In this document: positions 1-64,000 of the stretch, one piece after another | Numbering within the stretch: the stretch's first letter is position 1 | How the letters are laid out: every line of letters begins with the position of its first letter | DNA from: Ancylobacter aquaticus | GTDB lineage: Bacteria > Pseudomonadota > Alphaproteobacteria > Rhizobiales > Xanthobacteraceae | Length of the DNA: 64,000 nucleotides | Assembly (NCBI RefSeq): GCF_004339465.1 | Contig: NZ_SMFY01000002.1 | Location: forward strand, 992,001-1,056,000 | Reading direction: 5' to 3' | Translations under genes and position numbers: made by a program | The notes under the pieces: model-generated | Told to the model about the DNA's origin: nothing | What the model saw: only the letters and a program-made list of their open reading frames with translations | The model's database searches: none

Positions 1-16
1 CGCATGCGAACGCGCT

Positions 17-751
17 TCAGAGCGGCTCGATCTCGTAGACCACGGTGACACCGGCACGAACCTGCGTCTCGCCGGCCTCCACCGGCACCGAATCCATCTT
101 CTCCGCCCGGGCCGCCATCATCATGCGCGGCATGGGCTGCGGACCGGCCTCGCTGGCAATCGACACCACCCGCACCAGCCGCACGCCGGCGGCCTGGGCG
201 ATGATGTCGGCCTGATGCCGGGCGTCCTTCACCGCCTCGGCCCGGGCGGTGTCTTCCAGCCGGGCGGGATCGGCTATGTCGAAGGCGATGCCGCTGATCT
301 GGTTGGCACCATTGGTGACGAGTTGGTCCAGCAGGTCGCCGAGCTTGCCGAGATCGCGCAGCCGCACGGTGACCGCATTGTTCACCTGGTAGGAGGCGAT
401 ACGCAGCGGCTCGCCCTCCTTCTTCTGCGGGGCGTATTGCGGCTGCACCGAGAAGCCGGACGTGGAAATGTCGCGCGATTCGATGCCCGCCGTCCGAATC
501 GCCTCGATCATCGTCGCCACGGCGGCGGAATTGGCGTCGAGCGCCTCGCGCGCTGTCTTGCCTTCGCTCACCACGCCGGACGTGAGGGTCGCCATGTCGG
601 GCACCGCGCTGGCCAGGCCTTCGCCGGAGACCGAGAGCGTCGCCCGCCGGGCGTTAGGGGCGAGGTCCTGCGCGGCGAGCGGCGACAGGCTGGCGAACAA
701 CCCGGCGGCACCGAGAAATGCAGCGCAAGCGGTGGCGCGGATGAGCTTCAT
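17..751 (-). CDS. SIMPL (DUF541) domain periplasmic protein
   Basis: The product is 244 aa. It opens with a cleavable signal peptide: positive MKLIR, a hydrophobic stretch, then an LAAQ cleavage site near residue 27. The rest is one SIMPL/DUF541 domain with the family's 'SVSGEG' opening, a 'TLTSGVVSEG' strand and a 'YQVNNAVTVRLRDL' segment. Members are exported beta-rich proteins, some linked to oxidative-stress resistance, without a known enzymatic activity. I start at 751 because the signal peptide begins there. The open frame continues upstream but runs through non-coding DNA and the tRNA. The family call is firm; the role is unknown. Confidence 0.85.
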   Translation of the reverse strand: MKLIRATACAAFLGAAGLFASLSPLAAQDLAPNARRATLSVSGEGLASAVPDMATLTSGVVSEGKTAREALDANSAAVATMIEAIRTAGIESRDISTSGFSVQPQYAPQKKEGEPLRIASYQVNNAVTVRLRDLGKLGDLLDQLVTNGANQISGIAFDIADPARLEDTARAEAVKDARHQADIIAQAAGVRLVRVVSIASEAGPQPMPRMMMAARAEKMDSVPVEAGETQVRAGVTVVYEIEPL

Positions 752-1165
752 GTCTTTCACTTTCTTGCACTTTCTTGAAACTGCCGGGACAGGCGTGGAT
801 CGGCCGGCACGCCCCTGAGCTGCCGCACTGACGATGCGGCACGCCAGAGCACCGCGCGAAGGCGGCGGGATTGCGGCGGCAGCGCCGACAACCGCTCTGA
901 CAAGTGCTCTGGCGACCGCCCGACAACCGCTCCGGGACGTGTCGCTTCTCTCCCGCAGGCCGCGCCTGCAGGCGGCCACCCGCATGGCGGCAGCCGCCCC
1001 GCACCGAGCGGCAGCGGTTCGCACCCGCCCTGCGCACCCGGCCTCCCCCGCCGGATCGGCCCCGCCGCCCTCACGCCAAGGTGGACGGCCGACGCGACGT
1101 GGTTGGCGCGGACGCAACCCTTTGCTAGTTTCCCCCGCCCGCGCCGCTCCACAGCGCCGCCGGCC
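752..1165. other. Gene-free stretch before the tRNA
   Basis: These 414 bases are very GC-rich and lie between the SIMPL gene start (minus strand) and the tRNA (plus strand). Open frames exist on both strands, but they are Arg/Pro/Ala-rich shadows without a ribosome site. The region should hold the promoters of both flanking genes; I cannot place a convincing -35/-10 pair. Confidence 0.5.
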
Positions 1166-1241
1166 GGGCCTGTAGCTCAATGGTTAGAGCCGACCGCTCA
1201 TAACGGTCTGGTTCCCGGTTCGAGTCCGGGCGGGCCCACCA
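1166..1241 (+). tRNA. tRNA with anticodon CAT (Ile2 or elongator Met)
   Basis: A full cloverleaf can be drawn. The acceptor is GGGCCTG/CGGGCCC with one T-G pair, the D-stem GCTC/GAGC, the anticodon stem GACCG/CGGTC with loop CTCATAA, and the T-stem CCCGG/CCGGG with loop TTCGAGT. A discriminator A and an encoded CCA follow. The anticodon CAT reads Met, or Ile (AUA) if lysidine-modified. Identity elements do not let me choose by eye; it does not look like the initiator. Its last 47 bases are part of the attachment site of a downstream island. Confidence 0.93.
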
Positions 1242-1242
1242 A
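1195..1242 (+). repeat. attL: 48-bp direct repeat in the tRNA 3' end
   Basis: Bases 1195-1242 run from the last stem base pair before the anticodon loop through the CCA plus one A. They are repeated exactly at 14550-14597, a period of 13,355 bp. The flanks differ immediately outside. This is the classic footprint of tyrosine-recombinase integration at the 3' end of a tRNA, where the tRNA is rebuilt by the incoming copy. Confidence 0.92.
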
Positions 1243-1332
1243 TCTTTTGAACGGTTTGCGGCTGGCGGCCAATCCCCGACCATCCGCAGCGCCAACGAAT
1301 CCGCCAATGAAACCCTCATTGCCCAGCAGCAG

Positions 1333-1587
1333 CTACGGCGTCTCACGCTTGAACTGTCGGCTGATTGAGCGATCGGTGCCGCACCAGGAATTGCTTTCCG
1401 CTGTGGATGCGAACGGAAACGGGCCGTCCGGCACACGCTCTCCGCAGGTCCGGCAGCGCATCCTGAGCAGGACGTCATGAATGGTCTCGCCGGGACGAGC
1501 GAGAAGCTCCATCGCGGCGGCGCGCACATAGACCGTGCGATGACCGCATCGACATTGAAATCCGACGAGAGGGCTCGGCTCGCTCAT
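1333..1587 (-). CDS. Small protein with paired zinc-ribbon cysteines
   Basis: The product would be 84 aa. It has CRCGH (Cys12, Cys14) and CRTCGE (Cys45, Cys48), the spacing of a treble-clef or zinc-ribbon fold, with an amphipathic stretch between. Similar short CxCGH...CxxCG proteins are frequent in Hyphomicrobiales accessory regions, and no function is established that I know of. The last 25 residues look poorly structured, so the true end of the fold may be near residue 60. It is the first gene inside the island and reads toward the tRNA. No strong ribosome site is visible. Confidence 0.5.
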   Translation of the reverse strand: MSEPSPLVGFQCRCGHRTVYVRAAAMELLARPGETIHDVLLRMRCRTCGERVPDGPFPFASTAESNSWCGTDRSISRQFKRETP

Positions 1588-1975
1588 GCGAACATAGGAA
1601 GAACACCACCAGAATGAGTCAATGCCGCCGATGACGATTCAGCACGTCCGTGCTTCGAAGTGGTGACGTGCGGGCCGCATCTGTTACCCCGGAGCACCAT
1701 CTCGGCAGGCCGTTGCGAGCGGCGGCTTTGCGCCCTCATCTCGGTCATTGATCTGGCAACGGCCACGGCCCATAAGCGGACATCAGCGAGTTGGGACACG
1801 TTGGCACCTTCGCCAGAAGCGATCCTCATGTCCTGATAGTCGGGCAGCAGGACGAACGGTTGGTGCACATGCTGCGCACACGTCATGAGGGACTTGCGGG
1901 TAAGCAACCTACGCGTATTTCAACCCTAGATATTGATTCGGTCAGCCAGTCCACACTGAGACCTGGGACATCGCG
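1588..1975. other. Gene-free stretch in the island
   Basis: Between the small zinc-ribbon gene and the GNAT gene there is no frame I can support. A minus-strand open frame (1584-1907) has no recognisable domain, a biased composition and no ribosome site. The last 80 bases are AT-richer and should include the promoter of the GNAT gene. Confidence 0.4.
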
Positions 1976-2503
1976 ATGCATCGGTCCGCAGAAATTATTG
2001 TAACGCCGCGGCTAATTTTACGCAGCCTGGCTTCGGCCGACATTCAGGTCTTGTACGATCACGTTCTCTCCGACGCAGCAGTCATGGCGGCTGCCCTTTT
2101 CGGCGGGCCGATGTCTTTCTCGCAGTCAATTAGATTTATAGATCGCAGCTTCGATAATGGCAGCGGCAAAAGAGGACTTGGCGTCCTCGTCGAACGAGAC
2201 ACCCAGCAAGTGGTCGGCTTCGCGGGATTGTTGCAGTGTGCTGCGCTTGGAAAACCCGATTTTGAGCTAGGATTTGTTTTGCGGCGCTCCGCTTGGGGTC
2301 GTGGATATGCTACCGAGATCGGTCGCGGACAGCTCCATTACGGATTTCACGTTCTGGGACTGCCACGCATACTCGCTCTGGCCTCTCCAAAGAACAATGC
2401 ATCGATCGCTGTCTTGAAGAAAATCGGCATGGATTTTCATAGTAATGTCCTCGACGCGCAACGCGGCGACCGCCTTGTTTACGCCGCCCGGCGGCCGCTC
2501 TAG
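1976..2503 (+). CDS. GNAT family N-acetyltransferase (RimJ/RimL type)
   Basis: The product is 175 aa and opens in the usual way of the RimJ/RimL-like branch, 'TPRLILRSLASADI'. The acetyl-CoA signature lies near residues 100-115 (VLRRSAWGRGYATE), and the family's closing motif is 'NNASIAVLKKIGM' near residues 140-152. Such enzymes transfer acetyl to an amine on a protein, antibiotic or metabolite; the substrate cannot be told. The gene is noticeably AT-richer than the chromosomal genes of this window, as expected for an acquired gene. It is transcribed alone. Confidence 0.8.
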   Translation: MHRSAEIIVTPRLILRSLASADIQVLYDHVLSDAAVMAAALFGGPMSFSQSIRFIDRSFDNGSGKRGLGVLVERDTQQVVGFAGLLQCAALGKPDFELGFVLRRSAWGRGYATEIGRGQLHYGFHVLGLPRILALASPKNNASIAVLKKIGMDFHSNVLDAQRGDRLVYAARRPL

Positions 2504-2849
2504 ATAAATGTTCAGATACAATTATCGTACTGTCGACCTTCTCAGGCACAGCAGCCTGTGAGGCACGCGAGACATACATCGTCGATATATTATTTGTCGA
2601 CGCGATACTTAAGTCGTGCCCTAACCAGCAACATCATCTCCAGCTCAAGTTCTGCCGAAATCCGACCAAAGCTGGTTCGCCAGCCTTGCGCTGGCCGTTA
2701 GGTCTCGGCCCTCAGCGGCCTCGAACGCCGTCCGCACGAAAACGGACGGCAATCGTATGTGGCTTAAGCCATTGGCCAGCACAATTTTGAACGGAGACAA
2801 TGCAATTTTGTAAGTTCACGCTCGAGGCTGCCTAGTCCACATAATCGTC
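2504..2849. other. Gene-free stretch in the island
   Basis: There are about 346 bases without a supportable frame. The first 100 bases are AT-rich. A short palindromic 'ACGCCGTCCGC...' type stretch near 2725-2750 is the only structure I see. It may hold the terminator of the GNAT gene and the promoter of the EthD-like gene, but neither can be pinned down. Confidence 0.4.
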
Positions 2850-3149
2850 ATGACGAATGAAATCATGATAGTGACCTGCACGGGCGGGTTATTTTTCGAT
2901 CGCGACTACTATATTAACGTTCATCTGCCATTGGCGCTTGAATGCTGGCGGCAGTATGGCTTGAAAAGCGCCTCCGCTTTCTTTCCCCGCGACGCCGACG
3001 CCCCGGATGTCGCCATCGGAATCTACAATTTCCGCGACAAAGCCGCGATACACGCGGCGCTCGCCTCTCGCGAAACAGAGACAGTGATGGCGGACGTTCC
3101 CCGCTTCACTGACGCGAGGGTATCCAGGACCATCGGCTTTTCGGCCTGA
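2850..3149 (+). CDS. EthD family protein
   Basis: The product is 99 aa, the usual size of a single EthD-type ferredoxin-like domain. The family's hallmark FDRDYYINVHLPL spans residues 16-28, with the conserved Asp/Tyr/His pattern, and 'ADVPRFTDARVSRTIG' forms the last strand. EthD-like proteins accompany degradative oxygenases and other catabolic genes; a few are known decarboxylases or lactone/quinone-acting dimers. Here it lies 175 bases before an SDR gene on the same strand, so the two may be co-transcribed. The specific reaction is unknown. Confidence 0.82.
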   Translation: MTNEIMIVTCTGGLFFDRDYYINVHLPLALECWRQYGLKSASAFFPRDADAPDVAIGIYNFRDKAAIHAALASRETETVMADVPRFTDARVSRTIGFSA

Positions 3150-3323
3150 CTGAGCCTCTTCCGCAACCGCAGTAAACATCGACAACCCAGCGCCCGGTGG
3201 GAGCTGGGACACCCGAGGCTGTCAGCACATGAGCGGCCGCCCGCCCATCATAAGCACCGGGATGTCAGCATCTGCAACGTCCCGACCGTACCGAACGACA
3301 TAGATCATTCGAAGGAGTGCATC

Positions 3324-4073
3324 ATGAACAGTCCTACCCCTCTGGCTGGCAAGCGCGCGCTGGTCACTGGAGCCGCGCGCGGCATCGGCGCGGCCATCGC
3401 GCTGAAACTGGCCGAGGACGGCGCCGATGTCGCCATCACCTACGAGAAGTCGGCCGTTAAGGCCGAGGCGTTGGTGGCCGAGATGCAGACCCTAGGGCGC
3501 AACGCCGTGGCAATTCAGGCGGATGCCGCCAGCCCGGAAGCCTCTAGGAACGCAGTCGAGCAGACCGTACTCCAGCTCGGCGGACTCGACATCCTGGTCA
3601 ACAATGCCGGCGTGCTGCTTCCGGGCTCCTTTCTAGAGCAGCCCCTGGAGGAGATAGAGTTGCAGCTGAACGTCAACGTCCGTGGAGTTTTCGTGATCAC
3701 GCAGGCTGCGCTGAAACATATCCCCAGCGGCGGCCGGATCATCTCTGTGGGCAGCAACGCTGGCCTGTCCGTCCCCTTTGCGGGCATCGCCGTCTATGCG
3801 GCGACCAAATCCGCGTTGGAGAGCTTCACCCGCGGTCTGGCTCGGGAGCTGGGCTCTCGCGAGATCACCGTCAATCTGGTTCGACCCGGCCCGATTGACA
3901 CCGACATGAACCCCGCCGACGGACCTCTCGCGCCTTCTATTCTACCGAGCCTCTCGATCGCTCGCTACGGCAAGACCCGGGAGGTTGCCGAGGCCGTCGC
4001 GTTTCTCGCCGGACCGGGGGCCGCGTACGTCACTGGCTCGGGTATCCTTGTCGATGGCGGCATCGCTGCGTAA
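3324..4073 (+). CDS. SDR family NAD(P)-dependent oxidoreductase
   Basis: The product is 249 aa, a classical short-chain dehydrogenase/reductase. The cofactor motif TGAARGIG is at residues 15-22, NNAG at 93-96 and the catalytic triad at Ser144, Tyr158 and Lys162. The C-terminal 'GSGILVDGGIAA' is typical of FabG-like tetramers. An AAGGAG ribosome site precedes the ATG. Tyr40 where many NADP enzymes carry Arg leaves the cofactor choice open. It lies downstream of the EthD-like gene and convergent with the VOC gene. The substrate is unknown; a hydroxy/keto conversion in the island's catabolic set is likely. Confidence 0.88.
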   Translation: MNSPTPLAGKRALVTGAARGIGAAIALKLAEDGADVAITYEKSAVKAEALVAEMQTLGRNAVAIQADAASPEASRNAVEQTVLQLGGLDILVNNAGVLLPGSFLEQPLEEIELQLNVNVRGVFVITQAALKHIPSGGRIISVGSNAGLSVPFAGIAVYAATKSALESFTRGLARELGSREITVNLVRPGPIDTDMNPADGPLAPSILPSLSIARYGKTREVAEAVAFLAGPGAAYVTGSGILVDGGIAA

Positions 4074-4438
4074 AGGTTGAGCACAGCGCAGATATCGGCC
4101 GTGTTGCTGCATGGAAGCGCCGATCGCCGATGACGGCATCTATACCGATCCGCTCATCGTCAATTCCTCAAGAAGCAATCGGCAGGCGACCAGCCGGCCG
4201 ATGTCGCTATCGGCCGGACCGACCGTCGATCACCTCATCCATCGCGAGGCCATCGCAGCCGGACAGTGGCGAGCGAACGCTCTTTCATCGACGGCGACCG
4301 GCTGACCGGAACCTCGAAGCGATATTGAACTATCTCGACGGCCACTTCTCGGTCGTCCCGCGTTATACGGCCTATGTTGAGATAGAGGCCGCGCCCAACA
4401 CGCATCAACGTCACCGTTGCTGCCGCTTTCCTGGGCGT
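4074..4438. other. Convergent gap between SDR and VOC genes
   Basis: These 365 bases separate two genes that end toward each other. Plus-strand frames pass through, the longest running on over the antisense of the VOC gene, but none has a ribosome site or a recognisable domain. It may contain decayed coding DNA; I see no clean rho-independent terminator. Confidence 0.4.
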
Positions 4439-4969
4439 TCAGTCCTCGTCCTGCCACCTGCGCAGACCCGTCTCGTCATGATAGGCCATGCGGTCCGGCG
4501 TGGTGATGAATTCCATCGTCGTGCCCCATGGCATGCGGCAATAGCAGACTTTGTTTCCCGCACCTTTTTCGGTTGCGTAGGGAATAGCGCGCGGTGCGGT
4601 AAGCGCGGTACCTCCAGCCTTTTCGAAGCGCTCAACCGAAGCGTCGATGTCGTCGGTGTAAACGCCGAAGTGCGTAATGCCGAAGTCGCTGGCGCGAACG
4701 GGCTGCGCTTGTTCGGGGCCGTGCATTTCAAAGAGCTCGATGTCAGGTCCGGTTCCGATTTTGACCATGGCCTGCGCGCGGACGACAGTTCCGGGAAAAG
4801 CGCCGGTGGCCCGCTCGAATTCGGGTCCCTGCCGCGGAGGGTCCTGCGGTCCGAAGGACTGATAGATCACCTGGCCGCCAAAAGCTTCCACCAGGAACGA
4901 TTTTGCCGCTTCGATGTCGGGCACCGTGATGCCGATATGATTGACGCCGCGAATGACGGGTGCGGTCAT
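4439..4969 (-). CDS. VOC (glyoxalase/bleomycin-resistance) family protein
   Basis: The product is 176 aa with two beta-alpha-beta-beta-beta modules of the vicinal-oxygen-chelate fold. The first begins 'GVNHIGITVPDIEAAKSFLVEAFGG', with His11 a likely metal ligand. The second begins 'ITHFGVYTDDIDASVERFEKAG' near residue 98. A Glu in 'TTMEFITTPD' near residue 153 completes the usual ligand set. An AAAGGAG ribosome site sits before the ATG. It is third in a minus-strand group after an SDR and an epoxide-hydrolase-like gene. It could be an isomerase, dioxygenase or lyase acting on their product. Confidence 0.85.
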   Translation of the reverse strand: MTAPVIRGVNHIGITVPDIEAAKSFLVEAFGGQVIYQSFGPQDPPRQGPEFERATGAFPGTVVRAQAMVKIGTGPDIELFEMHGPEQAQPVRASDFGITHFGVYTDDIDASVERFEKAGGTALTAPRAIPYATEKGAGNKVCYCRMPWGTTMEFITTPDRMAYHDETGLRRWQDED

Positions 4970-5073
4970 GACATTCTCCTTTGCTGTCTATTCGATCTAT
5001 CGCGATAGCTGCAGGCGCAATTCGCCCGCAACCTCGCGATCCACCTGGCCCACGATGGCGCGGGCGCGGAGTT

Positions 5074-5922
5074 TCAGTTGATCTTGAGGAAATCGATCAG
5101 GGCGGCCGCGACTTCATCCGGCCGCTCGTCAGCGACATAGTGGCTGCACCGCGCGATCGGGCCACCCGTCACATTGGTGGCGAACTCCTTGAGCATCGGC
5201 ACCATCTGCGCACCGAACCGCTGGTCGCCGCCCATGCCAAGTACGGGTATCTTGAGAGGTTGCTTCTTATACTCGAGCGCGGCGGCGTGGTCGGCCGCGA
5301 GGGCTCGATACCATTCCATGCCGCCACGGGTGCGGCCGGGAAGTGCCATCGCTTTCGCGTAGATCTCGATGTCCGCCGGATTGAAAGTGCTGTGATCGTA
5401 GAACCGCTCAGCCATGAAGGTCGAAACATAGTCATATTCACGGCCATGGATCAGGCGCTCGGGTAGGTCCCGGTTCATATGAAAACTGAAGTGCCAGATC
5501 CTTGCCATCGTCGACTCCCATTGCGTCCAACCAGGAAGTGGAACGTCGAGGACGGCCAGGTGTGTAACAGCCTCTCGATAGAGGGCGGCCTGCGGCAAGG
5601 CGACCATTCCGCCGATGTCATGCCCGCACACGGCGTAGCGTTCATGCCCAAGGGCAAGCATCACTTCATGCGCATCGCGCGCCATCGTCGCCTTGTCATA
5701 GCCGCCCTGCGGGCAGTCGGAAAAACCTGCGCCGCGCAGATCGATAGCCACCACGCTGAAATGCTCGGCCAGCAGCGGCATCACATGGTGCCATTCCCAC
5801 CATGTTTCCGGCCAGCCGTGAAGCAAAAGGATCGGCGGGCCTGAGCCCCCCATGACGGCGTTGATCTTGATGCCATTCACCTGCACCAGTTGCTGGGTGA
5901 ACCCCTTCAATGCTGCGATCAT
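5074..5922 (-). CDS. Alpha/beta hydrolase, epoxide-hydrolase/haloalkane-dehalogenase type
   Basis: The product is 282 aa. The oxyanion-hole motif HGWPETWW is at residues 35-42 and the nucleophile elbow GHDIGG puts Asp102 as nucleophile. An acidic residue and a His near residue 264 (CSHYVADERPDE) complete the triad. An Asp nucleophile marks the epoxide hydrolase/dehalogenase branch and not an esterase. The HGWPE form favours epoxide hydrolase or fluoroacetate-dehalogenase-like activity. The SDR gene ends 50 bases upstream and the VOC gene starts 104 bases downstream on the same strand, which suggests one operon. The exact substrate is not visible. Confidence 0.87.
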   Translation of the reverse strand: MIAALKGFTQQLVQVNGIKINAVMGGSGPPILLLHGWPETWWEWHHVMPLLAEHFSVVAIDLRGAGFSDCPQGGYDKATMARDAHEVMLALGHERYAVCGHDIGGMVALPQAALYREAVTHLAVLDVPLPGWTQWESTMARIWHFSFHMNRDLPERLIHGREYDYVSTFMAERFYDHSTFNPADIEIYAKAMALPGRTRGGMEWYRALAADHAAALEYKKQPLKIPVLGMGGDQRFGAQMVPMLKEFATNVTGGPIARCSHYVADERPDEVAAALIDFLKIN

Positions 5923-5972
5923 GATCGCTTTCCAATCAAATGTTGACGGTCAAATAGAGTTCGCCGCAGGCC

Positions 5973-6797
5973 TCAGGGCTGGTCGAAATCGGTGGCGATC
6001 GTGATGTCACGCCAAGCGTCGATGTCGCTGCGGAAGGCCGCCAGCTTCCGCTCGGCGATCGCGTGCGCGGCCGGGCCGAGCGGCAGATGGAGCGGGGCGT
6101 CCTCGGCATCGACTGCCTTCAGGATCACTGCGATCGCCTTGTCGGGATCGCCTGCCTGATTGCCGTTGCTGGTTTCGCGATAGTGTTTGCGTGAGCTTGC
6201 GGCATATTCGGGCATCTCGTTGGCCGCCATCATGATCGATCGGCCAAGGAAATCGGTGCGAAAGGGTCCCGGCTCGACGATCAGCACGCGAACTCCGAAC
6301 GGCTTCAGCTCACCGGCGAGCGCTTCGGAAATTCCTTCCACGGCGAATTTGGCGGCGTGGTAATAGCCTCCGCCGCCGCGGCCCTCGATACCCGCACCGG
6401 ACGACATGTTGACGATCGTTCCGCCCGAACGTCGTAGGTGGGGTAGCGCGGCTCTGGTGATTTCGATCAGACCGAAGACGTTTACATCGAACATCGGCCG
6501 ATATTCTTCAGGCGTGCCTTCCTCGATCGCGCCGAACAGTGCGTAGCCGGCATTGTTCACGAGCACGTCTAACCCGCCAAAGGTCTCGACCGCCTTAGCG
6601 ACCACTACCTTGGCTGCCGCCGCATCGGTCACGTCGAGCGGCATAGTGATCATGCGATCGCCGAAAGGTTCGGCCATCTTCTCGATCGTCCGGACGTTGC
6701 GCGCCGTCGCTATAACCCGGTCGCCGCGCTGTGCCGCAGCGAGCGCGAGCCGCTTGCCGAAGCCGCTCGAACAGCCTGTGATAAGCCAGGTTTTCAT
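5973..6797 (-). CDS. SDR family oxidoreductase
   Basis: The product is 274 aa. TGCSSGFG is at residues 7-14, NNAG at 81-84, and Ser132/133, Tyr146 and Lys150 (YHAAK) form the active site. The long C-terminal part and the opening 'KTWLITGCSSGFG' match a common group annotated as short-chain oxidoreductases of unknown substrate. I start at 6797, not at the upstream in-frame codon, because GGAGAGGAAG stands just before this ATG. The gene is divergent from a LysR regulator, which probably controls it together with the hydrolase and VOC genes downstream. Confidence 0.87.
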   Translation of the reverse strand: MKTWLITGCSSGFGKRLALAAAQRGDRVIATARNVRTIEKMAEPFGDRMITMPLDVTDAAAAKVVVAKAVETFGGLDVLVNNAGYALFGAIEEGTPEEYRPMFDVNVFGLIEITRAALPHLRRSGGTIVNMSSGAGIEGRGGGGYYHAAKFAVEGISEALAGELKPFGVRVLIVEPGPFRTDFLGRSIMMAANEMPEYAASSRKHYRETSNGNQAGDPDKAIAVILKAVDAEDAPLHLPLGPAAHAIAERKLAAFRSDIDAWRDITIATDFDQP

Positions 6798-6904
6798 AAC
6801 TTCCTCTCCGAGTTGTTTCACCAAGAAGCGCCCTCACGTGGCGGCGGAATCCGCAGAAGGACGCGCCCCAGGCGATGGCGGGAATCTAGGTTCTTAGATT
6901 TGTT

Positions 6905-6921
6905 AGTTAAGTGATATAACT
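6905..6921. promoter_or_regulatory. Probable LysR operator in divergent promoter region
   Basis: AGTTA and TAACT form perfect 5-bp arms around a 7-bp centre, in the AT-rich 160-bp gap between the divergent SDR and LysR genes. LysR-type sites are short interrupted dyads of this size upstream of the target. The site lies 38 bases before the LysR ATG. The assignment rests on position and symmetry only. Confidence 0.5.
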
Positions 6922-6959
6922 GCACTCTCGGCGTTCAGTTTTGTGCGGGGGTGGTCGCG

Positions 6960-7820
6960 ATGGAATGGAGCGACGTCAGGATCTTTCTCGCTGTTGTGCG
7001 ATCCGGCACGCTCGGTGGTGCCGCTCGGTCACTTCGGATAAGCCATCCGACCGTCGGCAGGCGCCTGCGTGCATTTGAGCAGGCGATCGGTCACACGCTC
7101 TTCCAGCGCACGGCGGACGGTCTTGTCCTGACCGAAGAGGGCCACGGGATCATCGCGTTGGCGGAGCAGATGGAAGAAGGCGCGCTGGCCATGGAGCGCC
7201 GGCTTGCGGGGCAGGAGCAGACTCTCAAAGGCAATCTCCGCATTTCGTCAGCGGATTGGTTTGGGGCCTATGTGCTCCCCCCCATCCTGGCGGATTTCTC
7301 AAAGGCCTATCCCAATGTCGACGTCGAGATCCTGACCGGCACGCGTCTGTTCAACCTTTCCCAACGGGAGGCCGACGTCGCTTTTCGTATCGTTCCGTTC
7401 GACACTGCCGATGTCGTTCAGCGGCGGCTCTTCAGACTCGAATACGGCGTCTACATCGCCGAGGAGGCGGCTGATCCCAAATATGGCGATGGGACCGGTT
7501 TCCGGCTGATCACCCATGAAACATCCACGGGCCATTTCCCTGACATCGCGTGGCTCATCGAGAGTTTCCCCAACGCGAGACCGGTCCTGCGATCAAACAA
7601 CCGCAACGTCCAGGGGCGCATGTGCAGGCAAGGCGTCGGCATTGCCGTCCTACCCCACGTGGTCGGCAATCAGATCCCCGGCATTCGTAGACTGGACCTG
7701 CCGACGCCCCCGCCAACGCGAGAGATTTGGATGGGATACCACCGGGACCTACGGCGTCTTAAGCGTCTTCGCGCGTTCATCTCGACGGTGTCGAACCATC
7801 TCGTGAACGCTACCGCATGA
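6960..7820 (+). CDS. LysR family transcriptional regulator
   Basis: The product is 286 aa with an N-terminal winged helix-turn-helix 'VRSGTLGGAARSLRISHPTVGRRLRAFEQ' (split here only for naming) and 'LFQRTADGLVLTEEG' in the wing region. A periplasmic-binding-type effector domain follows from about residue 90 to 285. I use the ATG at 6960, not the GTG nine bases upstream, because the family begins with MEW/MDW. It is divergent from the SDR-hydrolase-VOC group with a palindrome between them, the standard LysR arrangement. The effector is unknown. Confidence 0.88.
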   Translation: MEWSDVRIFLAVVRSGTLGGAARSLRISHPTVGRRLRAFEQAIGHTLFQRTADGLVLTEEGHGIIALAEQMEEGALAMERRLAGQEQTLKGNLRISSADWFGAYVLPPILADFSKAYPNVDVEILTGTRLFNLSQREADVAFRIVPFDTADVVQRRLFRLEYGVYIAEEAADPKYGDGTGFRLITHETSTGHFPDIAWLIESFPNARPVLRSNNRNVQGRMCRQGVGIAVLPHVVGNQIPGIRRLDLPTPPPTREIWMGYHRDLRRLKRLRAFISTVSNHLVNATA

Positions 7821-7865
7821 TGCGCGGCCCTGAAATGACTCAAGGTTCCCGGAGAAACGACAAGA

Positions 7866-8567
7866 TCAGCGCTGGCTCAGCGCTTGATCGAGCGCCGCTG
7901 CCGCATGGATGGCCGTCGTGTCGAAGATCGGCACGGGGCTGTCCTCCTGCCCGACGAGCAGCATGATCTCGGTGCAGCCAAGGATCACCGCCTGGGCGCC
8001 GGCACCGGCAAGACGCGCGATCACCGCCCGGTAGGCCTCGCGCGACGAGGATTCAATGCGACCTGCGACCAGTTCGTCATAAATGATCCGGTGGACGGTC
8101 GCGCGGTCCTCCTCGTCGGGAACGATCACCTCAAGACCGTAGCGTTCGGTCAGCCGCCCCTTGTAGAAGTCCTGCTCCATCGTGAACGCCGTGCCGAGCA
8201 GCCCGACCTTTCGCAAACCGGCGGCCACGATCCGCTCCGCAGTGGAATCGGCGATGTGGATCAGCGGAATGCGAACCGCGCTTTGCACGTCAGGCGCCAT
8301 CCGGTGCATAGTATTTGTGCAGATCAGAAGCAGGTCCGCTCCGGCCGCCTCCAGCCGCCGTGCGGCGTCCACCATCCGCTCCGTGAGGCGGCTCCAGTCG
8401 CCGGCATGTTGCAGCGCCTCGATTTCCGCAAAGTCGAACGACCATAGCAGGCAACGGGCCGAAGCGGTCGCACCCAGGCGCGCGCGAACGCCTTCGTTAG
8501 GGAGGCGATAGTACTCCGCCGAGCTCTCCCAACTCATACCCCCGATAAGCCCGATCATGCGCATCAT
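7866..8567 (-). CDS. Aspartate/glutamate racemase family protein
   Basis: The product is 233 aa, the normal length for this family. Two catalytic cysteines are in place: Cys83 in LICTNTMH and Cys198 in ILGCTEI. The opening 'IGLIGGMSWESSAEYY' is typical of the broad-specificity amino-acid racemase group that includes E. coli YgeA. These cofactor-independent enzymes swap the alpha-carbon configuration using the two thiols. The start overlaps the stop of the upstream flavoprotein gene by four bases, so translation is coupled. Which amino acid it acts on is not clear. Confidence 0.88.
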   Translation of the reverse strand: MMRMIGLIGGMSWESSAEYYRLPNEGVRARLGATASARCLLWSFDFAEIEALQHAGDWSRLTERMVDAARRLEAAGADLLLICTNTMHRMAPDVQSAVRIPLIHIADSTAERIVAAGLRKVGLLGTAFTMEQDFYKGRLTERYGLEVIVPDEEDRATVHRIIYDELVAGRIESSSREAYRAVIARLAGAGAQAVILGCTEIMLLVGQEDSPVPIFDTTAIHAAAALDQALSQR

Positions 8568-9955
8568 GCCTCTCCTTTCCAGGGCTGAAGACCGAGCAGC
8601 AATGTCGGGATCAATTCCGACACGGTGGGGTGGATCGGCACCGCCCAGCGCAACTGCTCGATCGGCTGGTCGGCATTCATCATGTCGAGAATGCCGTGGA
8701 TCGCCTCGTCGCCGCTCGTTCCCAGTATCGCCGCGCCGAGGATGCGGCGGGTGTCGGCGTCGGCTATCACCTTCATGAACCCCTGAGTCTCGCCCTTCTC
8801 AACCGCGCGGCCGACGCGGACCATGGCGCGCTTGGAGTGAAACAGCCGCCGGCCGCTCTTCGCCGCCTCGGTCTCGGTCATTCCGACCCTGCCGAGCGGA
8901 GGATCGATGTAGAGGGCGTAGCCGGTCATCCGCTGGCTGACGCGACGATCCTCGCCATCGAGTAGATTGGCGGCGACGATTTCGAAGTCGTTATACGCGG
9001 TGTGGGTGAAGGCCCCGCGGCCGTTGCAGTCGCCGAGCGCGAAGATATTCGGAAGATTGGTCTGCAAGCGGTCGTCGACGATGATGTAGCCGCGCGCGTC
9101 CGTCGCAATGCCGGCCGCTTCAAGCCCAAGATCATCGGTATTGGGCCTGCGGCCGACCGCCATCAGGACATGACTCCCGATCGCTGGCGCATCATTTTTC
9201 TCGCAGTCGACCGAAACGGCGATGTCGCCGCCATGGCGCTTGAAGCCAACGCAGTCGGCTCCAGTCCGAACAGTGATGCCTTCGCGTTCGAGGATCGCCC
9301 GAACTTCTTCGGAGATGTCCGGATCCTCTCGCGCGATCAGCCGATCCATACGTTCGATGATCGTGACCTCCGCACCGAAACGCCGGTACATCTGCGCAAA
9401 TTCGAGGCCGATATAGCTGCCGCCGACCACGATCAGGTGGCGCGGGAGGGTGTCGAGCGCGACCACGTCAGTGTTGGTCATTACGGGCACGTCCCTCACC
9501 CCTGGCATGGGGGGCATGACGGCCCGCCCGCCGACGTTGATGAAGATGCGGGGCGCCGTCAACTCTTCGCCATCCACCATGACGGTGTGTGCGCTCACGA
9601 AGCGGGCATGGCCGCGGATCAGCTCGACATTGGCCATACCAGCGAGCCATGTCTCGTTGTCCGCTCGTGAGTCGAGGATCACCTTCCGGGCGCGTGCCGC
9701 GACAGCGGGCATGTCGATTGCGACCTGTCCCTTTAATGTGAAGCCATAGTCCCCGCCTCGACGCGCGGTGTGCGCAGCGTAGGCACTCCCGATCAGCGTC
9801 TTGGTGGGCTTGCAGCCCGTGTTGACACAGGTGCCGCCAACGAGGTGGCGCTCAATGATCGCCACCCTCATGCCGGCATCGTTCAGCCTGCCGGCGAGCG
9901 ACGGGCCCGCCTGACCGGCGCCGATGATGATCGCGTCGAATTCGCGTATGCTCAT
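8564..9955 (-). CDS. MerA-like FAD-dependent pyridine nucleotide-disulfide oxidoreductase
   Basis: The product is 463 aa. FAD motif GAGQAG is at residues 12-17, the redox-active CVNTGC gives Cys43 and Cys48, a second Rossmann motif GGSYIG lies near 180, and GDCNGRGAF near 315. The C-terminal HPTVSE near 440 gives the partner His-Glu pair of the dimer interface. It resembles mercuric-reductase-like group I flavoproteins. It lacks the N-terminal metal-binding domain and the C-terminal vicinal cysteines of true MerA, so mercury reduction is unlikely. I start at 9955, where GGGAG precedes an ATG, not at an upstream TTG. Confidence 0.88.
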   Translation of the reverse strand: MSIREFDAIIIGAGQAGPSLAGRLNDAGMRVAIIERHLVGGTCVNTGCKPTKTLIGSAYAAHTARRGGDYGFTLKGQVAIDMPAVAARARKVILDSRADNETWLAGMANVELIRGHARFVSAHTVMVDGEELTAPRIFINVGGRAVMPPMPGVRDVPVMTNTDVVALDTLPRHLIVVGGSYIGLEFAQMYRRFGAEVTIIERMDRLIAREDPDISEEVRAILEREGITVRTGADCVGFKRHGGDIAVSVDCEKNDAPAIGSHVLMAVGRRPNTDDLGLEAAGIATDARGYIIVDDRLQTNLPNIFALGDCNGRGAFTHTAYNDFEIVAANLLDGEDRRVSQRMTGYALYIDPPLGRVGMTETEAAKSGRRLFHSKRAMVRVGRAVEKGETQGFMKVIADADTRRILGAAILGTSGDEAIHGILDMMNADQPIEQLRWAVPIHPTVSELIPTLLLGLQPWKGEA

Positions 9956-10147
9956 AAAGATTACTCCCAAGTGGTCGCGGTCAATGGGTACATATGGCGG
10001 TATCGCGGCATATGGCGATGTCCTCAGGTGTTCGGATGAAGCGTTGGCAACTCGGGTGCTGGGATGTGCGCTGCCGCTCGGGTTTAGAAGCAGCGCACAT
10101 GGGCCGGGGCCAGAGCTGAGGCCCGAAGGCGTGGCCGGCGCCGAGAC

Positions 10148-10738
10148 TTAGCTCGCGGTGCGAAGCCTGTCTTTTCGGGCATCGCTGATGGTGAGCCATA
10201 TGGCCGAGATGGCGAAATAAAACGCGCCGAACGCTGCGTAGGGGGCGATGTTGGCAATGCCGACCGGGTCTGGTCCGCGGGCCATGAAGATCATGAAGAC
10301 GCCTGCAAGGGCGGACTGGGCGCCGCTCAGGATCATTGCCCACTGGGCGCCGAAGGATTTCCAGCGGCCAATGGCGGTGGCGAGCTGGAAGATACCGGAG
10401 AAGCCGGCCCAGATGCCAAAGACGACCAGCACGCTGTTCAAGCTGCTGCCGAGTGCGATGGCGACGGCGATTGCGGTGAGACTGCTGAAGATGAAGTTGA
10501 GCAACTGCGACTTGTTGCGGCGGAGGCCCCCGCTGCGCTGGGCATCGATAAAGTTGGCGATAGCATCCCAAGCGGGATAGGCGACGAGCATGACCGCGGC
10601 GAGTGAGGGATTGCTCGTGGCGACTGAAATAGCGATCAGGACCCAGGCTGTCGAGAAAGCGAACCGGGTGAAATAATAGCGCTTGAGCCAGCCTGAGGCG
10701 GACTGGGCGGGTTGGTGTTGGACCGTCTGCGTAACCAT
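10148..10738 (-). CDS. HdeD-like (DUF308) integral membrane protein
   Basis: The product is 196 aa with about six hydrophobic helices in three pairs: for example 'AVMLVAYPAWDAI', 'FIFSSLTAIAVAIAL' and 'AFGAFYFAISAIWLTIS'. This is the pattern of the HdeD/DUF308 family, whose E. coli member is part of acid resistance. GGAGAC lies before the ATG. The gene is divergent from a NodD-like LysR gene with a 426-bp gap. It may be a regulatory target of it. No catalytic motif is seen. Confidence 0.72.
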   Translation of the reverse strand: MVTQTVQHQPAQSASGWLKRYYFTRFAFSTAWVLIAISVATSNPSLAAVMLVAYPAWDAIANFIDAQRSGGLRRNKSQLLNFIFSSLTAIAVAIALGSSLNSVLVVFGIWAGFSGIFQLATAIGRWKSFGAQWAMILSGAQSALAGVFMIFMARGPDPVGIANIAPYAAFGAFYFAISAIWLTISDARKDRLRTAS

Positions 10739-11164
10739 GTTTAGTCTCCTAAAATTGTCTGCCAGCCAGATAGGAGACGGATCGTCGGCGCGGAAATCGT
10801 TTGTTCGAATACCAGCAATTCAGCTCAGATATTCCTCGCAGGGTCACTTGATCATCAGCCCTTGCCGCGCGGCGACGAGTCCATTTGTCATTCGCCAACG
10901 CTCCCACGATGTCGGCAGACAGGACTCACTGTCTGAATTGAGAGATCGTCGTTCTCAAGCGCCCAAAGCTTTTCATGCGCGTGCGTTGCCTGCGTTATTC
11001 AGGTTCATCGCCGCCCTCTCGCCGCCAACCTGAAAAGGCAAGCCGGCTATATCGCTACAAAACGAGGCCGGCGGGTGCTGACCCGGTGGCTTATTTGCCT
11101 TAGATCTAGACGGACCTAACAACTGGAAACCCTCGCCCTTATTGGCGCATATTTGGGGGAGCGG
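10739..11164. promoter_or_regulatory. Divergent regulatory gap with an inverted repeat at 11100-11119
   Basis: This 426-bp gap separates the HdeD-like gene (minus) from the LysR gene (plus). An inverted repeat TTAGATC-N6-GACCTAA (6 of 7 arm positions paired) lies at 11100-11119, 45 bases before the LysR ATG, and is the best candidate for its own operator. No other gene is supported here. Confidence 0.4.
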
Positions 11165-12094
11165 ATGCATCTTCGTGGGCTCGATCTCAATCTTCTGGTT
11201 GCGCTCGATGCGCTCCTCACAGAAAGGAATGTCACCAGAGCCGCGGAGCGCATTCACATCTCTCAGCCCGGGATGAGCGCTGCGCTGCGGAAGTTGCGTC
11301 ACCATTTCGCCGATCCGCTGCTGGAGCAAATCGGCCGCAATCTCGAGTTGACCGAAAGAGGCCACGCTCTCGCCGACCCAGTCAAGACTATCCTCTTGCA
11401 AGTCAGCGAGCTTAGTGATCGGTCGACCAGCTTCGACGCGTCGGCGGCGCGACGTGTTTTTCGAATTTCTGCGACAACCTACTGCTGCGAGCTTCTGGCC
11501 ACGCATTTGATATCTCGGCTGCGGGACATCGCTCCGCTGGTCAGCGTGCATTTCGAGGAGTTGTTGGCAGATACCCCCGATCGCATTCTGGATGGTCAGA
11601 TTGACTTCGTAATCACGATCTCAGCCAGACTGCTCGACAAAATGCAGGCTTATGATGAATTCATGCGATCGGAGAAGCTGTTCACTGACAAGTTCGTTGT
11701 AGCGATGTCTAAAGATAATGCGCACAGAGCGGAGACCATTACCTTCGACGAGCTATGTGGGATGGGATATATCGAGACTAGGTTCGGCGGCGTGATCGCG
11801 GGAGTCGCTGAGCAGCTTTGGCGGCAGCAGCCTAAGCAGCCGCACACATGCGGTTGGCTGCCGAACTTCCATCTCACTTTGAATACGATCGGCAGGACCG
11901 ATATGGTGACCATCCTGCCATCGCTGCTGGTTGCCATGCAGGGCGACCGCTACAATGTGAGGGCGCTTCCCGTGCCCTTCGAGATGCCAATTATCGAGGA
12001 ACGGCTCTATTGGCACCGGCGGAACGACAGTGATCCTGGGCACTTATGGATGGAACGGACGCTCGAAGAGGTCGCTACCAGTTTCATTACTTGA
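11165..12094 (+). CDS. LysR family regulator, NodD-like branch
   Basis: The product is 309 aa. It opens 'MHLRGLDLNLLVALDALLTE', characteristic of the NodD/LinR-like LysR branch. The recognition helix region 'ISQPGMSAALRKLR' and 'LTERGHALA' follow, then the effector domain. I start at the ATG at 11165, with GGGGGA just upstream, rather than the TTG at 11153. NodD-like regulators often respond to aromatic compounds, which fits a catabolic island, but that is inference. The gene is AT-rich for this window. It faces the ABC-ATPase/GNAT gene convergently. Confidence 0.87.
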   Translation: MHLRGLDLNLLVALDALLTERNVTRAAERIHISQPGMSAALRKLRHHFADPLLEQIGRNLELTERGHALADPVKTILLQVSELSDRSTSFDASAARRVFRISATTYCCELLATHLISRLRDIAPLVSVHFEELLADTPDRILDGQIDFVITISARLLDKMQAYDEFMRSEKLFTDKFVVAMSKDNAHRAETITFDELCGMGYIETRFGGVIAGVAEQLWRQQPKQPHTCGWLPNFHLTLNTIGRTDMVTILPSLLVAMQGDRYNVRALPVPFEMPIIEERLYWHRRNDSDPGHLWMERTLEEVATSFIT

Positions 12095-12611
12095 GGACTG
12101 GCGATCACGCGATGCCGCGGCGCGATCTTCCAGAGATCGTCGCGGCGATCGAAAGCTATGAAACAGGACAGGCCTTACGGTTCCACCTGGGATAAATCGC
12201 CGTCCTAGACTTCAGTTCGACTTGAAAATCTGGGATAATTTGGGCAGCCTCCGACGAGTTTCGCGTTGCCGAATACACTATTGAACGCTCACTGGGGTCC
12301 GATCGCCAACTAAATTTTGTCCGAACGACCGTAATGGCGGCGCAACGCCGCCGTTCGCACGGGGCGGCCGACATGGCCGCTTCGAGTCAGTTTCGGCCTC
12401 GGACGTTCATCGGCGATATGTCCGCTTCTCGTTCGAAGTCCTCAATAGCGGACAGTCTGCCACCGGCCCCAAACCGGTCACTCGTCGCTACGCTGCGAAC
12501 TACAGCTCACAGCGCCCTGCCGCCTTTGCTCGCCATTTTACCACCCGAACGCAAGAAAGCCCTGCCCTCCATGTGGAGAGCGGGGCCTTAGGTGATCCGA
12601 GCCTGTCAGGG
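12095..12611. other. Convergent gap with terminator
   Basis: These 517 bases lie between the ends of the NodD-like gene and the ABC/GNAT gene. A plus-strand open frame at 12334-12591 has no ribosome site or domain. The only structure I can support is the hairpin at 12557-12589. Confidence 0.45.
12550..12589 (-). terminator. Rho-independent terminator of the ABC/GNAT gene
   Basis: An imperfect stem of about 15 pairs with one bulge and one mismatch (AAGCCC... against ...GGGCCTT) closes on a tiny loop. Read on the minus strand it is followed by TTTCTTGC. It lies 23 bases past the stop of the 12612-13721 gene. Confidence 0.6.
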
Positions 12612-13721
12612 CTATCCTAGACCTTCGACATATCGAAAGCCGCGCACGGCCCGCCAATGACCGCCGTAGCCGTGTCCGCTCTCGACGCCGGCGCGCCGCA
12701 TCGAGGCGGCTGAGCGGCGCTTATCGCCGCCCCAGAACCCAGATGAGACCTGTGCCCATAGGGGATCTCGGCGCAGCGCCGCCACTAGCCCGGGATGCGT
12801 GGTGTGAAACAAGGTCGGCATCGGCCGGCCATAGCGGTTGAGCCCGCGGCGCCAGCGCCCACAGACGGCGTTCAAGAAGCGCAGGCCGATGCCGGCGCCC
12901 TGCCACTCCGGCATGATGACAAGCCGGCTGGCGCGCGCCTCGACGAGGCCCGGCCTGGTTGAGAAGGCGACATGCCCCACAGGAGAGCCATCGACGAAGC
13001 CGACATAGCAGTTCGCCGCGATCATCCTCGGCAGCTTCAGATAATGATGCGGCTCAAAACGGGGCCACCACTCCCAGCCGGTTTCGATGATGTCGAGCTC
13101 GATCGGGGGACGTCGTCGAAGACCCCTCCCGGAGAAGCGCCCCGTTGCGGTGTCGAATATCCAGTCAGGCTGGAGCCAGTCGATGATGTCGTAGTGGCAG
13201 GACAGCAGCACGGCCCGCCCGCCGGTACGGCGCCATGCCTTGCCGAAGGCGAGAGCGCCGATGCGTGCGATCTGGCGGTCGACCACCGACGTAAACTCGT
13301 CGATGACAACTTCGGCCGGTCGCTCGCAGATGATGCGCGCTAGGTCCGCGCGGAATCGCTCGCCGTTCGACAGCAGCCGGTAGGGCCGCAGCCACGCCGG
13401 CACGGTGCCGAGGCCGACTGCAGCCAGAGCGCCCGTCACCTCATCGATGTGCCTGTCGGGGCCGATGGCCTCGACAATGGCGTCGTCGTGAGGCCATCCG
13501 GTCGGTTCGTACATGGCCGACGGGTTGAAGACATGCGCGCCGAGGGAGGTCTTTCCCGACCCGGATGGGCCGACGATCAGCCCTAGAGACCAATCAGTGC
13601 CCTCAATCGCCAGATCGGCCCGGAGCGCCACGTCGGCGCTTTCGACATTGAAGAGGGAGCGCACCCGGGCGGCACGGTACCCGTCCGAGTGATTGGCCTG
13701 GTGGTGGACCTCGATCCTCAT
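12612..13721 (-). CDS. Fusion of ABC-type ATPase and GNAT acetyltransferase-like domain
   Basis: The product is 369 aa. Residues 1-205 carry a complete ABC ATPase: Walker A GPSGSGKT (51-58), signature LSNGE (117-121), Walker B VVIDE (138-142) and H-loop SCHYD with His176. No membrane segments are present. Residues 215-365 form a GNAT-like domain with HHYLKLP (225-231), CYVGFVDGSPVGHVAF (238-253) and the coenzyme-A-loop region RLVIMPEWQGAGIGLRFL (266-283). The ATG overlaps the stop of an upstream, now truncated frame by four bases. The ATPase probably drives a nucleic-acid or protein conformational step and not transport. Function is unknown; a nucleic-acid modification role is one possibility. 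Confidence 0.75.
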   Translation of the reverse strand: MRIEVHHQANHSDGYRAARVRSLFNVESADVALRADLAIEGTDWSLGLIVGPSGSGKTSLGAHVFNPSAMYEPTGWPHDDAIVEAIGPDRHIDEVTGALAAVGLGTVPAWLRPYRLLSNGERFRADLARIICERPAEVVIDEFTSVVDRQIARIGALAFGKAWRRTGGRAVLLSCHYDIIDWLQPDWIFDTATGRFSGRGLRRRPPIELDIIETGWEWWPRFEPHHYLKLPRMIAANCYVGFVDGSPVGHVAFSTRPGLVEARASRLVIMPEWQGAGIGLRFLNAVCGRWRRGLNRYGRPMPTLFHTTHPGLVAALRRDPLWAQVSSGFWGGDKRRSAASMRRAGVESGHGYGGHWRAVRGFRYVEGLG

Positions 13722-13795
13722 GCCACCACCACCTTGATCTTGGTGAGCCTGAGGGCGGTCAACGCCTCATAGATCGACCGCTGGGTGTCCTCATC
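13718..13795 (-). pseudogene. C-terminal remnant of a gene upstream of the ABC/GNAT fusion
   Basis: On the minus strand a frame ending 'RSIYEALTALRLTKIKVVVA' stops in an ATGA overlap with the ABC/GNAT start, the mark of a translationally coupled operon partner. Upstream of about 13795 the same frame is only the antisense of the integrase and looks like noise. I infer that the 5' part of this gene was lost where the integrase was also cut. Identity is unknown. Confidence 0.35.
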
Positions 13796-14510
13796 CGGGC
13801 ACCTGCCCGAGCGAGGCGCGGCACGGGAGCGGTGGCTCACCCGCGACGAGGCGGCAGCCTTGCTGTGGGCCTGCTGGCGCACCCGCGAAAAGCAGAAGCG
13901 CTCGCACAAGGGCCTGCCGGGCGAAGCAATCCCCACGGCCAAGTACACCATGCGCCACCTCGCTCGGTTCATCCTAATCGGCCTCTACACGGGCACCCGC
14001 GCCGGCGCCATCGCTTCAGCCAGTTGGGCGGCTGCGTCCGGCCGGTCTTACATCGATCTCGATCGCGGGGTCTTCTACCGCCTCGCGCAAGGCGCGCGCG
14101 CGACGAAGAAGCGCCAGCCGCCGGCACCGATCCCAACGCGCCTGCTGGCGCACCTGCGCCGCTGGAAGGAGAAGGGCGTCTCCAAGGAATATCCCGTCGA
14201 GTATCGTGGGCAGCCGATCAAGTCGGTGAAGGTCGCAATGGCGCGCGCCGTGGAACTCGCTGGACTCGAACCCGGCGTTACGCCGCATACCCTCCGCCAC
14301 ACCGCCGTGACCTGGCTCATGCAGTCAGGCGTGACGATCTGGGACGCGGCAAGCTTCGTCGGCATGTCGCCGGCGCTGGTAGAGCGCACCTACGGGCACC
14401 ACCATCCGGACTACATGGCGCGCGCCGCGCACGCGCTTTCCGTTGGCGCCAACAAAACGCCAAAGAAACCCGTGAACCGAACGAGAACAGAGGGCAGCGA
14501 GACCGTTTGA
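13785..14510 (+). pseudogene. Tyrosine recombinase (integrase), N-terminus missing
   Basis: 241 codons remain from a GTG at 13785; a stop (TAG) lies in frame at 13770. The catalytic domain is whole: Arg72 in YTGTRAG, His168-x-x-Arg171-His172 in HTLRH, and the nucleophile Tyr203 in RTYGHHHP. The arm-binding and core-binding N-terminal domains (about 130-150 aa in relatives) are absent, and the sequence begins just before the usual 'ERWLTRDEAA' junction. The gene ends 39 bases before the right attachment repeat, the normal site for the integrase of a tRNA island. The remaining product could still be made but is unlikely to recombine by itself. Confidence 0.8.
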
Positions 14511-14549
14511 TTTCGCACGGTTTCATGCGGGTTTGCCTCAGAAGAAGCG

Positions 14550-14597
14550 CGCTCATAACGGTCTGGTTCCCGGTTCGAGTCCGGGCGGGCCCACCAA
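14550..14597 (+). repeat. attR: 48-bp copy of the tRNA 3' end
   Basis: This is an exact copy of 1195-1242: part of the anticodon arm, the variable loop, the T-arm, the 3' acceptor strand and CCA. The 5' half of the tRNA is absent here, so this is not a second tRNA gene but the distal attachment site of the island. Confidence 0.92.
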
Positions 14598-14956
14598 ATC
14601 CATACAAATCAACGACTTAGATGAACTGCCTCGCGGTGGTACATCTCGGTGCGCAATCCAACCTTTTTGCAGCCTTCTCGAAACGAGCATCTACTATCTT
14701 CGATTGCCGATTTCCAAGCGACTGCATCCATTCTCAGTACCAAGCACGTTGAAGATATCGCTACGAACCCGCGATCCCCAAAGTGCATTGCGTCTTTCCC
14801 GCTCCCTCGTCCGTGACGACGAGCAGATCACCGCCGGCGCCGAAACCCTCATCACCATCGCAGAGCCAGCCACGCTCCTGCGCCGATGGCAATGAACCAA
14901 TGCCCTTTTCAAACCCCCTCTGATGCAGTCTTCTCACGAAAGCGGCTTGGGTCGCC
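14598..14956. other. Stretch outside attR with integrase remnant
   Basis: These 359 bases separate the right repeat from the AraC gene and are AT-richer than the following core. Apart from the integrase-like fragment at 14683-14832 no gene can be supported. Confidence 0.45.
14683..14832 (+). pseudogene. N-terminal fragment of a second integrase
   Basis: About 50 codons read 'TSIYYLRLPISKRLHPFSV' followed by 'LKISLRTRDPQSALRLSRSL'. This is the recognisable start of phage-type tyrosine recombinases: a short beta-hairpin (YYLR.P) and then 'SLRTRDPxxALRLSR'. No catalytic domain follows; the frame ends at 14895. It lies just outside attR, so it is probably debris of another element that used the same tRNA. 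Similarity is judged by eye. Confidence 0.45.
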
Positions 14957-16012
14957 GTGATGCAAGTTCTGCACGAAGCGATTCGCCGACTGGGAGTAGC
15001 GCCGGCAGGGAGGGCTGGGAATTTGCGCGAGGCCAGCTCGATTGATGACGCCGTGAGCGGCGTACCGCCCATAGCGTGCTCCACGCTGATCGAGCATGCG
15101 GACCATCAGGCGGCCCTGCAGCCTTGGATACCCATGGAATGCATCCAGCTTGGCAGGGGTCACATTCTCGCACAATTGGATAGTCTCGATCTCAACTGCC
15201 AGCAGGTCGTTCGGGAACGCCAGCAAGCCGCAATACAGAAGTTTGGCCTCACGCCGTTCAATATCTGCACGCTCTCCTACTGCACGCCAAATCCAGCGTT
15301 TCGCTTTTCCGAACTCGGCGCAGGCGATGACAAGACCGTCTTCTTCATGCCGGCCAACACCGAATTCGACCTCCGTGTTCCGGCCGGAGTGGAGACCAAC
15401 TATATCAGCCTGGACCAGCAGGAGTTCCTGCGCGCCGCTCGTGTCCTCAACCCTCGGGGATGGGAGCACCCTCCAACTACAATTCGACAACTCGCGGCCC
15501 TGCAGAAACCCGAGTTGCGGGAAGTCATCGACCTCTGCTTCGCCGTCGCTCACGCGGCGTCCGCGCGTGGCGAAGCGCCCGATGACGCCGCCATGCGCCA
15601 TCTTCTGGTGCAGGCGACGCAACACCTCGCAACGCTGGCCCAGGGGGTGCATCCCCCGCCGTCGCGCACCGCTCACCTGCGCTCGTTTCACATCTGCCGC
15701 CTGGCGCGCGACTTCGCCGAACACCGGCTCGAAGGCGACGAACTGCCGACCGTCTTCGACATATGCTGCGAGGTCGGCGTATGCGAGCGCACGCTGCAAT
15801 ATGCCTTCCGCGACTATATCGGCATGTCGCCCATGGCCTATCTGCGCCTGCTCCGTCTCAACCGGGTACGGGCGGTTCTTCGCGTCTCGTCCCCGCGAGG
15901 AACGACCGTGACCCGCGTTGCGATGCGCTTCGGTTTTCTTCATCTCGGTCGGCTTGCGCAGGATTACCGGCGAGCTTTCGGAGAGCCGCCGTCGGTGACG
16001 CTCGCCTCCTGA
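14957..16012 (+). CDS. AraC family transcriptional regulator
   Basis: The product is 351 aa. The N-terminal 230 residues look like the ligand/cupin-like half of the EutR-type AraC group ('CIQLGRGHILAQLDSL', 'FFMPANTEFDLRVP'). The C-terminal 100 residues hold two helix-turn-helix motifs: 'LPTVFDICCEVGVCERTLQYAFRDY' and 'VTRVAMRFGFLHLGRLAQDYRRAFGEPPS'. Such proteins activate nearby genes. The next gene on the same strand encodes an exported carbonic anhydrase, a plausible target, 241 bases away. No strong ribosome site decides the start. Confidence 0.85.
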   Translation: MMQVLHEAIRRLGVAPAGRAGNLREASSIDDAVSGVPPIACSTLIEHADHQAALQPWIPMECIQLGRGHILAQLDSLDLNCQQVVRERQQAAIQKFGLTPFNICTLSYCTPNPAFRFSELGAGDDKTVFFMPANTEFDLRVPAGVETNYISLDQQEFLRAARVLNPRGWEHPPTTIRQLAALQKPELREVIDLCFAVAHAASARGEAPDDAAMRHLLVQATQHLATLAQGVHPPPSRTAHLRSFHICRLARDFAEHRLEGDELPTVFDICCEVGVCERTLQYAFRDYIGMSPMAYLRLLRLNRVRAVLRVSSPRGTTVTRVAMRFGFLHLGRLAQDYRRAFGEPPSVTLAS

Positions 16013-16253
16013 AACCGGCCCTGCCTCTGCATCGGATTTGGTCCCTATCGCGATCCCGATTGCGGAAATCGGATAGTTGCACCCAGCGGACGTCCTTACC
16101 GTGCCCGGAAGCTGTCGCCCCGATCGACGTGGCGTCAGCGACGAACCCGTGTCCGTTCATATCTACGGACCCCGTTAGAGGCGGAGGCGCGGAAGCCGGC
16201 GCTGCCAAGAGCCTCGGTCCACCTCACCTAGTGAAACTCAGCAGGGGCAAGAC

Positions 16254-16961
16254 ATGTGTCAGGAATGTTCAAAGGCCACCATTAGCCGGCGCGGGTTGTT
16301 CGCGGGGGGCCTCGCTTTGACGATCGCAGCATCCTCCTCGAGCCTTGCCTTCGCGCAGGCGCCTGACGGCCGGCCCAACTCGGCGGAGGAGGCGTTGATG
16401 CGCCTGAAGGAAGGCAATGCGCGCTACATCGCCAATGCGCCCATCAACGCCGACCACTCCGTCGGGCGCATCAACCGCTCGATGGGTCAGCAACCCTTCG
16501 CCGCTGTGGTGACGTGTGCCGATTCCCGCGTCGTGCCAGAATTGATCTTCGATCAGGGGCCGGGCGATCTCTTCGTCATTCGCGTTGCGGGTAATTTCAT
16601 CAACGAGGACGGTCTCGCGAGTCTGGAATTTGCAGCCGCTGTTCTTGGCATTCGGGCAATCCTCGTTCTAGGGCACACGTCCTGTGGCGCGGTGGATGCC
16701 ACCATCAAGTCCATCAAGGACAACACCCTGCCGCCAGGCCATCTGCCGAGGCTGGTCAATGCGATCCGTCCGGCGGTCTATGACGTCATGGCAAGCAATC
16801 CGGACAACCTGCTTGCCGCCGCAACCGCCAAGAACGCACAGCTGAATGCCAGTGTTGCCGCGACTTCAGGCCCGATTCTCGCGGAGTTCCACGAGAAGGG
16901 AACAATCACATCGGCAGCCGCCATTTACGACATCGCCACAGGAAAGGTTGCCTTTCTCTAG
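16254..16961 (+). CDS. Tat-exported beta-class carbonic anhydrase
   Basis: The product is 235 aa. Zinc ligands are in place: Cys88 in TCADSR (with Asp90-Arg92, the catalytic dyad), His141 and Cys144 in GHTSCGAV. The N-terminus has SRRGLFAGG followed by a hydrophobic stretch and 'AFAQA', a twin-arginine signal peptide, so the enzyme should be folded and zinc-loaded before export to the periplasm. It interconverts CO2 and bicarbonate. It is the only gene behind the AraC regulator. The protein has no membrane anchor. Confidence 0.9.
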   Translation: MCQECSKATISRRGLFAGGLALTIAASSSSLAFAQAPDGRPNSAEEALMRLKEGNARYIANAPINADHSVGRINRSMGQQPFAAVVTCADSRVVPELIFDQGPGDLFVIRVAGNFINEDGLASLEFAAAVLGIRAILVLGHTSCGAVDATIKSIKDNTLPPGHLPRLVNAIRPAVYDVMASNPDNLLAAATAKNAQLNASVAATSGPILAEFHEKGTITSAAAIYDIATGKVAFL

Positions 16962-17298
16962 TGCCAGCCTGCGCTTGACGGAGCGCGAATTGGCACGGGC
17001 ACCGGTCTGGCGACCAAAGATCTACGCGGCCGCCAACCGGACCTTCCCAACGCAGCGCCAAGGCCAGAGCCGTCGGCGCCTGTGCGTCTCGACGGCGATT
17101 ATGTGCCCCCTCACCAGCATGGGTACGCCAACACTCAATACGTCCTAAGCTGCTGTTTTATTTATCGAATAATAAATCGTCCGGGCCCGCCACCGATTTC
17201 ACGGGGCCTCAGTGCCGCCGCCGGCTGGCCTCGCCCTTGGGCGCGGAACCTTCCTGTTCACCAATTGTTAACGATCATTGCAATGGGGAGGTCTTCGC
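16962..17298. other. Gene-free stretch
   Basis: These 337 bases contain several short plus-strand frames that neither start with a ribosome site nor match any family. An AT-rich inverted repeat (TTTATT, 8-bp centre, AATAAA) near 17158-17177 stands out against the GC-rich flanks and could be a terminator or operator. Confidence 0.4.
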
Positions 17299-17532
17299 AT
17301 GCTCGCCCTCAAGTTTGATGTCGATCCATCCAGCATCGCCTTCGACCGTCCGCAGGGCCGTCTGGCGATGACGCTGCACCCCGTGATCCCGACCTATGAC
17401 GAAGCCGCCGCCATTGTTTACGGTTGGGCGGTCATGTCTGGCTGCCGCGACATTCGCCGGCTGGTGGTCGAGATCGACGTCGAGGCCGGCCCCCTGCCAC
17501 GCGCATCTTCAGGGGTGCGACACGCCGCCTAG
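17299..17532 (+). CDS. Hypothetical small protein
   Basis: The product would be 77 aa. The start at 17299 is chosen because GGGGAG stands eight bases before this ATG. The protein is acidic-amphipathic with no signal peptide or membrane span ('YDEAAAIVYGWAVMSGCRDIRRLVVEIDVEAG'). I do not recognise the family. Codon use is like the chromosome. It is 50 bases upstream of the DUF883-like gene and may be co-transcribed with it. Confidence 0.55.
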   Translation: MLALKFDVDPSSIAFDRPQGRLAMTLHPVIPTYDEAAAIVYGWAVMSGCRDIRRLVVEIDVEAGPLPRASSGVRHAA

Positions 17533-17583
17533 ACGGAACCTGCCGCAACGCAGGGCGTTGCTCCTACCCAACTCAGGAGTAGT

Positions 17584-17916
17584 ATGATGGCCAGCACCTC
17601 CGAACTCGACGCGATCTCCAAGGATCTGGACGCCCTTCGCCGCGACGTCGCCACTCTCGCGGGCTCGCTGGCGAGCCGGAGCAGCGATGGCGTGCGCCAC
17701 TATGCCAACCGCTATGCCCGTCACGGTGCAGCCCGCGCGGGCGCAGCACTCGACTATGCAGCGGCAAACGGCGCCGATCTGCTTGAGGGCGCCGGCAGCC
17801 ATGCCCGGTATGCCGCCGACGAAGTCGCGGCGCAGGTTCGCCGTCATCCCGCCGTGGCGCTCGCCGGGCTGCTGACGATCGGCATGCTGGCTTATCTGGC
17901 CGCCTGCCGGAAGTAA
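17584..17916 (+). CDS. DUF883/ElaB-YqjD-like tail-anchored protein
   Basis: The product is 110 aa. An N-terminal coiled-coil helix (ELDAISKDLDALRRDVATLAGSL) is followed by an Ala-rich amphipathic helix, then 'VRRHPAVALAGLLTIGMLAY', a single C-terminal membrane span with the Arg-Arg-His-Pro entry typical of DUF883. E. coli relatives ElaB and YqjD bind ribosomes at the inner membrane in stationary phase. CAGGAGTAGT precedes two adjacent ATGs; either may be used. Function here is inferred by family only. Confidence 0.75.
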   Translation: MMASTSELDAISKDLDALRRDVATLAGSLASRSSDGVRHYANRYARHGAARAGAALDYAAANGADLLEGAGSHARYAADEVAAQVRRHPAVALAGLLTIGMLAYLAACRK

Positions 17917-18174
17917 TAGCCGGGGCTGCCCAGGCAGTGGCGGCGTCGCCGCCACGCCACGCCCGGGTGATGATTACGGGGGCCGTCCAGGTCGTTTGCA
18001 GCCTTGCCGGCGAGGCAGGGCCCGCCGGTCACGCGGAAATGCGTTGGTGTTCGGCAGTGGCTCAGTCTTCCTTGACCCCGGAAGTCATTGACCTGCGGCC
18101 GTAGCCCGAGTGACCCCGAGTCATCGGGGGCGCGTGCCGCTCCACCGCTGGATAGCGACCCGTCGAGGCCCGAT

Positions 18175-18483
18175 ATGCACGCCCCCTCTTTCAGCTCAGT
18201 ATTTCTGGCGGCGCTCTCTGTCGCCTTTCTCGCTCCTCCTCTGCCCGCCCTCGCCCAGGCCATGCCCAATTCGCTCGCCATGAGCTGCGGGCAGGCGCGG
18301 GCGCTGGTGCAGCGCGAGGGGGCCGTGGTCATCGGCACCGGACCGAACCTCTATGACCGTTTCGTCACCGATGCCGGCTATTGTTCATCCAAACGCTCCA
18401 AGCCGGCCTGGATAGCGACCCGCGACGAGGCGCAGTGTCTGGTCGGGCAGCTCTGCCGCGATCGGCGCTTCCGGGCGCGCTGA
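18175..18483 (+). CDS. Small secreted cysteine-containing protein
   Basis: The product is 102 aa with a signal peptide ending near 'ALAQA' (residues 24-28). The mature part is 'MSCGQARALVQREGAVVIGTG' plus 'YDRFVTDAGYC' and 'CLVGQLC', four cysteines likely to form two disulfides in the periplasm. The pattern SCGQAR...G.VV.GTG...YDRFV is a short conserved family that I know only as hypothetical in Hyphomicrobiales. The start at 18175 is the first codon that gives the signal peptide. No neighbour suggests a role. Confidence 0.68.
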   Translation: MHAPSFSSVFLAALSVAFLAPPLPALAQAMPNSLAMSCGQARALVQREGAVVIGTGPNLYDRFVTDAGYCSSKRSKPAWIATRDEAQCLVGQLCRDRRFRAR

Positions 18484-18570
18484 GCCTATGCCGGGGTCCG
18501 GCGCCTCCTAAACGGTTGCGCGATACGCCGACGGGGGGCATAAGCGCGGCACAGAGTTTGGAGGAATTCC

Positions 18571-20403
18571 ATGCCCGCCTATCGTTCCCGCACCACCACC
18601 CATGGGCGCAATATGGCCGGCGCGCGCGGCCTCTGGCGCGCCACCGGCATGAAGGACGGCGATTTCGGCAAGCCGATCATCGCCGTGGTCAACTCCTTCA
18701 CCCAGTTCGTGCCCGGTCATGTGCACCTGAAGGACCTCGGCCAGCTCGTGGCGCGGGAGATCGAGGCGGCGGGTGGCGTCGCCAAGGAATTCAACACCAT
18801 CGCGGTCGATGACGGCATCGCCATGGGCCATGACGGCATGCTCTATTCGCTGCCCTCGCGCGAACTGATCGCCGACAGCGTGGAATACATGGTCAACGCG
18901 CACTGCGCCGATGCCATGGTCTGCATCTCCAATTGCGACAAGATCACCCCCGGCATGCTGATGGCGTCGCTGCGCCTCAACATCCCGACCGTGTTCGTCT
19001 CCGGCGGACCGATGGAGGCCGGCAAGGTGGTGCTGAACGGCAAGACCAAGGCGCTCGATCTGGTCGACGCCATGGTCGCCGCCGCCGACGAGCGCATTTC
19101 CGACGAGGATGTCGCCGTCATCGAGCGCTCGGCCTGCCCGACCTGCGGCTCCTGCTCGGGCATGTTCACCGCCAATTCGATGAACTGCCTCACCGAGGCG
19201 CTGGGCCTCGCTCTGCCGGGCAACGGCACCACGCTGGCCACTCACTCCGACCGCAAGCGGCTCTTTGTCGAGGCCGGCCATACCATTGTCGACCTCGCCC
19301 GCCGCTATTACGAGCAGGACGACGCCAGCATCCTGCCGCGCTCGGTGGCGAGCTTTGCCGCCTTCGAGAACGCGATGACGCTCGACATCGCCATGGGCGG
19401 CTCTACCAACACCGTGCTGCATCTGCTGGCCGCCGCGCATGAGGGCGAAGTGCCCTTCACCATGGCCGACATCGACCGCCTCTCGCGCCGGGTGCCGGTG
19501 CTGTGCAAGGTGGCGCCCGCCGTGGCGGACGTGCATGTGGAAGACGTGCACCACGCCGGCGGCATCATGGGTATTCTCGGCGAACTCGACCGCGCCGGCC
19601 TTCTCGACACCTCGGTCGGCTCCATCCACGCCACCTCGCTCGGCGCGGCGCTGGAGCACTGGGACGTCAAGCGCAACGGCAGCGAGGCGGTGCACGAATT
19701 CTTCCGCTCCGCCCCCGGCGGCGTGCCGACGCAGACCGCGTTCAGCCAGTCCGCCCTCTATGACGACGTCGACCTCGACCGCGAAAAGGGCGTCATCCGC
19801 AACCTCGAGCACGCCTTCTCCAGGGATGGCGGCCTCGCCGTGCTTTATGGCAACCTCGCCGAGGATGGCTGCATCGTGAAGACGGCCGGCGTCGACGAGA
19901 GCATCCTGAAGTTCACCGGCACCGCCCGCGTGTTCGAGAGCCAGGACGACGCCGTCTCCGGCATTCTCGGCAACCGGGTGAAGCCGGGCCAGATCGTCCT
20001 CATCCGCTATGAGGGGCCGCGCGGCGGGCCGGGCATGCAGGAAATGCTCTACCCCACCAGCTACCTGAAATCGAAGGGGCTGGGCAAGGAATGCGCCCTC
20101 ATCACCGACGGCCGCTTCTCCGGCGGCTCCTCGGGCCTGTCCATCGGCCATGTCTCGCCGGAAGCGGCGGAAGGCGGCACCATCGGGCTGGTGCGCGAGG
20201 GCGATGTGATCGAGATCGACATCCCTAACCGGCGTATCCATCTCGCGGTGGACGATGCCGTGCTCGCCGCCCGCCGCGAGGAGCAGGAAGCCCATGGCTG
20301 GATTCCGGCGGCGCCGCGCAAGCGCAACGTGACCACCGCGCTCAAGGCCTATGCCGCGCTCGCCACCAGCGCCGCAAAGGGTGCTGTCCGGCAGATCCCC
20401 TGA
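18571..20403 (+). CDS. ilvD: Dihydroxy-acid dehydratase
   Basis: The product is 610 aa, full length for IlvD. It dehydrates 2,3-dihydroxy-3-methyl acids to 2-oxo acids in valine, leucine and isoleucine synthesis. Iron-sulfur cysteines appear in '[10 protein letters not shown]' near residue 124 and '[19 protein letters not shown]' near 190-208; '[14 protein letters not shown]' near 515 is the family's C-terminal signature. GGAGGAA stands before the ATG. It is followed by a terminator and is monocistronic. Long open frames on its antisense strand are composition artefacts. Confidence 0.97.
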
Positions 20404-20454
20404 GCGGCACCTTCCTGAAGGCGCGCGCGCCTTCAGCCGGCCAAAAGACACAGA

Positions 20455-20482
20455 AGGCGGGGCCGTGCGGCTCCGCCTTTTT
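20455..20482 (+). terminator. Rho-independent terminator after ilvD
   Basis: The stem AGGCGGGGCC/GGCTCCGCCT (ten pairs with one G-T) closes on GTGC and is followed directly by a T run. It lies 52 bases past the ilvD stop. Confidence 0.85.
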
Positions 20483-20521
20483 CGCATGCGTCCCTGAAGA
20501 CGACCAAAAATGGAGGCCGCC

Positions 20522-20827
20522 ATGGCCGACGAAGACGATGCCTATGTCTATGACGAAGCCACCGGCGAGTGGCGCCCGGCCTCGGAAATGAAGGCGGCGA
20601 CCACCACCGCGCCGGAAGCGCGCGATGCCTCCGGCACGGTGCTGGCAGACGGCGACTCGGTCGTGCTCATCAAGGACCTCAAGGTAAAGGGCGCCGGCCA
20701 GACGCTGAAGCAGGGCACGGTCATTAGGACCATCCGCCTCACCGACAACCCGGAAGAGATCGACTGCCGTTTCGAGGGCATCAAGGGCCTCGTCCTGCGC
20801 ACCGAATTCGTGCGCAAGCGAGGTTAG
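20522..20827 (+). CDS. YjdM/PhnA-like protein lacking the zinc-ribbon cysteines
   Basis: The product is 101 aa. Residues 38-101 match the C-terminal SH3-like half of YjdM ('DASGTVLADGDSVVLIKDLKVKG' in two halves, 'IDCRFEGIKGLVLRTEFVRK'). The N-terminal part, where YjdM has four cysteines, reads 'DAYVYDEATGEWRPASEM' with none. The only cysteine in the protein is in the C-terminal half. GGAGG sits eight bases before the second ATG, which decides the start at 20522. Despite the old phnA name, YjdM is not the phosphonoacetate hydrolase. Role unknown. Confidence 0.8.
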   Translation: MADEDDAYVYDEATGEWRPASEMKAATTTAPEARDASGTVLADGDSVVLIKDLKVKGAGQTLKQGTVIRTIRLTDNPEEIDCRFEGIKGLVLRTEFVRKRG

Positions 20828-20908
20828 ATCGGGGGGCGTCCGCGTGGCGCGCCGCGCGGTGGCATGGTAGCGTCGGCCGTGCCACCGCTCACCCCCGCAG
20901 GTTGACCC

Positions 20909-21208
20909 ATGAGAAAGCTCGTTCGCGCCCTCGTCCTTGCCAGCACCGCCGTCGCATGGCTGCCCCACGCAGCTCTCGCGGACAAGATCGACCTCTCCAC
21001 CACGACCTGCGCGCAGTTCCTGGAGAGCGACAAGACCGAGATCATGCTGACGCTTGCCTGGCTCGACGCCTATTACAAGGACGTCGACGCCCCGCCCGTG
21101 ATCGACACCGACAAATTCGTCGATAATGCCGGCAAGCTCGGCGATTACTGCGCCGCCAATCCGAGCATCGGCCTGATCACGGCAACCGACGAACTGTTCG
21201 GCGACTGA
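20909..21208 (+). CDS. HdeA/HdeB-like periplasmic protein
   Basis: The product is 99 aa with a signal peptide (MRKLVRALVLASTAVAW, cleavage near ALA-DK at 25). The mature chain 'KIDLSTTTCAQFLESDKTEIMLTLAWLDAYYKD' and the later 'GDYCAANP' give the two cysteines that form the HdeA-type disulfide. HdeA and HdeB are periplasmic acid-stress chaperones. Alphaproteobacterial relatives share the fold but are less well characterised. It is followed by a strong hairpin. Confidence 0.82.
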   Translation: MRKLVRALVLASTAVAWLPHAALADKIDLSTTTCAQFLESDKTEIMLTLAWLDAYYKDVDAPPVIDTDKFVDNAGKLGDYCAANPSIGLITATDELFGD

Positions 21209-21275
21209 CGCGGGCGGGCGCCTCTCCGGCCACGTGCAGCCGTGAGGCGTATTCCGGCATAATGATTGCGAACTC

Positions 21276-21314
21276 ACCGTCCGGCCAGCTTGCTTTGCAG
21301 GCTGGCCGGACGGT
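21276..21314 (+). terminator. Perfect 14-bp hairpin after the HdeA-like gene
   Basis: ACCGTCCGGCCAGC and its exact complement enclose an 11-base loop TTGCTTTGCAG, then TGTTTC follows. It probably ends transcription of the HdeA-like gene. The remaining sequence to 21539 is AT-rich for this genome and should hold the promoter of the next gene; nothing else is seen there. The loop sequence recurs at 30725-30735. Confidence 0.7.
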
Positions 21315-21539
21315 TGTTTCCGCTTGTCGAATTATGCCCCCGACGGAAAGAACCCTCCCCCACACGACGCCTTGCCGGTGCTATAATCATGTATCTACGG
21401 TAATATACAGCCAATAATAACCTTTATAACTACCATATTGCAGTCGAGAGGTAACAAATTAGCGCTGCAATAACTTATACGACTGGGGAACCATACGTAA
21501 TTCTCGGGATTATTCCTCACACAAACCGGAGGATATCCT

Positions 21540-21890
21540 ATGATCAACGCCAAGACGACTTCTGCGGCCGTTCTCGCGGCCATGCTCGCCCTCAGCGCCC
21601 CGGCTTTTGCCCAGTCCAGCGGCACGGGCGGCGCCTCGTCGAGCGCAGGCGCGTCAGACTCGGGCAATACCGGCGGCAATGCGACCGGCTCGTCCGGCAC
21701 CACCGACAGCAAGGCTGGCGGCATGAACCCGGCGGCCGCAGGCTCTGGCATGGGCTCTTCCGAGGGCCGCAACACCACCAGCGGAGGCACCACGGGCACG
21801 GATGCCGCCGGCACCGCCCCGGCCAATGCCGACCGGCCCGATGACACCAGCTCCGATCGCGATTGCACCAGCACGCAGACCCCCTGCTGA
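21540..21890 (+). CDS. Secreted Gly/Ser/Thr-rich protein of unknown function
   Basis: The product is 116 aa. A signal peptide ends at 'APAFAQ' (residue about 25). The mature part is low complexity, mostly Gly, Ser, Thr, Ala and Asp, ending 'DRDCTSTQTPC' with its only two cysteines. Such chains are usually disordered and extracytoplasmic. GGAGG lies seven bases before the ATG. An AT-rich upstream region suggests an active promoter. I do not recognise a family. Confidence 0.65.
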   Translation: MINAKTTSAAVLAAMLALSAPAFAQSSGTGGASSSAGASDSGNTGGNATGSSGTTDSKAGGMNPAAAGSGMGSSEGRNTTSGGTTGTDAAGTAPANADRPDDTSSDRDCTSTQTPC

Positions 21891-22044
21891 TCGCTCTACC
21901 TTCGCGCTACTGGAAAGGCCGCCCTCTCCCCGGGGCGGCCCTTTTCATGTCGGGATGGCCCCCTCAACAGCGGGCCGCGATTGCGAACAAAACGCGAAAC
22001 GTGCTCTCTGGGCGGGAGATCCCCTCCCGGAGATTCGTCCGCCC

Positions 22045-24117
22045 ATGCACCCCGCCGCCTATCTCGACAGGCTCAACCCGCAGCAGCGGCGGGCGGTCGA
22101 ACATGGCATTGCCGGCGCCGGCGAGGTGATTGGCGGGCCGCTTCTGGTGATCGCCGGCGCGGGCTCGGGCAAGACCGACACGCTCGCCCATCGCGTCGCC
22201 CATCTCATTGTCAACCGTGCCGATCCGCGCCGCATCCTGCTGCTCACCTTCTCCCGCCGCGCGGCGGCGGAAATGGCGCGGCGGGTGGAGCGCATCGCCG
22301 CGCGCGTACTCGGCCCCGATGCAAGGGCGCTCACCGAGGGGCTGACCTGGGCCGGCACCTTTCACGGCATCGGCGCCCGCCTGCTGCGCGACCATGCGCT
22401 CGCCATAGGCCTCGACCCGAACTTCACCATCCACGACCGCGAGGACAGTGCCGACCTCATCAACCTCATCCGCCATGAGCTGGGTTTCTCCAAAACCGAG
22501 AAGCGCTTTCCCACCAAGGGGACCCTGCTCGCCATCTATTCCCGCGCGGTCAATGCCGAGCAGAAGCTGGAAGAGGTGATCGGCCGCAGCTTCCCGTGGT
22601 GTGCCGGCTGGAATGGTGAGCTGAAGGCGATCTTCTCCGCCTATGTCGAGGCCAAGCAGCGCCAGAACGTGCTCGATTACGACGATCTGCTGCTCTACTG
22701 GGCACAGATGATGGGCGAACCGGCGCTGGCCGGCGAGGTCGCCAGCCGTTTCGACCATGTGCTGATCGACGAGTATCAGGACACAAACAAGCTGCAATCC
22801 TCCATCCTGCTCGGGCTGAAGCCGGACGGGCGCGGCCTGACCGTGGTCGGCGACGATGCGCAGTCGATCTATTCCTTCCGCGCCGCCACGGTGCGCAACA
22901 TTCTCGACTTCCCCGGCCACTTCACGCCCCGTGCCGAAACGATCATGCTGGAGCAGAACTATCGCTCCACCCAGCCCATCCTCGCCGCCGCCAATGCGGT
23001 GATCGATTTTGCCAGCGAGCGCTACGCCAAGAACCTCTGGTCCGAGCGCGCAACGGGCGAGCGGCCGGTGCTGGTGAGCGTGCGCGACGAGATCGAGCAG
23101 GCGAACTTCATCGCCACCCGCGTGCTGGAGAACCGCGAGGACGCCATCGCCCTGAAGCAGCAGGCGGTGCTGTTCCGTGCCGCCCATCACAGCGGGCCGC
23201 TGGAGGTTGAGCTAACCCGGCGCAACATTCCCTTCGTGAAGTTCGGCGGGCTGAAATTCCTTGATTCCGCCCATGTGAAGGACGTGCTCGGCGTCCTGCG
23301 CTTTGTCGAGAACCCGCGCGACCGCGTTGCCGGCTTCCGGGTGCTGCGCCTGCTCTCCGGCCTCGGCCCGGCCACCGCCGCGCGCATTCTGGATGCGGTC
23401 GACGCCGCCGGTGGATTGCTGCCGGCGCTGGAAGCGGTCACGCCCCCTCCCCGCGCCGAACAGGAATGGCCCACCTTCCTCGCCATGGCGCGCGAACTCA
23501 AGGCGAACGCCGCCGGCTGGCCGGGCGAACTTGATCTGGTGCGCGCGTGGTACGAGCCGCTGCTGGAGCGCCTGCACGAGGATGCCGGCAGCCGGCAGGC
23601 CGATCTTGTGCAACTCGGCCAGATCGCCGCGAGCTACCCCTCGCGCGCCCGCTTCCTCACCGAGCTGACGCTCGACCCGCCGGACGCCACCAGCGCCGAG
23701 GCCGGGCCGCCGCACCGCGACGAGGATTATCTCATCCTCTCCACCATCCACTCCGCCAAGGGGCAGGAGTGGAAATCGGTGTTCGTGCTCAACGCGGTTG
23801 ATGGCTGCATCCCGAGCGATCTCGGCACCGGCACGCGCGAGGAAATCGAGGAAGAGCGCCGCCTGCTCTATGTCGCGATGACGCGGGCGAAGGACAGCCT
23901 GCATTTGATGCTGCCGCAGCGCTTCTTCACCCATGGCCAGGCGGCGCGCGGCGATCGCCACGTCTACGCCGCCCGCACCCGCTTCATCCCGCCCACCATC
24001 CTCGGCCGCTTCGCCATGGCAAGCTGGCCGCCCGCGCAGGCGGAAATGGCCGGCCGACCGGGTGAACCTCGCGCGGCTGTCGATATCGGGGCGCGGATGC
24101 GGGCGATGTGGAAATAG
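22045..24117 (+). CDS. UvrD/PcrA-family ATP-dependent helicase
   Basis: The product is 690 aa. Superfamily I motifs are in order: 'NPQQRRAV' (Q motif, near 11), Walker A 'GAGSGKTDT' (near 40), 'IDEYQDTN' (II, near 240), 'GDDAQSIYSFR' (III, near 270), 'LEQNYRST' (IV), 'TIHSAKGQEW' (V, near 570) and 'LLYVAMTRAK' (VI, near 610). It is a 3'-5' DNA helicase or translocase. It is shorter than main UvrD and looks like a second, Rep/UvrD-like paralogue. I start at 22045, where homology begins; upstream in-frame codons overlap the previous gene. Confidence 0.9.
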   Translation: MHPAAYLDRLNPQQRRAVEHGIAGAGEVIGGPLLVIAGAGSGKTDTLAHRVAHLIVNRADPRRILLLTFSRRAAAEMARRVERIAARVLGPDARALTEGLTWAGTFHGIGARLLRDHALAIGLDPNFTIHDREDSADLINLIRHELGFSKTEKRFPTKGTLLAIYSRAVNAEQKLEEVIGRSFPWCAGWNGELKAIFSAYVEAKQRQNVLDYDDLLLYWAQMMGEPALAGEVASRFDHVLIDEYQDTNKLQSSILLGLKPDGRGLTVVGDDAQSIYSFRAATVRNILDFPGHFTPRAETIMLEQNYRSTQPILAAANAVIDFASERYAKNLWSERATGERPVLVSVRDEIEQANFIATRVLENREDAIALKQQAVLFRAAHHSGPLEVELTRRNIPFVKFGGLKFLDSAHVKDVLGVLRFVENPRDRVAGFRVLRLLSGLGPATAARILDAVDAAGGLLPALEAVTPPPRAEQEWPTFLAMARELKANAAGWPGELDLVRAWYEPLLERLHEDAGSRQADLVQLGQIAASYPSRARFLTELTLDPPDATSAEAGPPHRDEDYLILSTIHSAKGQEWKSVFVLNAVDGCIPSDLGTGTREEIEEERRLLYVAMTRAKDSLHLMLPQRFFTHGQAARGDRHVYAARTRFIPPTILGRFAMASWPPAQAEMAGRPGEPRAAVDIGARMRAMWK

Positions 24118-24168
24118 CGCGGCCATGGATTTATGCCCGGCCCTTCCCTCATCCCAGCCCCGTCCGCC

Positions 24169-24262
24169 CCTCACCCCCGGGCTTGACCCGGGGACGCAGC
24201 CGAGCTGCCGGCGCGAGGGCTGAAATCTGGGTGGCCGGGTCAAGCCCGGCCATGAGGGCGAG
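24169..24262. repeat. REP-like palindromic intergenic repeat
   Basis: 'CCCGGGCTTGACCCGGGGAC' is followed about 50 bases later by 'GGCCGGGTCAAGCCCGGCC', an inverted pair. The same motifs, in inverted order, occur twice at 34725-34908. It is a dispersed chromosomal repeat in a 220-bp gap. Confidence 0.6.
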
Positions 24263-24337
24263 ACTGCGAGGGGAAACCGTGCGGGGCGGCCATGCGGGAA
24301 AGCGAACGCCCGTTCAACGGAGCGACGTCGGCGCCCC

Positions 24338-24565
24338 TCAGCGTATCCGAACCCCCGGCCCGTGCTCGCCGGCGGGCAGCAGCATCACGCCGGCGTCCTG
24401 CAGGGTGCGAACGAGCAGCGATTCCGTCCCTCGATGCAGTACATGGCGGTGCCGCTCGAAATCGCGCACGGTGCTGCGGGAAACCCCGGCGCGCTCGGCC
24501 AGATGCTCTTGCGTCCAGTCGAGAAGCCCACGTGCCGCGCGGCATTGTTCGGGCGCCAGTTCCAT
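24338..24565 (-). CDS. Small Xre-family DNA-binding protein
   Basis: The product is 75 aa. A single helix-turn-helix spans about residues 5-55: 'CRAARGLLDWTQEHLAERAGVSRSTVRDFERHR'. Start at 24565, where AAGGCAG precedes the ATG; an upstream in-frame ATG has no such site. It is divergent from the Mrp operon with a 96-bp gap, so it could control that operon. Comparable stand-alone one-domain regulators are common and often autoregulatory. Confidence 0.78.
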   Translation of the reverse strand: MELAPEQCRAARGLLDWTQEHLAERAGVSRSTVRDFERHRHVLHRGTESLLVRTLQDAGVMLLPAGEHGPGVRIR

Positions 24566-24661
24566 CGTTTCTGCCTTGCGTAAAGACGCCCAAATCAACC
24601 ATAATGGGCGACATCGCGCAAGACGCTGAGGACATCGCCCGCACGGAGGCTCCCGTTACCT

Positions 24662-27571
24662 ATGCCGCATGACACGCTTCTCCTCGCCGCGCTGCTTCTG
24701 CCGTTTCTCGGCAGCCTCGCTGCGGGGTTCCTGCCGACCCATGCGCGCAATTCGGCGGCGGTTCTGGCGGGAAGCGTGGCGGTGGCGGGGATGGCCATCA
24801 CCATCTGGCTTTACCCCACGGTGGCGGAAGGCACGCCGGTGCAGTTCTGGCTGTCCTGGCTGCCCATGCTGGGGCTCGACTTCACCCTGCGGCTCGACGG
24901 CCTCGCCTGGCTGTTCGCGATGATGATCTTCGGCATTGGCGCGCTCGTCGTGCTCTATGCCCGCTACTACATGTCGCGCGAAGATCCGGTGCCGCGCTTC
25001 TTTTCGTTCCTGCTTGCCTTCATGGGCTCGATGATCGGCATCGTGCTGTCGGGCAATTTGATCCAGCTGGTGTTCTTCTGGGAACTGACCAGCCTGTTCT
25101 CGTTCCTGCTCATCGGCTACTGGCACCACAGCGCCAGCGCCCGCGACGGCGCCCGCATGGCACTCACCGTCACCGGCACGGGCGGGCTGTGCCTGCTGGT
25201 CGGTGTACTGCTGATCGGTCGCATCGTCGGCAGCTACGACATCGACCAGGTGCTTGAGTCGCGAGACCTCATTGTCCAGAGCGAGCTCTACGTGCCGGCG
25301 CTGGTGCTGATCCTGCTCGGCGCCTTCACCAAGAGCGCGCAGTTCCCGTTCCATTTCTGGCTGCCGCACGCCATGGCGGCGCCGACCCCGGTCTCGGCCT
25401 ATCTGCACTCCGCCACCATGGTGAAGGCGGGCATCTTTCTTCTCATGCGGCTCTGGCCGGTGATGTCGGGCACTGATGCCTGGTTCTACATGGTGGTCCC
25501 GGCCGGGCTGGTGACGCTGATCCTCGGCGCCTTCGTCGCCATCTTCCAGCAGGACCTGAAGGGGCTGCTCGCCTATTCCACCATCAGCCATCTCGGGCTG
25601 ATCACTCTTCTGCTCGGGCTCGGCAGCCCGCTGGCGGCGGTGGCGGCGATTTTCCACACGCTGAACCACGCCATCTTCAAGGCGTCGCTGTTCATGGCGG
25701 CCGGCATCATCGACCACGAGACCGGCACCCGCGACCTGCGCAAGCTGAGCGGGCTCTACCGCTACATGCCGTTCACCGCCACGTTGGCCATGGTCGCCGC
25801 CGCCGCCATGGCCGGCGTCCCGCTGGTCAACGGCTTCATCTCCAAGGAGATGTTCTTCGCCGAGGCGGTGGCCGACCATACCGGCTCGCTGCTCGACGAC
25901 AGCCTGCCCTATTGGGCGACGCTCGCCGGCGTGTTCAGCGTCACCTATTCGCTGCGCTTCATCCTCGGCGTGTTCTTCGGTCCCCCGCCCATCGGGCTGG
26001 CGCACCGCCCGCACGAGCCGGCGCACTGGATGCGCTTTCCGATCGAGCTTCTGGTGCTGATCTGCCTGCTGATCGGCATCGTGCCCGGGCTGACGGTGGG
26101 CCCGGTTCTCGCCACCGCCGTGAACGGCCTGCTGGACGCCACCCCACCCTATTACAGCCTGTCGGTGTGGCACGGCTTCAACCTGCCGCTGATGATGAGC
26201 CTCATCGCCATGGCCGGTGGCGTGGTGCTGTATCTCGCCCTGCGCCGTTATCTCCAGAGCGGCATCGAGGGCCCGCCGATCCTGCGCGATTTCAAGGGCC
26301 AGCGCATCTTCGAGAAGGTGCTGGCGACCCTGTCGTGGCAATGGGCGCGAGCCGCCGAATTCGCGCTGGGCACGCGGCATCTGCAGCCGCAGATGCGGAT
26401 CGTCATCACGCTCGCCGTGGTCGCCGCGCTGGCGCCTTTCATTGCCAACGGTGCCGTCGGCACAGGGGACAAGCCCGGCACGGCGCTGCCGCCCGCCTTC
26501 GCGTTGCTGTGGCTGATCGGCGGGGCCTGCGCACTCGGCGCCGCCTATCAGGCCAAGTACCACCGCTTCGCCGCGCTGGTGCTGGTGGGCGGAGCAGGGC
26601 TCGTGACCTGCATCACCTTCGTCTGGCTTTCGGCCCCGGACCTCGCCGTCACCCAGTTGCTGGTGGAAATCGTGACCACGGTGCTGCTGCTGCTCGGCCT
26701 GCGCTGGCTGCCCAAGCGCATCGAGGATGTCTATCCCACGCGCCCGCCGCTGAAGGTGCTGCTGCGCCGCTATGTCGACATCACCATCGCCTGCGGCCTC
26801 GGCGGGGTAATGGCGTTCCTGGCTTATTGCCTGATGACCCGCCCGCTGAACTCCAGCGTCTCGCGCTTCTTCGTCGAGCGCGCCTATTCGGAAGGCGGCG
26901 GCACCAACATCATCAACGTCATCCTGGTCGATTTCCGCGGTTTCGACACGATGGGCGAGATCGTCGTTCTGTGCCTCGCCGCGCTCACCGTGTTCGCACT
27001 GCTGCGCCGGTTCCGCCCGGCGCCGGAGAGCATCCGCACGCCGGAGCAGCAGCGCATCCAGAACGCCTATGACGAAGCCTCGCCCGATCGCTCGCCCGGC
27101 GACACGGTGGCCGACTACATGCTGATTCCCCGCCTCATCATGCACTGGCTGTTCCCGGTCATCGCGGTGATGGCGGTCTATCTGTTCATGCGCGGGCACG
27201 ACCTGCCGGGCGGCGGCTTTGCCGCCGGCATCACGCTCTCCATCGCCTTCGTGGTGCAGTACATGGCGAGCGGGGCGCGCTGGGTGGAGGACCATCTCCG
27301 GGTGCTGCCGCTGCGCTGGATGGGGCTGGGCCTGCTCACCTCCTGCGCCACCGGCGTCGGCTCCTGGTGGTTCGGCTACCCCTTCCTCACCTCGCATTTC
27401 CAGTATGTGGAGGTGCCCTTCATCGGCAAGATGCCGGCGGCCTCGGCGCTGCTGTTCGATCTCGGTGTGTTCGCGCTGGTGGTCGGCGCCACGGTGCTGA
27501 TCCTCATCGCCCTTGCCCACCAGTCGCTGCGCAGTTCGCGCGCCTCGCAGGCCGCCGAGGGAGGCGACTGA
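24662..27571 (+). CDS. mrpA: Mrp-type antiporter subunit A fused to B (PhaAB type)
   Basis: The product is 969 aa. The first 500 residues are the NuoL-like proton-antiporter unit with the key Glu in 'FFWELTSLFSFLLIGYWHH' (near 140) and Lys in 'GAFTKSAQFPFHFWLPHAM' (near 225). A MrpA C-terminal domain follows to about 780 ('TVDFRGFDTMGEIVVL' type motif), then an MnhB domain to 960 ('PGGGFAAGITLSIAF', 'GAxVLILIAL'). A+B fusion is the Sinorhizobium PhaAB arrangement. The complex exchanges Na+ or K+ for protons at the inner membrane and supports alkaline pH and salt tolerance. The stop overlaps mrpC by one base. Confidence 0.95.
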   Translation: MPHDTLLLAALLLPFLGSLAAGFLPTHARNSAAVLAGSVAVAGMAITIWLYPTVAEGTPVQFWLSWLPMLGLDFTLRLDGLAWLFAMMIFGIGALVVLYARYYMSREDPVPRFFSFLLAFMGSMIGIVLSGNLIQLVFFWELTSLFSFLLIGYWHHSASARDGARMALTVTGTGGLCLLVGVLLIGRIVGSYDIDQVLESRDLIVQSELYVPALVLILLGAFTKSAQFPFHFWLPHAMAAPTPVSAYLHSATMVKAGIFLLMRLWPVMSGTDAWFYMVVPAGLVTLILGAFVAIFQQDLKGLLAYSTISHLGLITLLLGLGSPLAAVAAIFHTLNHAIFKASLFMAAGIIDHETGTRDLRKLSGLYRYMPFTATLAMVAAAAMAGVPLVNGFISKEMFFAEAVADHTGSLLDDSLPYWATLAGVFSVTYSLRFILGVFFGPPPIGLAHRPHEPAHWMRFPIELLVLICLLIGIVPGLTVGPVLATAVNGLLDATPPYYSLSVWHGFNLPLMMSLIAMAGGVVLYLALRRYLQSGIEGPPILRDFKGQRIFEKVLATLSWQWARAAEFALGTRHLQPQMRIVITLAVVAALAPFIANGAVGTGDKPGTALPPAFALLWLIGGACALGAAYQAKYHRFAALVLVGGAGLVTCITFVWLSAPDLAVTQLLVEIVTTVLLLLGLRWLPKRIEDVYPTRPPLKVLLRRYVDITIACGLGGVMAFLAYCLMTRPLNSSVSRFFVERAYSEGGGTNIINVILVDFRGFDTMGEIVVLCLAALTVFALLRRFRPAPESIRTPEQQRIQNAYDEASPDRSPGDTVADYMLIPRLIMHWLFPVIAVMAVYLFMRGHDLPGGGFAAGITLSIAFVVQYMASGARWVEDHLRVLPLRWMGLGLLTSCATGVGSWWFGYPFLTSHFQYVEVPFIGKMPAASALLFDLGVFALVVGATVLILIALAHQSLRSSRASQAAEGGD

Positions 27572-27921
27572 TGGAAATCGTCCTCGCCATCGGCATCGGC
27601 ATCTTCACCACCTCGGGCGTCTGGCTGCTGCTGCGCCCGCGCACCTATCAGGTCATCATCGGCCTCGCGCTGCTGTCCTATGCGGTCAACCTGTTCATCT
27701 TCGCCATGGCCGGCGGCGGGCTGCGCGTCGACGCGCCGCCCATCCTGCCGCCCGGCGGCATCGGCGATCCGGCGGCGATCGCCGACCCGATCCCGCAGGC
27801 GCTGGTGCTCACCGCCATCGTCATCGGCTTCGCCATGACGGCGCTGTTCCTGGTCGTGCTGCTGGCCGCGCGCGGGCGCACCGGCACCGACCATGTTGAC
27901 GGGCGGGAGCCGGAGCGATGA
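27571..27921 (+). CDS. mrpC: Mrp antiporter subunit C
   Basis: The product is 116 aa and NuoK-like with three membrane helices. 'GVWLLLRPRTYQVIIGLALLSYAVNLFIF' includes the conserved Gly and Asn region, and 'DPIPQALVLTAIVIGFAMTA' is the MnhC signature. It starts in the mrpA stop (TGATG) and ends in an ATGA overlap with mrpD, so all subunits are translationally coupled. Confidence 0.95.
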   Translation: MEIVLAIGIGIFTTSGVWLLLRPRTYQVIIGLALLSYAVNLFIFAMAGGGLRVDAPPILPPGGIGDPAAIADPIPQALVLTAIVIGFAMTALFLVVLLAARGRTGTDHVDGREPER

Positions 27922-29579
27922 TCCCGGTCCTCAACCACCTCGCCATCCTGCCCATCCTGCTGCCGCTGGCGGTGGGCGCCTTCATGCTGCTGTTCGACGA
28001 GCGCCGCCGGGCGCTCAAGATGACGCTCAGCCTTGCGACCGTGTTCACCCTGCTGGTGATCGCGGTCACGCTCGTGGTGCTGGTCGGGCTGCCCAATGGC
28101 GACCGCTGGTCGACCATGATCGTCTACCCCCTGGGTAACTGGCCGCCGCCCTTCGGCATCGTGCTGGTGGTGGACCGTCTCGCCGCGCTGATGCTGCTGC
28201 TTACCGCCGTGCTGGGCTGCGCCACGCTGCTCTTCGCCATGGCGCGCTGGCACAATGCGGGGCCGCGCTTCTACACGCTGTTCCTGCTGCTGCTGATGGG
28301 GCTCAACGGCGCCTTCCTCACCGGCGACCTGTTCAACCTGTTCGTGTTCTTCGAAATCCTGCTCGCGGCTTCCTATGGCCTGGTGCTGCACGGCTCGGGC
28401 ACGGCGCGGGTGCGGGCCGGGCTGCACTACATCCCGATCAACCTTGTCGCCTCGTCGCTGTTCCTGGTCGGCGTGGCGGTGATCTACGGCGTCACCGGCA
28501 CGCTCAACATGGCCGATCTCAGCCGGATCGTGCCGACCCTGTCGCCGGATTCGCGCACGCTGATGGAGGCGGGCGCGGCGGTGCTCGGCATCGCCTTCCT
28601 GGTGAAGGCCGGCATGTGGCCGCTCAGTTTCTGGCTGCCAACCACCTATGCTGCCGCCTGCGCCCCCGTTGCCGCCATGTTCGCCATCATGACCAAGGTC
28701 GGCATCTATGTGATCCTGCGCCTGTTCCTGCTGTGCTTCGGCGACGAGGCGGGTGCGTCGGAAGAGTTCGGCGCGCTCTGGCTGTATTATGGCGGCATGG
28801 CCACCATCCTGTTCGGCGGCCTCGGCGTGCTGGCCTCGCAGTCGATGCAGCGGCTGGGCGGCTATGCCGTGCTCATCTCCTCCGGCACGCTCCTCGCGGC
28901 CATCGGCACCGGCAACAGCGCGGTGATATCGGGGGCGCTCTATTATCTCGTCACCTCCACCCTGGCGATCTCGGCCTATTTCCTGCTGGTCGAACTGATC
29001 GAGCGCGGCCAGGCGGCGGGCGCCGATGTGCTCGCCGTCACGCTGGAGATTTTCGGCGACCCGGAGGAGGATATCGAGGACGAGGACGAGGAGGTGGGCG
29101 TTGCCATCCCCGCCACCATCGCCGTGCTGGGCGGCGCCTTCCTCGCCGCGACAGCGCTGCTCGCCGGCCTGCCGCCGCTCTCGGGCTTCATCGCCAAATT
29201 CGCCATGCTGTCGGCGTTGCTGAACGAGGCCGGAGAGATCCCCTTCGCCCATTGGGCCTTCGTGGCGCTGCTCATGCTGTCGGGCCTCGCCACGCTCATC
29301 GCCATGACCCGCAACGGCATTCGCACGCTCTGGGTGCCGGCGGAGACGGAGATTCCGCGCGTGCGCGCCATCGAGGCGATCCCGGTGGGGGCGCTGCTGT
29401 TCCTGTGCGCGGCGATGACCTTCGCCGGCGGCCCTGTCATGCGCTACATGGAGGCCACCGCGCAGATCCTTTACTGGCCAAGCGAATATGCCCGCGACGT
29501 GCTCGGCGACCGGCCCACCGGCCATGTCACGAGCGATCCCCGCGCCAGCGGCCATGGCCCTTCGGGAGGCACGCCATGA
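27918..29579 (+). CDS. mrpD: Mrp antiporter subunit D
   Basis: The product is 553 aa, a second NuoM/N-like proton channel subunit. Key residues: Glu in 'LFNLFVFFEILLAASYGLVLHG' (near 145) and Lys in 'FLVKAGMWPLSFWLPTTYA' (near 225). A charged loop 'PEEDIEDEDEEV' near residues 380-392 is longer and more acidic than in most MrpD and may face the cytoplasm. It sits between mrpC and mrpE with four-base overlaps at both ends. Confidence 0.95.
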   Translation: MIPVLNHLAILPILLPLAVGAFMLLFDERRRALKMTLSLATVFTLLVIAVTLVVLVGLPNGDRWSTMIVYPLGNWPPPFGIVLVVDRLAALMLLLTAVLGCATLLFAMARWHNAGPRFYTLFLLLLMGLNGAFLTGDLFNLFVFFEILLAASYGLVLHGSGTARVRAGLHYIPINLVASSLFLVGVAVIYGVTGTLNMADLSRIVPTLSPDSRTLMEAGAAVLGIAFLVKAGMWPLSFWLPTTYAAACAPVAAMFAIMTKVGIYVILRLFLLCFGDEAGASEEFGALWLYYGGMATILFGGLGVLASQSMQRLGGYAVLISSGTLLAAIGTGNSAVISGALYYLVTSTLAISAYFLLVELIERGQAAGADVLAVTLEIFGDPEEDIEDEDEEVGVAIPATIAVLGGAFLAATALLAGLPPLSGFIAKFAMLSALLNEAGEIPFAHWAFVALLMLSGLATLIAMTRNGIRTLWVPAETEIPRVRAIEAIPVGALLFLCAAMTFAGGPVMRYMEATAQILYWPSEYARDVLGDRPTGHVTSDPRASGHGPSGGTP

Positions 29580-30073
29580 CCCGGCTGAAGCGCGTTCTGC
29601 CTTATCCGCTGCTGTTCGTGGCGCTGCTTGGCATGTGGCTGCTGATGACGCAGAGCCTTTCGACCGGCCAGTTCCTGCTTGGCGCACTGGTGGCTTTCGG
29701 CGGCTGCTGGACGATGGTGGCGCTGGACCCGCCGGCGGGCCGGCTGCGCCGTCCGGGGGCCGTTGCGCGGCTGGCCGGGCGGGTCTTCATCGACGTGTTC
29801 CGCTCCAACCTCGCAGTCGGCAGCATCATCCTCGGCAGTGAGGACCGGCGCACCCATGCCGGCTTCATGAGCCTGCGGCTCGACCTCACCAGCCCCTATG
29901 GGCTCGCCGTTCTGGCCATCATCCTCACCTGCACGCCCGGCACGCAATGGGTGCGCTACGACCCCTCGCAGCGCGTGCTGATGCTGCATGTGCTCGACCT
30001 CGTGGACGACAGGCACTGGGTGCGGACCATCAAGGAGCGCTATGAGAGCCTGTTGATGGAGATCTTCGAATGA
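29576..30073 (+). CDS. mrpE: Mrp antiporter subunit E
   Basis: The product is 165 aa. Two or three N-terminal membrane helices are followed by a cytoplasmic domain with 'VFRSNLAVGSIIL' and 'CTPGTQWVRYD', the MnhE signatures (usual 'TPGT..v...d'). 'LHVLDLVDDRHW' follows. MrpE is needed for full activity but is not an ion path. ATGA overlaps link it to mrpD and mrpF. Confidence 0.94.
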   Translation: MTRLKRVLPYPLLFVALLGMWLLMTQSLSTGQFLLGALVAFGGCWTMVALDPPAGRLRRPGAVARLAGRVFIDVFRSNLAVGSIILGSEDRRTHAGFMSLRLDLTSPYGLAVLAIILTCTPGTQWVRYDPSQRVLMLHVLDLVDDRHWVRTIKERYESLLMEIFE

Positions 30074-30351
30074 GCGTCGCCATCCTCGGCTGGTCGATCA
30101 CCGTGGCGCAGGTGCTGCTCACCCTCGCCATGGCCTGCGCGGTGCTGCGCTTCATGCGCGGGCCCCGGGCGCAGGACCGCATCATCGGCCTCGACACCTT
30201 CTATGTGAACGCCATGCTGCTGCTCGTCACCCTCGGCATCCGCAGCGGCACGACGCTCTATTTCGAGGCGGCGCTGGTCATCGGCCTGCTGGGCTTCGTC
30301 GGCACGGTGGCCCTGGCGAAGTTTCTGATGCGCGGCGAGGTGATCGAATGA
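30070..30351 (+). CDS. mrpF: Mrp antiporter subunit F
   Basis: The product is 93 aa with three membrane helices. 'RFMRGPRAQDRIIGLDTFYVNAMLL' carries the conserved Asp of MnhF, which sits in the membrane and is needed for ion exchange. It is coupled to mrpE and mrpG by four-base overlaps. Confidence 0.94.
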   Translation: MSVAILGWSITVAQVLLTLAMACAVLRFMRGPRAQDRIIGLDTFYVNAMLLLVTLGIRSGTTLYFEAALVIGLLGFVGTVALAKFLMRGEVIE

Positions 30352-30707
30352 ACGCCCCCGACCTGCCGCTCTGGGCGGCGATCCTCGTTTCGTTCTTCCT
30401 CATCGCTGGCGCGCTGGTGACGCTGCTCGGCTCCATCGGACTGTGGCGGCTGCCGGATTTCTACGCCCGGCTGCACGCCCCTTCGCTCGGCGCCACGCTG
30501 GGCACCGGCTTCATCCTCATCGGATCGATGATCTGTTTTTCGGTGCTGCAGGGCCGGCCGCTGGTGCACGAGGTGCTGATCGGCCTGTTCGTCACCATCA
30601 CCACGCCGGTCACGCTGATGCTTCTGGCCAGCGCTTCGCTCTATCGCGACCGGGTGGAAGGCAACGACGCCGCGCCCAAGAAGGACCCGGCGCCGACCGA
30701 ACTCTAG
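30348..30707 (+). CDS. mrpG: Mrp antiporter subunit G
   Basis: The product is 119 aa. Three membrane helices include 'GSIGLWRLPDFYARLHAPSLGATLG', the MnhG signature, and 'VHEVLIGLFVTITTPVTLMLL'. A charged tail 'GNDAAPKKDPAPTEL' follows. It is the last gene of the operon; a hairpin begins nine bases past the stop. Confidence 0.94.
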   Translation: MNAPDLPLWAAILVSFFLIAGALVTLLGSIGLWRLPDFYARLHAPSLGATLGTGFILIGSMICFSVLQGRPLVHEVLIGLFVTITTPVTLMLLASASLYRDRVEGNDAAPKKDPAPTEL

Positions 30708-30715
30708 AGTGCAAT

Positions 30716-30744
30716 CCGATCAGCTTGCGATGCAGGCTGATCGG
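30716..30744 (+). terminator. Hairpin after the Mrp operon
   Basis: CCGATCAGC and its exact complement enclose TTGCGATGCAG. There is no T run, so termination may be weak or bidirectional. The 11-base loop is the same as that of the hairpin at 21276-21314 except for two central bases. Confidence 0.55.
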
Positions 30745-30774
30745 CGCGTGCTCTAAAGGCCGGCCCGGCCGCGT

Positions 30775-31032
30775 TCAGCGGCGCTGGTCGCCGGGCTTCT
30801 TCGGCGTCCCATCCAGCGAGCCGTCGACGGTCTTCACCGCGTCGGGCGCAAAGCGTCCCCCGTCGCGCTCGGCCGGCTCGCCATCGGTGGGGTGGTTGTC
30901 ATTGTCCACCTCGCCGAGCGGCGGGGCCAACGGGTCCGACACCGCCGTGGTCCGGTCTTCGAGCACCGCATCGACATTGGCGGGATCGACGACGACGGTG
31001 TTCTGGTCGAGCTTGCGGGGATCAAGAACCAT
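30775..31032 (-). CDS. Hypothetical hydrophilic protein
   Basis: The product would be 85 aa, rich in Asp, Pro and Thr ('LDQNTVVVDPANVDAVLED', 'GGRFAPDAVKTVDGSLDGTPKK'). It has no hydrophobic segment and no cysteine and is probably disordered or a small cytosolic protein. GGAGG eight bases upstream decides the start at 31032, over an in-frame ATG 21 bases before. It reads against the Mrp operon end and lies downstream of the AcoR-like gene on the same strand, 72 bases away. I do not recognise it. Confidence 0.55.
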   Translation of the reverse strand: MVLDPRKLDQNTVVVDPANVDAVLEDRTTAVSDPLAPPLGEVDNDNHPTDGEPAERDGGRFAPDAVKTVDGSLDGTPKKPGDQRR

Positions 31033-31104
31033 CGGGGCGGCCTCCATGAGCATGTCAGGAGGTAACGGGCCGAACCGTCGCGGGTTCCCTTGACGCGGCG
31101 GTGC

Positions 31105-32946
31105 TCAGGCGTGGAAAAGGCGCCGATAGAGCGTCGAGCGGTTGATGCCGAGCCGGCGGGCGGCCTGCGAGACATTGCCGCCGCAGCTCTCCACCGCCTG
31201 TCGCATAGCCTCGACCGTGAGCGCGTCGAGCGTACCCACCGGGGCGGTCCCCGTCGGCACCGCCAGAACTTCGGGCGGCAGCATGTCCTCGCCCACCGGG
31301 CGGAACGGGTCGGCCAGCGCCGCAAGCGCGCGCAGCGTGCCGGCCAATTGGCGAAAATTGCCCGGCCAGTCATAGGCGGCGAGCCGCGCCTCGCAGGCGT
31401 CCGAGAGCGTCAGCCGCTTGTCCTCGACCAGCCGCGCCCACAGCGCGCGCACGATCTCCGCCCGGTCCGCGAGGCGGCGCAGCGGCGGCAATTCCACCGT
31501 GTAGTGGGCGATGCGGAAATACAAATCCTGCCGGAAGCTGCCGGCCTCCACCAGCAGCCTCAGGTCGCGATGGGTGGCGCAGAGCAGGGCGAAATCGACT
31601 TTCACCGGCCGCCCGCCGCCAAGCGGGGCGACCTCCCGCTCCTGCAGAACCCGCAGCAGGCGCGACTGCAGCGCCAGCGGCATGTCGCCGATCTCATCGA
31701 GAAACAGCACCCCGCCATCGGCCTCGCGCAGCAGCCCGCGCCGCCCCTGCCGGCGGGCGCCGGTAAAGGCCCCGTCCTCATAGCCGAACAGTTCGGATTC
31801 AATCAGCGTCTCGGGGATGGCGGCGCAGTTCACCGCCACGAAGGCGCCGCCGCCGCGCGCGCTGAGCCGGTGGATTTCGCGCGCCGCCAGTTCCTTGCCG
31901 GTGCCGGTTTCCCCCCGGATCAGCACCGGCACGTCGGCCGCCACCATCCGCACAGCGCGCGCCAGTGCCGCCCGTTCCTCCGGGCCGAGCAGCGGGCCTT
32001 CCTCGCGCCGTGCCGGGCGCAGCTTCGGCCCGGAAGGGAGTCGCGCGCCCGAGCCCTCGAAACGGCCATAAAGCGGCCCGCCGCCGCGCCCGCGCAGCGC
32101 CTGCGTCTCGCCATCCGTGCCGGGCAGCCGCTCCAGCAGATCGCCGGCGCGCTTTTCGCCGAGCGCCGACCAGTCGGCACCGACCAGCCCGAGCCCGGCC
32201 CGGTTTGCCGCCACCAGCCGCTCGTCCTCGAAAACAAGCACGCCCTCGCGCGAGGTGCCGAGCAGCGCCCGGTCGGCCTGCAGCCGCAGCACCCGGCGGC
32301 CGGAAAAGTCCTCGTCGAAGAAGCGATGCTCGATCTGCTCGACCGCCAGCCGGACAAGCCCAAGCGCGTGGCGGTGGTCCACCGCCGCCGGGCCGGACAT
32401 GTCGAGCGCGCCGACGGTGTGGCCGTAAGGGTCGAGGATCGGCGCCGCCGAACAACTCAGAATGGCGTGCGGGTCGTAATAATGCTCGCCGCCATGCACG
32501 GCGATCGGCCGGCCCTCGACCAGCGCCGTGCCCACCGCATTGGTGCCGGTGGTGCTTTCGCCCCACAGCACGCCGGGGCGCAGCGCCACCTGCGCGGCCC
32601 GCGCGGCGAAATCGGCATTGCCGAGCGCATCGAGGATCAACCCCTCGGCATCGGTGAGGATGACCACGCAGCCCGTCTGCATGGCGTCGGCATAGAGGCT
32701 TTCGATCTCCGGCCGGCACAGCCGGCGCAGCCTCTCGTGCCGCTCGGTGATGGCGCTGAGCTCATGGGCGGTGAGCGGTTCGAGGCGCGGCAGGGCGGCG
32801 CTGTCGAGCCCGCGCTCGGCGCAGCGCTTCCACGAGCGCAGGATCGGCTCGGGCACCAGCGCCGCCAGCGGCCGGTCCTGCAGACCGAGCTGGAAGAACT
32901 GCTTGCGCGCGGCCAGCACGGCGCGCGGCGAGGCCTCTTGGCGCAT
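31105..32946 (-). CDS. AcoR-like sigma-54-dependent transcriptional activator
   Basis: The product is 613 aa. An N-terminal GAF-type sensor (to about 190, with '[17 protein letters not shown]' typical of AcoR) is followed by a PAS-like region. The AAA+ domain has Walker A GETGTGKE, the sigma-54 contact loop GAFTGA, and Walker [10 protein letters not shown] Fis-type helix-turn-helix closes the protein ('[22 protein letters not shown]'). GGGAGG before the ATG at 32946 decides the start. It is divergent from an aldehyde dehydrogenase gene with a -24/-12 promoter, its likely target. Relatives respond to acetoin, ethanol or other small alcohols and ketones. Confidence 0.92.
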
Positions 32947-32960
32947 GCGATCCTCCCGGA

Positions 32961-32979
32961 GTGTTGCAAAATGCCACAC
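32961..32979. promoter_or_regulatory. Palindromic activator site next to the AcoR-like gene
   Basis: GTGTTGCAAAATGCCACAC is a 19-bp dyad with arms GTGT.GCA and TGC.ACAC and one mismatched pair. It is 15 bases upstream of the activator ATG and about 160 bases upstream of the sigma-54 promoter of the aldehyde dehydrogenase, a normal enhancer distance. It may serve both activation and autorepression. Confidence 0.55.
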
Positions 32980-33105
32980 ATGTCGCAGGTCTTGTTGTTC
33001 TTTCCGACAGTTTCTACCAAGTTTTCACCCGGCGTCCATCGGTATCATCCTCACCCCTGCGCGAGTACATCGGCAATCCGAGCGATTTCAATCCTTTGCC
33101 GTGTT

Positions 33106-33128
33106 GCAATGACGATTTTGTGCATTGC
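33106..33128. promoter_or_regulatory. Second candidate activator site
   Basis: GCAATG and CATTGC form exact 6-bp arms around 11 bases. The left part lies in GTGTTGCAAT, which repeats the left arm of the site at 32961. It is immediately upstream of the -24/-12 promoter. Confidence 0.4.
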
Positions 33129-33138
33129 GAAAAGAGGC

Positions 33139-33155
33139 TGGCACGGGCGCTGCAA
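33139..33155 (+). promoter_or_regulatory. Sigma-54 (-24/-12) promoter
   Basis: TGGCACGGGCGCTGCAA has the invariant GG and GC exactly ten bases apart and the -24 block TGGCACG complete. It is 30 bases before the aldehyde dehydrogenase ATG and matches the divergent sigma-54 activator. Confidence 0.8.
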
Positions 33156-33184
33156 TATTGAGTGTCCCAGTCTGGGAGGACCCA

Positions 33185-34702
<1,518 letters not shown>

Positions 34703-34724
34703 GGGTAAAAGAGCCTTCCGCCTT

Positions 34725-34908
34725 CCCTCATGGCCGGGCGTGACCCGGCCACCCGGGCTTTTCACCTGTCGCAGGCGGAAGGCTGGGTCCCCGGGTCGAG
34801 CCCGGGGATGAGGAAGCGGGAGAGCCCGCGCCACCGTCCCTCATGGCCGGGCTTGACCCGGCCACCCGGTCTGCTCACCTCTTGAAGGTAAAAGCCCGGG
34901 GATGAGGG
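34725..34908. repeat. Two copies of a REP-like intergenic repeat
   Basis: Copy 1 begins near 34725 and copy 2 near 34838. Both read 'CCCTCATGGCCGGG(C)' then 'TGACCCGGCCACCCGG', and end in 'CCCGGGGATGAGG'. Each can fold on itself. The same building blocks occur at 24169-24262. They fill the gap between the aldehyde dehydrogenase and DUF779 genes. Confidence 0.65.
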
Positions 34909-34925
34909 AAAGGAAGGGAGTTTCC

Positions 34926-35381
34926 ATGGACACGCCGACAGCCACACTTGCCGAGCCGGCAACCCTTGCCGAGCCGGCAACCCCCGCCGAGCCGGCGACC
35001 GACACCATCCCCCGCGTGCTTGCCACCGAGGCGGCGCTGGTGCTCATCGCGACACTTGCCGCCGAGCATGGCAAGCTGCTGTTCCACCAGTCCGGCGGCT
35101 GCTGCGACGGGTCCTCGCCCATGTGCTTCGCCGTCGGCGACTACATCGTCGGCGACCGCGACGTGCGGATGGGCGCCATCGGTGGCGCGCCTTTCTATAT
35201 GAGCCAGTCGCAGTTTGAATATTGGCAGCACACCCAGCTCATCATCGACGTGGTCCCCGGGCGCGGCGGCATGTTCAGCCTGGAGAACGGGCGCGACCAG
35301 CGCTTCCTCACCCGCTCGCGGCTGTTCACCGACGCGGAACTGGAGCGCCTCGCCCCGCTCAGCCATGGCGCGGACGGCTAA
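34926..35381 (+). CDS. DUF779 domain protein with an LAEPAT repeat leader
   Basis: The product is 151 aa. Residues 1-26 are a low-complexity leader made of three 18-bp direct repeats (34947-35000) that encode LAEPAT, LAEPAT, PAEPAT. Residues 30-148 are the DUF779 domain with 'LLFHQSGGCCDGSSPMCF' (three cysteines and a His) and 'QFEYWQHTQLIIDVVPGRGG'. DUF779 genes repeatedly follow AcoD-like aldehyde dehydrogenases. A cofactor, metal or redox helper role is suspected but not proven. AAGGAAGGGAG precedes the ATG. Confidence 0.85.
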   Translation: MDTPTATLAEPATLAEPATPAEPATDTIPRVLATEAALVLIATLAAEHGKLLFHQSGGCCDGSSPMCFAVGDYIVGDRDVRMGAIGGAPFYMSQSQFEYWQHTQLIIDVVPGRGGMFSLENGRDQRFLTRSRLFTDAELERLAPLSHGADG

Positions 35382-35396
35382 GTCTTCGCGCAGCGT

Positions 35397-36329
35397 TCAG
35401 CGCGGCGTCAGCGCCGTCACCGCCAGCGCGGTCGCCGCCGCCCGATTCTCCACCCCGATTTTGGCGTAGATCTGCTCCAGGTGCTTGTTCACCGTGCGCG
35501 GCGACAGGCCGAGGATTTCGCCGATGTCGCGATTTGCCTTGCCGCGCGCCAGCCACACCAGCACCTCGGATTCGCGCAGCGTCAGGCCCAGCTTGGCCTT
35601 CAGCACCTGCTCCGGCGGAATGCCGCTGTCCTCGACAATGCGCAGCAGCAACTCCTCCGGGCCGATCTGCCCGACATAGGAGAGCTTCAGCCGGCGCGCC
35701 GAGCCCTCCATCGCCACCTCGATCGCCTCCGGCTCGATGGCCGCGCCCTCGGCCTTGCGTCCCTCCAGCCAGCGCCGCACGGCCTCCGGCAGGGTAAAGC
35801 TCTCGCCGGGCGGCGAGGTACTGATCGCGGTCAGCAGCGCCGTCGCCTGCGGCGTGCTCCACAGCACCCGCCCGGCCCGGTTGGCGGAGAGCAGGTAACG
35901 CCCGGCGGCGTCCAGCGCGGCGCGGGCGCTGTGGGTCTGGCGGGCATTGGCCAGATGCACGCGGATGCGGGCGATCAGCTCGTCCGGCGAGATCGGCTTG
36001 GTCACATAGTCGACCCCGCCCGCCTCCAGCCCCTTCACGATCTGCTCGGTCTCGGAAAGCCCGGTCATGAAGATGACGGGCACATGCGCCACCGATTTGT
36101 TGCGCTTGAGCCGGCGGCAGGTCTCGAAGCCGTCCATGCCCGGCATGACCGCGTCCATCAGGATCACGTCGGGAGTGATGCGCTCGACCAGCGCCAGCGC
36201 GTTGGCGCCTTCGGTGGCCACCAGCACCGTGGCGCCCGCCGCCTCCAGCGCGTCGGTGAGGAGACTGAGCGTCTCGGGCGAATCGTCCACCACTAGGACG
36301 ATGTCGCGGCGTTCCACGCTATGCATCAT
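35397..36329 (-). CDS. Response regulator, receiver plus LuxR-type output
   Basis: The product is 310 aa. The receiver domain (about 8-128) has 'VLVVDDSPE' and the phosphoacceptor Asp in 'VILMDAVMPGMDG' near residue 58, with Thr in 'FMTGLSE' and Lys in 'VTKPIS'. A middle region of 100 residues is PAS-like and has no certain identity. The C-terminal helix-turn-helix 'LTLRESEVLVWLARGKANRDIGEILGLSPRTVNKHLEQIYAKIGV' (two pieces of the LuxR/GerE domain) binds DNA. The start overlaps the end of the upstream kinase gene by 11 bases, so they form one unit and are surely partners. Confidence 0.92.
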   Translation of the reverse strand: MMHSVERRDIVLVVDDSPETLSLLTDALEAAGATVLVATEGANALALVERITPDVILMDAVMPGMDGFETCRRLKRNKSVAHVPVIFMTGLSETEQIVKGLEAGGVDYVTKPISPDELIARIRVHLANARQTHSARAALDAAGRYLLSANRAGRVLWSTPQATALLTAISTSPPGESFTLPEAVRRWLEGRKAEGAAIEPEAIEVAMEGSARRLKLSYVGQIGPEELLLRIVEDSGIPPEQVLKAKLGLTLRESEVLVWLARGKANRDIGEILGLSPRTVNKHLEQIYAKIGVENRAAATALAVTALTPR

Positions 36330-39300
36330 TGCTGCGCAACGCCTCCAGAACAGACATGTATTGCTTGAGGTCGAAGGTTTCCATCAGGTCGCGCATATGG
36401 GCGACGAAGGCCTTGTTGTCGGGCGAGGCGCCTTCGATTTCCTTGAGCTTGGCCTGGATGCCGCGCACATATCCGATCTCCCCCAGCTTCATCAGGTCAT
36501 CGAGATGCACGCCCGCCGGCGCCCGCAATTCGCCGGGCCGGCTCGCCTCGCCGGCGGCAAGGGCGGCGAGTTCGCCATCGCCCACCCATTCGAGATCGAG
36601 CAGCGCCGCCATCTTTTCCAGCAGCGTGCGCAGATGCACCGGCTTGACCAGATGGTCGTCGTTCTGGGCGAGGCCGTCGCCGAGTATTTCCCCGGCATTG
36701 GCGGAGATCATGATGATGCGCAGCCGCCCGAAGCCCTCGTCGCGCAGCTGGCGCACCACCTCCCAGCCATTGAGGCCGGGCATGGAAATGTCGAGCAGCA
36801 CCATATCCGGCTCCCATTCGCGCACCATATCGAGCGCCTGCACGCCGTCCGTGGCGGCGAGCACGGTGAAGCCGAGCGGCACCAGCAATTCGTGCATGAG
36901 GTCGCGATGGGCGACATCGTCGTCGGCCACCAGCACGGTGCGGCGCGGGCCGGTATAGCCGGCGATGTGGCGGTGCTGGATCGGGCCGAGGCGCGAGGGG
37001 TTGGTCACCTCCGACAGCATCATCTTGACGCGGAAGACGCTGCCCTCCCCCGGCACCGATTTGAGCGAGATTTCGCCGCCCATGATCTCGGTGAGCAGCT
37101 TGGTGATGGTGAGCCCGAGGCCGATACCGGCGGTGGAATAGGTGCCCGCGCGCTCCCCGCGCTCGAACGGCTCGAAGATCCGCGTGTGGTCGGCGGCGGG
37201 AATGCCGATGCCGCTATCCTCGATCTCGAACTCCGCCACCTGGTTGCGATAGGAGACGCGCAGCGCCACCCGGCCCCGCTCGGTGAACTTGATGGCGTTG
37301 GAGAGCAGGTTGATGAGGATCTGCCGCAGCCGCTTCTCGTCGGTGAACACGGTCCCCGGCAGACGGTCGGGGCGGACATAGACGAAATCGATCCCCTTGG
37401 CAGTGGCCTGCAGCCGGAACATGTCGACCAGCTGGTCGAGGAATTCGCCGATCCGCACCTCGTCGCGGGTGAGATAGAGCCGCCCGGCCTCGATCTTGGA
37501 GATGTCGAGCAGCCCGTCGATCAGCCCGGACAGGTGCTCGGCGGAGCGGCGCACCACGCGGATGGCATCGCGACGGTGCGGGGGAATCGCGGTGTCGCGC
37601 TCCAGCAGCTGGGCGTAGCCGAGAATGGCGTTCAGCGGCGTGCGCAATTCGTGGCTGATGCCGACGACATAGCGGCTCTTCGCGAGGTTGGCGGCCTCGG
37701 CGGCCTCCTTGGCCTTCTGCAACTTGGCGTCGGTGCGCTTGTGCGCCTCGATCTCGCGCATCAGGAGCGCGGTCTGGCGGTTGCTCTCCTCCTGCGCCAC
37801 GCGCCGGCTTTCCTGCGCCAGCACGAAAAGCCAGGCGGCGACGCCGGCGATGATCAGCAGGATGAAGTAGAGCGTGAACAGCACATTGCCGACCGTCTCG
37901 GTCTCGCCTGGCGGGGCGAAGGTCGACTGGAAATAGATGACGCCCAATATGCCGCCGATGACCATCGCCAGCAGCGACATCACGCCGATATAGTGGCCCA
38001 GCCGGGAATTGAGCTGCGCCACCATCCAGCCCGGCAGGGTGGCCCGCAGCGCCGCCAGAATCTGGTCGGGAAAGCGCGCATCGTCCTTGCAGCGGTCGTT
38101 GCAGCGTGCATCCAGCGAGCAGCACAGCGAGCAGATCGGCCCGGCATAGACCGGGCAGTGCGCCATGTCCTCCGGCTCGAACTTGTGCTCGCAGATGCAG
38201 CATTTGAGCGAGTGGCGCGCATCCCAGTTCTTCGCCGTGCGCCGCGCGATGTAGTAGCGCCCCCCGGTGGCGTAGGCGATGCCGGCCGCCGAGACGAACG
38301 AGACCACCAGCGCCAGGAACGGCGCGAACACTTTCACGGTCGGCCCGAAGAAGCCTGCAAAGGCGATGACGCCGATCACCGTGCCGGCGAGCAGCGCCCC
38401 GACACCGACCGGATTGATGTCGTAGAGATGCGCGCGCTTGAACTCGATGCCCGGCGGGCTCCAGCCCATCGGCTTGTTGACCACGAGGTCGGCCACCAGC
38501 GCCGCCACCCACGCTACCGCGACGATGGAATACAGGCCGAGGATCTGCTCCAGCACCTTGTAGATGCCGAGCGCCATCAGCATCAGCGCGATGGTGACGT
38601 TGAACACCAGCCACACCACCCGGCCGGGATGGCTGTGGGTCAGGCGGGAGAAGAAGTTCGACCAGGCGATCGAGCCGGCATAGGCGTTCGTCACATTGAT
38701 CTTGAGCTGCGCCAGGATGACGAAGAGCCCGGTGAAGGCCAGCGCCATCTCCGGCGAGAACACGGTCCTGAACGCCACCAGATACATCTGGGTCGGCTCG
38801 GCGGCGTGCAGGAAGGGGATGCCCTGGGTCAACGCGAAATAGGCAAGGAACGAGCCCGCCAGCATCTTGATCCCGCCGGGAATGATCCAGCCCGGACCGG
38901 CGCTGAGCAGCGCCACCCACCAAAGCACGTTGCGCCGGGTCTCGGTGCGGCCGGGCGCCCGGCGCGGCAGGAAGCGCAGGAAATCGACCTGCTCGCCGAT
39001 CTGGGCAATCAGCGCGAACACCACCGTGGTCGCGGTGCCGAACAGCACGAGATCGAACGAACCGTCGGGGGCGCCGAAGCGGCCGGTATAGGAAGTCCAC
39101 CCCGCCAGTGGCTCGTCGTAGAGCGCGAAGATGAAGATGAAGGGAATGATGTTGAGCACCAGCCAGACCGGCTGGGTCCAGAGCTGGAAACGGCTGATGA
39201 AGGTGATGCCGTGGGTCACCAGCGGAATCACCACCAGCGCGCTGATGAAATAGCCCACCATGAGCGGCACGCCGAAGCACATCTCCAGCGCCAGCGCCAT

Positions 39301-39741
39301 GATCGCCGCCTCGATGGCGAAGAACAGATAGGTGAAGGAGGCGTAGATCAGCGAGGTGAGCGTCGAGCCGATATAGCCGAAGCCGGCGCCGCGGGTCAGC
39401 AGGTCGATGTCGACGCCGAACTTGGCGGCGTAATAGCTGATCGGCAGGCCGGCGATGAAGATGATGGTGCAGACCACCAGGATCGCCGCCACCGCATTGG
39501 GGAAGCCATAGGCAAGTGTGATCGCCCCGCCGATCGCCTCCAGCGCCAGGAAGGACACCGCACCGAGCGCCGTGTTGGCGACCCGCAGCGCCGACCAGCG
39601 GCGTGCGCTCTTGGCGGTGAAGCGGAGCGCATAGTCCTCCAGCGTCTCGTTGACGACCCACTGATTGTAGCGGCGCCGAACGCGAACGATCTTCTGCTCC
39701 GCCGCCATTGGGTTTTGCCTCGCCGTGCCAACGCCAGACAT
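36319..39741 (-). CDS. NCS1-type permease fused to a hybrid sensor histidine kinase
   Basis: The product is 1140 aa, or 1129 if the ATG at 39708 with GAGG upstream is used. Residues about 50-500 are an NCS1 (purine/cytosine-permease-like) membrane domain of about twelve helices, with 'NVTNAYAGSIAWSNFFSRL' as the clearest signature. Residues 510-551 hold nine cysteines. Two membrane helices (about 575-640) and a linker coiled coil follow. HisKA has 'GISHELRTPLN' with His near 696; HATPase_c has 'NLLSNAIKF' and 'GIGLGLTI'; a C-terminal receiver has 'MVLLDISMPG' with Asp near 981. It lies next to its response regulator and divergent from an amide ABC transporter. It probably senses a nucleobase, hydantoin or amide-like solute through the permease fold. 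Confidence 0.9.
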   Translation of the reverse strand: MSGVGTARQNPMAAEQKIVRVRRRYNQWVVNETLEDYALRFTAKSARRWSALRVANTALGAVSFLALEAIGGAITLAYGFPNAVAAILVVCTIIFIAGLPISYYAAKFGVDIDLLTRGAGFGYIGSTLTSLIYASFTYLFFAIEAAIMALALEMCFGVPLMVGYFISALVVIPLVTHGITFISRFQLWTQPVWLVLNIIPFIFIFALYDEPLAGWTSYTGRFGAPDGSFDLVLFGTATTVVFALIAQIGEQVDFLRFLPRRAPGRTETRRNVLWWVALLSAGPGWIIPGGIKMLAGSFLAYFALTQGIPFLHAAEPTQMYLVAFRTVFSPEMALAFTGLFVILAQLKINVTNAYAGSIAWSNFFSRLTHSHPGRVVWLVFNVTIALMLMALGIYKVLEQILGLYSIVAVAWVAALVADLVVNKPMGWSPPGIEFKRAHLYDINPVGVGALLAGTVIGVIAFAGFFGPTVKVFAPFLALVVSFVSAAGIAYATGGRYYIARRTAKNWDARHSLKCCICEHKFEPEDMAHCPVYAGPICSLCCSLDARCNDRCKDDARFPDQILAALRATLPGWMVAQLNSRLGHYIGVMSLLAMVIGGILGVIYFQSTFAPPGETETVGNVLFTLYFILLIIAGVAAWLFVLAQESRRVAQEESNRQTALLMREIEAHKRTDAKLQKAKEAAEAANLAKSRYVVGISHELRTPLNAILGYAQLLERDTAIPPHRRDAIRVVRRSAEHLSGLIDGLLDISKIEAGRLYLTRDEVRIGEFLDQLVDMFRLQATAKGIDFVYVRPDRLPGTVFTDEKRLRQILINLLSNAIKFTERGRVALRVSYRNQVAEFEIEDSGIGIPAADHTRIFEPFERGERAGTYSTAGIGLGLTITKLLTEIMGGEISLKSVPGEGSVFRVKMMLSEVTNPSRLGPIQHRHIAGYTGPRRTVLVADDDVAHRDLMHELLVPLGFTVLAATDGVQALDMVREWEPDMVLLDISMPGLNGWEVVRQLRDEGFGRLRIIMISANAGEILGDGLAQNDDHLVKPVHLRTLLEKMAALLDLEWVGDGELAALAAGEASRPGELRAPAGVHLDDLMKLGEIGYVRGIQAKLKEIEGASPDNKAFVAHMRDLMETFDLKQYMSVLEALRSNDA

Positions 39742-40200
39742 GCTTCCGCGCTCACCCTCCCCAGGGCATTTCGTGTTTTTTGCACCGCATCAGTCCCGGC
39801 CGGTTGCGAAAAACCGCCCCGGACGGCGAAGCACAAATCATTCCACTCGCACCAGATCGGTCGCGAAAGGTTATTACGCGACCCAATGACGCATCTCGGT
39901 ACCGCATGCAGAGAACATCTTCTCCGCCATGCCCAATAATAAGGCTGACCGTCGAACTATTGTGCCCGTCACCCGCCTTCTGTTCTCGCGCGCGCGCGTA
40001 AAATAGATGCCGCCGCACGCGAAAATCTTCGCGACGGGGCACACAAACCCATGTTCGGCTCCACTGTGCGGGAGCGCCGGCGGTTCCCCTATACGTCAAT
40101 CGACGTATTGCTGCATCGCGACATCGGCCGCCACGATCCAGCCAATGCAAGCAGCTGAGAAGCTTGTTGAGGCCACGTCAAACCCGTGGAGGGGAACCGT
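39742..40200. promoter_or_regulatory. Divergent control region with an 18-bp perfect palindrome at 40091-40108
   Basis: The 459-bp gap separates the kinase gene (minus) from the transporter operon (plus). ATACGTC-AATC-GACGTAT at 40091-40108 is a perfect dyad, 93 bases before the substrate-binding-protein ATG. It is of the size and spacing used by LuxR-type response regulators and is the best candidate target of the regulator encoded at 35397-36329. GGAGGGG seven bases before 40201 sets the start. No gene is supported within the gap. Confidence 0.5.
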
Positions 40201-41484
40201 ATGTCTTCCGATAAAGATAATTCTAACAAGATTTCCAGTACGCGCCGCAAGTTGCTGATGGGCATTGCCGCGCTCCCGGCGGTGCCTCTTCTTGCGTCCA
40301 CCGGCCTTTTTTCGACGCCCGCAATGGCGCAGGCCCCCGCCACCTCGGCGGTGAACACCACCGGCCTCGCCGTTACCGACACTGAAGTGACCGTCGGCAT
40401 CCTGCACTCCGTGACCGGCACCATGGCCATTTCGGAGACCGGCTCGGTGCAGGCCGAGAAGCTGGCGATCGAGCAGATCAACGCCATGGGCGGCGTGCTC
40501 GGCCGCAAGATCAAGTTCATCCAGGAAGACGGCGCCTCCGACTGGCCGACCTTCGCCGAGAAGGCGAAGAAGCTGCTGGTCAACGACAAGGTCGCGGCCA
40601 TCATGGGCTGCTGGACCTCGGCGTCCCGCAAGGCGGTGCTGCCGGTGGTCGAGCAGTATAACGGCATGCTCTACTACCCCACCTTCTATGAAGGGCTGGA
40701 GCAGTCCAAGAACGTCATCTACACCGGCCAGGAAGCCACCCAGCAGATCCTCGCCGGCCTCGACTGGGTTGCCAAGGAGAAGAAGAGCAAGACCTTCTAC
40801 CTCATCGGCTCGGACTATATCTGGCCGCGCACCTCGATGAAGATCGCCCGCAAGCACATTGAGGGGCATCTGAAGGATTCGTCCGTCGTCGGCGAGGAGT
40901 ATTTCCCGCTCGGCCACACCCAGTTCAACTCGGTCATCAACAAGATCAAGCTGCGCAAGCCGGACGTGATCTACGCCGCCGTCGTCGGTGGCTCCAACGT
41001 CGCCTTCTACAAGCAGCTCAAGGCGGCCGGTATCGACCTGTCCAAGCAGACCCTGCTGACCATCTCGGTCACCGAGGACGAGATCGACGGCATCGGCGGC
41101 GAGAACATCGCTGGCGCCTACAGCTCGATGAAGTATTTCCAGTCGCTCGACAACCCGAACAACAAGGAATTCGTCGCCGCCTTCAAGAAGATGTGGGGCG
41201 AGAAGACCGTGATCGGCGACGTTACCCAGGCGGCCTATCTCGGCCCGTGGCTGTGGAAAATGACCGTCGAGAAGGCCGGCTCCTTCGACATCGACAAGAT
41301 TGCCGCCGCCTCGGCCGGCATCGAGTTCAACAAGGCGCCGGAAGGCTACGTCAAGATCCACGACAACCATCATCTCTGGTCGAAGGCCCGCATCGGCCTC
41401 GCGCTGCCCGATGGCCAGTTCCAGGTGGTGTTCGAGACCCCGGACCTGATCGAGCCCGATCCGTTCCCGAAGGGTTACCAGTGA
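40201..41484 (+). CDS. Urea/short-chain amide ABC transporter substrate-binding protein
   Basis: The product is 427 aa. 'STRRKLLMG' followed by a hydrophobic stretch and 'AMAQA' near residue 43 is a Tat-like signal. The mature protein is of the UrtA/FmdD/AmiC group: 'VGILHSVTGTMAISE', 'MGCWTSASRKAVLPVVEQYNG' split in two, 'YPTFYEGLEQSKNVIYTG' and 'GSDYIWPRTS'. It captures urea, formamide or a similar amide in the periplasm for the permease encoded downstream. With formamidase in the same operon, an amide is favoured over urea. UrtA-like naming is by family. Confidence 0.9.
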   Translation: MSSDKDNSNKISSTRRKLLMGIAALPAVPLLASTGLFSTPAMAQAPATSAVNTTGLAVTDTEVTVGILHSVTGTMAISETGSVQAEKLAIEQINAMGGVLGRKIKFIQEDGASDWPTFAEKAKKLLVNDKVAAIMGCWTSASRKAVLPVVEQYNGMLYYPTFYEGLEQSKNVIYTGQEATQQILAGLDWVAKEKKSKTFYLIGSDYIWPRTSMKIARKHIEGHLKDSSVVGEEYFPLGHTQFNSVINKIKLRKPDVIYAAVVGGSNVAFYKQLKAAGIDLSKQTLLTISVTEDEIDGIGGENIAGAYSSMKYFQSLDNPNNKEFVAAFKKMWGEKTVIGDVTQAAYLGPWLWKMTVEKAGSFDIDKIAAASAGIEFNKAPEGYVKIHDNHHLWSKARIGLALPDGQFQVVFETPDLIEPDPFPKGYQ

Positions 41485-41500
41485 TCGTCTGACACTCCCA

Positions 41501-41529
41501 CCCGGAGAGGGCCCCGCGCCCTCTCCGGG
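41501..41529 (+). terminator. Strong intra-operon hairpin after the binding-protein gene
   Basis: CCCGGAGAGGGC and its exact complement form 12 pairs around CCCGC, followed by GCTCTTT. It sits in the 101-bp gap before the first permease gene. It likely stabilises the upstream mRNA or ends most transcripts, which makes binding protein in excess. Confidence 0.7.
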
Positions 41530-41585
41530 GCTCTTTGCCGTTGACGCAAGACCGCGCAACTGCGCGCACGCCGGGGGAACCTTGA

Positions 41586-42512
41586 ATGTTCGCTGACTAT
41601 TCGCTGGCCGAGCTTGGCTCGATTTTCGTGATGCAGGGCTTCGCAGGCCTCATCCTGTTCTCGGTTTTCGTCCTCATGGCCCTCGGCCTCGCCATCATCT
41701 TCGGCCAGATGGGCGTCATCAACATGGCGCATGGCGAGTTCATGATTCTCGGCGCCTATGTCACCTATTTCACCTCGCAATTCTTCCTGAACTACATTCC
41801 ATCCCTGTTCGGCGCCTATTTCTTCCTTGCCATGATACTTGCCTTCTTCGCCGCCGGCGCGCTCGGCATGGCGGTTGAATGGCTGATGATACGGCGGCTC
41901 TACAAGCGGCCACTCGACACGCTGCTCGCCACCTGGGGCCTGAGCCTCATCCTCCAGCAGCTCTACCGCACCGTTTTCGGCCCGCGCGAGGTCGGCGTGG
42001 AACTGCCGAACTGGATGATGGGCTCCCTCCCCGTCAGCGAGATGGTGGAAGTTCAGATCAACGGCCTGTTCGTCATGGCGCTCACCATCGCCATCACCGT
42101 GGCCGTAGCCCTGCTCATGTACAAGTCGAGCTGGGGCAAGCAGGTGCGCGCCGTGGTGCAGAACCGCGTCATGGCCGGCGCCGTGGGCATCGATACCGAG
42201 AAGGTCGACCGCTACACCTTCGGCCTCGGCTGCGGCATTGCCGGCGTCGCCGGTTCGGCCTTCACCATGATCGGCTCGACCGGCCCCACCTCCGGCCAGC
42301 TCTACATCGTCGACACCTTCCTGGTCGTCGTCTTCGGCGGCGCGCAGAGCCTGCTCGGCACCATCGCCTCCGCCTTCACCATCTCGCAGGCCCAGTCGAC
42401 CATGGAGTTCTTCCTCTCCGGTTCGATGGCCAAGGTCCTCACGCTGCTCGGCGTGGTCATCATCCTGATGCTGCGGCCGCAGGGCCTGTTCGTCATCAAG
42501 GTCCGTCGCTGA
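41586..42512 (+). CDS. Branched-chain/urea-type ABC transporter permease (UrtB-like)
   Basis: The product is 308 aa with about eight membrane helices. 'LGLAIIFGQMGVINMAHGEFMILGAY' is the LivH/UrtB signature, and 'GAQSLLGTIASAFTISQAQ' lies near the ATPase-contact loop. It is the first membrane subunit of the amide/urea importer. It is followed ten bases later by the second permease, and shares with UrtB the 'ExGVELPNWM' type region. Confidence 0.9.
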   Translation: MFADYSLAELGSIFVMQGFAGLILFSVFVLMALGLAIIFGQMGVINMAHGEFMILGAYVTYFTSQFFLNYIPSLFGAYFFLAMILAFFAAGALGMAVEWLMIRRLYKRPLDTLLATWGLSLILQQLYRTVFGPREVGVELPNWMMGSLPVSEMVEVQINGLFVMALTIAITVAVALLMYKSSWGKQVRAVVQNRVMAGAVGIDTEKVDRYTFGLGCGIAGVAGSAFTMIGSTGPTSGQLYIVDTFLVVVFGGAQSLLGTIASAFTISQAQSTMEFFLSGSMAKVLTLLGVVIILMLRPQGLFVIKVRR

Positions 42513-42522
42513 GGAGGCGCAC

Positions 42523-43695
42523 ATGATCAAGTCCGACCGCACCTTCTTCCTGCGCCCGCAGGACATGATCGGGATCGCGATCCTCGCCTTCCTCCTGATC
42601 GTCATCCTGCCGCTGAGCCTGGACAATTTCCGCCTCCAGTTCGTCGGCAAGTACCTCACCTACGCCTTCGTCGCGCTCGGCCTGGTGCTGTGCTGGGGCT
42701 ATGCCGGCATTCTCTCGCTCGGCCAGGGCGTGTTCTTCGGCCTTGGCGGCTACTGCATGGCCATGTTCCTCAAGCTGGAATCGTCCAGCGTCGAGGCCAC
42801 CAAAATCCAGACCACGCCGGGCATTCCGGACTTCATGGACTGGAACCAGATCACCGAGCTGCCCTATATGTGGCAGCCCTTCAACAGCCTCACCCTCACC
42901 ATCATCGCGGTGATCCTGGTGCCGGCGCTGTTCGCCTTCATCGTCGGCTTCGCGATGTTCAAGCGGCGGGTGGGCGGCGTGTACTTCGCCATCATCACCC
43001 AGGCGCTGGCGGCGATCATGACCATCCTGATCATCGGCCAGCAGGGCTATACCGGCGGCATCAACGGCATCACCGACCTGCGCACGCTGAACGGCTGGGA
43101 CATCCGCTCCGACAGCGCCAAGACGATCCTCTATTTCGTCTGCGTCGCCCTGCTCCTTGCCTGCATCCTGATCGCCTATTTCGTGAAGTCCTCGAAGCTC
43201 GGCCGCATCCTCGTCGCCATGCGCGACAAGGAGGACCGGGTGCGCTTCTCCGGCTATGACGTCGCCAATTTCAAGGTGTTCGTGTTCTGCCTTGCCGCCT
43301 CGCTCTCCGCCATTGGCGGGGCGATGTTCACGCTGCAGGTCGGCTTCATGTCGCCCTCCTTCGTCGGCATCGTGCCCTCGATCGAAATGGTGATCTACGC
43401 GGCGGTCGGCGGGCGCCTGTCCATCCTCGGCGCCATCTACGGCACGCTGCTGGTGAACTGGGCCAAAACCTCCTTCTCCGAGAGCTTCCCCGAACTCTGG
43501 CTGTTCGGCCTTGGCGGCCTGTTCATCGCCGTGGTGCTGATCTTCCCGAACGGCATTGCCGGCCTCTGGCAGACCTATATCGCCCCGCGCCTCGGCCCGC
43601 TGTTCGGCGGCGCCGCCACGCGCCGGGCCAGCCCTCCCGCGACGCCGCCCGCCCCGCCGTCCCCCTCGGCGGCCGCCCCCGCCGCCGCCGAATAG
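42523..43695 (+). CDS. Branched-chain/urea-type ABC transporter permease (UrtC-like)
   Basis: The product is 390 aa with about ten membrane helices. 'WGYAGILSLGQGVFFGLGGYCMAMFL' and 'AMRDKEDRVRFSGYDVANFKVFVF' are LivM/UrtC signatures. The last 35 residues are a Pro/Ala/Ser tail (RRASPPATPPAPPSPSAAAP) that is not part of the family core and is probably disordered. It is the second membrane subunit and lies between UrtB-like and the first ATPase. Confidence 0.9.
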   Translation: MIKSDRTFFLRPQDMIGIAILAFLLIVILPLSLDNFRLQFVGKYLTYAFVALGLVLCWGYAGILSLGQGVFFGLGGYCMAMFLKLESSSVEATKIQTTPGIPDFMDWNQITELPYMWQPFNSLTLTIIAVILVPALFAFIVGFAMFKRRVGGVYFAIITQALAAIMTILIIGQQGYTGGINGITDLRTLNGWDIRSDSAKTILYFVCVALLLACILIAYFVKSSKLGRILVAMRDKEDRVRFSGYDVANFKVFVFCLAASLSAIGGAMFTLQVGFMSPSFVGIVPSIEMVIYAAVGGRLSILGAIYGTLLVNWAKTSFSESFPELWLFGLGGLFIAVVLIFPNGIAGLWQTYIAPRLGPLFGGAATRRASPPATPPAPPSPSAAAPAAAE

Positions 43696-43706
43696 GAGCG
43701 CACGCC

Positions 43707-44474
43707 ATGAACAGCGCTGTCATCGCCGACACCATGAACAAGGATTTCGTCCTTGCGGTGGAAGGCCTCACGGTCTCCTTCGACGGCTTCAAGGCGGTCA
43801 ACGACCTCTCCTTCTATGTCGACGAGAACGAGATCCGGGTCATCATCGGCCCCAACGGGGCCGGCAAGACCACGGTGCTTGACCTCATCTGTGGGCGCAC
43901 CAAGGCGACCACCGGCTCCATCCGCTTCAAGGAGCGCGAGCTGACCAAGATGAAGGAGCACGAGATCGTGCGGGCCGGGGTGGGGCGCAAGTTCCAGAAC
44001 CCGTCGATCTACGAGGACCTGACCGTCTTCGAGAACCTGGAAATCTCCTACCCCAAGGGCCGCTCGGTTCCGGGCGCCCTCACCTTCCGGCGCGACCGGG
44101 CGGTGAAGGAGCGGGTGCAGGAGATCGCCGAGACCATCTTCCTCGCCGACCAGCTCGACCAGCGCGCCGAATATCTCTCGCACGGCCAGAAGCAGTGGCT
44201 GGAGATCGGCATGCTGCTCATCCAGGACCCGGAACTGCTCATGCTCGACGAGCCGGTCGCCGGCATGAGCGTCTCCGAGCGCAAGAAGACCGCCGAACTG
44301 CTCAACACCATCATCAAGAACCGTTCGGTGATCGTGATCGAGCACGACATGAAGTTCGTCGAGGACATCGCCCACAAGGTGACGGTGCTGCACCAGGGCA
44401 AGATTCTCTCGGAAGGCTCGATGGCCAAGGTCCAGGCGGACCCGAAGGTCATCGAAGTCTATCTCGGCCATTGA
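43707..44474 (+). CDS. ABC transporter ATPase (UrtD-like)
   Basis: The product is 255 aa. Walker A GPNGAGKTT near 48-56, signature LSHGQ in 'YLSHGQKQWLEIGMLL', Walker B 'LLMLDEP' near 180, H-loop 'VIEHDMKFVEDIA'. The LSHGQ form and 'KFQNPSIYEDLTVFENL' are typical of UrtD. It powers import together with the next gene. AGGAGCG precedes the ATG; an in-frame ATG 27 bases downstream could also serve. Confidence 0.93.
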   Translation: MNSAVIADTMNKDFVLAVEGLTVSFDGFKAVNDLSFYVDENEIRVIIGPNGAGKTTVLDLICGRTKATTGSIRFKERELTKMKEHEIVRAGVGRKFQNPSIYEDLTVFENLEISYPKGRSVPGALTFRRDRAVKERVQEIAETIFLADQLDQRAEYLSHGQKQWLEIGMLLIQDPELLMLDEPVAGMSVSERKKTAELLNTIIKNRSVIVIEHDMKFVEDIAHKVTVLHQGKILSEGSMAKVQADPKVIEVYLGH

Positions 44475-44484
44475 GGGGCGGATC

Positions 44485-45174
44485 ATGCTGAACGTATCCA
44501 GGCTGCACGTCTCCTATGGCGAGAGCGAGGTTCTGCACGGCCTCAACTTCAAGGTCGCGCCCAACGAGATCATCGCCATCATGGGCCGCAACGGCATGGG
44601 CAAGACCACGCTCATGAAGTCGCTCATGGGCATCGTGCCGACCAAGAGCGGCATGGTGAGTGTCGGCGCCACCGACATCACCAACTTCAAAAGCTATGAG
44701 CGCGTGAAAAACGGCGTCGCCTACGTACCGCAGGGCCGCATGATCTTCTCCACCATGACGGTGCAGGAGAACATCGAAACCGGCCTCATCCCGCGCGGCG
44801 AGAGCAAGGTGCCGCCCGACATCTACGAGCTGTTCCCCGTGCTGCTTGAGATGAAGGGCCGGCGCGGCGGCAATCTTTCCGGCGGCCAGCAGCAGCAGCT
44901 CGCCATCGCCCGCGCGCTCGCCACGGCACCCAAGGTGCTGCTGCTCGACGAGCCGACCGAGGGCATCCAGCCCTCCATCATCCGCGAGATGGCCCGCACG
45001 CTGAAGCGCATCCGCGACGAGCGCGGCCTGTCCATCGTGGTGTCCGAACAGGTGCTGTCCTTCGCCCTCGACATCGCCGACCGCGTGCTGGTGATCGAGA
45101 ACGGCGAGATCGTCCACGAGGATCTGCGCGCCGACATCGACGAGGCCAAGGTCTCGAAATTCCTGTCGGTCTGA
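44485..45174 (+). CDS. ABC transporter ATPase (UrtE-like)
   Basis: The product is 229 aa. Walker A GRNGMGKTT near 36-44, signature LSGGQ in 'GGNLSGGQQQQLAIARAL', Walker B 'VLLLDEPTEGIQPSI', H-loop region 'SIVVSEQVLSFALD'. 'GRNGMGKTT' and 'PTEGIQPSII' are UrtE hallmarks. It is the second ATPase of the heteromeric importer, ten bases after the first. Confidence 0.93.
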   Translation: MLNVSRLHVSYGESEVLHGLNFKVAPNEIIAIMGRNGMGKTTLMKSLMGIVPTKSGMVSVGATDITNFKSYERVKNGVAYVPQGRMIFSTMTVQENIETGLIPRGESKVPPDIYELFPVLLEMKGRRGGNLSGGQQQQLAIARALATAPKVLLLDEPTEGIQPSIIREMARTLKRIRDERGLSIVVSEQVLSFALDIADRVLVIENGEIVHEDLRADIDEAKVSKFLSV

Positions 45175-45239
45175 GCCCCTGCCAGACCTCTTCGCCCAGC
45201 CTGCCCGAGATTCCAGCTTGCCCAAGGGGAGTGAGAAGA

Positions 45240-46469
45240 ATGACCGAGACACTGATCAAAGTTGACCTCAACCAGTCGGCCTATGACAACGACATGGTTC
45301 ACAACCGCTGGCACCCGGACATCCCGATGGTGGCGTGGGTGAAGCCGGGCGACGATTTCATCGTCGAGACCTATGACTGGACCGGCGGCTTCATCAAGAA
45401 CAACGATTCCGCCGACGACGTGCGCGACATCGACCTGTCGATCGTGCATTTCCTCTCCGGCCCCATCGGCGTCAAGGGCGCCGAGCCGGGCGACCTGCTG
45501 GTGGTCGACCTGCTCGACATCGGCGCCATGCCCGACAGCCAGTGGGGCTTCAACGGCTTCTTCTCGAAGAACAATGGCGGCGGCTTCCTGACCGACCATT
45601 TCCCGCAGGCTCAGAAGTCGATCTGGGACTTCAAGGGCATGTACACCTCCTCGCGCCACATCCCGGGCGTGAACTTCGCCGGCCTCATCCATCCCGGCCT
45701 GATCGGCTGCCTGCCCGATCCGAAGCTGCTGGAGACCTGGAACACCCGCGAACAGGCGCTGATCGACACCAACCCGACCCGCGTTCCCGCGCTCGCCGTC
45801 CCGCCCTTCGCCGCCACCGCCCATATGGGCCGGCTGACCGGCGACGCGAAGGCCGCCGCCGCCGCCACCGGCGCGCGCACCGTTCCCCCGCGCGAACATG
45901 GCGGCAATTGCGACATCAAGGACCTGTCGCGCGGCTCCAAGATCTATTTCCCCGTCTATGTCGAAGGCGGCGGCCTCTCCATGGGCGACCTGCATTTCAG
46001 CCAGGGCGACGGCGAGATCACCTTCTGCGGCGCCATCGAGATGGCCGGCTGGGTCCACCTCAAGGTCGAGGTGCTCAAGGGCGGCATGGCGAAATACGGG
46101 ATCAAGAATCCCATCTTCAAGCCCTCGCCGGTGACGCCGAACTACAAGGACTACCTGATCTTCGAGGGCATCTCGGTCGACGAGTATGGCGGCCAGCACT
46201 ATCTCGACGTCCACATCGCCTATCGCCAGGCCTGCCTCAACGCCATCGAATACCTGAAGAAGTTCGGCTATTCCGGCGCCCAGGCCTATTCGATCCTCGG
46301 CACCGCGCCGGTGCAGGGGCATATTTCGGGCGTCGTCGATATTCCCAACGCCTGCGCCACCCTGTGGCTGCCGACCGAAATCTTCGACTTCGACATCAAC
46401 CCGACCGCCGATGGGCCGACCAAGTTCATCGACGGCTCGATCGACATGCCGCTTTCACCGGACCTTTGA
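45240..46469 (+). CDS. fmdA: Formamidase
   Basis: The product is 409 aa, the length of Methylophilus FmdA (about 407). It hydrolyses formamide to formate and ammonia in the cytoplasm. The acetamidase/formamidase fold shows 'VHNRWHPDIPMVAWVKPGD' near 20, 'SSRHIPGVNFAGLIHPGLIG' near 140, 'PPREHGGNCDIKDLSRGS' near 220 and 'VEGGGLSMGDLHFSQGDGEI' near 240. I start at 45240, with GGGGAG ten bases upstream, rather than a GTG nine bases before. It ends the transporter operon together with fmdB and gives its likely substrate class. Confidence 0.95.
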   Translation: MTETLIKVDLNQSAYDNDMVHNRWHPDIPMVAWVKPGDDFIVETYDWTGGFIKNNDSADDVRDIDLSIVHFLSGPIGVKGAEPGDLLVVDLLDIGAMPDSQWGFNGFFSKNNGGGFLTDHFPQAQKSIWDFKGMYTSSRHIPGVNFAGLIHPGLIGCLPDPKLLETWNTREQALIDTNPTRVPALAVPPFAATAHMGRLTGDAKAAAAATGARTVPPREHGGNCDIKDLSRGSKIYFPVYVEGGGLSMGDLHFSQGDGEITFCGAIEMAGWVHLKVEVLKGGMAKYGIKNPIFKPSPVTPNYKDYLIFEGISVDEYGGQHYLDVHIAYRQACLNAIEYLKKFGYSGAQAYSILGTAPVQGHISGVVDIPNACATLWLPTEIFDFDINPTADGPTKFIDGSIDMPLSPDL

Positions 46470-46490
46470 CCCCCACTTAGTCCGGTGCAT

Positions 46491-46519
46491 GCGGGGCGAT
46501 GCCAAAGGCGTCGCCCCGC
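46491..46519 (+). terminator. Hairpin between fmdA and fmdB
   Basis: GCGGGGCGATGCC pairs with GGCGTCGCCCCGC (13 pairs, one T-G) around AAA. No T run follows, so it may be an mRNA-stability or partial-termination element inside the operon. Confidence 0.5.
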
Positions 46520-46580
46520 CCTTACCTCAGAGGAAACGCCCAAGGGGTCGCCCTCAAGACCCGCACACAGGGACACGCTC

Positions 46581-46937
46581 ATGCCCGTCTACGAATATGA
46601 ATGCGAGAGCTGTGGCGATTTCACCGCCATGCGGCCGATGAGCGAGTATCAGGCGCCCCAGCCCTGCCCGGAGTGCAGCGCGATGGCGCCGCGCGTCATG
46701 CTGACGGCGCCCCACTTCTCCGGCATGTCGCGCGACAGCCTCACCGCCCACGCCACCAATGAGCGGGCAAGCCACGCGCCGATGACGACGGGCGAGTATG
46801 CGGCGAAGAAGCACCCGTCGAGCTGCTCTTGCTGCTCCGGCGGCATGAAGAGCCGCAGCAAGAAATCCAAGACCGCCACCGCCGCGTCAGGCGCCAAGAG
46901 CTTCCCCTCGGCGCGCCCGTGGATGATCAGCCACTGA
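46581..46937 (+). CDS. fmdB: FmdB family zinc-ribbon protein
   Basis: The product is 118 aa. 'MPVYEYECESCGDFTAMRPM' and 'PQPCPECSAMAPRVML' give the two CxxC pairs of the FmdB zinc ribbon (residues 8-34). The rest is flexible, with a second small Cys cluster 'SSCSCCSGG' near 81-89 and a Lys/Ser-rich stretch. FmdB was named as a putative regulator of formamidase in Methylophilus; how it acts is not established. It is 111 bases behind fmdA. Confidence 0.9.
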   Translation: MPVYEYECESCGDFTAMRPMSEYQAPQPCPECSAMAPRVMLTAPHFSGMSRDSLTAHATNERASHAPMTTGEYAAKKHPSSCSCCSGGMKSRSKKSKTATAASGAKSFPSARPWMISH

Positions 46938-46949
46938 GCGATGAATCCA

Positions 46950-47052
46950 GGGTGAGAATCGTCATGCCGGACGCGCCGCAGGCGCGATCCGGGATCGCGC
47001 AAACAGTGGGGAACGATCCCGGCTCTCCGCCGCGCCGGGCCGGGATGACGCC
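46950..47052. repeat. Palindromic intergenic repeat
   Basis: 'CGTCATGCCGGACGCGCCG' and, 80 bases on, 'CCGGGCCGGGATGACGCC' are near inverted arms. An inner pair, GATCCGGGATC and GATCCCGGC, is nested within. This is a familiar type of dispersed palindrome in alphaproteobacterial genomes. It lies between the convergent fmdB and ggt genes. Confidence 0.6.
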
Positions 47053-47066
47053 GCCCCTCGCCCCCC

Positions 47067-48818
47067 TCACTCCCCGATCGCAACGCCCTCGCGGCGCGGA
47101 TCGGCGGCGCCGATGAGCCCTCCCGGCGTGATTGCCACCGCCTGTACCCCTGAGGTCATCGGCATCGTCTTCACCTCGAAGCCGAGTTGCTTCAGCCCCG
47201 GCGCCAGCCCCTCCGCCGCCGTTCCCGCCTCGATTTCCACCGCGTCGAAGCGCGCCAGCACGTTCGGTGCGGCGATGGCGTCGGCAAGGCCCAGGCCCCA
47301 GTCGAGATGGGCAATCAGCGTCTTCGCGACATAGCCGATGATCTGGCTGCCACCGGGCGAGCCGAGCGCCAGCACCGGGCGCCCGTCTTTCAGCACCACC
47401 GTCGGCGCCATGGAGGAACGCGGGCGCTTGCCCGGCTCGACCCGGTTGGCCACCGGCACGCCGTCCCTGTGCGAGCGGAAGGAGAAGTCCGTCAGCTCGT
47501 TGTTCAGCAGGAAGCCACCCACCATCAGCCGCGAACCGAAGCCGGCCTCGATGGTCGAGGTCATCGAGACGACATTGCCCTCGCCATCGACAATGGTGAT
47601 CTGGGTGGTGGAGGGCAGTTCAGGCGCCGCGCCATCTGCCCGCGCCGGGGGAACCATCGCGTGATCCCATGGGGGCATGCCCGCCGCGACCTCCGGCAGC
47701 GCATCGTCGCCGGCCAACAGCTTTGCCCGCGCGTCGAGATAGTCGCGCGCCAGCAGCCCCCGGGTCGGCATCGGCACGAAATCGACATCGGCGATGTAGC
47801 GCTCGCGGTCGGCAAAGGCGAGGCGCGAGGCATCGGCGATCAGTCGCCACGCTTCGGGTGAGGAGGGGCCAAGCGCCGCCAGGTCATAAGGCTCCAGCAG
47901 GCCGAGAATCTGGCCGAGCGTGATCCCCCCGGAACTCGGCGGCCCCATGCCGCAGACCTCGAAGCCCCGATAGCCGCCGCAAACCGGCGCCCTCTCCTTC
48001 ACTTGATAGCTGGCGAGATCCTCCATCGCCAGCAGGCCGGGATTGGCCGCATTGCGGACCGCGCCGACGATTTCCTGCGCCAGCGCGCCGTCATAAAAAG
48101 CGGCCGCGCCGCCGGTGCGCAACGCCCGGAGCGTGCCGGCATAGGCGGGGTTCTTCAGCAGGGTGCCTTCCCGCAATGGCGCGCCACCAGCGTCGAGAAA
48201 ATAGGCCCGCGCCGCCGTGTCGCGCGCCAGCAGGGCGGCGTCGCCGGCAATCAGCCCGGCAAGGCGGGGAGAGACGGCAAATCCGTTTTCCGCCCGTTCC
48301 AGCGCGGGGTCGAACAGCCGCTTCCAGTCCAGCCGGCCATAGCGCTTGTGAACCGTCTCCAGCAGCGCCGGTGTGCCGGGCGTGCCGACCGAGCGCCCGC
48401 CGATCACCGCCTCCAGGAAGGCGAGCGGCTGGCCCTCCGCATTCTGGAACAGGGTCGGGGTCGCCGCGCGCGGCGCCGTCTCGCGCCCGTCGAAGGTGGT
48501 GAGCCGGCTCGTGCCCGCATCCCAATAGACCAAGAAGGCACCGCCCCCGAGGCCGGAGGATTGCGGTTCCACCAGCCCGAGCACGAGCTGGACCGCGATG
48601 AGGGCGTCGATGGCATTGCCGCCCGCGCGCAGCATCTCCGCGCCGGCCTCCGCCGCCAGCGGGTTGGCCGCCGTCACCATCCAGTCCTTGCCGGTGGCGG
48701 TCTTCTGGCCAGCAGCACGCGCGCTTGCCAGCTCCGGCGCGTGGCTGTCGGAGATTTGCTGGGCGTGCAGCGGCGTTGCCACCAGCACCAGCGCGAACAA
48801 GCACGGCCAAAGCTTCAT
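47067..48818 (-). CDS. ggt: Gamma-glutamyltransferase
   Basis: The product is 583 aa. A signal peptide ends at 'LHAQQ' (near residue 20). The proenzyme cleaves itself before the catalytic Thr in 'ELPSTTQITIVD', near residue 402, to give the large and small subunits. 'GLGGGAFLVYWD', 'PPSSGGITLGQIL' and 'GSPGGSQIIGYV' are family motifs. It degrades glutathione and other gamma-glutamyl compounds in the periplasm. GGAAGGGACGTG before the ATG sets the start at 48818, over an in-frame ATG 24 bases upstream. Confidence 0.94.
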   Translation of the reverse strand: MKLWPCLFALVLVATPLHAQQISDSHAPELASARAAGQKTATGKDWMVTAANPLAAEAGAEMLRAGGNAIDALIAVQLVLGLVEPQSSGLGGGAFLVYWDAGTSRLTTFDGRETAPRAATPTLFQNAEGQPLAFLEAVIGGRSVGTPGTPALLETVHKRYGRLDWKRLFDPALERAENGFAVSPRLAGLIAGDAALLARDTAARAYFLDAGGAPLREGTLLKNPAYAGTLRALRTGGAAAFYDGALAQEIVGAVRNAANPGLLAMEDLASYQVKERAPVCGGYRGFEVCGMGPPSSGGITLGQILGLLEPYDLAALGPSSPEAWRLIADASRLAFADRERYIADVDFVPMPTRGLLARDYLDARAKLLAGDDALPEVAAGMPPWDHAMVPPARADGAAPELPSTTQITIVDGEGNVVSMTSTIEAGFGSRLMVGGFLLNNELTDFSFRSHRDGVPVANRVEPGKRPRSSMAPTVVLKDGRPVLALGSPGGSQIIGYVAKTLIAHLDWGLGLADAIAAPNVLARFDAVEIEAGTAAEGLAPGLKQLGFEVKTMPMTSGVQAVAITPGGLIGAADPRREGVAIGE

Positions 48819-48952
48819 CACGTCCCTTCCCTCTGCGCGCACTCATGATTGCGCGCCGTAACGCGAAGTGAACAGCGGATTTCGCCATTGCACTGCAACA
48901 AGCGCGTGACCTTTCGACGAATCGGTCTAAGCTGCAGATGTCTTCAACAACT

Positions 48953-48969
48953 GAAAGGAGGTGATCCAG
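48953..48969 (+). promoter_or_regulatory. Extreme Shine-Dalgarno, 17 nt complementary to the 16S 3' end
   Basis: GAAAGGAGGTGATCCAG is the exact complement of the conserved 3' end of alphaproteobacterial 16S rRNA (CTGGATCACCTCCTTTC), the last G being the first base of a GTG start. Ordinary ribosome sites in this window match 4-7 bases. The core GGAGG has optimal spacing to the GTG at 48969. Confidence 0.8.
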
Positions 48970-49046
48970 TGTCTGATCGTCTTGATCCGCGGTCGTCGGT
49001 ATCCGTGACCTGGACGCTTACCTCTTATGAGGTTCGTTCCGCGTGA
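48969..49046 (+). CDS. Candidate 25-aa small protein or leader peptide
   Basis: A GTG-started frame of 25 codons plus stop reads MSDRLDPRSSVSV followed by TWTLTSYEVRSA. It follows the extreme ribosome site above and is closed by a strong terminator 59 bases later. It therefore has the shape of a complete short transcription unit between ggt and yaiI. The peptide has no signal or membrane segment. I do not recognise it; translation looks very likely given the ribosome site, and function is unknown. Confidence 0.6.
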   Translation: MSDRLDPRSSVSVTWTLTSYEVRSA

Positions 49047-49104
49047 TGAGATACGTCGCGCTGCCCCTCTAGGCAGTTACGGACCGAACCGCGGTCTGAC
49101 ATGG

Positions 49105-49138
49105 GAAGGGCTGTCCTCGCGGGCAGCCCTTCTTTCTT
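49105..49138 (+). terminator. Strong rho-independent terminator
   Basis: GAAGGGCTGTCC pairs with GGGCAGCCCTTC (12 pairs, one T-G) around TCGC, then TTTCTT. It ends the short unit with the 25-aa ORF and lies 30 bases before the yaiI start, so it could also act as an attenuator for that gene. Confidence 0.85.
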
Positions 49139-49167
49139 GATAACAGCCCATTACCTCCGGGATTACT

Positions 49168-49641
49168 TTGTCGAAGCCGATCCTCATCTATATCGACGCT
49201 GACGCCTGCCCGGTGAAGGACGAGACGTATCGCGTCGCCGCTCGCCACCGGCTCAAGGTGTTCCTCGTCGCCAACTCCTGGATCGCGGTGCCGCGCGAGG
49301 CCGAGGTCGAGCGTGTGGTCGTCTCCGCCGGGCCGGATGTCGCCGATGACTGGATCGTCGAACGGGTGGAAGAAGGCGACCTCGTCATTACCGCCGACGT
49401 CCCCCTCGCCGCCCGGGTGGTGGCCAAGGGCGCGGAGGCCATCGGCCCCACGGGAAAACCCTTCACCGCCGCCTCCATCGGCATGCAGCTTGCCACCCGT
49501 AACCTGATGGCGGACCTGCGCGAAGCCGGCGAGATCACCCGCGGGCCCCGCCCCTTTTCGCCGCGCGACCGGTCGGAATTTCTTCAGGCGCTGGAGCGTT
49601 CCATACAACGCTTGAAACGAAAGGGCTTTCTGGCGGGTTGA
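49168..49641 (+). CDS. YaiI/YqxD (UPF0178, DUF188) family protein
   Basis: The product is 157 aa. '[18 protein letters not shown]' near 7-24 and '[30 protein letters not shown]' (two parts) show the PIN-like fold of DUF188 with conserved Asp residues. '[18 protein letters not shown]' is the C-terminal family motif. The start is a TTG at 49168; no ATG fits. It may be a nuclease-like protein but its activity is unproven. The next gene follows 26 bases downstream. Confidence 0.9.
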
Positions 49642-49667
49642 AGAAGGGCAAGGAAAGGGAGACCGCA

Positions 49668-50429
49668 ATGCTGCAAGCCTGCCTCAACGGATCACGCGAG
49701 AGCGCGTTCCATGCCTACACCCCGCTCACTCCCGCGCGCCTCGCGGCGGATGCGGTTGCCGTGGTCGCCGCCGGGGCGAGCGAGCTTCACCTGCACCCGC
49801 GCGATCCCTCGGGCACTGAAACGCTAGACGCCGCACACGTCGCCGCCGCGATCGAGGCGATCCGCGCCAAGGCGCCGGGCATCCCCATCGGCCTGTCCAC
49901 CCATGCAGGCATCGCGCCGGGCGGAGCGGCGCGGCTCAAGGCGGTGAAGGCGTGGCAGGTGCTGCCGGACTATGTCTCGGTCAACCTGATCGAGGATGAC
50001 GCGCCTGACATGATCGCGCTCGCCCTTTCGCGCGGGATCGGCGTCGAGGCGGGGCTGTGGTCGGTGGCCGATGCCGAGCGCTTCACGACGCTGCCCGATG
50101 CAAAGAAGTGCCTGCGCATCCTCATTGAGATCAATGAGCAAGATGTCGAGGAAGGGCTCAAGGTCGCCGCCGCCATCCGCAAGGTGCTGGCGCGCGCCAG
50201 CCTCGATGTCCCCGTGCTCCAGCACGGTCTGGATGCCGGCGTCTGGCCGCTCTATCAGGACGCGCTGATGCGCGGTCTCGACGGCCGCATCGGGCTGGAG
50301 GACGGCAAGCATCTGCCCGATGGCACCGAGGCGCAGGACAATGCCGCCCTCATCAAGGCCGCCTTCCGCCTCGCCCGCGTGCCCCCGAACCTGCCGCCGG
50401 AATCGGTGCCGCCGCTGGCGGGGGCGTGA
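49668..50429 (+). CDS. BKACE family enzyme (3-keto-5-aminohexanoate cleavage protein type)
   Basis: The product is 253 aa, on the short side for DUF849/BKACE (about 270-310). 'LHLHPRDPSGTETLD' near 44-58 carries the zinc-binding His-x-His and the following Arg-Asp; 'IGLSTHAG' and 'VSVNLIEDDAPDM' line the barrel. 'GIGVEAGLWSVADAE' and 'HGLDAGVW' follow. Relatives condense or cleave a beta-keto acid with acetyl-CoA. The shorter length suggests a divergent substrate. GGGAG precedes the ATG; it is probably co-transcribed with yaiI. Confidence 0.85.
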   Translation: MLQACLNGSRESAFHAYTPLTPARLAADAVAVVAAGASELHLHPRDPSGTETLDAAHVAAAIEAIRAKAPGIPIGLSTHAGIAPGGAARLKAVKAWQVLPDYVSVNLIEDDAPDMIALALSRGIGVEAGLWSVADAERFTTLPDAKKCLRILIEINEQDVEEGLKVAAAIRKVLARASLDVPVLQHGLDAGVWPLYQDALMRGLDGRIGLEDGKHLPDGTEAQDNAALIKAAFRLARVPPNLPPESVPPLAGA

Positions 50430-50435
50430 GCGGAC

Positions 50436-51068
50436 TTACTTCCCCGCCGTCGGGATCATTGCGGCCACCTGCCGGTCGCTCGGGCGGTCGCTTTCGGCCA
50501 GCCCGGCCGCCACGCCCTCGCGGTCGGCCTCCGGGCGGTTCTGGCTCATCTTCCGTTTTCCCTCGATACGGGAAATCGGCAGCCGCACGCCGACAATGCC
50601 CTTGAGCTGCGCGGCGATGAAGGCCTCCGGCGCGTCGCTCACCTCCCAGGGTTCGGCACGGGGCTCTTCGTAAAGCGCGGTGAGGCGCGTGACGGCATCG
50701 AGCAGGCGGGCGGGGTCGTCGAAGAACTCAACCGCGCCATAGGCATGCACCGCCTCATAATTCCACGTCGGCACCACTTTGCCATGTTCCTGCTTGGCTG
50801 CGTACCAGCTCGGCGTGATGTAGGCATCCGCGCCGCCGAACAGCACCAGCGCCTCGCCGATCGGCGGCGCTCGCCACTGCGGGTTGGCCTTCGCGACATG
50901 GCCGTGGAGCACACCGTGCTCGCCTTCGCTTTCGTCGAGGAACAGCGGCAGCGGCGTCGCCAGCATGCCCTCGGCGGTGGCGGTGACCAGCGTCGCCAGC
51001 CGCGCTGCGCGCATGATCTGCCGGAGGAGCACGGGGTCGTCTTCGCGGAAGGCAGGAGGCGTGTACAT
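50436..51068 (-). CDS. PaiB-like FMN-binding protein
   Basis: The product is 210 aa, the usual length. 'MYTPPAFREDDPVLLRQIMRAARLATLVT' (here in one family pattern) and 'GHVAKANPQWR', 'YITPSWYAAKQEHGKVVPTWNYEAVHAYG' are characteristic of PaiB with a split-barrel flavin fold. Bacillus PaiB is described as a negative regulator of sporulation and protease genes; most members likely act as FMN-binding enzymes. It is convergent with the BKACE gene, six bases apart. Confidence 0.9.
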   Translation of the reverse strand: MYTPPAFREDDPVLLRQIMRAARLATLVTATAEGMLATPLPLFLDESEGEHGVLHGHVAKANPQWRAPPIGEALVLFGGADAYITPSWYAAKQEHGKVVPTWNYEAVHAYGAVEFFDDPARLLDAVTRLTALYEEPRAEPWEVSDAPEAFIAAQLKGIVGVRLPISRIEGKRKMSQNRPEADREGVAAGLAESDRPSDRQVAAMIPTAGK

Positions 51069-51175
51069 GGTGGACCCGGGGAGAGGCGGCTACGGAGGAT
51101 TCCCCGCAGCATACCTCGGGATCGCCCGACAGGAACCGGGCGATGGCGCATGCAGCTGCAGCGCGCCAACCCGGC

Positions 51176-51469
51176 CTATTTCATCTCCACCTCGACGAAG
51201 CTCATCGGCGCGTCGCCGGCGTTGCGCACATCGTGGCGTATGCCGGCCGGGCGCGAATAGGCGGCGCCGGCCGCCATGGCCACCTGCGTCACCGTCCCGT
51301 CCACGTCGATCTCCATCAGCCCGTCGGTGACGAAGACAATGGAGTAGTCCATCGCGTGCTCATGCCAGCCCGTGTTGGCACCGGGGGCGAAATCCCAGCG
51401 CGTGATCCGCACGCGCGCGTCATCGGCCAGCAAGGTGGGAACGGCCGGTATCGTGCAGGCGAACGCCAT
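51176..51469 (-). CDS. Small cupin protein
   Basis: The product is 97 aa, a single cupin barrel. Motif 1 'GANTGWHEHAMDYSIVFVTDGLME' gives His36, His38 and a Glu-like position; motif 2 'AYSRPAGIRHDVRNAG' gives the last His near 79. It binds a metal in most relatives. It starts six bases after the ppc stop on the same strand, so it is the downstream gene of a ppc operon. No substrate can be told. Confidence 0.85.
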   Translation of the reverse strand: MAFACTIPAVPTLLADDARVRITRWDFAPGANTGWHEHAMDYSIVFVTDGLMEIDVDGTVTQVAMAAGAAYSRPAGIRHDVRNAGDAPMSFVEVEMK

Positions 51470-51475
51470 GATGTC

Positions 51476-54268
51476 TTACCCCGAGTTCCGCAGCCCGGCC
51501 GAGATGCCGTTGATGGTCAGCTGGATGCCCTGCAGCACCTTCTCGTCGGTGTCGCTGGAGCGGTACTTGCGCAGCAGGCCCACCTGCACATGGTTGAGCG
51601 GATCGATATAGGGGAAGCGCGCGCGGATCGAGCGGTCCAGCAGCGGGTTGGTGCCGAGCAACTTGGGCTGCTCCGAGATCGACAGCAGCGCGTCGATGGC
51701 GGCCTGATGCTCCGTTCGGATTCGGCCGAAAATGCTCTCGCGCAGTTCCACATCCTCCACCAGCGCGGCATAGCGCGAGGCGATGGCGATGGAGCTCTTG
51801 GAAAGCACCATGTCCATATTGGAGAGCTGGGTGCGGAAGAACGGCCACTCCCGATACATTTCCTGCAGCAGCTTCAGGCCGTCGGGATGCGCCTCCAGCC
51901 AGGCCCGCACTGCGGTACCGAAGCCATACCAGCCCGGCAGCATCAGCCGGCACTGCGCCCAGGAGAACACCCAGGGAATGGCCCGCAGATCCTCGATCCG
52001 CCGCGTCTTCTTTCGCGAGGCCGGGCGCGAGCCGATGTTCAGCGTGGCGATTTCGTTGATGACGGTGGATTCCCAGAAATAATCCTCGAAGCGAGGGGTC
52101 TCGTAGACCAGCGCCCGATAGGCGGCGAACGCCGCGTCAGACAGCGCCTCCATCACGGTGAGATATTCCTCGCGCGGGGCCATGTCGTCGCCGGAGAGCA
52201 GCGTGGCCTCCAGCGTCGCCGCCGCGAGGATTTCGAGATTGCCGCGCCCGACCGCCGGGTTGGAGTATTTCGACGAGATGATCTCGCCCTGCTCGGTAAT
52301 CCGGATCTGCCCCTGCACCGCCCCGCCCGGCTGGGCGAGGATGGCGTCATAGCTCGGCCCGCCGCCGCGACCGACAGAGCCGCCGCGCCCGTGGAAAAGA
52401 CGCAGCCGCACGCCGTGGCGCTTGAACACCTCGATCAGCTCGATCTCGGCCTTGTAGAGCTCCCAGCCGGAGGTGAGGAAACCGCCATCCTTGTTGCTGT
52501 CGGAATAGCCGAGCATCACCTCCTGCACGCCGCCCCGGCTGTCGACCAGCTTGCGGTATTCCGGCAGGCGGAACATCTGCTCCATCACCTTGGCGGCGTT
52601 GCGCAGGTCGCCAATGGTCTCGAACAGCGGCACGATGTTCACCGCCGCAGACCCGGCGGGATCGACCAGCCCGACCTCCTTCAGCAGCAGCGCCAGTTCC
52701 AGCATGTCCGAGACGCTCTCGGCCTTGGAGATGATGCAGGTCTGGATCGCCTCAGGGCCGAAGCTCTGGTGGATGCGGGCGCAGGTGTGCAGCGTGGCGA
52801 GTTCGCCCACCGTCTCGTCGCAATAGGCGGCGAAGGGCGAGGTCAGCGGCCGGGCGGTGGTCAGTTCGCGCAGCAGCAGGGCGACGCGGGTGCCCTCGGG
52901 CAGCGCCTTGTAGTTGGTGCCGGGCGCGGCAACCTCGAACAGCTCGGCCACGCAGCGCTCATGCACATCGGAATTCTGCCGCGAATCCAGCACCGCGAGG
53001 TGGAAGCCGAAGCTGTCCACCGCCCGCCGCAGGGCGCGCAGCTTGCCACCGGCAATGACGCCGGACTTATGTGCCTTGAGCGAAGCATCGATGATGTCGA
53101 GATCGGCGCGCAATTCGGCGGCGGAGGCATAAGGCCGGGCCTGCGGCATCACGGTGAGGCCCAGCAGGTCGGCAATCTCCAGCCGGAAGGCGGTGGCGCG
53201 CAGGCGCGAGGCGATGGCGGTGACGGCGAGACGGTAGGGCTCGTTGCGCCGGTGCGGCGACAGGTCGGGCGAAGCGTCCACCAGCGCCAGCAGGTCGTCC
53301 GACACGCTCACCCGGATGGTGCTGATGGACAGTTCGCCGCCGAGGCTGTCCAGTTCTTCGAGATAGAACCGCACCGCCTGTGCGCTCTGCATCCGCATGG
53401 TCTCGCGCGTCACCTCGGCGGTGACGAAGGGGTTGCCGTCGCGATCGCCGCCGATCCAGCTGCCCATCCGCACGAAGGAGGCGATTTCCGGCGCCTCGCC
53501 TTCCCTCCCTTCCATGTCGGCCAGCCGGTCCTCCAGCGCCGCATAGAGCGAGGGCAGCTGGCGCAGGAACGTGTAGTCGTAATAGGCAAGACCGTTCGCC
53601 ACCTCGTCCAGCACGGTCAGCTTGGTCCGGCGCAGCAGATTGGTTTGCCACAGCATCAGCACCCGCCGGCGCAGCTCGGCGCTCGCCAGTTCCTGTTCCT
53701 CCGGCGTGGGGTCGCGGCGGGCGCGGTCGGCGAGCAGTTCCGCCACCTTCATCTCATGCGTCAGCGTGGAGCGGCGGCGCACCTCGGTGGGGTGCGCGGT
53801 CAGCACCGGGCTAGCCAGCGCGGTGTCGAAGAAGGCGCGCAGATCGGCGGTGGAAATGCCCGCCTCGCGCGCACGCTCCAGCGCCCGCGCCACCGTCGCA
53901 GGCCCGGCGCAGGTGCCGTTGGCCGCCGCCGCCCGCATCCGCCGGATGACGTTCTGGTCCTCGGCGATGTTGGCGAGGTGGGAGAAATAAGAGAAGGCGC
54001 GGACGATCGAGATCGTCTGGTCCGGCCCGAGGTCGCTCAGGATCGCCTCGAGCTCGTGCCGGGCGCCCTCGTCTTCCTCGCGGTGGAAGCGCGTGGAAAC
54101 GCGGCGGATATGCTCCACCAGCTCGTAGATCGCCTCGCCTTCCTGGTCGCGCAGCGTGTCGCCCAGCACCCGGCCGAGCATGCGGATGTCCTCGCGCAGG
54201 GAGAGGTCGAGCTCGCCATCGACTTCGGGTTCGGCATCGGAGAGGGCGATGGTGAGGGCAACGGACAT
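51476..54268 (-). CDS. ppc: Phosphoenolpyruvate carboxylase
   Basis: The product is 930 aa. It carboxylates phosphoenolpyruvate to oxaloacetate to refill the TCA cycle. Catalytic landmarks: His in '[13 protein letters not shown]' near 160, '[10 protein letters not shown]' with Lys near 590, '[14 protein letters not shown]' near 628, and the C-terminal '[15 protein letters not shown]' with the Asn/Gly end used for feedback. AAGGAG seven bases before the ATG at 54268 decides the start. The frame is open a further 180 bases upstream without homology. Confidence 0.96.
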
Positions 54269-54679
54269 GGCGATACTCCTTAAGGCGTAGACCAACTTAG
54301 CAATTAGCATGCCGTCGATGACACCCATGCGGGTGCCCTTATCCCCGGCTCGCGGGGTAATCGGGGGCGCCAAACCGCCGCGTCCGGCCAGGGGCCGTCG
54401 ACGCGACCGCCCCTGCGGGAGCAGGTGATGCTGCGGCGACACAGCCCGCAAGTATCGTCCAATTGCCCCAGAGCCGCCCCGATTGTGAACGAATCCACCG
54501 CCAGCATGAACACCGTGCTCAGGAAAGCTTCAGGGTTGGGGCTTTATGAATAGGGGCATGCAGGACGTCGCTGTCGGCGGCGCGTCTGCGGAAGACCGGC
54601 CGGAAGGCCGGGCGAATGAACAAGCCGGCCGTCAGGCCGTTGGTAAAGTCAGCGTAAGCGTATCAGGAAGGAATTTGAG
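54269..54679. other. Gene-free divergent region upstream of ppc
   Basis: These 411 bases separate ppc (minus) from a small plus-strand ORF. Short open frames on both strands are without ribosome sites. GC-rich palindromic bits occur near 54410-54445. The ppc promoter should be here; no clear -35/-10 was found. Confidence 0.4.
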
Positions 54680-54853
54680 ATGTCCCCCGTCATGAACCGT
54701 ACCGAGGTTCAGGCCCCCCTCGCCGCTTCCCAGCCCAAGGCCTCCTATGCCGGCGCCCTTTCGCCGCTGCGTCCCACTGACGGGCGGGAGAAGAAGCTGG
54801 CAAACGCTCCGGTCGGCTCCATCGCCGCCATCGAATCGCAGCTCGGCTTCTGA
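54680..54853 (+). CDS. Small hypothetical protein
   Basis: The product would be 57 aa: 'MSPVMNRTEVQAPLAASQPK' and then 'SYAGALSPLRPTDGREKKLANAP', ending 'IAAIESQLGF'. AGGAAGG lies eight to nine bases before the ATG. It has no signal, membrane segment or cysteine. I do not recognise the family. The ribosome site and chromosomal codon use make it plausible. Confidence 0.45.
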   Translation: MSPVMNRTEVQAPLAASQPKASYAGALSPLRPTDGREKKLANAPVGSIAAIESQLGF

Positions 54854-55133
54854 CGCTGGCCTGCGTATCGCCGGACGATCGACCCTGCACTCCGCGGGTA
54901 TCCTGCAGCTTGAGAATGCAGCAGTTCCCGCAGTGAGTTTGCCGCCGCTCCGCATCCGTCTTCACGGAATTGTGTGCCGCGCGGAAAGCGCCGTTTCGTG
55001 CCGGCCCGCCCCCGGTCGGCACGTCCGAAAGACGCCGGATAACGCGCGAGGGGACTAGATTCAAGGCGCTTACTTCCCATATGGATGACGTTGCGGCAAC
55101 TATCGCCCGAACCGTCCATGAGAGGCCAAGCCC

Positions 55134-56144
55134 TTGCGATTCCTGCGTCTGCGTCCCGTCGCCCTGCGTCTTGTCATTGGCGCCCTGTTCGTTGCCGCCG
55201 GTGTTCTGGTGGCCGCCGACTTCGCCGAGGCCCGCGCCGGCCGTAGCGGCAGCTTCGGCAGCCGAGGCACGCGCAGCTGGTCGACCCCCGCCCCCACGCC
55301 GACCGCTCCCACCGCCCAGCCCCTGCAGCGCTCCGCAGCCCCGCAAACCCAAACAGCACAAGGCGCCCGCGCTCCGGGCGTGCAGTCCGGCGGCTTCATG
55401 CGCGGTGGCTTCATGGGCGGGCTGATGGGCGGCCTGCTCGGCGCCGGCATTTTCGGCCTGCTGATGGGCTCGGGCTTCTTCTCCGGCCTCGGCAGCCTGT
55501 CCGGCATTATCGGCCTGCTGCTTCAGGTGGGGCTGATCTTCATCGTCGTGCGGCTGGTGATGGGCTGGATGCGCTCGCGCAATCAGCCTTCCTATGCCGG
55601 CGGCGCCCGTCCGGACCCGATGAACCGGAATGCGATGAACCGTGACGCGCTGAACGGCGCCGGCTCGGCTCCGCAGGGTAGCGCCTCCACCGGCACCGCC
55701 GCACCGCGCACCGGCTTCGGCACCGCCCCGCGTGGCAAGCCGATCAAGCTGGAAGGTTCGGACTTCGACATCTTCGAGCGCACGCTTACCGAGGTTCAGT
55801 CCGCCTATGGCCGCGCCGACAAGCCCGCCTTGGCCGCCCTGCTCACCCCCGAGATGTCTGGCTACATGGCCGAGGAACTCGACGAGATGGCGCGCGACGG
55901 GCTGGAGAACCGCATCACCGACGTGAAGCTGCTTCAGGGCGACCTGTCGGAAGCCTGGTCGGAAGGCGACACAGAATACGCCACCGTCGCCATGCGCTAC
56001 GAACTCAAGGACGTCACGCTCGACAAGGCTACCGGCCGCGTCGTGCAGGGCGACCCCGACCGCGTGGAGCAGGCGGTGGAATTCTGGACTTTCGCCCGCC
56101 CGGCGCGCGGCGACTGGAAGCTGAGCGCCATCCAGCAGGGCTGA
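55134..56144 (+). CDS. TIM44-like domain membrane protein
   Basis: The product is 336 aa from a TTG codon. A signal-like N-terminus (residues 1-33, 'AEARA') is followed by a Ser/Thr/Pro/Gln linker to about 85 and Gly-rich hydrophobic segments ('GGLMGGLLGAGIFGLLMGSGFF', two to three spans). Residues 200-335 are a TIM44/MRPL45-like domain ('DFDIFERTLTEVQSAYGRADK', 'FWTFARPARGDWKLSAIQQ'). The family occurs in alphaproteobacteria as a relative of mitochondrial import Tim44; the bacterial role is unclear. A terminator follows. Confidence 0.85.
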   Translation: MRFLRLRPVALRLVIGALFVAAGVLVAADFAEARAGRSGSFGSRGTRSWSTPAPTPTAPTAQPLQRSAAPQTQTAQGARAPGVQSGGFMRGGFMGGLMGGLLGAGIFGLLMGSGFFSGLGSLSGIIGLLLQVGLIFIVVRLVMGWMRSRNQPSYAGGARPDPMNRNAMNRDALNGAGSAPQGSASTGTAAPRTGFGTAPRGKPIKLEGSDFDIFERTLTEVQSAYGRADKPALAALLTPEMSGYMAEELDEMARDGLENRITDVKLLQGDLSEAWSEGDTEYATVAMRYELKDVTLDKATGRVVQGDPDRVEQAVEFWTFARPARGDWKLSAIQQG

Positions 56145-56171
56145 GCGCGCCTCATTTCCTCACACGACTAG

Positions 56172-56198
56172 AAAGGGCGGCCCCGGGCCGCCCTTTTT
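56172..56198 (+). terminator. Rho-independent terminator
   Basis: AAAGGGCGGCC and its exact complement form 11 pairs around CCG, followed by more T. It separates the TIM44-like gene from the convergent DUF805 gene and can end transcription from both sides. Confidence 0.85.
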
Positions 56199-56206
56199 CG
56201 TGCGTG

Positions 56207-56596
56207 TCAGAACTCCAGCGGGTCCGGCCCGAAACGGTTCGGACCCGGCGTACCTTTCACCATGAACCAGAAGAAGAGAACGAACACGCCGATGCCGGTG
56301 AGGCTGATCAGCAGCCACCAGCCGGTGCGGTCCATGTCGTGGAAGCGCCGAACCCCGACGGCGATCGAGGGGATGAGCAACGCCAGGCCGACCAGCGTGG
56401 TGATAGGGGTAAAGGCGCCAATCTCGCCAAAAGTGAGCAGCGAGAATGCCCCGAACAGGGCCGTGTCGATGACGCCGGAAGCGATGTTCACCAGAATGTA
56501 GAACACGATGAACCACCAATATTCCGAGCGCGGCGCGCGTCCGGTGAAGGTGGCGTAATTGCCGAGAACGCTGGAAATCGACTGCGTGAAGGTCAT
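56207..56596 (-). CDS. DUF805 membrane protein
   Basis: The product is 129 aa with about four membrane helices. 'YATFTGRAPRSEYWWFIVFYILVN' and 'GVRRFHDMDRTGWWLLI' are the DUF805 signatures, and the C-terminal 'GTPGPNRFGPDPLEF' is also conserved. GGGGGAAG before the ATG at 56596 sets the start, 57 bases downstream of another in-frame codon. No function is known for the family. Confidence 0.9.
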   Translation of the reverse strand: MTFTQSISSVLGNYATFTGRAPRSEYWWFIVFYILVNIASGVIDTALFGAFSLLTFGEIGAFTPITTLVGLALLIPSIAVGVRRFHDMDRTGWWLLISLTGIGVFVLFFWFMVKGTPGPNRFGPDPLEF

Positions 56597-56703
56597 GTCT
56601 TCCCCCGTGCCCCATTGGCGGTGCGCGCTATTCTTGGCACGAAAGGCGCGCAACGCCAGCCCCGCGTTCGGTAGGGCAGCGGGCTCATCGCAGGGAGGCG
56701 CCT

Positions 56704-57117
56704 ATGCAAATTTCCGTAGAAGCCGATCCGAGTGCCGAGGTGCGGGAACGGATCGACCGGGGCCTCGATATCTTCAACGAGACCAAAGCCGGTCCGTTGC
56801 AGGGGTCGGAACTTTGGGTCATCGCCCGCGACGACGATGGCGTGGCGACGGCGGGGCTGAAGGCGCGCACCTATTTCGGCTGGATGCACATCGACTGGCT
56901 GTGGGTGTCGCCAGAGGCCCGCGGTAGCGGCGTGGGGAGCGCCCTGCTGGGCGCTGCCGAGACGGAGGCCCGCGAGCGCGGCTGCACGGGGGCCCATCTT
57001 GAAACCTACAGCTTCCAGGCGCCGGCATTCTACGAGAAGCACGGCTACACACGCTTTGGCCAGATCGAAGATTACCCGCCGGGCCACGCCTGCATCTGGC
57101 TCAAGAAACGCTTTTGA
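56704..57117 (+). CDS. GNAT family N-acetyltransferase
   Basis: The product is 137 aa, one GNAT domain. Acetyl-CoA binding: 'WLWVSPEARGSGVGSALL' near 63-80 (R-G-S-G-V-G). 'ETYSFQAPAFYEKHGYTRFGQI' carries the catalytic-region Tyr and the closing strand. GGGAGG precedes the ATG. It resembles small stand-alone acetyltransferases of unknown substrate and is transcribed alone, convergent with uvrB. Confidence 0.88.
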   Translation: MQISVEADPSAEVRERIDRGLDIFNETKAGPLQGSELWVIARDDDGVATAGLKARTYFGWMHIDWLWVSPEARGSGVGSALLGAAETEARERGCTGAHLETYSFQAPAFYEKHGYTRFGQIEDYPPGHACIWLKKRF

Positions 57118-57143
57118 CCGTCCGCAGGCGCGCGCCTGCCCCC

Positions 57144-59750
57144 TCACCGTTTCGGTGCCCGCCTTCCGCCCTTGCGATAGCCCTTGGTCATCGGGTCGGG
57201 CCGCTCCGGCCGCACCCAGTCCTCCACCCGCAACGGCTCGGTCCGGTCGGTCCCCGGCCCCATGTCGTCGAGCGAGGGCTTGACGATGCGCGAGGCGGCG
57301 CGCGGCGCGAGCATGGGCGGCTCGCCCGGCTCATAGGCGGCCTGCGCCTCGTCGGCGCGCGCCCCTGCCCCCCCGGAAACGTGCCCGGGCGACGAGCGCC
57401 CGCTGCCCGCCCGGCCACCGCCTTTGCCCTTTTTCTCCGGCATGTTGGCGGAACGGCCATATTTGCGCTCGCCGCGATAGCCGCCGGTGCGGTCGTCGAC
57501 ACTGTCCTGCCGGGTCAGCGGATCATCGGAAATCGCCAACTCGGTGGCCTGCAGCCGCTTGACCTCGTCGCGCAGCCGCGCTGCCTGCTCGAAATCGAGA
57601 TCGGCTGCCGCCTTGCGCATGCGCTTTTCGAGGTCGGCGATAACGGTGGCGAGATTATTGCCATAGGTGGCGGCGCCCTCGGAAAGACCGGCATCGACCG
57701 TCACATGGTCGCGCTCATAAACGCTGTTGAGAATGTCGCCGATCGCCTTCTTCACGCTCTCTGGCGTGATGCCGTGCTCGACATTCCATTCCACCTGCTT
57801 GGCCCGGCGACGCTCGGTCTCCGCCATCGCCCGCTCCATCGAGCCGGTAATGTTGTCGGCATACAGCACCACGCGCCCGTCGACATTGCGCGCGGCACGG
57901 CCGATGGTCTGGATGAGCGAGGTCTCGGAGCGCAGGAAGCCCTCCTTGTCGGCGTCGAGAATGGCCACGAGCCCGCATTCGGGAATGTCGAGACCCTCGC
58001 GCAGCAGGTTGATGCCGATCAGCACGTCGAAGGCGCCGAGGCGCAGGTCGCGAAGGATTTCGATACGCTCGATCGTGTCGATGTCCGAGTGCATGTAGCG
58101 CACGCGGATGCCGTTCTCGTGCAGATATTCCGTCAGGTCTTCGGCCATGCGCTTGGTGAGCACCGTCACCAGCGTGCGGTATCCCTGCGCCGCCGTGGCC
58201 CGCACCTCGCCAAGCAGGTCATCGACCTGCGTGCGCGCCGGGCGCACCTCGACCTCCGGGTCGACCAGGCCGGTGGGGCGGATGACCTGCTCGACGAAGA
58301 CGCCGCCGGTGCGCTCCATCTCCCATTTGCCGGGAGTGGCGGAGACATGCACCGTTTGCGGGCGCATCGCCTCCCATTCCTCGAAGCGCAGCGGCCGGTT
58401 ATCCATACAGCTCGGCAGCCGGAAGCCATATTCCGCCAGCGTCGCCTTGCGGCGAAAGTCGCCGCGATACATGGCGCCGATCTGCGGAATGGTGACGTGG
58501 CTCTCGTCGCAGAAGATCAGCGCATTGTCAGGCACATATTCGAACAGGGTCGGCGGCGGCTCGCCCGGCTGGCGGCCGGTGAGCCAGCGCGAATAGTTCT
58601 CGATGCCGGCGCAGCTTCCCGTCGCCTCCATCATCTCGATGTCGAAGGTGCAGCGCTGCTCCAGCCGCTGCGCTTCCAGCAGCCGGCCCATGGCGTGCAG
58701 TTCGTCGAGACGGTGCTTCAGCTCGGCCTTGATGCCGTGGATGGCCTGGATCAGCGTCGGGCGCGGCGTCACATAGTGCGAATTTGCATAGAGCTTGACG
58801 AATTTTAGGTCCTGCGACTTCTGCCCGGTCAGCGGATCGAACTCCTGGATGCTCTCCACCTCGTCGCCGAACAGCGAGATGCGCCAAGCCCGGTCCTCGT
58901 AATGCGCCGGGAAGATTTCGATCACGTCGCCGCGCACCCGGAAAGTGCCGCGGCCGAAATCGCCCTGGGTGCGCTTGTACTGCAGCGCCACCAGGTCGGC
59001 GAGCAGGGCGCGCTGGTCGATGCGCTCGCCCACCTCGATCTTGAAGGTCATGGAGGCATAGGTCTCGACCGAGCCGATGCCGTAGATGCAGGAGACCGAG
59101 GCGACGATGATGACGTCGTCGCGCTCCAGCAGAGAGCGGGTGGCCGAATGGCGCATGCGGTCGATCTGCTCGTTGATCGACGATTCCTTTTCGATGAAGG
59201 TGTCGGTGCGCGGCACATAGGCCTCGGGCTGGTAGTAGTCGTAATAAGAGACGAAATACTCCACCGCATTGTCGGGGAAGAAGCTCTTGAACTCGCCATA
59301 GAGCTGCGCCGCCAGCGTCTTGTTCGGCGCCAGCACCAGCGCCGGGCGCTGCACGCGCTCGATGACATTGGCCATGGTGAAGGTCTTGCCCGAGCCGGTG
59401 ACACCGAGCAGCACCTGATCGCGCTCGCCCTCATTGGCCGCCGCCACCAGTTCCTTGATCGCCGCGGGCTGGTCGCCATTGGGCGTGTAGTCGGATTTCA
59501 GCTCGAAGCGCACGCCGCCTTCGGACTTTTCCGGTCGCGCGGGGCGATGCGGCGCCCAGAGCTGGCCGTCCACCTCCGGGCGACCGCCCTCGATCAGCGC
59601 CGACAGCGCCGCAACCGTGGCGGAGGCGCCCGAAGTCGGCGCCACGCCGAGCTTCTCGGCGAGTGCGGGATCGAGCGTGGCGGATTGCGCGGGCTCGAAG
59701 GCGCGCTGGGAGCGCTCGGAAAACCCGCCGGGACGTGCTGCTTTGGCCAT
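57144..59750 (-). CDS. uvrB: Excinuclease ABC subunit B
   Basis: The product is 868 aa, longer than E. coli UvrB (673). An N-terminal extension of about 80 residues precedes '[16 protein letters not shown]'. Walker A '[12 protein letters not shown]', the beta-hairpin '[12 protein letters not shown]', '[18 protein letters not shown]', '[13 protein letters not shown]' and the UVR motif '[23 protein letters not shown]' follow. The last 110 residues are a low-complexity basic tail ending '[13 protein letters not shown]'. Both extensions are usual in Hyphomicrobiales. It is the damage-verifying helicase of nucleotide excision repair. Confidence 0.96.
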
Positions 59751-59923
59751 GGCGGCAATATGGGGTCAGATTCGGTCGGCGCAAAGGCCTCCTGACAGCT
59801 TGTGCAGCGGGCGGCCCTCACGCACGGGCGGCGCCCGCAAGGGCATCAGCTGACGCGCGGATAGGCAGAAGAGAAGCGGCGGCGAAAGCGGCCTTCATGC
59901 GGTTCATCGCCTGAAATCAGCTA

Positions 59924-59951
59924 CTTACCTCTAATTTGCACATTTTATAAT
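59924..59951 (+). promoter_or_regulatory. Sigma-70 promoter of the amidohydrolase operon
   Basis: A perfect -10 hexamer TATAAT lies at 59946-59951. A -35-like CTTACC sits 16 bases upstream. The predicted start of transcription is near 59958, just before the palindrome at 59966. Confidence 0.65.
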
Positions 59952-59965
59952 CACTGGCACGCCTG

Positions 59966-59987
59966 ATGCATACACGATTGTATGCAT
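59966..59987. promoter_or_regulatory. 22-bp perfect palindromic operator
   Basis: ATGCATAC-ACGATT-GTATGCAT has exact 8-bp arms. It lies directly downstream of the TATAAT promoter and 45 bases before the amidohydrolase start, the place of a repressor roadblock. The size and ATAC/GTAT character recall GntR (FCD) family sites. No regulator gene lies next to it in this window. Confidence 0.75.
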
Positions 59988-60031
59988 ATGAGCCGAGGCC
60001 GTTCGCGGTTGGCTCCAGACGGGGAATGCCC

Positions 60032-60739
60032 ATGCCCGAGACGCTGCTCGCCGCCGAACCCGCCCCCCTGGCCTTCCATCCCGCCCGCACCGCGCTCGTC
60101 ATTATCGACATGCAGCGCGATTTCCTGGAGCCGGGCGGCTTCGGCGAGACGCTGGGCAATGACGTCTCGCGGCTACAGGCGGCCGTCGCCCCCTGCCAGA
60201 CCGTGCTCGCCGCTGCCCGCGCCGCCGGCCTGCTGGTCATCCACACCCGCGAGGGCCACCGTCCGGACATGATGGACGCGCCCCCGGCCAAGGTCGAGCG
60301 CGGCGTGCCAACGGCGCGCATCGGCTGCGCCGGTCCGATGGGCCGCATCCTGATCCGCGGCGAGCCGGGCCACGACATCATCGCCGAACTCGCCCCCGCC
60401 CCCGGCGAACCGGTGCTCGATAAGCCCGGCAAGGGCGCCTTCTACCAGACCGACCTCGAACTGATGCTGAAGAACCGGGGCATCGACACGCTGCTGGTCG
60501 CCGGCGTCACCACCGAGGTCTGCGTCCACACCACCATCCGCGAGGGCAATGATCGCGGCTATCGCTGCGTGGCGCTGGCCGATTGCTGCGCCTCCTACAT
60601 CCCCGAATTCCACCGCGTCGGCCTGGAGATGATCAAGGCGCAGGGCGGAATCTTCGGCTGGGTGTCCGATTCCACCGCCCTACTGGCCGCGCTTGGCAAC
60701 GACAGAACCTACAGCACGGCGCCCGCCAGCGCCGCCTGA
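60032..60739 (+). CDS. Cysteine hydrolase, biuret-hydrolase (BiuH)-like
   Basis: The product is 235 aa of the isochorismatase-like amidohydrolase fold. The triad is Asp26 in '[12 protein letters not shown]', Lys131 in 'LDKPGKGAF' and Cys164 in '[10 protein letters not shown]'. '[17 protein letters not shown]' and '[14 protein letters not shown]' match the BiuH group, which cleaves biuret to allophanate and ammonia. I start at 60032, six bases after GGGGA and a first ATG; longer in-frame starts would put the palindromic operator inside the gene. A permease gene follows after 73 bases. Biuret or another ureide is the likely substrate; peroxyureidoacrylate-type amidases are alternatives. Confidence 0.85.
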
Positions 60740-60812
60740 TGCCGTCTGCCGCGTCCGGCGCCCGTCGCCGTTTTCACCGCGTCCCGTCATTCGTCCTTGA
60801 GGGATACCGAGC

Positions 60813-62429
60813 ATGTCCGCGACTGAAATGACCCCGATCTCGCCCGCCCGCACGGGCATGCGCCCGACCCTTTGGACGCCCGGCGACTGGAACGCCCTGT
60901 TCGGCTTCGGCACCAACATCCTCGTCAACATGCTGGTGCTGACCGGCCTGCTGCAATTCGTGCTGAAGATGCCGCCGGAAATTGTCTTCGGCCGCATCCT
61001 GCCGGCGGTGGGGCTGATGATGTTCCTCTCCACCGTCTATTACGCCTGGCTCGGCTACCAATTGGCCAAGAAGACCGGCCGGGACGACGTCTGCGCGCTG
61101 CCCTCGGGCATTTCCGTGCCGCACATGTTCGTCGTCACCTTCGTCATCATGCTGCCCATCGGCGCCGCCACCGGCGATCCGATCCAGGGCTGGGAGGCAG
61201 GCCTCGTCTGGGTGTTCTTCCAGAGCTTCATCCTGATGATCGGCGGCTTCGTCGCGCCCTATATCCGCAGGATCACCCCGCGCGCGGCCCTCCTCGGCAC
61301 GCTGGCGGGCGTCTCCATCGCCTTCATCGCGATGCGGCCGGCCTTCGAGATCTTCGCCACCCCGGTGATCGGGCTCACCTGCTTCGCCATCATCATGGTG
61401 AGCTGGTTCGGCGGGGTGAAATACCCGCGCGGCATCCCCGCCGGCCTCATCGCCATCGCGGTCGGCATGGCCATCGCCTGGGGCTCGAACCTGTTCGGGC
61501 TGAACTATGGCGGCATGAGCGTCGACAATGTCGGCGCCGCCTTCACCAATTTCGGCTTCTCCGTGCCGCTGCCGGCCTTCGACCATGTGTTCCACGGATT
61601 CGATTATCTCGGCATCATCCTCGTCACCGCCATTCCCTTCGGCATCTACGATCTGGTCGAGGCGATGGACAATGTGGAAAGCGCCGAGGCGGCGGGTGAT
61701 CACTACCCCACCACCCGGGTGCTTACCGCCGACGGCGTGGTTAGCCTGATCGGCTGCCTGATGGGCAACCCCTTCATCAACGCCGTCTATATCGGCCACC
61801 CCGGCTGGAAATCCATGGGCGGGCGCATCGGCTATTCCGCCGCCACCGGGCTGATGGTCATCATCCTGTCCTGGTTCGGCATCATCGCGCTGCTGCTGGC
61901 GCTGATCCCGGTCGTCGCCATCTCGCCGATCCTTCTGTACATCGGCATGCTGATCGGGGCGCAGGCGTTCCAGACCACGCCGTCCAAGCACGCCCCGGCC
62001 GTGGTGCTGGCGCTCACACCGCACCTTGCCGCCTGGGCCAAGCTGCTGATCGACAATTCGCTCGGCGTCGCCGGCACCTCCGCCGCCGTCCTCGGGCTGG
62101 AGAAGCTGGGGCAGGTCGGCGTGCTCTATCACGGGCTGGAGGTGATGGGCGGCGGCGCGATTCTGGTCGGGCTGGTGCTGGGCGCCATCGGCGTGTTCGT
62201 AGTGGAACGGCAATTCGTCAATGCCGCCGCGTTTGCCCTTGCCGGCTCGGTTCTCACCTTTTTCGGCTTCATGCATGGGGAAAGCGTCGGATTTGGCGTG
62301 ACTCCGACGGTAGCATTCGCCTACCTTCTCGTTGCGGGCTTTCTCTTTGCCTGCGCGAAATATGCCGCGCTGGAGGAGGCACCCGCCCTCCAGGCCGCGG
62401 ACGGGCCGCAGCCTGCACCGGCGGAATGA
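60813..62429 (+). CDS. NCS2/AzgA-like permease
   Basis: The product is 538 aa with 12-14 membrane helices. 'GFGTNILVNMLVLTGLLQFVL', 'DDVCALPSGISVPHMFVV', 'IPFGIYDLVEAMDNVESAEAAGD' and 'IGCLMGNPFINAVYIGHPGWKSMGGRIGYS' (two parts) resemble the nucleobase-ascorbate/AzgA transporter superfamily. The NBS-type 'AMDNVESAEAAGD' is in place of the usual Q/E-N motif. It is co-transcribed with the BiuH-like gene, so it should import the same ureide or ring compound. A double hairpin follows. Confidence 0.8.
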   Translation: MSATEMTPISPARTGMRPTLWTPGDWNALFGFGTNILVNMLVLTGLLQFVLKMPPEIVFGRILPAVGLMMFLSTVYYAWLGYQLAKKTGRDDVCALPSGISVPHMFVVTFVIMLPIGAATGDPIQGWEAGLVWVFFQSFILMIGGFVAPYIRRITPRAALLGTLAGVSIAFIAMRPAFEIFATPVIGLTCFAIIMVSWFGGVKYPRGIPAGLIAIAVGMAIAWGSNLFGLNYGGMSVDNVGAAFTNFGFSVPLPAFDHVFHGFDYLGIILVTAIPFGIYDLVEAMDNVESAEAAGDHYPTTRVLTADGVVSLIGCLMGNPFINAVYIGHPGWKSMGGRIGYSAATGLMVIILSWFGIIALLLALIPVVAISPILLYIGMLIGAQAFQTTPSKHAPAVVLALTPHLAAWAKLLIDNSLGVAGTSAAVLGLEKLGQVGVLYHGLEVMGGGAILVGLVLGAIGVFVVERQFVNAAAFALAGSVLTFFGFMHGESVGFGVTPTVAFAYLLVAGFLFACAKYAALEEAPALQAADGPQPAPAE

Positions 62430-62435
62430 GTTTTT

Positions 62436-62503
62436 GCTTCGATGCTGGGGGGTATCGAAGCAGCTTGAGACGGCGCGGCACATCCCTCAGGATGTCCGCG
62501 CCG
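62436..62503 (+). terminator. Two successive hairpins after the permease gene
   Basis: GCTTCGAT pairs with ATCGAAGC at 62436-62461. Then CGGCGCGG(C)ACATCC pairs with GGATGTCCGCGCCG at 62471-62503, followed by CTCTTGTTT. The second is a good terminator; the first may stabilise the mRNA end. Confidence 0.75.
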
Positions 62504-62564
62504 CTCTTGTTTCCGGCCCGTCGCCGGACGGCTCCCGCCCTGTGCCCCGCCTGCGAGGTAGTTC

Positions 62565-62918
62565 ATGTCGTTCCTGCTTTCCTTCGATCCGGCCACGCTT
62601 GGCGAACCGGAGGAAACCGCGCCGCTTGCCGAGCGCATCGTCGCTGGCGCGCCGCGTCATCTCACCTGGAACATCGAGACGCTGCCCGACGGCGCCCTGT
62701 TCGCCGGCATATGGGAATCCTCCCCCGGCGCCTGGCGGGTGGATTATGAGGAATGGGAGTTCTGCTCCATCCTCACCGGTGTCTCCATCCTGCACGAGGA
62801 TGGCGAGGCGCCGGTGGCGGTGAAGGCGGGCGACAGTTTCGCGCTGCGGCCGGGCTTCAAGGGTGTGTGGGAAGTCGTCGAGACCACCCGCAAGCACTAT
62901 GTCATCCGCCTCATCTGA
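62565..62918 (+). CDS. Cupin_3 (DUF861) protein
   Basis: The product is 117 aa. 'AGIWESSPGAWRVDYEEWEFCSILTG' and 'AGDSFALRPGFKGVWEVVETTRKHYV' (each motif given in part by key residues: WRVDY.EWE, GD.F..RPGF.G.WEV) are the cupin_3 signatures shared with EutQ and ureidoglycine-related proteins. The His ligands of classical cupins are mostly absent, as usual in this branch. It follows the ureide operon but behind a terminator. GAGG lies before the ATG. Confidence 0.86.
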   Translation: MSFLLSFDPATLGEPEETAPLAERIVAGAPRHLTWNIETLPDGALFAGIWESSPGAWRVDYEEWEFCSILTGVSILHEDGEAPVAVKAGDSFALRPGFKGVWEVVETTRKHYVIRLI

Positions 62919-63014
62919 GTACGGTGCCGGAATCCGGCCAAGTGTGGCCTTGCCGTCATTGACCACGCGGCGGGCGCGACGCATCTTCGCCGCACATGAT
63001 TTAGGAGAAGTGCG

Positions 63015-63635
63015 ATGCGGGCCGACATGAAGGGTGCGACTGGGCGGGCGAAGCGGGCCATGGCGCGGACCGCCACTGGCCTCGCCGTCATCGGCATGCT
63101 GGCCGGCTCGCTCGCCAGCGCGCAGGCCGCCAATTTCTTCGAGAAGAACTTCTGGATGTCGGGGCCCAATTACAGCGGCAACGTACCCGCCTGCGACACG
63201 CCTTCCGCCCTCGCGAAGATCCAGCGGGATTTCTCCACCACCGAATCACGCTTCTGGAATTCAAGCCTCACCATCGACCGCATTGACCATGTCCGCGAGA
63301 TCGCCTTCCGGCCTTGGGGCGAGGAATACATGCCGCGCCGCTATTGCCGCGCCGAGGTCATCGTCACCGGCATCGAAGGCACGCCCAGCTTCGGCACCGA
63401 GGGCGCGTATGGCAGCGGCGCCTATGGCAGCGGGCCCTATGACGGCACGTCGACCGGCAAGCCCGTGGGCAAGGTCGTCGGCAAGGCCTATGGCGCCCCG
63501 CGCTACCATACGGTGTGGTACTCGATTATTGAGGATGGCGGGTTCCTCGGGGCCTCATGGGGCGTCGACTGGTGCGTCGAAGGCTTCGACCGCTCCTGGA
63601 CCTATGCCCCGAACTGCCGCATGGCGCGTCCGTGA
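63015..63635 (+). CDS. Secreted protein of unknown function
   Basis: The product is 206 aa. A signal peptide follows a basic start and ends near 'SAQAAN' (residue 38). The mature part has 'ACDTPSALAKIQRDFSTTESRFW', 'REIAFRPWGEEYMPRRYCRAEV' and 'GVDWCVEGFDRSWTYAPNCRM', with four cysteines likely in two disulfides. Between them is a Gly/Ser/Tyr repeat stretch ('GAYGSGAYGSGPYDG'). I know this pattern only as a hypothetical family in Hyphomicrobiales. Its stop overlaps the start of the RNase T2 gene (GTGA), so the two are coupled. Confidence 0.8.
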   Translation: MRADMKGATGRAKRAMARTATGLAVIGMLAGSLASAQAANFFEKNFWMSGPNYSGNVPACDTPSALAKIQRDFSTTESRFWNSSLTIDRIDHVREIAFRPWGEEYMPRRYCRAEVIVTGIEGTPSFGTEGAYGSGAYGSGPYDGTSTGKPVGKVVGKAYGAPRYHTVWYSIIEDGGFLGASWGVDWCVEGFDRSWTYAPNCRMARP

Positions 63636-64000
63636 GACTGGCGCGGGCAGCGGGGCTCGCCCTCGCCGCCTTGCTGCTTTGGCCGGCACTGGCCTTCGCC
63701 CAGCAGAAGGGTGAACCGGGCCGCTTCGATCATTACGTGCTCGCCCTTTCCTGGTCGCCATCCTATTGCGAGGCGATGGGCGCGCGCGCCGAGCCGGCGC
63801 AATGCGCGAGGGCGCGCCCCTTCGCCTTCGTCGTGCACGGGCTCTGGCCGCAATATGGGCGCGGCTGGCCGGAAAGCTGCGTCACCCCCGCGCCCTTCGT
63901 GCCCGAGCCGGTGCTGCGCGCCGTGCTCGACATCATGCCGAGCCGCCGGCTGGTGCTGCACCAGTGGCGCAAGCACGGCACCTGCGAGGGGAGCGATTCC
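63632..64000 (+). CDS. Ribonuclease T2, partial (cut by window end)
   Basis: The first 123 codons are present, from a GTG that overlaps the previous stop. A signal peptide (RLARAAGLALAALLLWP... 'AFAQ') is followed by 'FDHYVLALSWSPSYC'. Catalytic site 1 is 'FVVHGLWPQYG' (His69) and site 2 'HQWRKHGTCEG' (His115). It is a periplasmic or secreted RNase of broad specificity. The 3' end lies outside the window. Confidence 0.93.
   Translation, partial: MRLARAAGLALAALLLWPALAFAQQKGEPGRFDHYVLALSWSPSYCEAMGARAEPAQCARARPFAFVVHGLWPQYGRGWPESCVTPAPFVPEPVLRAVLDIMPSRRLVLHQWRKHGTCEGSDS

Follow-up and report, generated by a model that had tools for sequence, protein, structure and literature searches.

What does a permease do when it is joined to a histidine kinase, and which genes would such a protein control? 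The question is raised by a gene in a 64,000-nucleotide stretch of the Ancylobacter aquaticus genome (the window), for which a sequence-only reading had proposed an NCS1-type permease fused to a hybrid histidine kinase that senses a nitrogenous solute and switches on a neighbouring importer.

The kinase and its partner regulator

The kinase and regulator genes lie on the same strand and comprise the following features.

36319..39741, minus strand: hybrid histidine kinase, 1140 aa, in the order NCS1, Cys-rich, 2 TM, HisKA, HATPase, receiver
38299..39654, minus strand: NCS1-type membrane domain, residues about 30-481 (hhalign, AlphaFold and Foldseek)
38089..38202, minus strand: Cys-rich segment, zinc-finger-like, residues 514-551, without a Pfam family
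37807..38004, minus strand: two extra TM helices, residues about 580-645 (hydropathy and model)
37483..37680, minus strand: HisKA, residues 688-753, phospho-acceptor His697 (Pfam)
37018..37344, minus strand: HATPase_c, residues 800-908 (Pfam)
36613..36936, minus strand: kinase receiver domain (Response_reg), residues 936-1043, Asp984 (Pfam)
35397..36329, minus strand: response regulator, 310 aa, with receiver 11-123, PAS-like middle about 144-234 and GerE/LuxR HTH 249-303

The kinase is encoded by an uninterrupted reading frame whose GC at the three codon positions (0.64/0.43/0.90) is the pattern expected of a gene in a GC-rich genome. Translation may begin at Met12 (39708) instead of 39741, since the family consensus starts at Met12. 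The protein is a hybrid histidine kinase, having HisKA, HATPase_c and receiver domains and a partner with a receiver and a GerE domain. Both the H-box His697 and the receiver Asp984 are kept. Across the family the H-box is of the SHELR type in 73 of 80 kinase frames and SHEIR, AHELR or THELR in 5; the remaining 2 frames stop before it. The frame in L072 is interrupted (689 aa) and was counted unchanged.

Residues 500-688 contain no Pfam domain, as searched with Pfam profiles only. They consist of a segment with eight cysteines (514, 517, 529, 537, 540, 541, 547 and 551), which is probably zinc-binding, and a pair of TM helices that runs into the long helix preceding HisKA, according to hydropathy and the AlphaFold model. 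All eight cysteines are invariant in family alignment A1, from which genome-search loci were excluded and rows at least 80% identical to a retained row were removed.

The response regulator gene shares 11 bp with the kinase gene, an overlap that the sequence-only reading had described correctly. The regulator's middle (144-234) is predicted to be PAS-like from the order of its secondary-structure elements, compared with the usual PAS topology, and its recognition helix carries N281. A regulator gene lies downstream of the kinase on the same strand in 78 of 80 loci, at most 60 nt away in 75; the other two loci are at contig ends. The earlier reading had missed the 8-Cys segment, the TM helix pair, the PAS-like middle and a palindrome at 40092-40107.

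The membrane domain is of the NCS1 family

Routine searches gave no family for the membrane domain. Pfam had no match at E<=10 for kinase residues 1-505, PF02133 matched none of the 44 members of A1 and nothing in the Ancylobacter genome, and phmmer with the single kinase sequence likewise failed to pick up NCS1. Among PDB sequences the A1 profile hit no NCS1 chain; its lone match, of RING type (E 5.1), was judged to be chance. The Pfam and phmmer silence was not read as absence of NCS1, because profile-profile and fold comparisons were decisive. With hhalign the kinase aligned to 29 distinct PF02133 proteins at probability 99.3 (E 9.4e-21, 395 columns, residues 30-457). An SLC5 identity was rejected, since alignment to 10 distinct SSF proteins reached probability 3.9 and covered 60 columns, which lay outside the core. 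When the AlphaFold model (pLDDT 83.2, pTM 0.84) was compared with the PDB by Foldseek, CodB and Mhp1 took ranks 1-5 (CodB 7qoa, E 8.1e-10; Mhp1 2jln, E 4.4e-9) and the remaining LeuT-fold families followed from E 1e-5. An NCS1 relative in locus L157 matches both PF02133 (36.4 bits, cut-off 23.5) and the kinase (E 3.5e-32), and a TM6 pattern, D-[FY]-x-R-[FY], is common to the kinase and NCS1 permeases. The membrane domain thus belongs to NCS1 by profile-profile comparison and predicted fold and, to judge from the sequence profiles, is a branch beyond the reach of the Pfam PF02133 model. The proposed order of an NCS1 domain, HisKA, ATPase and receiver in one chain is borne out by Pfam, hhalign and the AlphaFold fold.

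The putative ion site differs. Residues S312/T313 of Mhp1, which we take to be its Na2 site, align with K347/I348 of the kinase, and both are invariant in A1, so the Na2-site residues are not kept. Conventional NCS1 proteins, of which 7 were aligned, have Thr, Gly, Ala or Asp at the position of Mhp1 S312, and the kinase has Lys. The placement of Mhp1 W220 in TM6 differs between alignments by a 3-residue gap.

The divergent importer operon and its conservation

Transcribed away from the kinase is an operon of seven genes.

40201..41484, plus strand: urtA-like amide/urea-binding protein (TIGR03407, 539.5 bits, cut-off 492.75)
41586..42512, plus strand: urtB permease (TIGR03409, above cut-off)
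42523..43695, plus strand: urtC permease (TIGR03408, above cut-off)
43707..44474, plus strand: urtD ATPase (TIGR03411, above cut-off)
44485..45174, plus strand: urtE ATPase (TIGR03410, above cut-off)
45231..46469, plus strand: fmdA formamidase (NF045496, 773.9 bits, cut-off 500)
46485..46937, plus strand: fmdB-like zinc-ribbon protein (TIGR02605 and NF053663, above cut-offs)

With five of five genes above NCBIfam cut-offs, urtABCDE is identified by profile as an amide/urea ABC importer (Urt / FmdDEF type). The divergent transporter with formamidase that had been claimed is present, as urtABCDE-fmdA-fmdB. For urtA the ORF tool gives a start at 40186; the ATG at 40201 follows a purine-rich stretch.

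A Urt-type binding-protein gene is divergent from the kinase in 76 of 80 named loci, 64 of them with an importer of the amide/formamidase type and 12 with one of the canonical urea type. Formamidase is found in 55 of the 64 amide-type loci, the other 9 stretches stopping within or before that operon, and urease genes are visible in 4 of the 12 urea-type loci (L083, L091, L104, L108). Locus L092 has no importer within 21.9 kb. The arrangement is widespread in Proteobacteria. The sequence-only reading had held that fusions conserved apart from amide or urea transport genes would speak against it; the linkage kept in these loci is the opposite. Among the rows listed, the kinase gene is annotated as 'ATP-binding protein', 'response regulator' or ArcB. 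A tree was built from 78 of 81 kinases (80 loci and the window) and 3 other proteins.

A palindrome as probable link between regulator and importer

The region between the two divergent genes contains a candidate operator.

40092..40107, no strand assigned: palindrome TACGTCAATCGACGTA (TACGTC-N4-GACGTA), predicted response-regulator binding site, upstream of urtA

This is the sole exact copy in the genome; allowing one mismatch gives 2 sites genome-wide, compared with 3 when the reversed control is used. Exact TACG-N8-CGTA occurs in 52 of 76 kinase-urtA intergenic regions, compared with 0.16 in shuffles, the palindrome having been discovered on these same 76 regions. Outside the discovery set, L063, L240, L245, L246 and L159 also have the site, either as exact TACG-N8-CGTA or with 11 of 12 positions of the longer consensus. 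Within the window alone the single copy of TACG-N8-CGTA is within chance, at least one being found in 15 of 100 shuffles. The palindrome was not found in L085, L092, L098, L158, L160, L155 or L156, nor upstream of the stand-alone permeases in L241, L242 and L244. No promoter-like site emerged when the intergenic region was scanned for sigma-70 promoters.

The core of the palindrome tracks the regulator. After 7 of the 76 regions, scoring <18, were left out, 69 remained, and for 66 of these a regulator residue could be compared. Where residue 281 is Asn the half-core is TC in 33 of 35; where it is Asp, in none of 23; with Thr the split is 4 and 4. Among 63 GerE columns, residue 281 carries the most information (0.70 bit), with a narrow lead over columns 246 and 258, which lie outside the helix (0.67 and 0.63), so shared descent accounts for part of the association.

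From these comparisons the link of the kinase-regulator pair to the importer genes is well supported, and control of the importer through a shared palindrome whose core covaries with the recognition helix is supported. Of the claim that the kinase switches on the importer, control is supported by a palindrome upstream of urtA and a core that tracks the recognition helix; activation, instead of repression, is presumed. It is very improbable that the pair represses the importer, or mainly controls something else with the urt adjacency being historical. Sequence cannot give the direction of control, and L092 fits such a reading. Against it, the window palindrome is unique in its genome, the site is located at urtA where urtA is far from the kinase (L103, L105, L108), and it is present in loci of both importer types and in permease locus L245.

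Sister permeases and the ligand

The nearest stand-alone NCS1 permeases adjoin urease genes (an Acinetobacter plasmid, Klebsiella) or formamidase genes (Moraxella). The L241 permease is about 41% identical to the kinase, and four Cys of the Cys motif are present in the permeases of L241, L242 and L244. In A. baumannii record L245 the kinase and regulator are divergent from a sister permease, with a TACG-N8-CGTA site in between. The relatives' context would point to urea and short amides over hydantoins or nucleobases. A guanidine-riboswitch/UctT link was dropped: no such family scored above gathering in the window or L240-L244.

Sister permeases and kinase both have E144, Q247, E250, Q251, D253, K347, N349 and N352. 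The unwound stretch of TM1 differs, being L67-E68 in kinases versus D67-F68 in permeases. The TM6 GEQ motif was rejected as a kinase-specific feature because sister permeases have it too, leaving E68 alone kinase-specific among the positions examined. Among 175 columns near-invariant in amide-type kinases (62 of the 64 type-1 kinases had sufficient length to be included), F140, which aligns with Mhp1 W117, is the most changed in the urea type (Leu in 10 of 12). A role as substrate code is suggestive; F140L fails in 2 Acetobacteraceae and urease-linked permeases retain Phe, so the code is not a simple one.

The NCS1 domain could also be a working secondary transporter, with the kinase responding, by analogy with CbrA, to flux or to the solute once it has entered the cell. 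The compared pocket positions are near-identical in kinase and permeases, and the invariant Lys347, at the Mhp1 residue that we take to belong to Na2, resembles Lys196 at the Na2 site of CbrA. In the portions of the CbrA papers drawn on, Lys196 is thought to give proton-coupled transport (PMC13022988), and the SLC5 domain transports L-histidine in addition to signalling (PMC7096432). The kinase's TM1 stretch, however, differs from that of the permeases as if retuned, and an excerpt on Ks-Amt5 describes a fused transporter able to bind without translocating (PMC5764959). This transporter reading is considered unlikely, though not negligible.

Less likely still, and doubtful, is that the NCS1 part serves chiefly as a scaffold in the membrane and that the signal arises in the cytoplasm, either as nitrogen status or as a ligand bound by the regulator's PAS-like middle. 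Cytoplasmic sensing has a precedent in CbrA, as part of PMC9100948 reports, which leaves room for a sensor other than the NCS1 domain; the regulator model has the PAS-like order of elements, and a kinase of the family in genome G365 lacks the NCS1 part. On the other side, 144 of the first 672 kinase residues are the same in 98% or more of 97 alignment rows, which is above expectation for a scaffold, and the nearest permeases have a genomic context in common with the kinases.

Proposed mechanism

The reading preferred, with some confidence, is a urea/short-chain amide transceptor kinase that induces its own importer. The NCS1 domain would be a receptor binding urea/formamide-type solutes. Its conformational change would travel through the Cys-rich segment and the two TM helices to HisKA and the ATPase, and phosphate would pass to the overlapping receiver-PAS-LuxR regulator. 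The regulator would then bind the palindrome and turn on urtABCDE-fmdAB, so that high-affinity importer and formamidase would be made when substrate is present. The architecture, NCS1 homology, conserved gene order, shared palindrome and its association with the recognition helix are read from the sequences; we infer the ligand, a receptor function (in place of transport or alongside it), the direction of regulation, the zinc and the route of the phosphate.

We also lean, a little less firmly, towards a separate class of transceptor kinases. In it an NCS1 urea/short-amide permease would have become a receptor through a single recruitment, a zinc-cluster coupling module would replace STAC, and the kinase would control three kinds of amide/urea importer including its own sister permease.

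If true, the near-identical pockets would make kinase and permease a matched pair on how a transporter becomes a receptor, with nearly all compared pocket residues common, one differing TM1 stretch, many genomes and a palindrome as readout. Few transporter-fused kinases are known, and substrate reading is unsettled even for CbrA, as PMC13022988 states in part. The system would also supply a regulator for the use of formamide and urea nitrogen by rhizobia, methylotrophs and bacteria of soil and sea, and on Klebsiella plasmids.

Comparison with known systems

In the literature searched, no NCS1 version of a transporter-fused kinase, no NCS1 counterpart to CbrA/CrbS/RpuS or Ks-Amt5, and no description of the arrangement as a family were found, in line with the earlier remark that an NCS1 version tied to amide uptake is much less described. 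According to excerpts of PMC9100948, CrbS, RpuS and CbrA likewise have an N-terminal LeuT-fold transporter domain on a histidine kinase; CrbS and RpuS are also hybrid, with a C-terminal receiver and a LuxR-type partner (CrbR, RpuR), and RpuS/R controls the pyruvate symporter MctP. For CrbR to act, its promoters must carry an inverted repeat (PMC5715377, in part). The kinase at 36319-39741 differs from the SLC5/STAC kinases in that its transporter is NCS1 instead of SLC5 and that the 8-Cys segment and two TM helices, without a Pfam domain, precede HisKA. Unlike CrbS, RpuS and CbrA, its neighbours are genes for amide/urea import and hydrolysis.

Ks-Amt5, in the part of PMC5764959 used, is similar in fusing a transporter for a nitrogen solute to a histidine kinase and different in having the Amt fold, of another family, which binds and does not translocate. 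CodB, Mhp1 and the stand-alone permeases of L241, L242 and L244 have the same fold and no kinase. The part of the description of Methylophilus methylotrophus fmdCABDEF that was consulted mentions no NCS1 kinase. Locus L157 has a row of genes encoding NCS1 permease, CN-hydrolase, AmiC-like binding protein and AmiR/ANTAR protein; this AmiC/AmiR system is also of amide type, but with an AmiR-type antiterminator and not a two-component system. What is new here, next to these systems, is the conserved divergent importer, the palindrome with its recognition-helix association, and the urease- and formamidase-linked sister permeases.

The fused kinase and its neighbours

The cluster and the features around it in the window are as follows.

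1166-1238, plus strand, tRNA
33125-34702, plus strand, aldehyde dehydrogenase near the cluster
35397-36329, minus strand, LuxR-type response regulator gene, overlapping the kinase gene by 11 bp
36319-39741, minus strand, hybrid histidine kinase of 1140 aa (open reading frame)
47067-48842, minus strand, gamma-glutamyltranspeptidase near the cluster

The plus-strand urtA-E, fmdA and fmdB-like genes, divergent from the kinase gene, each exceed their NCBIfam cut-off. The sequence-only reading of a permease-kinase fusion beside a LuxR-type regulator and a divergent amide importer with formamidase was confirmed by ORF analysis, Pfam, NCBIfam, hhalign and fold comparison. A minus-strand ORF (33014-34834), antisense to the aldehyde dehydrogenase and without a Pfam match, is probably not a real gene.

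A Pfam search with the whole kinase identified HisKA (residues 688-753), HATPase_c (800-908) and receiver (936-1043) domains and no domain N-terminal to residue 688. Hydropathy showed hydrophobic helices over residues 1-500 and two further TM helices at about 580-645. Between these lies a Cys segment, in which eight cysteines (514, 517, 529, 537, 540, 541, 547, 551) are invariant across an alignment of 44 diverse family members (A1). In the regulator, residues 144-234 have the strand/helix order of a PAS domain in a predicted model, with no Pfam match; this stretch is possibly a second input.

The membrane domain has an NCS1 fold

Kinase residues 1-505 gave no Pfam match at E<=10, and PF02133 matched none of the 44 A1 members and is absent from the entire source genome by Pfam search. 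With hhalign, A1 matched the aligned sequences of 29 distinct PF02133 proteins over residues 30-457 at a probability of 99.3 (E 9.4e-21). The comparison with 10 distinct SSF proteins reached a probability of only 3.9, over 60 columns that are not in the core. The AlphaFold model of residues 1-672 (pLDDT 83.2, pTM 0.84) has the cytosine permease CodB as its top solved match (E 8.1e-10, TM 0.77 by target) and also matches Mhp1 (E 4.4e-9); Nramp, SLC5 and APC folds rank behind, from 1e-5. A stand-alone permease at locus L157, which Pfam does assign to NCS1 (36.4 bits against a cut-off of 23.5), shares 28% identity with the kinase (E 3.5e-32). Because the profile, fold and L157 comparisons agree, the NCS1 assignment made at first reading is right, though the domain is invisible to the usual domain library.

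By hhalign and phmmer, Mhp1 residues W117, Q121, S312, T313 and N318, which we take to be the substrate and Na2 sites, align with kinase F140, E144, K347, I348 and N352; the alignments do not settle the placement of the Mhp1 W220 equivalent in TM6. K347 is invariant in A1 and is Arg or Lys in the aligned stand-alone relatives, the position being Thr, Gly, Ala or Asp in seven conventional NCS1 proteins. A similar lysine, Lys196, lies in the Na2 site of the SLC5-fused kinase CbrA, for which proton coupling has been proposed (PMC13022988).

Distribution and architecture

The N-terminal 639 residues matched in 19 of 61 genomes of the window's family, and 18 of these matches lie in frames of at least 894 aa. 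A1 matched in 42 of 299 genomes of the phylum, 38 in such frames; the other four were one permease, one 623-aa case lacking NCS1 and two fragments. A profile of the Cys/TM segment only (A2) found matches in 56 of 398 genomes, mostly in frames of 1026-1365 aa. The exceptions were two frames of 894 and 899 aa that keep NCS1 with a different kinase, one 623-aa frame that has lost the NCS1 part, one 50-aa fragment and two weak matches. NCS1, Cys segment and kinase thus form a largely fixed architecture.

Several variants were seen. In L234 (6857-9705) a family kinase of 618 aa has lost the NCS1 part; its sequence starts with what is left of the Cys segment, followed by the TM pair, and a regulator gene faces it. 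The kinases of L155 (7502-10183) and L156 (7663-10347) are paralogues that share the NCS1-Cys-TM part but have a different kinase half, which lacks a receiver. Both are close to a formamidase, urtA-D were not found in either stretch, and in L156 the adjacent gene encodes a receiver and kinase protein.

Gene neighbourhood across loci

A scan of named genomes gave at least 593 relatives, the best 80 of which were used as named loci; Ancylobacter dichloromethanicus (97%) is the closest named relative among the matches listed. In these best 80 of at least 593, UrtA is of the amide type, closer to that of the window, in 64 loci and of the canonical urea type in 12. The kinase is divergent from the UrtA gene in all 76, which bears out the conserved gene order that the first reading had put up as a check, and the aligned starts are at most 1.5 kb apart in 71. 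The four loci without a UrtA match are L063 and L098, contigs shorter than 6 kb, L092, where no importer was found within 21.9 kb, and L085, where urease and urt genes are located some 3-9 kb downstream. Formamidase is present in 55 of the 64 amide-type loci (the other nine stretches stop within or before the operon), and urease genes are visible in four of the 12 urea-type loci (L083, L091, L104, L108). A same-strand regulator follows the kinase in 78 of the 80, the other two being contig ends; the gap is at most 60 nt in 75, the median overlap is 10 nt, and the spacing exceptions are L031, L072 (interrupted kinase frame) and L088. Importer type requires three changes on the kinase tree (shuffled mean 11.3), so the kinase-regulator pair has exchanged one importer type for the other on more than one occasion.

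The cluster also occurs on a conjugative IncF Klebsiella plasmid (L240, NZ_CP065035, 4921-15276), with formamidase-urtEDCBA divergent from the NCS1 kinase and a regulator ORF (14332-15276) missing from the gene table. Of 534 plasmid-collection records that match the sensor region, 342 come from Klebsiella.

A conserved palindrome upstream of urtA

Unsupervised counting in 76 kinase-urtA intergenic regions revealed a palindrome. Exact TACG-N8-CGTA is present in 52 of the 76, where 50 rounds of dinucleotide shuffling gave a mean of 0.16 and at most 2; at least 11 of the 12 positions of TACGTC-N4-GACGTA are matched in 34 (shuffles 0). In the window the palindrome reads TACGTCAATCGACGTA (40092-40107); its end lies 93 bp upstream of the urtA ATG (40201), and it is the sole exact copy in the source genome. 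With up to one mismatch there are two genome places against three for a reversed control, and one TACG-N8-CGTA in the window by itself is not beyond chance; the weight of the putative operator therefore rests on its conservation across loci. Where genes intervene between kinase and urtA (L103, L105, L108), the palindrome is located at urtA. Outside the discovery set it was found in L063, upstream of urtA in L159, on the Klebsiella plasmid L240 and a Chelatococcus plasmid (L246), and in Acinetobacter baumannii (L245). It was not found in L085, L092, L098, L158, L160, L155 or L156, nor upstream of the permeases in L241, L242 and L244.

Regulator residue 281 sits in the recognition helix SPRTVNKHLEQ. 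Of 35 cases with N281, 33 have a TC half-core; none of the 23 with D281 has one, and T281 is divided four and four. Residue 281 has the top mutual information of 63 GerE columns (0.70 bit), narrowly ahead of columns 246 and 258 (0.67 and 0.63), so that descent contributes to the association. The D281 rows are mostly Bradyrhizobium and relatives, with L071 (Aureimonas) elsewhere in the tree. The sequence data greatly strengthen the predicted control of the importer by the kinase and regulator.

Ligand and sister permeases

Three lines point to urea or short amides as the probable sensed solute, and the NCS1 domain would be the part that senses it. First, kinase and importer stayed linked through changes of importer type. 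Second, the closest relatives without a kinase part, stand-alone permeases, match the kinase at the pocket positions compared, TM1 excepted, and those from Acinetobacter, Moraxella and Klebsiella adjoin urease or formamidase genes. They form one clade of five, including a Streptomyces member, sister to 47 kinases (SH-aLRT 100, distant outgroup); the L241 permease is 41% identical to the kinase, and four of the Cys-motif cysteines are present in L241, L242 and L244. The gene contexts are from Acinetobacter (upstream of ureEFGJDABC), Moraxella (divergent from fmdA) and Klebsiella, where a gene called 'cytosine permease' (L242, CP125156, 6956-8563) ends the urease operon and by kinship may encode a urea permease. 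Third, in L245 (NZ_CP104448, 4382-10605) the kinase and regulator are divergent from a sister-clade permease, with a site of the TACG-N8-CGTA type, TACGCAAAATAACGTA, between them; this sensor and transporter are paralogues. The 4.1-Mb L245 record is classed as a plasmid.

A further hint of urea versus amide sensing may come from F140. Of the 175 columns that hardly vary in amide-type kinases, it is the one most altered in urea-type kinases, with Leu in 10 of 12, in two separate lineages; Phe is retained in Acetobacteraceae and in the urease-linked permeases.

In L157 (7949-12984) an NCS1 permease, a CN-hydrolase, an AmiC-like binding protein and an AmiR/ANTAR protein are consecutive; they probably form an amidase operon that is induced by amides and includes a permease. 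Two 'Acinetobacter phage MD-2021a' records (CAKLQF020000001, CAKLQH020000001; 329-379 kb) contain an NCS1 permease that shares 87% identity with its Acinetobacter counterpart and are perhaps bacterial DNA labelled phage.

Comparison with known systems

A search of mainly open-access literature found no paper on an NCS1-fused kinase. In Ectopseudomonas guguanensis a hybrid kinase and LuxR-type regulator lie beside a second urtABCDE, in what looks like the same cluster; the accessible portion of that paper does not mention a permease domain (PMC13296017). A Urt system of such kind has been proposed as a formamide importer (PMC13209695, in part). Among transporter-fused kinases, CbrA (SLC5) combines histidine transport with signalling, and the ammonium-transporter kinase Ks-Amt5 is described, in the available text, as binding ammonium without translocating it (PMC5764959). 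Two hybrid SLC5/STAC kinases, RpuS and CrbS, are paired with LuxR-type regulators, and RpuS/R controls a pyruvate symporter (PMC9100948). The window kinase shares their plan but has a different transporter family and a different linker, and thereby adds an NCS1 variant to the transporter-fused kinases.
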